Virus record (IMG/VR): IMGVR_UViG_3300009183_000229
Span: 1 to 32,795 of that record
Source of the DNA: a virus
DNA: 32,795 nucleotides
Reading direction: 5' to 3' (one strand)
The translations under genes and the position numbers were made by a program. Position 1 is the stretch's first letter. The number at the start of each line of letters is the position of its first letter. The notes under the pieces are model-generated. The model ran no database searches. It worked only from the letters and a program-made list of their open reading frames with translations, and had not been told where the DNA came from. This document shows, one piece after another, positions 1 to 32,795 of this stretch.

Positions 1-445
1 CCATAGTCCAACCACGATTTGTATTTGTTGCGTGATTGTTGAATGAATATAAACTGCCTTCAGATTGTTTGATAACTATAATATTATTAAAAGTTGATAT
101 ACCTACTGGAAGGTATGGTGTTGCAATAATTCCTGATGTTCCAACTTCTGTAATATGAGTATGGACAGGATTTTCGGGAGTGCTTGTGACTGATACTGTT
201 GTTCCTATATTTACATCACCAGTAATTGTAATATTGGAAGAACCTAATGATACTGGAAGAGGATTTGTATAACTAATTGGTACAGAACCTTGCTTCAAAG
301 ATACAAAACCAGTAGAACCAATACCTACTGGAAATCTATTTGTTTCATCTACAACATTCCCATCCCTAGTAGCAATCATTGGGACTTCAAAAAGACTTCT
401 TTCTTGATTTAGAAAGTCTTGAATAATTTTATTCCACTGTGCCAT
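1..445 (-). CDS. Virion structural protein, partial (C-terminus outside window)
   Basis: An open frame starts at the ATG at 445 (MAQWNKIIQDFLNQERSLFE) and runs off the left edge without a stop, giving 148 visible residues. After a short, probably helical N-terminus, residues from about 35 on are rich in Gly, Ser, Thr and Val with VGIGST and VGIGTT patterns. That composition is typical of beta-structured marine phage virion proteins and is shared with the baseplate proteins further right. The ATG lies three bases after the stop of the 103-aa gene, so the two are probably co-translated. I do not recognise a specific T4 counterpart. The large terminase gp17, expected after gp16, is not this protein. 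The structural role is inferred from composition and context only. Confidence 0.6.
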   Translation of the reverse strand, partial: MAQWNKIIQDFLNQERSLFEVPMIATRDGNVVDETNRFPVGIGSTGFVSLKQGSVPISYTNPLPVSLGSSNITITGDVNIGTTVSVTSTPENPVHTHITEVGTSGIIATPYLPVGISTFNNIIVIKQSEGSLYSFNNHATNTNRGWTM

Positions 446-448
446 AAA

Positions 449-760
449 TCAAAACCAATCTAATTTTGTAGGATGATATCTTTTTGAATTTTTAATATTA
501 ACTGCCTTTTCAATTACTGGATAAATGTTATGAACAATTGCACCAGGATATTCGCTTTGAAGGTCTTCGGTCAACTTTTGGTTAGTTGGCATTCCTTCTG
601 AAGTTAATTCCATTCTGTAGATACTTCCTTGCCACACAACATCTGCAACGTAACTTTCTCCAACCTGCTCTGGTTGAGATGCACTACCGATATTTAATGT
701 GCCATTAAAATCTCCCGCAATATTAATACTTTCGGAGAGGAATTGTTTGAAACTTTTCAT
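449..760 (-). CDS. Conserved phage hypothetical protein (103 aa)
   Basis: The ATG at 760 gives MKSFKQFLSES, a start typical of small T4-like phage proteins. The frame is open upstream to a TTG at 784, but the ATG fits better. The protein is mixed alpha/beta, with no membrane segment or signal peptide; it ends in KRYHPTKLDWF. I recall similar proteins in marine myoviruses but know no function. A 14-codon open frame (762 to 806) ends one base before this ATG, and an AATAAATA late-promoter-like box lies at 834 to 841, so this gene and the next one leftwards may form a late unit. No strong Shine-Dalgarno sequence is visible; AAGG lies about 14 bases upstream. Confidence 0.7.
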   Translation of the reverse strand: MKSFKQFLSESINIAGDFNGTLNIGSASQPEQVGESYVADVVWQGSIYRMELTSEGMPTNQKLTEDLQSEYPGAIVHNIYPVIEKAVNIKNSKRYHPTKLDWF

Positions 761-761
761 T

Positions 762-806
762 CTAGTAAAAGACCTTGATTGCAATTTTGTTCACTTCATG
801 TGTCAT
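762..806 (-). other. Possible 14-codon leader ORF
   Basis: An ATG at 806 opens the short frame MTHEVNKIAIKVFY, which ends with TAG at 762 to 764, one base before the ATG of the 103-aa gene (TAGAATG). It lies between the late-promoter-like box at 834 to 841 and that gene. The junction is the sort that lets a ribosome reinitiate. The frame could be random at this length, and no clear Shine-Dalgarno site precedes it. Confidence 0.25.
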
Positions 807-807
807 A

Positions 808-2895
808 CTAACAATTCCACTTTCTTAATGACTTATTTATTCTTGAATTGGGATCATTGGCGGTTTTTGCACTTGTTAATTTTGCTTTCATGCCGGACAT
901 ACGACTACAAAAAGATTTTCTACGATTTGCTGATTTTGATCCTTTTTTTAATTTGGAAGGTTTTGTTGTAACCGCAAGTGAGAGGCGTGATCCAGGATTC
1001 TCTTTGCGGTAAGAAGCAATCCCTTTTTTGTTTAGACCACCCTCAGGATTCTTTCCCTCTTTTCTTTGCCAAGCAGCGGATGCTTCAATCATAAAAGATT
1101 CAAGAGTTTTTACTTTTGATGGATGAATCTCAGAAGCTGATTTTAGGATTTTTACTTTCAATGCAGGTGTTAATCCAGGTGCTTTTGCAGCATTAACTCT
1201 TTTATCAAATTTTTCCTGTGCCGTATCTGTATCTGATACTTGCTCTTCAATATAAGTTCCTTCGGACTCGTAATGTGCTAATTGAACATTTGGTCTTTTT
1301 GGAGCAGGAACATAAGGATTTTTTGGATCTTCTTTTGGTGCTTTATATGGTTGGCCAGGAGATCCACCTTCCCCTTTTGCTAAAGGTAATTTTGGTAATT
1401 CTGCACCTGTTGGTTTTGGTTCTTTTCCTTTTGGATAAACTGGTTTTCCACCACCAAGTCCAGATCCTGGTCTTAACTTTGGTTCACCAGAAATACTTTC
1501 TCCAACTAATCTATTACCAATACCTTTTGTTGTCTTCAATGATTCAGGTCTGATAATATTAATAATTCTAAGAAATGTATTGCCGTTTGCATCTTCAATA
1601 GTAGTGTCCTCATTTACCTTACTTTCTCCACTACCAATATAATCGGCAGCAGTATCAATATAATCTGCCGCTTTGGTAATTTTTGATTGAACCCATGCTT
1701 CAATATTACCCTCTCCTTTCATTTTTTTCTTCAATTTTTTTGCAGCGGTCATAATTGTATTCAGTTCTGAACGTGCCATTGAATACTCATGATCCTTTTC
1801 TTCTGGCATATTTCCTGGATGTGGAGTATTTGGTGTATACTTCTTCAAAGTAATGGGCATTGAGAACATATCCCAATACTTTTGACCGTATTTACATTCA
1901 TTACGAGTCTCATTTTTTGCACATTTTGGACAATATCTTACACCCGATTCTTCTTTTACTGGCACACAATTTGGAACCATTTTTTTACCTTTCTTTTTCA
2001 TACCTTCTTGCTTATATCCATCCCAACAATCTTCAGATTTTGTTCCCCAATTATCAGCACCAACTTTACGACATTTGACAAGTGCTCCAGAAGCATATGC
2101 ACTGGGCCAAACATCATATCTTGACTTTACTTTATTGTAACAGGCATCTTTTTTTCCACTACCTTTACCTGGTTTATCTTTTACTTCTTGGAGATCCATT
2201 TCTTCCGTCCTTACATTTGTTGGTTTTGCAGCACCAGATTTTTCTTGTTGTCCAGGATCTGCTGCTTTTTTTCTTCTTGATGCTGTTAATCTTTCTTCTT
2301 TGGACATATTTGCCCTTCTCTGAGAAGATACGCACTTTGGAACTCCTTCTCCAGGTTCGTCACTTGCACAAGTTCCACCAGTTACAACATTTACCCAACC
2401 TGGTTTTTTATCTTTTGATTCGGATTTACCAAACCAATCACGAAGACCTTGATCTCCCGATTTGGTTTCTTCTTTCATGTTCTTTTTTGCCCAAGTATCT
2501 GGAGTTTGATTGTGTTTATTGACAAAATCATTATGAAGTTGTTTGGCACTCATTTTTCTTTTCTTCATAATGCGTCTCATCAAATTATCAATAGATCCAT
2601 AAGATGCATCAGGCAATTCAGTAATACCTCTTTGAAGGTCGGTTACTGCATCTTCTTTTACATCCTTGAACTTTTTGTGTTCTTTCTTTGCGGATGCTTC
2701 CATCTTTTTCAAACGAGTATAATAATCTGGAATCTCATCTAAATGCTGAAGAGCAATATCAGTTGCTAAAGTTTTATTGTGAGTATGTTCGTGCTCAATA
2801 GGAACACCCATATCAAGTTGCCTCTGAATATCAGAAACATCCATACGATGTTTTCTTGCAATTTGTTCAACTGATTTATGAGGTTTTATTCGCAT
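808..2895 (-). CDS. Multi-domain protein of unknown function, Lys- and Cys-rich (695 aa)
   Basis: The ATG at 2895 is preceded by AAAGAG overlapping the stop of gp16, a fair ribosome site. The N-terminus (about 1 to 70) carries EHEHTHNK and LDEIPDYYTRLKKME, the signature I recall as DUF5661. About 165 to 240 is a basic segment with two cysteines, MSKEER and RRKKAADPGQ. About 247 to 285 has VWPSAYASGALVKCRKVG, which I recall as DUF5872. About 319 to 335 holds RYCPKCAKNETRNEC, a zinc-knuckle-like cysteine cluster. About 472 to 535 is a proline/lysine-rich linker. The last 95 residues (AWQRKEGKNPEGG to RINKSLRKWNC) match what I recall as DUF6321. Domain names are from memory. The basic composition and the place beside the small terminase suggest a DNA-contacting or head-associated protein, but that is inference. 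Confidence 0.75.
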   Translation of the reverse strand: MRIKPHKSVEQIARKHRMDVSDIQRQLDMGVPIEHEHTHNKTLATDIALQHLDEIPDYYTRLKKMEASAKKEHKKFKDVKEDAVTDLQRGITELPDASYGSIDNLMRRIMKKRKMSAKQLHNDFVNKHNQTPDTWAKKNMKEETKSGDQGLRDWFGKSESKDKKPGWVNVVTGGTCASDEPGEGVPKCVSSQRRANMSKEERLTASRRKKAADPGQQEKSGAAKPTNVRTEEMDLQEVKDKPGKGSGKKDACYNKVKSRYDVWPSAYASGALVKCRKVGADNWGTKSEDCWDGYKQEGMKKKGKKMVPNCVPVKEESGVRYCPKCAKNETRNECKYGQKYWDMFSMPITLKKYTPNTPHPGNMPEEKDHEYSMARSELNTIMTAAKKLKKKMKGEGNIEAWVQSKITKAADYIDTAADYIGSGESKVNEDTTIEDANGNTFLRIINIIRPESLKTTKGIGNRLVGESISGEPKLRPGSGLGGGKPVYPKGKEPKPTGAELPKLPLAKGEGGSPGQPYKAPKEDPKNPYVPAPKRPNVQLAHYESEGTYIEEQVSDTDTAQEKFDKRVNAAKAPGLTPALKVKILKSASEIHPSKVKTLESFMIEASAAWQRKEGKNPEGGLNKKGIASYRKENPGSRLSLAVTTKPSKLKKGSKSANRRKSFCSRMSGMKAKLTSAKTANDPNSRINKSLRKWNC
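834..841 (-). promoter_or_regulatory. T4-type late promoter-like box (AATAAATA)
   Basis: The minus strand reads AATAAATA, matching the NATAAATA form of the T4-type late promoter in cyanophages. It lies inside the last codons of the 695-aa gene, about 75 bases before the ATG of the 103-aa gene. Such AT-rich octamers are expected by chance in this DNA, so position is the main support. Confidence 0.4.
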
Positions 2896-2904
2896 GTAAT
2901 TAAA

Positions 2905-3327
2905 TTACTCTTTATTATTTAGAAAACCTTGCTTTAGTAATTTCTGTAATTCGGAGGTTGATCCAACAAATACGGCATTATTCGTCACATTATTGGTAGT
3001 CTTAATATTTTCATCTTCAATTACACGCATTTTCTTTTGAAGGTCAATTAATTTATCTGCAGCATCACTAACACTTTTTAAAATTTGTCCGGCAACTTCA
3101 TATGCTCTTGGACTGGCAGTTTCTGCTGCCAGTTCCATAATTCCATTTAAAGTTTCTTGTCCCTTTTCAATAATTGAATAATATTGTGCTCTACTATACT
3201 CATAATCTTTTTGAACATCATCAGGTGTTGGTTTTATTAGTTGAATTTTGGGCGAATTTGGTTCAACTTCGACAATACTACTTTCAGTATTCAATGCTGC
3301 GTCAATAGATTCAAAATTATTTGCCAT
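2905..3327 (-). CDS. 16: Terminase small subunit gp16
   Basis: This 140-aa protein matches cyanophage gp16, the small terminase that recognises DNA and regulates the large terminase during headful packaging. Supporting marks are the central helical stretch with QYYSIIEKGQETLNGIMELA and SPRAYEVAGQILKSVSDAADKL, consistent with the oligomerising coiled-coil core, and the C-terminal VGSTSELQKLLKQG. T4 gp16 is about 164 aa, so the length is somewhat short but normal for marine relatives. It starts 13 bases after the TAA of gp15 without an obvious Shine-Dalgarno site, which suggests coupling to gp15 translation. The large subunit gp17, usually next, does not follow here; the 695-aa protein does. 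Confidence 0.85.
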   Translation of the reverse strand: MANNFESIDAALNTESSIVEVEPNSPKIQLIKPTPDDVQKDYEYSRAQYYSIIEKGQETLNGIMELAAETASPRAYEVAGQILKSVSDAADKLIDLQKKMRVIEDENIKTTNNVTNNAVFVGSTSELQKLLKQGFLNNKE

Positions 3328-3340
3328 GTTGATTAACTTA

Positions 3341-4138
3341 TTAAATATCTATATGTTGTGTGGGACTATATGATTTTGAATCATTAAAGTATTCCCAATT
3401 CTCATTGAATCCAAAATCATCATCTGGCGCAGCATCAATTGGATCCGGAACAACAGTATATCTCATCTCTCTCTTAGCATTTACAGTATCTGTACTAGTA
3501 TACATATCAACCTGTACCTTACGAATAAGTCCATCGGTCGTATCTGAAATAGGACCAAAGAGATAAGTCTTTGCGGTAAAATTTAATGTATAAATTAAAG
3601 ATCTTCTTGTAGAAAAGTCACCCTCATAATCATCTTTGAATGAAATTTCATCCAAATTTAAAGGAATATCTCTCCTTTCTCCAATTGAATCTACAAGATC
3701 TACAGTTAATGTAAATGCTGGTTGAAAATATGGTAAAATTTGTTCAACTATTTGTAGGGCATCATCATTTAATTTGCACATGATACTAAGTTGAAATCCA
3801 ATATTATATGGAACAGGCATGTAAACTTTTTTCAAGTTTTGTCCATCCGATGCCTTGAAAGATTGTGTAACCGTTGCCTTTCTTGAAGGATCATATCTTA
3901 TAGAAGTCATTTCGAATGACATTCTGGGCAAAGTAATTTGAACTGGTTTATTTAAATCTGCCTGTTGAGTCAAGCGAGCAAGGAATTTTTGTGTAGGACC
4001 ATATGCTAATGGTACTCTTAGTTCACTATAAGTTTCATTATTTGCATCTTGGTGTTTAATATAAATCTGATTAAAGACAGTACCAAAGGCAATAATTGTT
4101 TTTCTTATAATATGGTGATAGTAGTAAGTTCCTAGCGT
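3341..4138 (-). CDS. 15: Tail sheath stabiliser / tail terminator gp15, with apparent ACG start
   Basis: The frame encodes a full-length gp15 (265 aa; T4 gp15 is about 272), which caps the tail tube and sheath and joins tail to neck. Diagnostic segments are VPLAYGPTQKFLARL, QITLPRMSFEM, VPYNIGFQL, ILPYFQPAFTLTVD and TLNFTAKTYLFGP. The expected N-terminus of cyanophage gp15 is a Met followed by LGTYFYH-like residues; here the codons read ACG CTA GGA ACT TAC TAC TAT CAC, so ACG at 4136 to 4138 stands where ATG should be. An in-frame TGA lies at 4157 to 4159, and the codons between contain no ATG, GTG or TTG. The first conventional alternative is TTG at 3973, which would remove 55 conserved residues. 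The coordinates assume the ACG start. The HNH gene ends 14 bases upstream. Confidence 0.85.
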   Translation of the reverse strand, partial: TLGTYYYHHIIRKTIIAFGTVFNQIYIKHQDANNETYSELRVPLAYGPTQKFLARLTQQADLNKPVQITLPRMSFEMTSIRYDPSRKATVTQSFKASDGQNLKKVYMPVPYNIGFQLSIMCKLNDDALQIVEQILPYFQPAFTLTVDLVDSIGERRDIPLNLDEISFKDDYEGDFSTRRSLIYTLNFTAKTYLFGPISDTTDGLIRKVQVDMYTSTDTVNAKREMRYTVVPDPIDAAPDDDFGFNENWEYFNDSKSYSPTQHIDI

Positions 4139-4152
4139 TTTTCTATACCCGT

Positions 4153-4680
4153 TTATTCAAAACATTTTTTTAAATGAACTCTATGAAATGCTTGCGTTGT
4201 TGTTTCCTTTTTGCAACCTAAACAAGAACATTTTCTTTTTGAGGTTGGATAGTATTTTCCCAATCTGGCATTTCTATAATTTTCTTTTTGTTGTTCCGTT
4301 CTCATTTTACCTGTATTTATTAGTTTTGATCTTCTCGATACTTCTTTTTTTAATTCTGGATTATTATCCCAAAATTTTTTAATATTTTTTTTCGCTTTAT
4401 CTACATTTTTGGGGTCCCACATTGGATTGTTTTCTTTATTTCTTTTTTCACAAGTTTTTTTTGAAGAATTTTTAATTGCCTCCATAGTTGCTTCATATGG
4501 AGTTATTTGCCCACTTAACATTCTCCAAGCAATTTCATCCTCTTTTTTTCCATATTTTTCCCAAAGGATTTTATGAGAATCCGCATGTTCTTGTATAGTT
4601 AACCTAATAAGATTGTCCGGATCATCACTACCACCCATATGTTTTGGTATTATGTGGTGGTTATGATAATAATTTTTCAT
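4153..4680 (-). CDS. Free-standing HNH homing endonuclease
   Basis: This 175-aa protein has an N-terminal HNH nuclease core: HHIIPKHMGG at residues 8 to 17, DPDNLIRLT at about 21 to 29 and EHADSH at about 31 to 36, giving the metal-binding and catalytic histidines and asparagine. A basic region with NNPMW and repeated KK, RR and helical patches follows, resembling the DNA-binding NUMOD-like parts of phage homing enzymes. The C-terminus has CSCLGC and HRVHLKKC, a possible small zinc finger. It sits between gp14 and gp15, which are normally adjacent. Flanks of only 36 and 14 bases leave no room for a group I intron, so it is free-standing. A perfect TATAAATA lies 25 bases before its ATG. Such enzymes cut homologous intergenic sites in co-infecting phages. 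Confidence 0.88.
   Translation of the reverse strand: MKNYYHNHHIIPKHMGGSDDPDNLIRLTIQEHADSHKILWEKYGKKEDEIAWRMLSGQITPYEATMEAIKNSSKKTCEKRNKENNPMWDPKNVDKAKKNIKKFWDNNPELKKEVSRRSKLINTGKMRTEQQKENYRNARLGKYYPTSKRKCSCLGCKKETTTQAFHRVHLKKCFE
4314..4321 (-). promoter_or_regulatory. Late promoter-like box inside the HNH gene (AATAAATA)
   Basis: The minus strand reads AATAAATA within the C-terminal third of the HNH gene, about 175 bases before gp15. It could supply gp15 and gp16 with late transcripts, but a match inside coding sequence is expected by chance in AT-rich DNA. Confidence 0.2.
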
Positions 4681-4705
4681 TGGATAGTATTTTTATCAAC
4701 TACTA

Positions 4706-4713
4706 TATTTATA
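4706..4713 (-). promoter_or_regulatory. T4-type late promoter box (TATAAATA)
   Basis: The minus strand carries the exact T4 late promoter octamer TATAAATA in the 36-base gap between the gp14 stop and the HNH ATG, 25 bases before that ATG. It may originally have served gp15 before the HNH gene was inserted, and now would read first into the endonuclease. Confidence 0.6.
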
Positions 4714-4716
4714 AAA

Positions 4717-6120
4717 TTAATAGTTACCAAATGGATTTGATTCTGAAAAATCTACAATAAGATCAGCCTCCTCTTCAATCTGATCATTTTCTTCATATTT
4801 ATCTGCGAATTCAGATTTATAAACAGTTTTGAGACTGTATCTTGCAGATGATGCAGATCCAACTACTATTTCTCCAGGTTCAAATGTTCCATCAATTACA
4901 CCAACGTCAAGTACTTTGGTATCTTTATCCCAAGATTTGACTCTTGAAGTTGTTCCAGAAATTGATCCAGTAACAACTTCATTAAATTTATATGTTCCAA
5001 TTCCAGTAAGTAATGGGGGAGATGCTATTGTTATACCTGGAGCACTTAAATATCCCACTCCAGCGTCTATGATAAGAATATCAGTTATACTTCCAGAAGT
5101 ACCAACAACTGCTCGTCCTACTGCAGTTATTGCTAAACCTGCAGTAGGAGCTGGTGTAATTGAAACCGTAGGAATTCCTACATAACCTTGCCCGTAAGTT
5201 TGAATTCCAATATTCCTAATTCCACGATAACCTGTAACTATTTCGCATGAAGCTTCGGCACCTCTTCCACTACCGTTCGGATAAATTGTTATAGAAGGTG
5301 CTACAGTATAACCTGACCCGGTATTTACTAATAAAATTTCTTTAATAGAACAAACACCCCCCCTGCATGTAGTGAATGCAACTGCAGTAGCTGTTGTCCC
5401 CCCGAATGGAGCTGGTGTAATTGAAACGGTAGGAATTCCAACGTAATCATATCCATCATTTGAAAGAGTAATTTTTCTCACATATCCACTTCCAATACCA
5501 GAAGATGCAGTTGCTCTTTGACCAGATCCAAATAACTGTAAAGAAGTTATATAACCTTGAGATTGTAAAGTAGAATCAATCTCTTCAACAGTTGTATTTG
5601 AATCAGTAAATCCACCAACTTCATCTTCAAGTTCAAATAATTCACATTGAAGTTCATAAACATAGGTTTTTCCTAGTTGATAAAATGGTTTTTCATGTTC
5701 TACAAATTTAACTTCAAATAATCTTTTACCTAAAGGAAAATAAACAATATCACCTTCTCTTGGACGAGTTGTGAGTATAATCTCCTCAGGATCCATAGAA
5801 GATAAAAATGGAGAAATGAAATCTTCAAATCTTTCCTTTGAAATAATTAGAGTTAATTCATCCTTCAAACTCATTCCAAATTTTGTTAAGATATCCCCCG
5901 ATCCCATATAACCATCATAATTACTTACATATGCTTCTATAGCAAAATTATCATCAAATCTTGATGAAGTAACTTCTCTTATAATGGTTTCTTGTCTTAC
6001 AAATTTTCTTGGTATATAAGTTACTTCTACACCATAAATTTGTAACTGCTCATTAATTAATTCCTGAATAAGTCTTTGTTCTCCAGGAGATCCTTGTAAA
6101 AAGAACGGATTGAGTGCCAT
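4717..6120 (-). CDS. 14: Neck protein gp14, enlarged by inserted beta-repeats
   Basis: The N-terminal 200 residues match T4-like gp14, which with gp13 completes the head and connects it to the tail. Marks are MALNPFFLQGSPGEQRLIQ, GVEVTYIPRKFVRQE, IREVTSSRFDDNFAIEAYVSN and DIVYFPLGKRLFEVKFVEHE. The protein has 467 aa against about 256 in T4. The excess is explained by residues about 215 to 373: repeats of the form G-x-GY followed by PTVSITP or APSITIYP and a Gly/Ala strand. The conserved C-terminus resumes with KFNEVVTGSISGTTSRVKSWD and ends in ESNPFGNY. Its ATG overlaps the stop of gp13 (TAATG), so translation is probably coupled. Confidence 0.85.
   Translation of the reverse strand: MALNPFFLQGSPGEQRLIQELINEQLQIYGVEVTYIPRKFVRQETIIREVTSSRFDDNFAIEAYVSNYDGYMGSGDILTKFGMSLKDELTLIISKERFEDFISPFLSSMDPEEIILTTRPREGDIVYFPLGKRLFEVKFVEHEKPFYQLGKTYVYELQCELFELEDEVGGFTDSNTTVEEIDSTLQSQGYITSLQLFGSGQRATASSGIGSGYVRKITLSNDGYDYVGIPTVSITPAPFGGTTATAVAFTTCRGGVCSIKEILLVNTGSGYTVAPSITIYPNGSGRGAEASCEIVTGYRGIRNIGIQTYGQGYVGIPTVSITPAPTAGLAITAVGRAVVGTSGSITDILIIDAGVGYLSAPGITIASPPLLTGIGTYKFNEVVTGSISGTTSRVKSWDKDTKVLDVGVIDGTFEPGEIVVGSASSARYSLKTVYKSEFADKYEENDQIEEEADLIVDFSESNPFGNY
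5000..5485 (-). repeat. GxGY beta-repeat insert in gp14
   Basis: Four to five copies of a roughly 40-residue module are visible, each with a G-x-GY or GYDY turn, PxVxI strand and Ala/Gly-rich strand. At DNA level a 20-base stretch (GGAGCTGGTGTAATTGAAAC on the plus strand) occurs at 5147 to 5166 and again at 5408 to 5427. The spacing of 261 bases is 87 codons, so the duplication is in frame. Confidence 0.75.
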
Positions 6121-6962
6121 TATCCAATAAAATCGTAAGGTGGAAGTTCATAATCCATTGACATCCTTTCTCTTATTGCTTCAATTTCTCTTTCTGCATC
6201 GTCATATAGTTCTCTACCATTTAATTCAATACCACCAGGCAATTTAACTCCTCTAAATTTAATTAGATTTTGTCCCCACTGTCTTTTTATTAATGCTGTA
6301 AGATACCTTTTAAGAAAACTATCGTTATAAACTTTAGTGAAATCATTTGGATCCAAAATTCTATAGCAATCAATAACAAAAAATGTATCCTTCTTCTGTG
6401 CTCCCCAATCAATATCCAAATACATTCTATTTTGTCTTTTATTAAATCTTATTTGTTTATCAGTTTTTAATAGAAAATCAATATCTTCTAGATATGTTTT
6501 TACCATTGCATACTGTAAAAGTTCAACAGAATTGAAATAATAAAGATCATTTAAAAATAGTTGATATTTGATACTAAACATTCCACCAGAAATATCGCTA
6601 GTATCAAATTTAAATACTTTTTCAATTCCTATAACTGAATCTGGAATTTGAATAAAATTTGACGATTCATAAAAATTAAATGATGTAGTACCAATTCCAC
6701 TAATATTTGCAGATCCTGTAGTGGTCACAATTCCTACACCTGTTGTTCCTGTGGACTTTCCTCTATTAAGATCATTTTGTGTAACTTTATATTTCAAATA
6801 CATTCTCTCAACACCATCAAAATGCCTCTCATAGAAGTACTGGAGGGCATCATCGACCAAATCATCTACTTGGTCATCATCTACGTTAATCTCCAGTATA
6901 GGGGCACCTAGGCGCCTTAGACAATAATTTATAAGTTCTTGGCGAGTAGTTGGTTTTGCCAT
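6120..6962 (-). CDS. 13: Neck protein gp13
   Basis: This 280-aa protein matches T4-like gp13 (about 309 aa in T4), a head-completion and neck protein acting with gp14 at the portal vertex. Key segments are RQELINYCLRRLGAPILEIN, the acidic DDDQVDDLVDDALQYFYE, IPDSVIGIEKVF, KDTFFVIDCYRILDP and the C-terminal YDDAEREIEAIRERMSMDYE. A short Gly/Thr/Ser stretch at about 70 to 95 (GTTGVGIVTTTGSANISGIGTTS) interrupts the family pattern mildly. Start and stop both overlap the neighbours by one base (TAATG on each side), placing it in a tightly coupled four-gene set with the 113-aa, 116-aa and gp14 genes. Confidence 0.88.
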   Translation of the reverse strand: MAKPTTRQELINYCLRRLGAPILEINVDDDQVDDLVDDALQYFYERHFDGVERMYLKYKVTQNDLNRGKSTGTTGVGIVTTTGSANISGIGTTSFNFYESSNFIQIPDSVIGIEKVFKFDTSDISGGMFSIKYQLFLNDLYYFNSVELLQYAMVKTYLEDIDFLLKTDKQIRFNKRQNRMYLDIDWGAQKKDTFFVIDCYRILDPNDFTKVYNDSFLKRYLTALIKRQWGQNLIKFRGVKLPGGIELNGRELYDDAEREIEAIRERMSMDYELPPYDFIG

Positions 6963-7312
6963 TAGTATTCTCCTCCATCGATTACATTTGCCCAGGCTGG
7001 CATTCCTTCATTATTTGTTGAAAGTACAAAATTAGTCTCAGAGGTAGATGCAAATGATGCACGTCTCGTTGAAGTTAATATTCCGGAATAACCAAAATAT
7101 GCCACTCCACCTGCAAAACTATTATCAGAATATGGTGTGTAATATATACTATTTGAAAATGTAGATACTCCACTTACACTTAATTGAGTTACTGATGCAA
7201 TACCACCAATTACATTAGTAGATACTAATGTCTTAGTACCAGAAGATCCTGATATGCTGGCAATAACTTTAACTGCATTTTCTTGCCCTACCCTGACTCT
7301 TATATCTGACAT
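6962..7312 (-). CDS. Small virion structural protein (116 aa)
   Basis: The protein starts MSDIRVRVGQENAVKV and is rich in Ser, Thr and Gly, with SVSGVSTFSNSIYY, GGVAYFGYSGILTSTRRASF and a C-terminal MPAWANVIDGGEY. I recognise this pattern (a Ser/Thr/Gly beta region ending in a W-x-x-VIDGG motif) from cyanophage structural proteins near gp13, but I know no assigned function. It has no signal peptide or membrane segment. It shares TAATG junctions with both neighbours, which argues for stoichiometric production with the 113-aa protein and gp13. A neck or tail-fibre accessory role is inference. Confidence 0.7.
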   Translation of the reverse strand: MSDIRVRVGQENAVKVIASISGSSGTKTLVSTNVIGGIASVTQLSVSGVSTFSNSIYYTPYSDNSFAGGVAYFGYSGILTSTRRASFASTSETNFVLSTNNEGMPAWANVIDGGEY

Positions 7313-7653
7313 TATCGTGTAACTCCTTCTCTTACAAGAACCATACCTTCAATTACTCTATTTCTACCCAAATATTGATCAGAAGTTACAACATCGTAGA
7401 TATATCTACCAGGTTTTATATTTGCTGTTTGTTGTGCCGTCAATGTGATGATTATTCTACCATCTGATGCTGAAGCAGTATTTACAGTAAAATTTATAGC
7501 AGTAGAACTCCCAGACCATTTCCTCATCTGAGCAAATACTGAGTATCCTGTTAAATTAAATATGGAGTTAGTTTCAATTTCCTCTAAATTGAAAGTTTGT
7601 GAAAAATCACACCCAGCATTTATTACTAAATTGCTAACATATACAGCTGCCAT
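7312..7653 (-). CDS. Small virion structural protein, Ig-like fold predicted (113 aa)
   Basis: The protein begins MAAVYVSNLVINAGCDFSQT and ends in GMVLVREGVTR. It shows alternating hydrophobic strands (FNLTGYSVFAQMRKW, GRIIITLTAQQ, KPGRYIYDVV), a pattern known from small marine phage structural proteins and reminiscent of the N-terminal beta domain of phage baseplate-upper-protein families. No catalytic motif is visible. An exact TATAAATA late promoter box lies 23 bases before its ATG, making it the first gene of a coupled late group with the 116-aa protein, gp13 and gp14. The family assignment is from pattern memory; the exact role is unknown. Confidence 0.72.
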   Translation of the reverse strand: MAAVYVSNLVINAGCDFSQTFNLEEIETNSIFNLTGYSVFAQMRKWSGSSTAINFTVNTASASDGRIIITLTAQQTANIKPGRYIYDVVTSDQYLGRNRVIEGMVLVREGVTR

Positions 7654-7675
7654 TTATTTTTCTGGATCTACTTTT

Positions 7676-7861
7676 TTATTTATACCATAGTTTAGTGTCA
7701 AATTGTAGAAGTAATTCTTGTTGTGCCAAATTCAGTTTTACATAAGACTTTGCAATATTTTTCAAGTCATCAATGTGATTACATTGATCAATTTCTCTTG
7801 ATATTTTTTCGTATTCGAAAAGTTTTGTAACAGAATTCAATTCAATTTCAGATGGGTTCAT
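7676..7861 (-). CDS. Small conserved phage protein (61 aa)
   Basis: The ATG at 7861 gives MNPSEIELNSVTKLFEYEKI; a TTG nine bases upstream is a less likely start. The sequence is helical throughout and acidic near the start, with FEYEKISREIDQC and YVKLNLAQQELLLQF. It resembles small helical proteins in cyanophage structural regions, but no function is known to me. The start lies within the 3' end of the 68-aa gene (14-base overlap), so translation is probably coupled. Its 3' end overlaps the TATAAATA box for the next gene. Confidence 0.65.
   Translation of the reverse strand: MNPSEIELNSVTKLFEYEKISREIDQCNHIDDLKNIAKSYVKLNLAQQELLLQFDTKLWYK
7677..7684 (-). promoter_or_regulatory. T4-type late promoter box (TATAAATA)
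   Basis: The minus strand has an exact TATAAATA followed by an A-rich leader, 23 bases before the ATG of the 113-aa structural gene. It overlaps the final codons of the 61-aa gene. Match and spacing are those of T4-type late promoters. Confidence 0.6.
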
Positions 7862-8054
7862 TTTTTTCAAGTAATTGTTTTAGTAAAAATTTTATCTCAC
7901 TTATTTCACTTTTTATACCATCAATTTCTCTTTTTTGAGAATCTTTTACATTTAGTGAACTAACATATGTATTATATGCCATAGTATCACAATTAACTAT
8001 GGCACCAGTTTCTTCATCTCTATACAAATTTGTATATCCTTCAACTCGTATCAT
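7848..8054 (-). CDS. Small conserved phage protein with C-terminal coiled coil (68 aa)
   Basis: The protein starts MIRVEGYTNLYRDEETGAIVN and continues with NTYVSSLNVKD. The C-terminal third (KREIDGIKSEISEIKFLLKQ) has heptad-like spacing of hydrophobic residues and is probably a coiled coil. Proteins with the VEG-NLYRDE-TGAIVN pattern are common in T4-like cyanophages, near the neck genes. The ATG overlaps the stop of the 2,418-aa gene by four bases (ATGA), a strong coupling signal. Function is not known; an assembly helper or minor virion component would fit the place and size. Confidence 0.72.
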   Translation of the reverse strand: MIRVEGYTNLYRDEETGAIVNCDTMAYNTYVSSLNVKDSQKREIDGIKSEISEIKFLLKQLLEKNEPI

Positions 8055-11000
8055 CTTACTGCAATTGTTCTAAGTTGTTTGACTATTGGAGCATATGCTT
8101 GATTAGTTCCAGACATTACAATTTTGATTGTATATCCTGTAAATAAATCAAGATTATCTGCAGTAAATTGATACTCCAAGAATTGATTGTTTAAACTTGG
8201 ACTTACAAATACATCAGGTCTTCCACTATTTTTGGATTTATCTAAAATAGAATATCCTTCATTGGTGGTATATTTTAGATTATCATAACCAGGGAATAAC
8301 TCAAATGCTTGAGGAATTTCGCTAGAGTCTGCTCTGATTAAACTATATAGAACTCTAAAATCTGATGATTCATGACGATAAGCAGATAAAATAACTTTTA
8401 AAGAAGATGCTGCCTGTGTCAATCTGACTGTATTTGAAACATAAACTGCAGAATGTGGATCATATACTATAGAATTAACTCTTCCGTCAGATGCATAATC
8501 TGAAATTGGTGTATTCAATCTATTGCTATAAAACTCAGTCTTATTGTTATCACAATAAATTATTGGAGATAAATTCTTATCGCTGGTATTTAAAACTATT
8601 CCTGTAGTAAATGATTTATTTCTTGCCAAATTGTCCAAATAGGTGATCTCATTTATATTTGAGCATACCAATCTTGTAGTAGTTAATTTGTTAATTTTAT
8701 TCAATTGTATTGGTTCAAATTTATTATCCAAGAATGAAGTTTCATTTCCAGAAATACTAGTACCAGTTACAGATCTAATAGATGCAGTAACAGAAGTTGA
8801 AGAACTTGGAGTTATAACATCATAGTGTGGAACTATAGCATCATATTGTATATTTTCCGTTCCCATAACTTTGGATCCACCCAAAGTTTGTGTATTTGTA
8901 AATGATAATTGTGGAGCACCTGTTAAAGAATTATCTAAAGATCTATTCGTTCCTTTTGCAGATGTTCTATCGATTTCGACATAATATCCATCCAATTCAA
9001 TACCAATATCACTAATATCATGAGTTGTATTAATTCTTCTGAGAGAAACTCCATTCAATTCATATTTGTATACTAAAGTATTAGTATTGGATTTATGTTC
9101 TAAAATAGTAGTAAAATCTATTCCTCTACCTAGTGTATTCAATACACCAGTACCAACAGTTTGATAACTAATAATTTCATTTTCAATTTTTACATATCCA
9201 GGATTATTCGGTCCTACTGGCATACCTTCAAATGTTACAAAATTTGAAGTATCTCCAATACTAATACTATTAACTTCAGAATTTGATAATGTTGAGGTGA
9301 GTACTGCTGGAGCAATATTGGATTGAGCGTCACTTAAAATTAATTTATTTGTCTTTGCATACATTCCATGATCAAAATGATCAACCCATATAAAGTTTCC
9401 AGAATTTTGATCAGTTGGAATCGATTTACTTGTAATAACTGTTGCTCCAAGACTAACAATTGCTCCTGAATTGTTGTAGTAACTTAACCCAGCACCTACA
9501 GTAAAATCTTCTGCCTGAACTCCTCCAAGATATAAAGTATCAATACTTCCATTTACAGCAATACTAATCCTCGCACCGTTTCCAGTATTTCCTGCAGTTG
9601 ACGTTACAATACCGACTACATCTCCATTAGCATATCCATTACCCGGAGATACTATAATTGGAGTCCCACTAATTACTCCAGAAGATGCCGTGATATTCAA
9701 TATCAAACCAGATCCATTTCCAGTTATTGGGAATGTTTCTACATTGGAATCAGAAACATAATTTTTTCCACCCGTAGTAAGACCAACAGACGATACTGAA
9801 CCTCCCGTCCCAACAATATATCCATACCTGATTTTGGTTGCACTTTCGGTTATTTTTCTTCCAGTTGTTAAAATACCAATTACTGAAGAACTGCTTGTAG
9901 TAGTAATTCCAATTTTTGCAGTTTTACCTAATGTTGTTAATGGATTTTCAATTAAATTTTTAACATACTTATTACTCTTATCTAATGTTGGATTGTAGAA
10001 GAATGCTGTACCAGTATTTGCTGTAAATTGTGCCTTATAAAGTTTAAACTTGAGATCTTGATACTGATTTGCTGTCCATATAGATCCATTTTGGGATTTA
10101 AATAGACTTCCCATAGAAAATTGTGTAGTGTATCTAACACTTTCAGCATTTGGTAATGAAATAGTATTTACAGTCTTTTCACCCATTACTGCAGTCCATA
10201 ATTCGTATTTGTCACTTGATTCTGAAACAATAACGATTGCATATTCTCTACCAGGATTCAAGAATATTGGATAATCAAATACCACATTAGTCGCAGTTTC
10301 TGCATTATCTGAGATATTTACTTGGTCTGGTCTTAATGTTACTGGACTTCCAATAATAGTTCTCGTTGGAGTTCCCAGTTCGACCGTTCTTATTTCAATT
10401 TTTACGGGACAATTACCAGTATCCTTTTTAGCAAAGAATAAGTCAACAGCGGTTAAAAATGCACCATTCACATCATCATTTGTATTAATTGGGTTTGGTG
10501 CCTCTACATTTCCACCAACAACAAATGTTTGCGCTAAAGGATCATAATATCTTGCAATGGTTTCGGTATTTCTACTTACCTGCGTTATTAATGTATTTGT
10601 TGTAGTTTTAGTTGTTGTAACTATATTTTCAAATTCTTCAACTATACCTTCAGAAACATATGTAGATTCTGCGGAAGAAATATCACTACTTCCAGGAAGA
10701 GATGATGCATTAGTTGAACTTGATGTTAGTTTAAAAGTTTTCTTTCCAAGATGAATGCTGACTGTTGGTGCAGGATTTGTATTTGGATCTCTAATAAAAA
10801 ATGATCCAATTAAATCACCATAATTATCGGATATTAATCTAAGGTCTTTTACATATGCAACTGCACCACTATCTTGACCAACTAATTGCATACCTTTGAT
10901 TAGATATCCAGAATATTTTCCTTGAGATCCTTGTGATAGTGAATGTGTATCAACGTTCAAAATTTTTGAAGATGAACTATATGATGAAGGTAATACTTCA

Positions 11001-14000
11001 TTTGGTAAATATGGATTTATTTGATATGTTGTAGATGGAGAACTATATGATCCGTACTTATGATTTCCAGATGCAACTCTAAATTCAATTAAGTTGTTAC
11101 CATTGTAACTACCTACAACGGTTTCTCCAACTTTAAATGATCCAGATGCTCCATAGTTCTGTAAAGATTCATCATTTGCAATCTCCACCAATTTTGGAAT
11201 AAAATCTACGGAACTATTTCCATCAAAGAATTGATAATATTGTGTTTTTGGTGCAAGATTTGATACCAAAAATTCAGTATTTCTAGATCTCATAAAAGAT
11301 TCTTCATAAGATCCAACAAAGGTTCTTTCGCTAGTTACATCAGTGTTTGTAGTTGAACTTCTTATTTCCTTTTTATTTTCGGTTATCACGTATTCATTCG
11401 ATACCAGTGCTCCCGAACCAGTGCTTGAATTTGAAGTTGTATCTTGCCCCCTAATTGATCCAAGATCAAGATTTATATTTTTAGTAATTGAAACTTGTCT
11501 ATTTGGAAGTTGAACAGTTCTAACCCAGCGATCTTCTTCTGGTGTTAATTTTACATCTCCACGATATACAATGATATTAAATGGATTTACATTTTCAACT
11601 GTAGTTGCAAAAGGTTGCTCTATCCATCCAATAGAATCATATTTTAAAGTTACTGCCTTTCCTGTTTTTTGAACATTTGGATCCAACAATTCAAAATTTA
11701 TATTTAGATCTAATTTTTCATCACTTATATATTTTGCTGGTGCAAGTTGAGGTGCTAAAGAATTTCTACTGATGATTGGTCTCAATTCTTTAGCATCATT
11801 ATTCACTTGTATTTTGGAAATATCTAAATTGATTAAATCGTAGTTTTTAAAATCATCTACAAAGAATCCTGATTTAAATCTATCTTTTCCATCAGCATCT
11901 TGAATTTGTAGTGTTTGCGTATTTACTTCGAGTAATGAAAGTGAAGTTACTCTTTCTAAATTTTCAACTCTATCTTCAATTTTTCCAATATCTCTCATAG
12001 TATATCTTCTGTTGTCAACAAGAGTTATTTTTGCATCTTGTTGTCTATAGAGATATGGTGGCAAAGTAATAGTGGCAAGTTCCATTACCTCATTATTTTT
12101 TGCGGGAGATTTTGGATTAATATCGGATACTCCTTTATTAATGAATATTTTTCCAAATTTATCCACATATAGTTTATCAATTCTTCCCAAATAATAACTA
12201 TATCCTATAAGAGAACTTTCATTTGGTGATAAAATAAGTTTTGGAGAGGATGTAAAATCTCTTTGAGAAAAATCAAACGGTGAAGCACTTGTACTTGTAA
12301 ATACAGGAACTCTTGGTCTAAAATCAAGAGTATCCGAAGCCCTTATATTTTTTGGTCCAATACTTGGAATATCATTTGTAAATCTTGATTTATCATAACT
12401 TAATATAGTAAATACATCACCAGTATCATTAGTTGGTACAGTATAATGATCAAATACAACTAATAAGTTTTTAGCAGGTACGGTAGTATTTTGATTTCTA
12501 ACAATTCTAGAATAATCATAATATTGGTCTTTTTGACCACCATCCAATCTATATGAATTTGTAATATTTTTATATTTTCCTAATGTTATTGATATAATAT
12601 CTGTAGTAATATTGGATTCTTCAAATACTACATTTTCTCCAGCAGAAAACGTATTCTCATTCAAATATACAATTTCTAACGCATTTGGATTAGAAATTGA
12701 TTTTTTTACTACTCGTGCTATTGCTTTACTTGAATTTCCCAGTATGTTTTCACCAACTACTGCATTTGTCGATACATTAGTACTGGAACTAAATTCAATT
12801 TGATCTAATGTTGGACTATTGGTATCAAAAGATTCGTAAATTGCAATAATTTTAGATACATCAGGATAATTTAAGGAAATTTCTTCATCCTGTACTCTCA
12901 ATCCATAAAATCTATTATATGTCAATCCATCATTTAATGTTGTATTAATACCAACTCCAGATTGGGGATACTTTGATAATGATATATTAATTATTCTACT
13001 TCTACTATACTCCTTTATTTTACTTTGAACACCATTTTTAACTAAGGATGCATTAACAATAGTTCCAGTATCAGATGATTTGTTTAGATTGTATACTGTA
13101 ACATTATTTCCTGATAATAAAAATTTATCGGAAGTTAGTTTTTCAATTACACCATCTGAGTAATGAATTGAATATCTTTCTGCATCAAATGGTAACAGAT
13201 ATGAACTTGTAATTCCAGTAAAATCTGAAGTACTGAAAGTTAAAGTACTTGATACAACATTCGTTGTTATTTGTGCAGAAATAGAAAGATTTGAATCTGA
13301 TAGATCAACTGATGAAATGTTTTTATCTGGTAATTGTGCATATAGATATCCAGAATTTTCATTTCTTATAAATGGAGATCCAATTGAAATGTCATATTCT
13401 GCAGTTGAGGGTAATGTACCATCACATATTCCAGAAACAGATACACCGAGTGCTACAACGGTCATTGTTAAACCATCAGGAGAAACCCCAGTTACCCTGT
13501 TAAACTTTTCATCCGTTCCACTTGCTACTTGATACCTAATAATACTACCTACTCTTACTCCAGTAAAAACCTTAGATGGTGAAGTTATTGATCCACCAGA
13601 AGTAATTGTTGCTTTAGTTACTCCGTTCGGAAGAGCAAATTTTTCTAATTGTAGATCTGCGGTAAAGGTTGGAAATCCTGAAGTTGATTGATATACTGAT
13701 TTAATATCCTGAGTTGAATAAACTGTAATTTCTGTAATAGTTCTTGAAGAATCTAATCCATCAATAACAATTTGTTCTCCGACTGAAAATGACCCGGAAG
13801 TTTGCCTTAAACTGACAGATGTTCCACTACCATCAGAAACTGAATAACCACTTGCTCCACTACTTTTTCCTTTAACAAAAGATGTTGTCTTTAATTCTGA
13901 AGATGAAACCGCAGAATTTAATGTCAATACAGTATATGTTTGAATATCATAAAGATATAGATCCCAATTAGTTGTTGCATTAGAGTATGATGCATCGGTT

Positions 14001-15307
14001 ACATTAAATGCATATACCCTAGCACTACCAATTACGGATCCAGAATCACCCTTTCTTCTATTATATAATGAAATTGGATATCTTTCCTTTGGTGCTCCCG
14101 CTGCATTATTAACTCTTAAAATATTTCCCATTTCGAATGGAATATTCACCCTAGATACATTTTTAGTATCTCTTGGTTTTGCAACATCAAGAATGGTTGT
14201 TCCAATTTTAACAACATCATATCCCTTTACATACGATTTTCCGGGAGATACTTTTACGCACATCAAGTCATCTGATGGTGTATTAAGTTCTTCAGTTTTC
14301 TCATCACTAAAGAAAATTCCATTATTTCCTAATCTATCATTTAATGAATTATGAATAGATGGAATAAATGGTTCGATGGAATAATCACCAGATTCATCAT
14401 AAGTTCTTTGTGCAAGATAATCCTTTATAATATTATATTGAGTTTTAGTTTCAATCTTTTTAAGTTTACCATCTTGAACTCTCAATAATTCAACAAAATC
14501 TGTATCGTTTGTATCAGTTAAGAGTTTTTTGGTCAATACTAAGTTAATTTTAAATCTATCTGCACCTGGTGCGGCATAATTGGTAAAACCCTTTGCATTA
14601 TCATATAATGTTTTGTCATCTTTAGATGTGATAATTAACTCATCAATTTTTAAACCAATTCTATATGAGGGAGTATTTGTGTAAGAATCTAAAAGTATTG
14701 TTTGATCTGTTACATTAGCAAAATAACCTCTAATAAAGTAAACTCCATTTCTGATTGAAGCTGCAGAACCTATGGAAGTTGCATTTGTAGAGATTAGCGA
14801 AGCAAATGGTGTTCCCGCATTAATTGTAGTATTACCATAAGTTACATTCTCATTGGCAACTAATGATTCACCATCTTGGAATGGATTGAAAATAAAATTA
14901 TTATCAGCATCTAAGTATTTTACATATATTGTTAATTCTTCGATATTATTTCCATCAGGCAAAGCAATATATTGAATTACTGCTGTTGTTCCGGAAGATT
15001 GTCCTGTTATCTTTAAACCTTTAAAATAATTAATATATAATGAAATATCGACTCCAAAATTAGTTGAATTGAGTTTTGCTGAATAAAACTGTCCATCATA
15101 TCCAATATTGCCAGGAATCACCATAGATCCTTCTTTGAAGATATTACTTCCAAAGGTTTCTATTTGATTTTGTAAGATAGACTGTAGAGTTGTTAATTCC
15201 CTAGATTGTACCGGCCTTCCAGGATTGAACAGTACTTTATAAAAATTATCCTTAGGATCAAAGTCATCATAATATGGATTAATGTTTAAATTTGTTTTTT
15301 GTGCCAT
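8051..15307 (-). CDS. Giant DUF4815-type baseplate/tail structural protein (2,418 aa)
   Basis: The N-terminus, with NPYYDDFDPKDNFYKVLFNP, GRPVQSRELTTLQSILQNQI and FGSNIFKEGSMVIPG, is the signature I recall as DUF4815, found in phage tail proteins. Later parts include DNWEDxxWVRT-like text (EEDRWVRTVQLPNRQ), and about residue 1,589 onward DPLAQTFVVGG with a beta-rich domain typical of these proteins. About 1,832 to 1,925 holds GxGY beta-repeats, and about 2,040 to 2,075 a RG-x-H module (EIISYQ, LGRGID, LEHK). The C-terminus (LEYQFTADNL, FTGYTIKIVM) is a typical phage beta domain. It follows gp8 and occupies the T4 positions of genes 9 to 12 and wac, none of which is otherwise recognisable. A peripheral baseplate or fibre-attachment role is inferred. 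The ATG is five bases after the gp8 stop. Confidence 0.8.
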   Translation of the reverse strand: MAQKTNLNINPYYDDFDPKDNFYKVLFNPGRPVQSRELTTLQSILQNQIETFGSNIFKEGSMVIPGNIGYDGQFYSAKLNSTNFGVDISLYINYFKGLKITGQSSGTTAVIQYIALPDGNNIEELTIYVKYLDADNNFIFNPFQDGESLVANENVTYGNTTINAGTPFASLISTNATSIGSAASIRNGVYFIRGYFANVTDQTILLDSYTNTPSYRIGLKIDELIITSKDDKTLYDNAKGFTNYAAPGADRFKINLVLTKKLLTDTNDTDFVELLRVQDGKLKKIETKTQYNIIKDYLAQRTYDESGDYSIEPFIPSIHNSLNDRLGNNGIFFSDEKTEELNTPSDDLMCVKVSPGKSYVKGYDVVKIGTTILDVAKPRDTKNVSRVNIPFEMGNILRVNNAAGAPKERYPISLYNRRKGDSGSVIGSARVYAFNVTDASYSNATTNWDLYLYDIQTYTVLTLNSAVSSSELKTTSFVKGKSSGASGYSVSDGSGTSVSLRQTSGSFSVGEQIVIDGLDSSRTITEITVYSTQDIKSVYQSTSGFPTFTADLQLEKFALPNGVTKATITSGGSITSPSKVFTGVRVGSIIRYQVASGTDEKFNRVTGVSPDGLTMTVVALGVSVSGICDGTLPSTAEYDISIGSPFIRNENSGYLYAQLPDKNISSVDLSDSNLSISAQITTNVVSSTLTFSTSDFTGITSSYLLPFDAERYSIHYSDGVIEKLTSDKFLLSGNNVTVYNLNKSSDTGTIVNASLVKNGVQSKIKEYSRSRIINISLSKYPQSGVGINTTLNDGLTYNRFYGLRVQDEEISLNYPDVSKIIAIYESFDTNSPTLDQIEFSSSTNVSTNAVVGENILGNSSKAIARVVKKSISNPNALEIVYLNENTFSAGENVVFEESNITTDIISITLGKYKNITNSYRLDGGQKDQYYDYSRIVRNQNTTVPAKNLLVVFDHYTVPTNDTGDVFTILSYDKSRFTNDIPSIGPKNIRASDTLDFRPRVPVFTSTSASPFDFSQRDFTSSPKLILSPNESSLIGYSYYLGRIDKLYVDKFGKIFINKGVSDINPKSPAKNNEVMELATITLPPYLYRQQDAKITLVDNRRYTMRDIGKIEDRVENLERVTSLSLLEVNTQTLQIQDADGKDRFKSGFFVDDFKNYDLINLDISKIQVNNDAKELRPIISRNSLAPQLAPAKYISDEKLDLNINFELLDPNVQKTGKAVTLKYDSIGWIEQPFATTVENVNPFNIIVYRGDVKLTPEEDRWVRTVQLPNRQVSITKNINLDLGSIRGQDTTSNSSTGSGALVSNEYVITENKKEIRSSTTNTDVTSERTFVGSYEESFMRSRNTEFLVSNLAPKTQYYQFFDGNSSVDFIPKLVEIANDESLQNYGASGSFKVGETVVGSYNGNNLIEFRVASGNHKYGSYSSPSTTYQINPYLPNEVLPSSYSSSSKILNVDTHSLSQGSQGKYSGYLIKGMQLVGQDSGAVAYVKDLRLISDNYGDLIGSFFIRDPNTNPAPTVSIHLGKKTFKLTSSSTNASSLPGSSDISSAESTYVSEGIVEEFENIVTTTKTTTNTLITQVSRNTETIARYYDPLAQTFVVGGNVEAPNPINTNDDVNGAFLTAVDLFFAKKDTGNCPVKIEIRTVELGTPTRTIIGSPVTLRPDQVNISDNAETATNVVFDYPIFLNPGREYAIVIVSESSDKYELWTAVMGEKTVNTISLPNAESVRYTTQFSMGSLFKSQNGSIWTANQYQDLKFKLYKAQFTANTGTAFFYNPTLDKSNKYVKNLIENPLTTLGKTAKIGITTTSSSSVIGILTTGRKITESATKIRYGYIVGTGGSVSSVGLTTGGKNYVSDSNVETFPITGNGSGLILNITASSGVISGTPIIVSPGNGYANGDVVGIVTSTAGNTGNGARISIAVNGSIDTLYLGGVQAEDFTVGAGLSYYNNSGAIVSLGATVITSKSIPTDQNSGNFIWVDHFDHGMYAKTNKLILSDAQSNIAPAVLTSTLSNSEVNSISIGDTSNFVTFEGMPVGPNNPGYVKIENEIISYQTVGTGVLNTLGRGIDFTTILEHKSNTNTLVYKYELNGVSLRRINTTHDISDIGIELDGYYVEIDRTSAKGTNRSLDNSLTGAPQLSFTNTQTLGGSKVMGTENIQYDAIVPHYDVITPSSSTSVTASIRSVTGTSISGNETSFLDNKFEPIQLNKINKLTTTRLVCSNINEITYLDNLARNKSFTTGIVLNTSDKNLSPIIYCDNNKTEFYSNRLNTPISDYASDGRVNSIVYDPHSAVYVSNTVRLTQAASSLKVILSAYRHESSDFRVLYSLIRADSSEIPQAFELFPGYDNLKYTTNEGYSILDKSKNSGRPDVFVSPSLNNQFLEYQFTADNLDLFTGYTIKIVMSGTNQAYAPIVKQLRTIAVR
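9530..9815 (-). repeat. GxGY beta-repeats in the DUF4815 protein
   Basis: Two to three copies of the module are visible: SSVGLTTGGKNYVSDSN, TPIIVSPGNGYANGDVV and the Gly/Asn-rich strand between them. They share the turn and strand pattern found in gp7, gp8 and gp14. Confidence 0.65.
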
Positions 15308-15312
15308 TTTCT

Positions 15313-16872
15313 TTAAAATTCTAAGATAATTTTAATGTCTTCTTTTTGCCTGGAACTTCTAGAAACTAGAGATCTATTATCAATGTAAATAATATCTCCT
15401 GATGCTTTATTTATCTCTGGATTCGCCAATCCTTTTGTGAAAGTAACTCCCAAATCTATAACTTTATTTCCCACAGTAACTTTATTTGTTGGAGTAGGAT
15501 CGCCAAAAGATACATCAATAGATGCTGAATATGGTTGAATCTGATTTGATGAAGATTCAAAATTTAAAACTTGAGAGTTTAAAGAAACTGCGTTATAATC
15601 TGTTTGATCAATATAACCATTGGTAGGATTATAGTATAATGACCTATCTCCAAAATATTTCATTACCTTAGTTTCGCTATCATATGAAGCCACATAACCT
15701 TTTGCAATTTTGCCACTTGCTAAAGTTTGTGTTATTTTTTCCCCAACAATTGGAGTGCCAGAAGTAAGTTTTATTGCATATAGGGATGAAAATTGATTTT
15801 CGTCAAATATTACATCAGAATCAAAATATGTTGGATTTTTAACAATTCCAATTTGAGAAAATTTTGTATCTACTGGAAAATCTTTTGTCGAATCATCAAA
15901 ACGAGCATATATTAATACTTTATCAGTACCCAATTCAGTGTATAAGTCATATCCATGCCCCTTAGATGGTGGGATAATTGGAATTAATTTTGCATAATTA
16001 CTCAAACTAGTTTTTTGAAGGGGACCTAGATCAACTATTCCATAACTATATCCACTACCACCAGATGTCACAGTAGCAGAAGTTATAACGCCATTTAAGA
16101 CTTGAATAGAAACTTCTCCTCCACTACCATCACCAAGAATTTTGGCAGTTCCTGCATTATATCCAGATCCACCGTTTTCAATATATATTTTTTTAATTTG
16201 ATTTTGATTTAATGTAGAGTTCCCATTTTCTCTTACTGAAACAACTTGAGAATCGGTTGATGTTTGCCAATTATTTGGAACAACAATATACTCAGTAGAA
16301 TCAAATTTGATAATATCACTAGGAGAAACTGTAAATAAATATTTCCAAACGTATCCGTCACCACTTGTACCAGCTGCAGATGGTTCCAAATCTGTAAATT
16401 TTGGTTCATCTTTAGATCTTTGGACAGTTGGATTAATTCCTGAGGATCCATTGTCTATGCATATGTAAACTCTATAATCAGAATTTATTACATAAAAATT
16501 CGAATCATAAAGTCGTGGAGATTTTGATAATGGTGTCACATTTGAAACACTATAATCATGTCTATACATTTCATATTGTGTATTTACTGTCCAATCAACT
16601 TTTCTTATAATTCTTCGAATATTTGAATCCGTTATTTTTTTACCAAAAATTGAAGTATCTTTATAATGACTTTGATATGAAATATTATCAGTAGGAACTA
16701 ATGGATCCAAATTCCAAGTAACACTTCTACCAAATCCTACAGATCCTAAAGATGTACCAGTGGGATTTGGTAATCCAAGAAAAACATAATATGAATTTGT
16801 AGAATTCGTTACGGATTCTACAAAATTATTAGCGTTTAAAATTCTAAATTGATCTGTTACAAATGCTGACAT
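15313..16872 (-). CDS. 8: Baseplate wedge protein gp8, with repeat insert
   Basis: This 519-aa protein is recognisable as gp8, a baseplate wedge subunit that binds gp7 and gp10 in T4. Shared marks are an early FGRS followed by a W and a PTD segment (VTWNLDPLVPTDN), IRRIIRKVDW, the core GDGYVWKYLFTVSPSD and EYIVVPNNW, and the C-terminal GDIIYIDNR and EDIKIILEF. T4 gp8 is about 334 aa. Much of the excess is at residues about 227 to 285, where GGSGY repeats interrupt the family sequence (IYIENGGSGYNAGT, ATVTSGGSGYSYG). A CATAAATA late promoter-like box lies 17 bases before the ATG, in the gap after gp7. Confidence 0.88.
   Translation of the reverse strand: MSAFVTDQFRILNANNFVESVTNSTNSYYVFLGLPNPTGTSLGSVGFGRSVTWNLDPLVPTDNISYQSHYKDTSIFGKKITDSNIRRIIRKVDWTVNTQYEMYRHDYSVSNVTPLSKSPRLYDSNFYVINSDYRVYICIDNGSSGINPTVQRSKDEPKFTDLEPSAAGTSGDGYVWKYLFTVSPSDIIKFDSTEYIVVPNNWQTSTDSQVVSVRENGNSTLNQNQIKKIYIENGGSGYNAGTAKILGDGSGGEVSIQVLNGVITSATVTSGGSGYSYGIVDLGPLQKTSLSNYAKLIPIIPPSKGHGYDLYTELGTDKVLIYARFDDSTKDFPVDTKFSQIGIVKNPTYFDSDVIFDENQFSSLYAIKLTSGTPIVGEKITQTLASGKIAKGYVASYDSETKVMKYFGDRSLYYNPTNGYIDQTDYNAVSLNSQVLNFESSSNQIQPYSASIDVSFGDPTPTNKVTVGNKVIDLGVTFTKGLANPEINKASGDIIYIDNRSLVSRSSRQKEDIKIILEF
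16020..16200 (-). repeat. GGSGY beta-repeats in gp8
   Basis: Two copies of a strand-turn-strand unit ending in GGSGY are visible, separated by about 45 codons, with the Gly-rich segment GDGSGGEVSIQV between them. They lie between conserved gp8 segments and look like an insertion relative to T4 gp8. Confidence 0.65.
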
Positions 16873-16889
16873 ATTAATAGTTTTTTCTA

Positions 16890-16897
16890 TATTTATG
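16890..16897 (-). promoter_or_regulatory. T4-type late promoter-like box (CATAAATA)
   Basis: The minus strand reads CATAAATATAG in the 29-base gap between the gp7 stop and the gp8 ATG, 17 bases before the ATG. It fits the NATAAATA form of the cyanophage late promoter. Confidence 0.5.
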
Positions 16898-16901
16898 TAG
16901 T

Positions 16902-19900
16902 TTATTGTAGCAATGCGCCAGTCAATTGAAATCCACCATTTCTTCTTTGAATAGATGGGAAAGTTGATAATCCAACATCTACAGTTTTACCAGATACACC
17001 GATAGAAACATTAGAACCTCCTACAAATCCAGATAATCTTCCCCAAGAAAATTTCCCAACAGGATTTGATATAGTACCAGTTGTTGCTATTCCAACAACT
17101 GAAGTATTTGAGTTTATGTTTGAAATTACTACAGCATCTGATCCTGAAGGTGTAATACTATGTACGTAGTAAATATTATCCAAGAAAGTGGATCCAATTC
17201 CAACAATTGCAGAATTTGAACTATCTATAGATGTAACACCTGCTCCAACCGAAGTATTGTTAATATAAATTGGATAACCTGTCGTGAGACCTGTTCCACT
17301 AAAAGAATCTGCACGTAGATAGAATTTCAGTGCCAATGGATTACCACCTGTTCCTGTAGTAGTTGTGATACCAGTAATAATTCCAGAAAAACCTTGAACT
17401 ATTGTAATTTCAGAAATATATTTTGAAGATATTGAAGGTAATTGAACAATAACCTGAGGAATTATTCCAGTACTATATCCCAATCCAGGATTTGTGATGT
17501 TAATCGGAGTTGTTAAAGTTCCTGCAGCAGAAACTGTGATAGTTGCTGTTGCAGTAGATCCAATACCAACACCTACACCCATAGGTAGTGCTGTTAAAAT
17601 GCCAACTGTCAATGGTGTAGAAATTTTAGCAGTAACTGTTGAACCAGTATAACCACTTCCGGGATTTGTGATTGTTAATGACTGAATTGTTCCTGCAGCA
17701 GAAACTGTGGCAGAAACTGCACCAGATATGGGATCTGGTGTTCCAGAAATCACTAAAGCATCAAATTTAATACTTCCTGGGGCATTTAATTCATAATTAA
17801 ATACATTTACAGTTTGTCCAATTCCTGGTCCATAATCGATAAAGATTTCATTATTTACTGACGAAAAATCTTTAATTATTTTTGCTGTTGGATAAATACG
17901 AGATTCTAAAGAATCTCTTGTCTTATAAGTAATATTACCATTAATTACAGAATCAACTTTTTGTTTAGTCCAACTAATAGGTTTATCATTTACTGTATCA
18001 ATACTTTCCAAATCAGAATATAGGTTAGTTTCAAATTTGTCAGAATAAGATAAATTAAAAATAGTTCTTTCATTTTGAGATACTGTTCCTGGAATATTGT
18101 TATTTTTAAATATCTGTACAAAATCACCTTTCTTTACAGTTGGAGTTACATTGTATTGCTTACTATCTTCTCCTGTAGTTCCTCTATAAAAGAATATTGA
18201 AATATTGTCTTCTTTTTTTGGTGCTGTTGTAAATACAAAAGATGTACCACCATTAAAATTATAAGATACTCCAGGATCCTGAATTACTCCATTTATAATG
18301 ATTAATAATAAATTATTTAAATCTATTGGAGAATTATTTGCCGTTTCAAAACTAAGTAGTTCTGAATTATAAAATAATGGGAATCTTGTTCTAATTCCAT
18401 CCTGATAATTTTTTACAGAATCGATATAATCAAATTCTCCAAATTGCCAAAAAGCAAAGGAATCTGTAAAAGTATCTAAGACAGTTAATGTAAATTCTGA
18501 CAATGGTGATGATAATCTTCGATCTGTAACTAAACCAACAGGTTTAAATACATCACCACGTCTAAATGAATAACCTTGTCTTGATATTTTAAATGAGGAT
18601 ACTTCAAAATATGTTGATCCAATTCCAGTTGTAGAAGTAGGTTGTACATCAAGAGATAGTAGTAAACCAATTCCAGTAGTAGATGTTGACCCAATACCCA
18701 ATCTAGAAACTCCACTAATTTCTAGATTTTCGTATGAGGGAGGAGAAACAAATATTTTGGGATTGGTATATCCTGTTCCACCATAACCAATTGAAAATGC
18801 TAAAGTTCCTCCAGCACCAACAGTAGCAGTAATAATAGCTGTGGATCCAACTCCTGCATGTCCACTTTGATACACTGTAACACCAATAGATACAATTCCA
18901 TTATATCCGGAACCTAGAATATCAGTAGTTCCAAATCCGACAGATACTATACTACCACCCGCACCAACTACAGCAGTAACTGCTGCGCCAACAAGAGGTG
19001 CGTATCCCAACCCAATTGAAGAACCAAGAGAAATAATTAAACCACCTCTTGGAGTTTGATTTTGATTAACATCATATATTGATGTGATTATATTACCATT
19101 ATCATCAGTTATTCCAGAAAATACAACACTTGTTATTCCAGATCCACCAGAAGAAGTTTCAATAATTTTAAAATTATTTGATGGATTGTTATTGGTACTT
19201 GGAGTTTGGAAAATGCCATTTATGAATAGAATTCCATTTTTAGCAGTAGTACCTAAACCAACAGTATTTGCACCACCAACAGTTAATGTAAAAGTTCTAC
19301 CTATTCCTGTAAATTTATCTGAAATATCATCATATATTTTATTTGTAGTATAATCATTTCTGAGATATACTCTTCCTGCAAAATCGGAAGTTTCAAAAGT
19401 TAAATTACTAGAATCTCTGATTATCTGTGGATTTCCCCTTGGGGATTCTGCAAAAAATATACTATTGCCTACAATATTATAAGATCCTTTATAAATTCCA
19501 GCATTAGTGGAATCAGTATGTGTGGTAGCAGATGATCCCACAAAACCTCTAGAAACTAGTACTAAAGGAATTGAACCACTATTGGTAATAGGTCCTATAT
19601 TTGTAGTACCAAGTCCAACTGACACAATATTCATATATTCATTATCAACTTTCAGAATATCTTTGGGGAATATTGATGAAATACCAGATAGTGCAATATA
19701 AGTTGAATCTGTACCAATTTGTCCACCATTTCCAGATAAATTATAATTTATTGGAGTAAATGTTAATGGATATTGGGTAACATTGTCAATACTAATAATT
19801 ACCTTTTCATTTTTCTTATCCATTTCAAGTTTATGGGCATTTCCTAATCCATAAGAAGTGAATGTTACTCCTATACCAAGTAAAGCATAATCTTTTCTAG

Positions 19901-22900
19901 TAGACAGTTTAAAGGTATCTTCAGAATCTTTAATAACATAAACTTCTGATGGCAATCTATTAGTAACAATCCCGGCAGAATTTAATGTAGATCCTATTCC
20001 TACTGCACTTTCACCTATTCCAATGAATGTGGATTTTGGTGTATAGATGAGTTTTTCTGCATTACTAAAGAAATGATTGGATATTGTAAATATTCCAGTA
20101 GAAGGATTTAGTACTAAACTATCCTGAGGATTAAAAGTTTTTGCAAAAATTGGATAATTATTAGAAGTCAAATCGAATTCGGTTCTATTCACTCTATTTC
20201 CATTAATTCCATTATAAAAATAAACATCAATTGATTCAGTTACCGATCCATAACTCAAATCTTCTGGCACATTAACAGAATCTAAAATATTATATAAACA
20301 TTCATTAAAGGATGAGATTTTAATTTGTCCAGTTATATTTACATCTGGATAGAATATCAATTTAAAATCATTTCCTGAATATACACTACCAAAAGTTCCA
20401 ATACCATTCATATTTCCAATAGAAGTGAAATTTTCTTGTTGGACATAACTATCAGTATTATCATGAATTGTTAATATTCTATGAATTGCGCTTGTTGTTC
20501 CAACACTCACTCTTACCAATGATCTAATTGCATTGAAATCATTGGCATTTGTAGATATTATAGTTGATGCGGAAGAAACATTTGATGAATAATTTGATTG
20601 TAAAATTGCTGATCTTTCATATCCATCAACTTCTCCTATCGATTTAAATCTGTATACTCCAGTTCCAACTGCCGTCGTCCCAAATCCAACAATTTTTGAT
20701 CTAATACTAACACTATTAGTTGAATTATTGGTATAATTTAGTGATAAAACTCCAGAAGAAATATTTGCACCAAATGTACCTATCAAATTTCCCGAATAAT
20801 TGTTTGATGAGGATTCTGAATCAAAATAATATTCTGAAATATATGTATTAGTTCCATCATAATTTAGATATAATTCAACAAAATTCATTTGATTTGAATT
20901 TGTATTGATTATCTGAACATTTGCATACAATCCTTCAATCTTATTAGATGGAATAGAAATAATGGAATTTGTTAAACCAGCATTTACAGTTATATTTGAT
21001 CCAGTTAAGTCTATAAATCCTATAGATTTAGTTCCAATACCTGTTAATGTAGAATTAAAGTTACTTTTAATTACTTTAATATCATAATCATAATCGTAAG
21101 GATTTGTTGGATTGAATCTCAAATATGTATCATCATAGATATCAGTAATAATTGAAAAGTTTCCATACTCTTCTGTTGAGTAACTAGTAAATCCTAACCC
21201 TACATTATATGCTGTTCCTTTTTGTAAAATAAAAGTATCATTTGAATTATTCAATAAAACAATTTCTGTTAATTGAATTTTTGAATTTTCTGGATCAGTA
21301 ATTCTAAACAATAAATTATCATATGATTCTGAGGAATCAATCTTTAATATATTTAAAAATTCTGAAGGTGAACCATCTTCATTGGAAAATCTTGAACTTA
21401 TGTTATCAATTTTCAAAACTCTATTACTAATACACTCAATATAATCAGATAGTCTCTTAGTTTTTAATTTTATGAATTTTGATTTGTCATCAATTAAATC
21501 AACATCAGTAGATAAATCAAAATTATAAATTGTATCAACTCTATTTTCATTAATTATATTATTAGTTGTGGTCAAATATTCCTTAGAGGAAAGTGTAAAT
21601 TTTGCACTTGATGTAATTCCAGTATCGGAGAAGTTTTTTAATCCACTAGTATGAAGTAAACTATTTACGGGAGTTCTTAGATCTTCATACTGAATGGGAC
21701 TTTTTATTGTATACGCAAGATTTTGGTAATAATCATTATCAGAAATTGATTGATTATCCTGATTCAATTTTCCAATATCATTTGACCAACCATTGGTTTT
21801 TCTTACTGAATAGTTAATTTCAAATTTTCCAAAATTAGCATTAATTTTACTTATAGTTGCAATATTTCCAGATTCTTTTCCAGTTATAACTTCTCCTACT
21901 GATAATTCATAGGATCCATATACTTTAATGAAATTATTATCAGAATTTGCAATAATAAGATCTACTTCATTACCGTCTAATATAATTTTTTCACCAACTA
22001 AAAATGAAGATGATTTTTGAGTTACTTTGAAAGTCGGATAATCACTATATTTTACAATATTTCCAGATAAATCTTGAATTGTTTTTGCAATCCCAGTATT
22101 TGATGTTAGAGAAGAAATATCAACTGTTACTTTGACTGAAGTACCAGAGTCATTATAATTACTTACTGTGAAAAATTTATATCCATAATCCTTAGAATTA
22201 AATCCAGATCCACCAGATCCATATTTTTGTATTCCTTCAACAAAAACTTGATCACCAATATCAAATGGTCTAGTACTAAAACCTAATGTTGGTGTAGTTA
22301 TTGCACATGTAAAAATACCAGTAGATGAAGATTCCACTTTTTCAATACTTATACCATTTGTATTATTGGTAGCAAATAAATTCACAACTGTTGATGGTAA
22401 TCCTTTTGGTTCTTGTAAAATATTAACAGAAGCAATAGAACTACCAGTCAAAATCGCATTTAAAATTCCGCTATCAATTTCTTCTCCAGTTTTAGAATTA
22501 ACAATTTGAATTGATGGTGCATATGTATAATTTTTTCCTGAATTTATAACTTCAATATTAGAAATTGTATTAGAATTATCTATTGTTATGAGTGGGGATA
22601 TATATGCAATTGGATTTAAGGTTTTATCTGAAGAATATTCAAATCCCTCATTAATAATTCTTACTTCTTTTGGATTTCCTATTGTAGTGGATTTTGGAAC
22701 AATGTATGCACCAGTTCCGTTTTCAGAATTTGAACCAGTAAAAATAGGTAATTTTTTATATCCAGTTCCCCCAGAAATAATATCAATCTTATCAATTGCA
22801 CCTTGTGCGGATTTTGAACTAGTTGAGTATTCTAAAACACTACACTCACTTTGAGAATATGATAATTTTTCTGGAATTGTATTTAGTGATATGCTAAAAG

Positions 22901-25900
22901 TTGTAGACCCTATTCCAAATACGTTATAAGATTGTTTATATGCACTATCTACAAATAGTATTTGTGACGCATTTACGACTTCCTTATCGGAAGTGCTTAT
23001 ATATCCAGATTTTTCCAAATTATAGTATAATTTGTCAGATAAATTTTCATCATATGTTATACTCAATGATGCTGTTGATGATACTCCCACAGTTCCAACA
23101 CCAATCAATGAAAATGTATTTGCGGATCCAGTGGAAACAAATTCATTGTTAAAATCTGCATCATAATAAATCTTAAATTCATATCCTAATAAAGAAGAAT
23201 CTGATAAGTTAAATACCAAATTGTTATTTTTTATAGATTTTATTTGTGGATTTATTCTTGAAATAGTCTGATTCGATCCACCAGTACTCCCAATACTTAC
23301 AGTGATTGGTGTATTTTGTGTACAATCACTATAAGTCTCCGAAAGTTTAATAGTGTTGTCATCAATTTTATAAATGTAATATGCTCCAGTTGATAATCCA
23401 GATGCAATTATATTTGCAGAATATAAAACTTTATCACCAGTATTTAAATTGTGAGAATTGATTGTAATTCTACTAGTTGATGTATTAATGCCAGTGGAAT
23501 TAAATCCAATAGGATTAATTAAAATATTTCCTGTAGTTGTATCTCTCTTAACAGAAATTGATGTTGAAGTTCCAATACCCACCGAAAGATTTGGTTTAAT
23601 ACTCAAATTAATAATATCTCCACCAGTTAACTCATGATAAGTTGAAACTGAAACTGTGGATTTAATTTTCTTCACATTTCCAATTACCTGAGTATAAGAA
23701 CTTTCAAAGGAATATCCATCATTATCATCTCCATTGCTTCTGAAGAATACTTCTTGACCATTTATTTGAGTTTTTATACCTATAGTGTTTATATTTTTAT
23801 TTGCAATATAGACAACACTTGGCAAATCAATTGGAGATGCTGATGCAGAGGTTGATATTGAAATGGATGCTGCGCCGTTTGTATTAAATACAACTTGCTG
23901 ATTATCTTTGAATGGGTGATTTTCAATAAAAATTCCTTTTGTTGGAACTGATCTTGTAATAGTTGAATCACCAAAAGAAAAAGTAATTGAGTTTGTAATT
24001 CCTGTGGTTGTACCTACACCTACAGATTCTCTGGGATTAAAATAAACTTTATCATTTGGTTTAGAATCAAAATAATCTATATTTTTTGAAATTATAAATG
24101 AATTTGGAATGAAATTTATTTGCGTTGTCGCAGTATGTGATACTCCAGTTAAACCTCTCTGAACCTTTAAGATATTTAAATTTTCAAATACTTCGAGAAC
24201 TTTTAAAGTTTCACTACCAATCATAATGCTACTTCCAATTGATATTGCTTCTAATGGGAATTGTGCAACATAAATTTCTGTAGATAATCCTGCAGTTGAT
24301 GAAGTTACTGTAGAAATACATGAAGATGTATATGAAGTAACTCCTATTTTATATGATCCATTTAATTTTGCTAAATTAGTTGAAAATCCAGAAATTATAA
24401 CAGTATCATTATCTGATAAATTATGATTTGGTAAAATAGATATGTTTATCTCACGTTCATTCTTCCAAGAAAAAATGGCGTTTAAATAATTTTCTGTAGA
24501 TGTGCTAACATTTACAATATCTTTTCCTTTTATGGATGAAACCTTAGATAATAATCCTCCACCCGAGGTATTAGTATTATCAAATTCCAAAGAATCTCCA
24601 ACTTTGTAATTTAGTCCAGAGTTTAAAATATCAAAATCATTTACATATCCTTCTGTAACCGATTCAATGACTGATTTTTGTTGGGAGAATTCATTAGACT
24701 CCACTATAAAATCATTGTTAGCATATTGATCAGAAATTTTATATGGGAAAGTATTTCTAATTAATTTTGAATTATTGAAATCGAATGATTGATCGATAAT
24801 AGAATTATCTTCTATAAAATTTGATCTATATCTATTACCAATAAAATATGGGAAAATTGGGTTAAGAGTTTGGGGATCAATCGTTGCAAAATATGCATAA
24901 ACGCCATTTGGAAATTCCTTTGTTTTTCCAAATCTTCCATTATATTCATCTAAGTCACCAGAATTTGTGTAGATATAATCTTCAACAAAAAATCCATTCG
25001 CAAAGTTATTTGGTCTGTCAATAATATTTGAAGTATTTAATGTATATCCAGAAGTTAGTGCCTTTTTCTCAGAATTTAGATTTGGATCTGGATATCCATA
25101 TGGACCATATATTGGATTTCCATCATAAGACCATCCAATAATTGGGGAATGATCTGAGTTATCATCTTTCAATGAATTTTTTAAAGTTTCAAAATACCCA
25201 CAAACAGAATACTGTAAAGTATCTCCATTATCTAATAATAACTCATTACCAAATTTTACATTATTAAGTAGAGTAAGTGATCGCACATTTGCATCAAAAA
25301 GTGCATTTATTCCCGAAGGTTTAACTTGGATACTAGTTGATGTATCAGAATATCCTATACCAGGATTAATTACAGTTACATTAGCAATTCTTCCATTAGA
25401 TATAGTTGATTTTAGTTTAGCCCCAGATCCAGAACCAGATGCATCACTAATAATCAAGTCTGGAATGGAATAATAGTCATATCCAGCATATTGAATTGAA
25501 ACAGAATCCAGCATTCCATTAATAATTACTGGTTTTAATTGTGCTTCTTTTCCATTTTTTATTGATACTGATGGTTTTTTATGGAAATTTAATATTGTTG
25601 TTCCATAACCAGTTCCATTTTCATAAAGATATGCATCAATTATACTTCCTCTAACAGTTGGTGTTGCTGTAATTGAATATACTTGAGTTGTAGTACCAAA
25701 ACCAACTGGAGAATATGTTACAGAAACTGAAATATCTGGATAACTGAAGTATTGATATCCTGATCCTGTAGATAGCAACTTAGTATAGTTCTTTCTAACA
25801 TAATTTGATAAGTTAGTTCCACCAATTCCAGCATCACACAATCTGAAAGAATTATCATCTAACTTTGAGATATAATATTGATTTATTGTTGTCAATCCTA

Positions 25901-28862
25901 CTATAGGGGAGGATTGATATTTGTATTCAATAAGTTCTCCATCATTAAATCCATGATTTTTAAAATTAACTGTATTTGTGATAGTGGATATTCCACTAGT
26001 TTTTACAATTAACTTTCTATTTTGATACCCTTCCCCACCATGAATAACTTTAATTTCTGATATTGTATTTTTATTTGAAATTGTTGAAAATTTGTGTATT
26101 CCAGAATTACTAGTCGATGTAAATCCTATTGTATTAATACCCGCCAAATAATCTAACGAAGATGAATATAATTTTATAGTTCTATTATTTTCTACTTGCG
26201 TATAATATCTTGCGTTATTAACTAAAGTTCTATTTTGGGTATTATTTGATCCATAATAAGTACCAATACCAATTTCAAGATTTCCATTTGAATTGTAAAC
26301 TATTTCCTCACCATTTTTAAAATTGTGATCTTTGAGGAAATATAAAGTTTCATAATCAATATTAACTCCACCATTATCACTTGATAATCTTGCATCAAAA
26401 TATACTTCTCTTACCCTTTTCTGTATAATAGGTTCAAAAACCGCACCATAACCATTACCACCACTTGCAGAAATTAATACTGAATAATTGATATCAAAAT
26501 CCTGAGGATCTATAATGACCTTTTCAATACTTCCCTTAAGAACTGGTTGAACTAATGCAGTTATACCAACACCAGATGAAATTGAAATCACTGGGGGATT
26601 TATAACGTCATAATCTTTACCACCATTTAAAATTTCTATAGATTCTAATGGTCCATAATAAATTTTATCATTTGATTTATAATTTAAAATTTCTACACCA
26701 TTAATCAACATTCCAATTGATCCTGGAGTTGTTATCTCTCCGGAACCATTTTGTATATTTTGAGGTAGTGAAAATTTCTTAAGTAATTTTTGTGGACCAA
26801 TTTCTGCAGATTTTTGTGATGCTAATGTGAATGTACTAGATCCAGGAGAAATAATTGATGACTCATAAGTTAAATATTGATCGCTACCAATGAAAGATTT
26901 TGAAGAATATAATCTGATTTTATTACTGGTTATTTTATCAGCATAATAATAACCAGTTGTCAGTCCTGAAATAGGAGTAGACTGTGGATTGTAATATATA
27001 ATATCACCACTGATAAATGGAATAGTTGTATTGGAAATTATTGATGTATATGAATTGTCAATAAAATCACCAAGTTCAACTGCAGTAACCGAATTAATAT
27101 TTTTTGTTATTTGATATGCATAAGGTATATCTATATTTCTATTATTTGACGGTAAAGAATTCGATGCGACATACATGTACTCATCATTCTCAGTATACAC
27201 ATTTTGTATATCTGATAAAATTGAATCATTTCCAAATTTAATTGGAACATTTGAACTACTTGCTTTATTTACTCTTCTTCTCAGATCATATTCTTTTCCT
27301 GCTGTTGGATTAAAGATAAAATTGTTTAATTCAAGTGAATATAAATTATTGATAATTTTTTTACTAACATATGGAATATCTTCTCCTATTGTAGGAAATA
27401 TTACCGTATCACCGTTTCTTTCTAAAATTTCAACTTGATCACCTTCCTTTAAACTGGAACGATCAATTGGACTTTTGAGTACTAATGAAGATCCACTAAT
27501 AGAATTTATTTCATATCTTGAACTTGTATTGTATAACCAAGAATTTGCAAAAATTTGCTTATATGATAAATTTTGATCTGGATTTACAATTTTTTCTCCA
27601 AGACTTTTGATTGAAATTTCATCACCAACACTAACCTTAAAAGATTCTGATATTGGTACAAATTCTGATAATACTCCAGTAAATCTTAATTCTACCTTTT
27701 TACTTTCATCACCATCTTCATATCCATAATAAGTCTCATCGGACCTTACATTATCGGTACAATTAATTGGTGTTGTAATTCCAGAACATCCCAAAAATTG
27801 ATTAATACTCTTATCAGTATAAGTGATTATATTTGATCCAGATACAATAGTACCTGATTTACTAAATCCAATTGTAGAATCTACACTAATTACTGATGCA
27901 CCTACAGATACATTTTCTAGGCATTTTGTATTTTGAGTAATTGTGAAATTACCTTGGATAGCAGAATTTTCTTCATATCCAATAAAAAGTGATAGTTTGT
28001 AATAAGTTTTATTTTTTCTAGTGAATATTTCTACCTCAGATACTGATGCGTTAGTATCTAAATCTGTGGATTTGAAAATTGATTGTCCAACTAATTTTGA
28101 AGGATCTCCAGAAATTCTTTCTGCTGATACAACTTCTCTTCTTACATATTCTGCAGATGATGGTTTAATCAGAAAATCTTCTAAATTTACTACTCTTGGA
28201 GTAACACCATATAAAACATTAAACAAAATTCTAAAGGATTCATCAGTACCTTTAGATTGATAAAAAGATCTTGCATTTTTGATGAAGTTTCCTACATTTA
28301 AATCGGAAACAAAATCTACATTTTCTAATCCTGGAGTTAAGGAGTATTTTAATTTTTTATAAAATTCTTTTAAAAATAGTGAACTTAAATTTTGTACTGT
28401 GGACCCACTAACATGGGAATCTGCTTTAGAAGTTGAAAATACAAGTTCTTCTTGATTAGAATCTGCATGATATGATGTAATTCCACTAAACCCACGAACA
28501 CATCCAGTAAATGTATTTGTAGTTAATCCAGTATATGTGATAATTTCATCATCAATTTTCAATAAACCATAATTTTGAGGAAATCCTTTAGTACTTGTTA
28601 CTGTAATGACTTTATCAGTAGGAGTAACATTAGAACTAAGGATAGTATTTCCTACAACAACTTCAGGAGTTAGATTGTCGAGTTTTAAATACTGATCTAG
28701 ATTCTCTGCAATATCTACAGGAGCTCCCTGATATTCCTGAGAAATATAATATTGCTTCAGAAATTCTGAAGCTTTTGGACTTTCCTCCAGTATAAATTCT
28801 GGAAGTTGGTTGTTGATTATTTGCTGTATTTTAACTCTAGATTCAAATCCCGTCTGTATCAT
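16902..28862 (-). CDS. 7: Giant baseplate wedge protein gp7 (3,986 aa)
   Basis: The N-terminus (GFESRVKIQQIINNQLPEFI, SEFLKQYYISQEYQGAPVDI, NLDQYLKLDNL) is that of cyanophage gp7, the wedge initiator that binds gp10, gp8 and gp6 in T4. Residues about 160 to 330 (FLKEFYKKLKYSLTPGLENV, SFYQSKGTDESFRILFNVLY, GVTPRVVNLEDFLIKPSSAE) are the conserved core. T4 gp7 is about 1,032 aa; this one is almost four times longer. The added length is repeated beta-modules: GxGY units, RG-GxxxxH units, H-x-F-x2-G units with YYI and IKL, and an INGVIQDPG module near the C-terminus, plus a YHYH-like domain at about 1,230 to 1,345. The frame is uninterrupted. It starts four bases after the gp6 stop. Identity is firm; the role of the expansions is unknown. 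Confidence 0.88.
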   Translation of the reverse strand: MIQTGFESRVKIQQIINNQLPEFILEESPKASEFLKQYYISQEYQGAPVDIAENLDQYLKLDNLTPEVVVGNTILSSNVTPTDKVITVTSTKGFPQNYGLLKIDDEIITYTGLTTNTFTGCVRGFSGITSYHADSNQEELVFSTSKADSHVSGSTVQNLSSLFLKEFYKKLKYSLTPGLENVDFVSDLNVGNFIKNARSFYQSKGTDESFRILFNVLYGVTPRVVNLEDFLIKPSSAEYVRREVVSAERISGDPSKLVGQSIFKSTDLDTNASVSEVEIFTRKNKTYYKLSLFIGYEENSAIQGNFTITQNTKCLENVSVGASVISVDSTIGFSKSGTIVSGSNIITYTDKSINQFLGCSGITTPINCTDNVRSDETYYGYEDGDESKKVELRFTGVLSEFVPISESFKVSVGDEISIKSLGEKIVNPDQNLSYKQIFANSWLYNTSSRYEINSISGSSLVLKSPIDRSSLKEGDQVEILERNGDTVIFPTIGEDIPYVSKKIINNLYSLELNNFIFNPTAGKEYDLRRRVNKASSSNVPIKFGNDSILSDIQNVYTENDEYMYVASNSLPSNNRNIDIPYAYQITKNINSVTAVELGDFIDNSYTSIISNTTIPFISGDIIYYNPQSTPISGLTTGYYYADKITSNKIRLYSSKSFIGSDQYLTYESSIISPGSSTFTLASQKSAEIGPQKLLKKFSLPQNIQNGSGEITTPGSIGMLINGVEILNYKSNDKIYYGPLESIEILNGGKDYDVINPPVISISSGVGITALVQPVLKGSIEKVIIDPQDFDINYSVLISASGGNGYGAVFEPIIQKRVREVYFDARLSSDNGGVNIDYETLYFLKDHNFKNGEEIVYNSNGNLEIGIGTYYGSNNTQNRTLVNNARYYTQVENNRTIKLYSSSLDYLAGINTIGFTSTSNSGIHKFSTISNKNTISEIKVIHGGEGYQNRKLIVKTSGISTITNTVNFKNHGFNDGELIEYKYQSSPIVGLTTINQYYISKLDDNSFRLCDAGIGGTNLSNYVRKNYTKLLSTGSGYQYFSYPDISVSVTYSPVGFGTTTQVYSITATPTVRGSIIDAYLYENGTGYGTTILNFHKKPSVSIKNGKEAQLKPVIINGMLDSVSIQYAGYDYYSIPDLIISDASGSGSGAKLKSTISNGRIANVTVINPGIGYSDTSTSIQVKPSGINALFDANVRSLTLLNNVKFGNELLLDNGDTLQYSVCGYFETLKNSLKDDNSDHSPIIGWSYDGNPIYGPYGYPDPNLNSEKKALTSGYTLNTSNIIDRPNNFANGFFVEDYIYTNSGDLDEYNGRFGKTKEFPNGVYAYFATIDPQTLNPIFPYFIGNRYRSNFIEDNSIIDQSFDFNNSKLIRNTFPYKISDQYANNDFIVESNEFSQQKSVIESVTEGYVNDFDILNSGLNYKVGDSLEFDNTNTSGGGLLSKVSSIKGKDIVNVSTSTENYLNAIFSWKNEREINISILPNHNLSDNDTVIISGFSTNLAKLNGSYKIGVTSYTSSCISTVTSSTAGLSTEIYVAQFPLEAISIGSSIMIGSETLKVLEVFENLNILKVQRGLTGVSHTATTQINFIPNSFIISKNIDYFDSKPNDKVYFNPRESVGVGTTTGITNSITFSFGDSTITRSVPTKGIFIENHPFKDNQQVVFNTNGAASISISTSASASPIDLPSVVYIANKNINTIGIKTQINGQEVFFRSNGDDNDGYSFESSYTQVIGNVKKIKSTVSVSTYHELTGGDIINLSIKPNLSVGIGTSTSISVKRDTTTGNILINPIGFNSTGINTSTSRITINSHNLNTGDKVLYSANIIASGLSTGAYYIYKIDDNTIKLSETYSDCTQNTPITVSIGSTGGSNQTISRINPQIKSIKNNNLVFNLSDSSLLGYEFKIYYDADFNNEFVSTGSANTFSLIGVGTVGVSSTASLSITYDENLSDKLYYNLEKSGYISTSDKEVVNASQILFVDSAYKQSYNVFGIGSTTFSISLNTIPEKLSYSQSECSVLEYSTSSKSAQGAIDKIDIISGGTGYKKLPIFTGSNSENGTGAYIVPKSTTIGNPKEVRIINEGFEYSSDKTLNPIAYISPLITIDNSNTISNIEVINSGKNYTYAPSIQIVNSKTGEEIDSGILNAILTGSSIASVNILQEPKGLPSTVVNLFATNNTNGISIEKVESSSTGIFTCAITTPTLGFSTRPFDIGDQVFVEGIQKYGSGGSGFNSKDYGYKFFTVSNYNDSGTSVKVTVDISSLTSNTGIAKTIQDLSGNIVKYSDYPTFKVTQKSSSFLVGEKIILDGNEVDLIIANSDNNFIKVYGSYELSVGEVITGKESGNIATISKINANFGKFEINYSVRKTNGWSNDIGKLNQDNQSISDNDYYQNLAYTIKSPIQYEDLRTPVNSLLHTSGLKNFSDTGITSSAKFTLSSKEYLTTTNNIINENRVDTIYNFDLSTDVDLIDDKSKFIKLKTKRLSDYIECISNRVLKIDNISSRFSNEDGSPSEFLNILKIDSSESYDNLLFRITDPENSKIQLTEIVLLNNSNDTFILQKGTAYNVGLGFTSYSTEEYGNFSIITDIYDDTYLRFNPTNPYDYDYDIKVIKSNFNSTLTGIGTKSIGFIDLTGSNITVNAGLTNSIISIPSNKIEGLYANVQIINTNSNQMNFVELYLNYDGTNTYISEYYFDSESSSNNYSGNLIGTFGANISSGVLSLNYTNNSTNSVSIRSKIVGFGTTAVGTGVYRFKSIGEVDGYERSAILQSNYSSNVSSASTIISTNANDFNAIRSLVRVSVGTTSAIHRILTIHDNTDSYVQQENFTSIGNMNGIGTFGSVYSGNDFKLIFYPDVNITGQIKISSFNECLYNILDSVNVPEDLSYGSVTESIDVYFYNGINGNRVNRTEFDLTSNNYPIFAKTFNPQDSLVLNPSTGIFTISNHFFSNAEKLIYTPKSTFIGIGESAVGIGSTLNSAGIVTNRLPSEVYVIKDSEDTFKLSTRKDYALLGIGVTFTSYGLGNAHKLEMDKKNEKVIISIDNVTQYPLTFTPINYNLSGNGGQIGTDSTYIALSGISSIFPKDILKVDNEYMNIVSVGLGTTNIGPITNSGSIPLVLVSRGFVGSSATTHTDSTNAGIYKGSYNIVGNSIFFAESPRGNPQIIRDSSNLTFETSDFAGRVYLRNDYTTNKIYDDISDKFTGIGRTFTLTVGGANTVGLGTTAKNGILFINGIFQTPSTNNNPSNNFKIIETSSGGSGITSVVFSGITDDNGNIITSIYDVNQNQTPRGGLIISLGSSIGLGYAPLVGAAVTAVVGAGGSIVSVGFGTTDILGSGYNGIVSIGVTVYQSGHAGVGSTAIITATVGAGGTLAFSIGYGGTGYTNPKIFVSPPSYENLEISGVSRLGIGSTSTTGIGLLLSLDVQPTSTTGIGSTYFEVSSFKISRQGYSFRRGDVFKPVGLVTDRRLSSPLSEFTLTVLDTFTDSFAFWQFGEFDYIDSVKNYQDGIRTRFPLFYNSELLSFETANNSPIDLNNLLLIIINGVIQDPGVSYNFNGGTSFVFTTAPKKEDNISIFFYRGTTGEDSKQYNVTPTVKKGDFVQIFKNNNIPGTVSQNERTIFNLSYSDKFETNLYSDLESIDTVNDKPISWTKQKVDSVINGNITYKTRDSLESRIYPTAKIIKDFSSVNNEIFIDYGPGIGQTVNVFNYELNAPGSIKFDALVISGTPDPISGAVSATVSAAGTIQSLTITNPGSGYTGSTVTAKISTPLTVGILTALPMGVGVGIGSTATATITVSAAGTLTTPINITNPGLGYSTGIIPQVIVQLPSISSKYISEITIVQGFSGIITGITTTTGTGGNPLALKFYLRADSFSGTGLTTGYPIYINNTSVGAGVTSIDSSNSAIVGIGSTFLDNIYYVHSITPSGSDAVVISNINSNTSVVGIATTGTISNPVGKFSWGRLSGFVGGSNVSIGVSGKTVDVGLSTFPSIQRRNGGFQLTGALLQ
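17440..17715 (-). repeat. In-frame 171-base repeat in gp7
   Basis: The 21-base plus-strand sequence GTTCCTGCAGCAGAAACTGTG, split here for clarity as GTTCCTGCAGC plus AGAAACTGTG, occurs at 17518 to 17538 and at 17689 to 17709. The offset is 171 bases, or 57 codons. Both copies are preceded by GxGY units (ITNPGSGY and ITNPGLGY), so protein and DNA repeats coincide. Confidence 0.7.
18740..18965 (-). repeat. GxGY beta-repeats in gp7, C-terminal third
   Basis: The translated segment contains ILGSGYNGIVSIGV and GYGGTGYTNPKIFVSPP, separated by Ala/Gly-rich strands containing VGAGG. It is one of several clusters of the same module within gp7. Confidence 0.65.
22430..22820 (-). repeat. GxGY beta-repeats in gp7, middle
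   Basis: Copies include DIISGGTGYKKLPIF, VRIINEGFEYSSDKTL and EVINSGKNYTYAPSIQIV. The turn residues vary (GTGY, GFEY, GKNY), but the strand pattern and spacing of about 40 to 50 residues are kept. Confidence 0.65.
25300..25660 (-). repeat. GxGY beta-repeats in gp7, beside the YHYH-like domain
   Basis: Copies include AYLYENGTGYGTTIL, SIQYAGYDYYSIPDLIIS and VTVINPGIGYSDTSTSIQV, directly N-terminal to the YHYH-like domain. Confidence 0.65.
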
Positions 28863-28866
28863 TATT

Positions 28867-30798
28867 TTACTTTCTTATTAGGTTTCCGTTTGAGTAACTT
28901 GAAGTATAAAAATCTCTGGCAAATACTGTTCCAGATATTTCATCACCAGATGCAACTACATCCCTAACCATATTTATTGAACTTTTTGTAAGATTAAAAT
29001 TCAAATATAAGTCTTTTAATCCCAAAACATCATTCGATTCTGGATACGCCTGTATTTCAATAATTGAATTTGGTAATGAAGTAGAAATAATTTTAAGAGT
29101 TCCTATTTTAATTTCACCTTTATTATAATCAATTGTTCCTGCAGATTTAACAACAACTCTATTATTAGATGTTATTGTTGTTCCGATACCTACTGAAACA
29201 GGTTTTACTACCGATAAAATGCCCATACCGCTTCCGTCTAGATTTCCATTTGCATCTTTATTTGGAACATCAGTGAAATATACAGTATCAGGATCGTTTA
29301 AAACTTTAAATCCAGTTGACTTAATATTGTAACCTTCGGATTTATAGTGAAATTTATTACCAAAACATAATTCATATTGAACAAAATTATCAAGTGTTAC
29401 TTTAAGATCTCTTCTAATGATAACTTTAGTAATATTTGAAGTGATGGAAGTATCTGTATTATCAATAATCTGTAGAACTTTACTATATTTGAATCTTCCG
29501 CCAAATTTATTGAGGTCAGTTGAGTTTGAATAATCAGTTAGAGATTTAGTTACTTTCGTTTTTAATGATTCTACTCCAGAAACTTGAGATGAATTATAAT
29601 AGATTGAGGAGTCAATCTCAACATATAATATTTTAAGATCAATAATCTTTTGATTGATTCCAGAAACACTATATTGTTTTAGTTTATTTTTAATTTGCTC
29701 CTTATTAAATTCGGATACAAATGTACCATTTTTTGGTTTGATGCTTATACTAACTGTTCCATATTCTGGTGGATCTAATTCTTCTCCACCAACAATTGCC
29801 ACAGATTCTGTATCTGGATATATCTTTTTAATAATTGCCTCATAGTCACGCGCAGTTACCGCTCTATATTGTGAAGAATAGATTCTTGGAGCAAAATACT
29901 TGATTGAATCAATTGCTTCTATCTCTCCACCATTTATGGAAGATTGATTTGTAGTAATAGTTGCTCCAATTAATGAAATATTACTTCCCGAAGATGATTT
30001 AAAAGTTGTTTGTAAAGAAAATTGAGAAGCACCATTTCCATCAGAACCATCTGTTGTAATATAATATACGGTAATAACACTATTATTATCTAATTTTTTC
30101 CCAAATCTACCATCACCAAAAAGAAGTTCATATTTCTCATCTTGAACTTCTTGAATTAAATAGATTTGTGAAGAAGAATCGATATTTAAGATATTTTCGA
30201 CTAAAGAATATTTTACACCATCACCACTATCATTAATACCCCTAACGTATACGAAAATTGTAGATGTATCAATATTAGCGTTATCTAGAACAAATCTTTG
30301 ATCTAAGGATCCATCTACAGTAAAGGTTTTTTTTAAAAATGTTCCTTGATAAACTGTAATGCTACTGAAACCTACAGATCCATTTGAAATCGTTGTTGAA
30401 ATATTTTCTGGAGTGCAAAAAGTATATGAAGTATCATTTGCTGTCCCTACGCACACCAAACCTGCTGGAATGGTTACTATTGATTCAGTTGATGAAGTTG
30501 TTCCGGTAATGGTTACCTGTGCCTTAGAGCAGGTTCTGGAGCGTGGTACATAACCGATATTTCTTGCTAGTGAAACTACATTCTCTCTGAGTGTTGCAGA
30601 ATCCAAGAAGGATTCATTCACAATCATGTTTGAGTTGAATGCAGTAATATAGGTGTTATATGCTAGAGTATCAATTAATACTGAAAAATTAGATCCTTCA
30701 AAGTCAAAATCCGTGAATGTAGAGTTAGCACGGAGATAATCCTTAATGGATGTTCTTATTTGATCGAAATCTAGATTTGTGAATTTAGTAAAAGGCAT
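28867..30798 (-). CDS. 6: Baseplate wedge protein gp6
   Basis: This 643-aa protein matches gp6 (about 660 aa in T4), which forms the inner ring joining baseplate wedges and belongs to the baseplate J-like group. Marks are MPFTKFTNLDFDQIRTSIKD, DFEGSNFSVLIDTLAYNTYI, NSNMIVNESFLDSATLRENV, SLARNIGYVPRS, FGDGRFGKKLDNN, YRAVTARDYEAIIKKIYPD and PPEYGTVSISIKPKNG. No repeat expansion is visible, in contrast to gp7, gp8 and gp14, suggesting the inner core is constrained. The ATG is one base after the gp25 stop (TAAAATG). Confidence 0.92.
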   Translation of the reverse strand: MPFTKFTNLDFDQIRTSIKDYLRANSTFTDFDFEGSNFSVLIDTLAYNTYITAFNSNMIVNESFLDSATLRENVVSLARNIGYVPRSRTCSKAQVTITGTTSSTESIVTIPAGLVCVGTANDTSYTFCTPENISTTISNGSVGFSSITVYQGTFLKKTFTVDGSLDQRFVLDNANIDTSTIFVYVRGINDSGDGVKYSLVENILNIDSSSQIYLIQEVQDEKYELLFGDGRFGKKLDNNSVITVYYITTDGSDGNGASQFSLQTTFKSSSGSNISLIGATITTNQSSINGGEIEAIDSIKYFAPRIYSSQYRAVTARDYEAIIKKIYPDTESVAIVGGEELDPPEYGTVSISIKPKNGTFVSEFNKEQIKNKLKQYSVSGINQKIIDLKILYVEIDSSIYYNSSQVSGVESLKTKVTKSLTDYSNSTDLNKFGGRFKYSKVLQIIDNTDTSITSNITKVIIRRDLKVTLDNFVQYELCFGNKFHYKSEGYNIKSTGFKVLNDPDTVYFTDVPNKDANGNLDGSGMGILSVVKPVSVGIGTTITSNNRVVVKSAGTIDYNKGEIKIGTLKIISTSLPNSIIEIQAYPESNDVLGLKDLYLNFNLTKSSINMVRDVVASGDEISGTVFARDFYTSSYSNGNLIRK

Positions 30799-30799
30799 T

Positions 30800-31201
30800 T
30801 TATCTTGTTGCCTCTAGTAGAAATGTAAATTGTTGCGTTGGAAATTGTTGCCCAATAATATCAAATATAACGGTAACTTCAAATGAATTATTATCTGGTT
30901 GAGGATCTACTTCTACTTTCACATTGTCAACTCTTGGTTCATAATTTTCAATTGTGGTTTCAATTTGCGTTTGTACGATAGATGCAGTACCGTAGTCTAC
31001 AAATTCAAATAAACTTGAACGAACATCAGATCCAAGTAAAGAATTAAAAAATCTTTCGGTTGGAATTGTTTCTACCAGATTGCGAATTGATCTAGTAATT
31101 GCACGTTCATTCTTAAGTATTGGTAGATCCTTTGTCACTGGATGTGGATCAAAGGATAAACTAATATCTTTAAATGATCTAGATATCCTTTGTATTGCCA
31201 T
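30800..31201 (-). CDS. 25: Baseplate wedge protein gp25
   Basis: This 133-aa protein (132 in T4) belongs to the GPW/gp25 family, the lysozyme-like small subunit that contacts the sheath initiator and gp6 in contractile-tail baseplates. Marks are FKDISLSFDPHPVTKDLPIL, ERAITRSIRNLVETIPTERF and FFNSLLGSDVRSSLFEF, followed by EPRVDNVKVEVDPQPDNN, the EPR motif of the family. It is immediately followed by gp6. A CATAAATA late promoter-like box lies 22 bases upstream of the ATG, making it the first gene of the baseplate unit. Confidence 0.93.
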   Translation of the reverse strand: MAIQRISRSFKDISLSFDPHPVTKDLPILKNERAITRSIRNLVETIPTERFFNSLLGSDVRSSLFEFVDYGTASIVQTQIETTIENYEPRVDNVKVEVDPQPDNNSFEVTVIFDIIGQQFPTQQFTFLLEATR

Positions 31202-31223
31202 TTCGTGATATATTTCTATATTT

Positions 31224-31231
31224 TATTTATG
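31224..31231 (-). promoter_or_regulatory. T4-type late promoter-like box (CATAAATA)
   Basis: The minus strand reads CATAAATA overlapping the stop of the 81-aa gene and 22 bases before the gp25 ATG. It fits the NATAAATA cyanophage late promoter form and would drive the gp25-gp6-gp7 unit. Confidence 0.55.
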
Positions 31232-31472
31232 CCGATTTCCAAGAAGATCCATAATTTGGTTCAGTTCCATATTCCCAATCATCATAATCTACATCATTGC
31301 GAATTTTTTTATGCAATTCAGATTGTTCTTTCAAATAATGCTTTCTTAATGGAATCTCATCGTGCATAATCTCTTGAATAGTCTTTGGTTTTTCATAGTC
31401 AGTAATTAGTTTTGTGGTTCCCCACATCTGATGCATATAGTCTGCATCTCTATCAACTGGTAAATTTGACAT
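31227..31472 (-). CDS. Conserved phage hypothetical protein (81 aa)
   Basis: The protein starts MSNLPVDRDADYMHQMWGTT and is acidic and hydrophilic, with IQEIMHDEIPLRKHYLKEQ and a C-terminal tyrosine/tryptophan-rich tail (DVDYDDWEYGTEPNYG, SSWKSA). There is no signal peptide, membrane segment or known catalytic motif. The ATG has a good Shine-Dalgarno site, AGGAG, five to six bases upstream, which abuts a hairpin in the leader. It lies between speD and gp25; a structural or assembly role is possible from position only. Confidence 0.65.
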   Translation of the reverse strand: MSNLPVDRDADYMHQMWGTTKLITDYEKPKTIQEIMHDEIPLRKHYLKEQSELHKKIRNDVDYDDWEYGTEPNYGSSWKSA

Positions 31473-31481
31473 TTTTAGCTC

Positions 31482-31500
31482 CTGTTTTTTGTAAAAACAG
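31482..31500. other. Hairpin beside the ribosome site of the 81-aa gene
   Basis: CTGTTTTT, loop TGT, AAAAACAG forms an eight-pair stem. On the minus strand its last bases run into the AGGAG ribosome site of the 81-aa gene. On the plus strand the stem is followed after three bases by seven T (31504 to 31510), so it could also end antisense transcription. The stem is AT-rich and of modest stability. Confidence 0.45.
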
Positions 31501-31540
31501 AACTTTTTTTGGAAGGAGGTTGCTATCTCCCTATTCCTAT

Positions 31541-31867
31541 TTAACGATCTATCTCTTTTAGTCTAAAATTATTCGAATCTAAGTATTTTAATAGTTCTAG
31601 TGCGATCAATTTAGGATTCCCTTCTCCACATGTATATACATCAATTGCAATCGCACCTTCTTCTGGCCATGTATGGCACGAAACATGACTTTCCGATAGT
31701 GCAACTACAATCGTAACTCCTTGTGGAACAAAGCAATGTTGATAAATGTTGAGAATTGTCATTCCTGCACGTTTAATTCCGCGCACCATGACTTCCTGAA
31801 TGGCAATTCCATCATTCAATAAGTCAAACTTTATATCATAAACCTCTAACAAGAGGTGTTTACCCAT
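31541..31867 (-). CDS. speD: S-adenosylmethionine decarboxylase proenzyme SpeD
   Basis: The protein (108 aa from the ATG at 31867) is the short bacterial class of AdoMet decarboxylase, which makes decarboxylated AdoMet, the aminopropyl donor for spermidine synthesis. The signature LSESHVSCHTWPEEGAIAID contains the self-cleavage site Glu59-Ser60, where Ser60 becomes the pyruvoyl cofactor; His65 and Cys80 (in VYTCGEG) match the processing histidine and catalytic cysteine of the Thermotoga enzyme. The proenzyme appears complete. I chose the ATG because GGAAAG lies seven bases upstream and MGKHLLLEVYD is the usual start; a TTG at 31882 extends the frame by five residues. speD is a known auxiliary metabolic gene in T4-like cyanophages. 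No spermidine synthase is in the window. Confidence 0.93.
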   Translation of the reverse strand: MGKHLLLEVYDIKFDLLNDGIAIQEVMVRGIKRAGMTILNIYQHCFVPQGVTIVVALSESHVSCHTWPEEGAIAIDVYTCGEGNPKLIALELLKYLDSNNFRLKEIDR

Positions 31868-31905
31868 TGAAAATCTTTCCAAGGCATAAAATCCACACTA
31901 AAGAT

Positions 31906-32121
31906 TTATTTATTTGTCGAAAAATCACTGACATTTTTACGAGAAAGTGTGTAATTTTTCTGAATACGAATCTCAGAATTTCGAAAGGTCCAACATTCAC
32001 CAGTTTCATCCAAAAAGACAACCCATTCTAGGTCGTGTTCTTGTGATCGATCAATGCAAAAAAATGCCCAGCCTTTACCCTTAGGAGTAATGACTGGGAT
32101 TGTGGGATTCAATTGAATCAT
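31906..32121 (-). CDS. Conserved phage hypothetical protein (71 aa)
   Basis: The protein starts MIQLNPTIPVITPKGKGWAF and contains IDRSQEHDLEWVVFLDETGE, ECWTFRNSEIRIQKNYTLSR. The EHDLEWVVFLDETGECWTFRN core is a pattern I recall from small proteins in many T4-like cyanophages, so it is likely a real conserved gene. Alternating hydrophobic residues suggest a small beta-barrel or beta-sheet fold. No function is known to me. It ends at the late promoter-like box ahead of speD. Confidence 0.72.
   Translation of the reverse strand: MIQLNPTIPVITPKGKGWAFFCIDRSQEHDLEWVVFLDETGECWTFRNSEIRIQKNYTLSRKNVSDFSTNK
31907..31914 (-). promoter_or_regulatory. Late promoter-like box before speD (AATAAATA)
   Basis: The minus strand reads AATAAATAAATC, overlapping the 3' end of the 71-aa gene and 39 bases before the speD ATG. 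It fits the NATAAATA form but lies in a repetitive AT-rich run, so support is moderate. Confidence 0.4.
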
Positions 32122-32134
32122 AATACTTTATGAA

Positions 32135-32275
32135 TTACCCCTGACCTCTATATCTTTTCTTTGCCCCGTTACGAGAAGTAGCGGCGTACTTAGTATGAGC
32201 ACCAGACCCTTGACGACTCTTCTTGGGCTTCGATTCAATAACAACTTTACCAGACAGTGACGGACGCTTAGCCAT
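32135..32275 (-). CDS. Small highly basic protein (46 aa)
   Basis: The ATG at 32275 opens a frame translating as MAKRPSLSGKVVIESKPKKS, then RQGSGAHTKYAATSRNG and AKKRYRGQG. It has 13 Lys/Arg against one Glu, with a cationic C-terminal tail. GAGGT lies about ten bases upstream of the ATG, a good ribosome site, and the start overlaps the 53-aa gene by eight bases. I recall similar small basic proteins in T4-like cyanophages. Nucleic-acid or ribosome binding would suit the charge but is inference. Confidence 0.72.
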   Translation of the reverse strand: MAKRPSLSGKVVIESKPKKSRQGSGAHTKYAATSRNGAKKRYRGQG

Positions 32276-32429
32276 TTTCAATTACCTCAGTTTCAATTTC
32301 ATTTGGATTTGGAGAACCTGACTGATAGAAATCAATTGCCAGATCCTCCATAGTGTTGAAGTATTCTTCCTCTGTAAGATCTGTGTAAATTTTACGTCCC
32401 TTACAAAGGATATTATACTTAGTAGTCAT
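32268..32429 (-). CDS. Small acidic hypothetical protein (53 aa)
   Basis: The frame starts at an ATG sharing its A with the TGA of the glycosyltransferase gene (TGATG). It translates as MTTKYNILCKGRKIYTDLTE, then EEYFNTMEDLAIDFYQSG and SPNPNEIETEVIENG. The pattern YNILxKGRxIYxxLTEEEYF followed by an acidic SPNP tail is one I associate with small cyanophage proteins. It is short and soluble, with no known motif. Overlaps on both ends (one base and eight bases) make it part of a coupled three-gene cluster with the glycosyltransferase and the 46-aa basic protein. Confidence 0.72.
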   Translation of the reverse strand: MTTKYNILCKGRKIYTDLTEEEYFNTMEDLAIDFYQSGSPNPNEIETEVIENG

Positions 32430-32795
32430 CAGATTACGCGAGTCTTTTCGTGTCCAACGCGAATGCGAGGATCACACCAAATCTCAAAACCTGCTTCTTT
32501 CGCGTCGAGACAGAATGATACATCTTCTCCACACATATCTTGAACGTCTCCAGAATCAAAGACTTGCATCTTTGGTGCAAACCAAGGATACTTCATCTCA
32601 GAATTCTCAAATACTCCGTGCTTAATTAGTACCCATCCAAAACCAGTATAATCTACGGTGAATGGTTTACGACGCTTTGAGATACTCTCTACGGTTTCAT
32701 GATTCATGACTCCACCATTATTGCGGAAGTCATCTTCTTCGAGCCAATGTGCAACTGATGTAGTCACACCATCTTCGGTTGCATACCAACCTGCG
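32429..32795 (-). CDS. Glycosyltransferase family 2-like protein, partial (N-terminus outside window)
   Basis: The frame is open to the right edge (…AGWYATEDGVTTSVAHWLEE), so a GTG at 32767 is internal and not the start. Visible parts are VAHWLEEDDFRNNGGVMNHE, FTVDYTGFGWVLIKHGVFE and CGEDVSFCLDAKEAGFEIW followed by CDPRIRVGHEKT. The GFG…ED-x2-FC…G…DP…H arrangement is the acceptor-side half of GT-A enzymes common in T4-like cyanophages, with ED as probable catalytic base region and the final His as a metal-ligand candidate. The nucleotide-sugar half lies outside. Substrate is unknown; virion or cell-surface sugar modification is possible. Confidence 0.8.
   Translation of the reverse strand, partial: AGWYATEDGVTTSVAHWLEEDDFRNNGGVMNHETVESISKRRKPFTVDYTGFGWVLIKHGVFENSEMKYPWFAPKMQVFDSGDVQDMCGEDVSFCLDAKEAGFEIWCDPRIRVGHEKTRVI

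Follow-up and report, generated by a model that had tools for sequence, protein, structure and literature searches.

How translation of a tail gene begins when its conventional start codon is missing is the question raised by gp15 in the viral DNA analyzed here (IMG/VR record IMGVR_UViG_3300009183_000229; the window is the whole 32,795-nt stretch). The gene codes for a T4-type tail completion protein, which matches PF16724 (T4-gp15_tss) over its full length with an E value of 9.5e-88 and the solved T4 gp15 (4huh/3j2m) with an E value of 2e-26. A sequence-only reading of the window had described the gp15 frame as intact and full length yet without its usual start, and our analysis agrees, with all coordinates correct. 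The minus-strand frame runs unbroken down to TAA at 3341, and in the alignment ACG (4138-4136) stands opposite the Met codon of relatives. As also noted in that reading, the frame is closed upstream by TGA (4159-4157), 21 nt before ACG, and the next in-frame ATG, GTG or TTG in the ORF list is a TTG at 3973, 55 codons inside. An in-frame ATA lies upstream, and no AUG, GUG or UUG is available to the gp15 N-terminus. Following the gp14 TAA, the window carries a stretch of about 578 bases: TATAAATA, a 175-aa HNH-like ORF and then TGA ATA AAC GGG TAT AGA AAA ACG CTA GGA, with the six codons from ATA to AAA separating TGA from ACG (Table 1).

Table 1. Features at the gp14/gp15 junction of the window
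Feature	Coordinates	Strand	Basis
gp14 (neck protein)	4717..6120	-	ORF list; insert-free relatives L003-L006; S-SRM01 orthologue annotated neck protein
Inserted segment between gp14 and gp15	4139..4716	-	Missing from L003/L004 (93-94% gp15 identity); gp15 tree
T4-late-promoter-like TATAAATA 5' of HNH gene	4706..4713	-	Sequence; also in spacers of most HNH-free members
HNH endonuclease-like ORF, 175 aa, stop TAA 4155-4153	4153..4680	-	Pfam HNH; orthologue at same S-SRM01 site
Conserved block TGAATAAnCGGGTA, proposed gp15 translation-initiation signal	4146..4159	-	0-1 parsimony steps per site except n; kept in all HNH-decayed members
ATA, proposed gp15 start codon, overlapping HNH stop as ATAA	4154..4156	-	Invariant in 41 sequences
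Codons TAT AGA AAA, coding-like evolution in gp15 frame	4139..4147	-	18 third-position versus 5 first/second-position steps
ACG in place of ancestral ATG, most likely an internal Thr codon	4136..4138	-	Sequence; alignment; IMG/VR pattern searches
gp15 frame from ATA to stop, proposed product M-NGYRKT-LGTYYYH...	3341..4156	-	Sequence; PF16724; parsimony steps

One option left by the earlier reading, that the ACG is a base error or a minority variant, is contradicted by independent sequences. Contig IMGVR 3300027759_001664 (L002) is identical to the window in its 3' end and gp15. Synechococcus phage S-SRM01 (MW015081), a cultured isolate with a complete genome, has the order gp14-HNH-gp15 and ACG at the same codon, and the window matches it in gene order through to the terminase small subunit. 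About 50 further IMG/VR stretches, recovered by searching for ACG plus gp15, also have ACG as the first gp15 codon, and most of them are without an HNH gene. Because ACG recurs in an identical contig, in independent contigs and in an isolate, error and minority variation are excluded. The same IMG/VR pattern search with ATA, ATC or ATT at that codon gave a single match, L165, the sole member with ATT for ACG (locus position 3339), in which the upstream frame is retained (IIGYKK-I-LGTYYYH).

S-SRM01 also bears on whether the gene is expressed. It is a purified isolate whose particles have a contractile tail (PMC8557907), and tblastn finds a single gp15 match in its genome; hence ACG-type gp15 must be expressed. 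Its gp15 record (L082, MW015081.1 123171-123851) begins at an internal ATG, codon 40, and is 39 conserved residues short, as the true N-terminus has no ATG. Read at face value, that annotation would fit a gp15 that is dead or made only as a truncated product from an internal start, but we consider this extremely improbable, given the tailed particles, the single gp15 match in a complete genome and the clear protein-level constraint on codons 2-39 in ACG members.

The earlier reading had tied the loss of the start to the adjacent HNH insertion, and the N-terminus comparison that it proposed, between relatives with and without the HNH gene, bears this out. In the insert-free close relatives L003-L006, the gp14 stop and the gp15 start overlap as TAATG, and the window's gp14 TAA (4719-4717) is the TAA that would overlap the gp15 ATG; ACG is found in members both with and without HNH. 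The insert is intergenic, and empty sites are seen in L003/L004 and L038. Its ORF matches only part of the Pfam HNH profile (E = 6e-4; 20.3 bits versus a cut-off of 21.4). The window and S-SRM01 carry the HNH gene at the same site, and its product shows 92.6% identity between them, against 77.7% for gp15. In a gp15 tree that includes phages with and without the insert, there are at least eight changes between the two states. The window nests with L003/L004 and S-SRM01 pairs as sister to L038, all three of these relatives being insert-free, and each placement has support 100. These patterns fit repeated lateral gain of the insert at one site, the ACG flank being carried along. Judged from such comparisons, the ACG arrangement is genuine, conserved and imported by a mobile element. 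A search of window positions 3300-6200 found no group I intron and no other intron family. S-SRM01 and S-SKS1 also contain other HNH relatives, which are distant.

The 3' end of the element reads TGA-ATA-ANC-GGG-TAY-RRR-AMR-ACG, and its fate can be compared with that of the HNH frame. The window, S-SRM01 and L149 have an intact frame. It is broken in L094 and L089, has internal deletions in L161, L189 and L196, is cut down to its last codons in L108/L126 and L215, and is missing from the large L057 clade and from L159, L163, L165 and L213, with the inserts of L163 and L213 only about 30 nt long. Through all of these states, the terminal stretch up to A(CG/TT) is kept without an indel in all ACG/ATT members (16 haplotypes, one with AGG for GGG), with no change at all in TGAATAA or the C. 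Directly upstream of the block, the spacer of the HNH-free clade varies freely. Since the terminal stretch is kept in every state of HNH decay while the spacer is not constrained, it must be needed for something besides the HNH gene.

A group of sequences that regained an ATG is informative in this regard. L063, L049, L075, L123 and their relatives have a remnant of the element with a one-base shift that gives ATG (GGATAATCGGGTATAGAAA ATG) and leaves ATA out of frame. In this group the block is eroded (TGGATAA, TTGATAA, AATAGGG), which indicates that its constraint is relaxed once an ATG exists. Such erosion is expected if the block would act as the start signal when ATG is absent. Elsewhere in S-SRM01, at other genes, the motif has only imperfect matches, and it has no match in cellular genomes. 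A conserved RNA hairpin was considered and rejected, as the folds of three representatives were not better than those of shuffled sequences.

To follow evolution codon by codon, we counted parsimony steps per site on the gp15 tree (41 sequences). The block TGAATAAnCGGGTA has 0 or 1 step per site, except at n (6 steps). Codons -3 to -1 (TAY RRR AMR) show 18 third-position versus 5 first- and second-position steps (binomial P = 1.3e-5), and the third-position excess is also seen for all six codons after TGA (P = 0.0025), although the steps are partly non-independent because the element moves between phages. Within the HNH-free clade alone, 8/11 steps fall at third positions (P = 0.009). At third positions, TAY has only T/C and the two codons that follow have only A/G, all of them synonymous transitions, and the peptide is kept as (I)(N/I/S)(G/R)Y(R/K/G)(K/T)(T/I). 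The nine bases upstream of TGA (-30 to -22) have 11, 14 and 17 steps, with no codon periodicity. These data argue that TAY RRR AMR ACG is most likely translated, with ACG an internal Thr codon. If these codons are read, the start must lie between TGA and TAY, and ATA is the only AUG-near-cognate codon always present between TGA and the coding-like codons.

Among several possibilities, the earlier reading had proposed ACG or the upstream ATA as the start. The latter is the best-supported option, and we think that gp15 translation probably begins at the invariant ATA, by AUA initiation. Three observations count against this. A conserved Shine-Dalgarno sequence is absent upstream of ATA, where positions -30 to -22 are variable and A/T-rich; starts without a Shine-Dalgarno sequence are the usual case among those of the window. 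Moreover, ATA has been upgraded to ATG in 0/41 sequences, which requires either selection for low expression or another role for the site. Third, the first two codons after ATA (ANC, GGG) show neither third-position variation nor periodicity, and from this invariance it follows that the block carries an additional nucleotide-level constraint, one that a plain start codon does not explain.

The other half of that proposal, that ACG itself is the start codon, is less likely, as the codons before it evolve in a coding-like manner. Here, the upstream block would be a ribosome-binding leader, with CGGG placed 9 nt ahead of ACG, or else a promoter followed by a short leader. ACG does sit exactly at the ancestral ATG site, giving a product of ancestral length, and is retained in all but one sequence, the exception (ATT) being another near-cognate start; the conserved block is also located at leader distance. 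However, an ACG start leaves unexplained why variation at -7, -4 and -1 is synonymous only while neighboring sites are mostly fixed, why the A-run has no indels, and why TGA and ATA are invariant. That the third position of ACG has changed so little (1 step) is unexceptional, since values of 1 or below are seen at 8% of gp15 third positions. Starts with a second-position mismatch, such as ACG, are generally weaker than those with a third-position mismatch, and we count this against ACG as well. Taken together, these considerations make an ACG start unlikely, though still the leading alternative to ATA. A phage tRNA reading ACG as a start was tried as a candidate and rejected: S-SRM01 has Thr(TGT) and no CGT. 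Its tRNA-Met looks like an elongator, as it begins with a normal G-C pair.

Gp15 might instead be reached from an upstream frame, by readthrough of TGA, by a frameshift from the HNH frame at TTTTGAATAA, or by termination-reinitiation at the overlapping stops. HNH-bearing members do have ATG TTT TGA in frame before ATA, as the earlier reading observed for the window, and in them the HNH stop overlaps ATA as ATAA. But the HNH gene is absent from most members, and L119, L192, L193, L198 and L215 have no ORF started by ATG, GTG or TTG that ends at TGA or the overlapping TAA. Given these five sampled sequences, the stop readthrough suggested earlier is not the general mechanism. A -1 slip on TTTT leads into TGA. 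We regard this class of explanation as improbable; translational coupling may add to initiation where an upstream ORF is present. Ribosome bypassing from gp14 was likewise discarded, as the last gp14 codons (TAT, TTC or TTT) match no landing codon.

A still less probable route is an event at the RNA level that restores AUG, either splicing of the insert (AT^G) or a C-to-U change of ACG. In several members, the AT after the gp14 stop joined to the G of ACG would yield ATG, but S-SRM01 has TAAGC after the gp14 stop, and joining there yields no ATG. The inserts of about 30 nt in L163 and L213 are too short for a self-splicing intron, there is no intron family match, and the ATT of L165 is left unexplained. 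Phages are not known to edit mRNA from C to U.

We propose that, in a family of cyanobacterial viruses, the stop-start overlap of gp14 and gp15 (TAATG) was invaded by a free-standing HNH homing-type element, and that this would have cut gp15 off from its ATG while the element's own 3' end supplied a replacement start. Ribosomes would begin at ATA, a rare start codon, right after TGA, with AUA read by initiator tRNA, such that the first Met of gp15 would be replaced by approximately M-(N/I/S)-G-Y-R-K-T and ACG would be an ordinary Thr codon. The HNH gene would then be free to decay, whereas the tail of the element could not be deleted, because gp15 would now depend on it. More tentatively, and with a probability that we place low, TGAATAAnCGGGTA could be a dedicated, transferable cis signal that directs efficient non-AUG initiation without a Shine-Dalgarno sequence or upstream translation, spread by the HNH element and making an essential virion gene dependent on it.

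Parts of this scheme have precedents. Free-standing homing endonuclease genes of T4 (segG/gene 32 and others) carry promoters of downstream essential genes, which favors retention of the endonuclease (PMC2988022). As with segG/gene 32, the HNH gene is intergenic and beside an essential gene, and the element would hold an expression signal of the gene downstream; here, however, the signal would be a translation start at the 3' end of the element that persists once the endonuclease gene has gone. In S. aureus, AUA starts are documented for infC, ccpN and citZ, with those tested giving ∼10% of AUG reporter output in poor medium, and the conserved AUA/AUU starts of infC, ccpN, citZ and cvfC1 reportedly depend on an extended Shine-Dalgarno motif (PMC13009471). 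The gp15 start would similarly be a conserved non-AUG codon expected to lower expression. Unlike the S. aureus cases, it has no Shine-Dalgarno sequence, its conserved block spans and follows ATA, and it belongs to a phage virion gene and would have been spread by a mobile element. In T4, gene 60, which is decoded by ribosome bypassing, lies next to mobA. There, too, insertion of an HNH-type homing gene is tied to unusual decoding of the adjacent phage gene, but gp15 shows no match of take-off and landing codons, and HNH-free members have no upstream frame from which to bypass.

On these comparisons, the gp15 case most likely unites known ideas: an element holding the translation start of an essential neighbor, and initiation at a non-AUG codon brought in by a free-standing homing-type gene. 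In the openly accessible literature, we found no earlier report of a homing element that holds its neighbor's translation start. An essential virion gene appears to be run from a conserved, imported non-AUG start in many phages and over long evolutionary time. The locus would illustrate how the translation start of a neighboring gene can be captured by a homing element, with natural stages that run from a complete element to none, and the 14-base block that persists provides a small, direct system for AUA initiation without a Shine-Dalgarno sequence. The case also explains why automated gene calling shortens or overlooks gp15, S-SRM01 being an example.

Several minor observations were made along the way. 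The gp15 of S-T4 (L218 1498-1714, MH412654.1) is annotated from an internal start despite an upstream ATG overlapping the gp14 stop (TGATG). In S-SKS1 (L083 3498-4290, NC_020851.1), gp15 is unannotated and distributed among three frames; one of the breaks falls at a homopolymer run of A (GGTAAAAAAGTT), and the breaks are probably sequencing errors. Finally, the minus strand of the window contains two very long ORFs upstream of the neck genes, at 8051-15307 and 16902-28862 (2418 and 3986 aa), which probably code for fibre or baseplate-type proteins.
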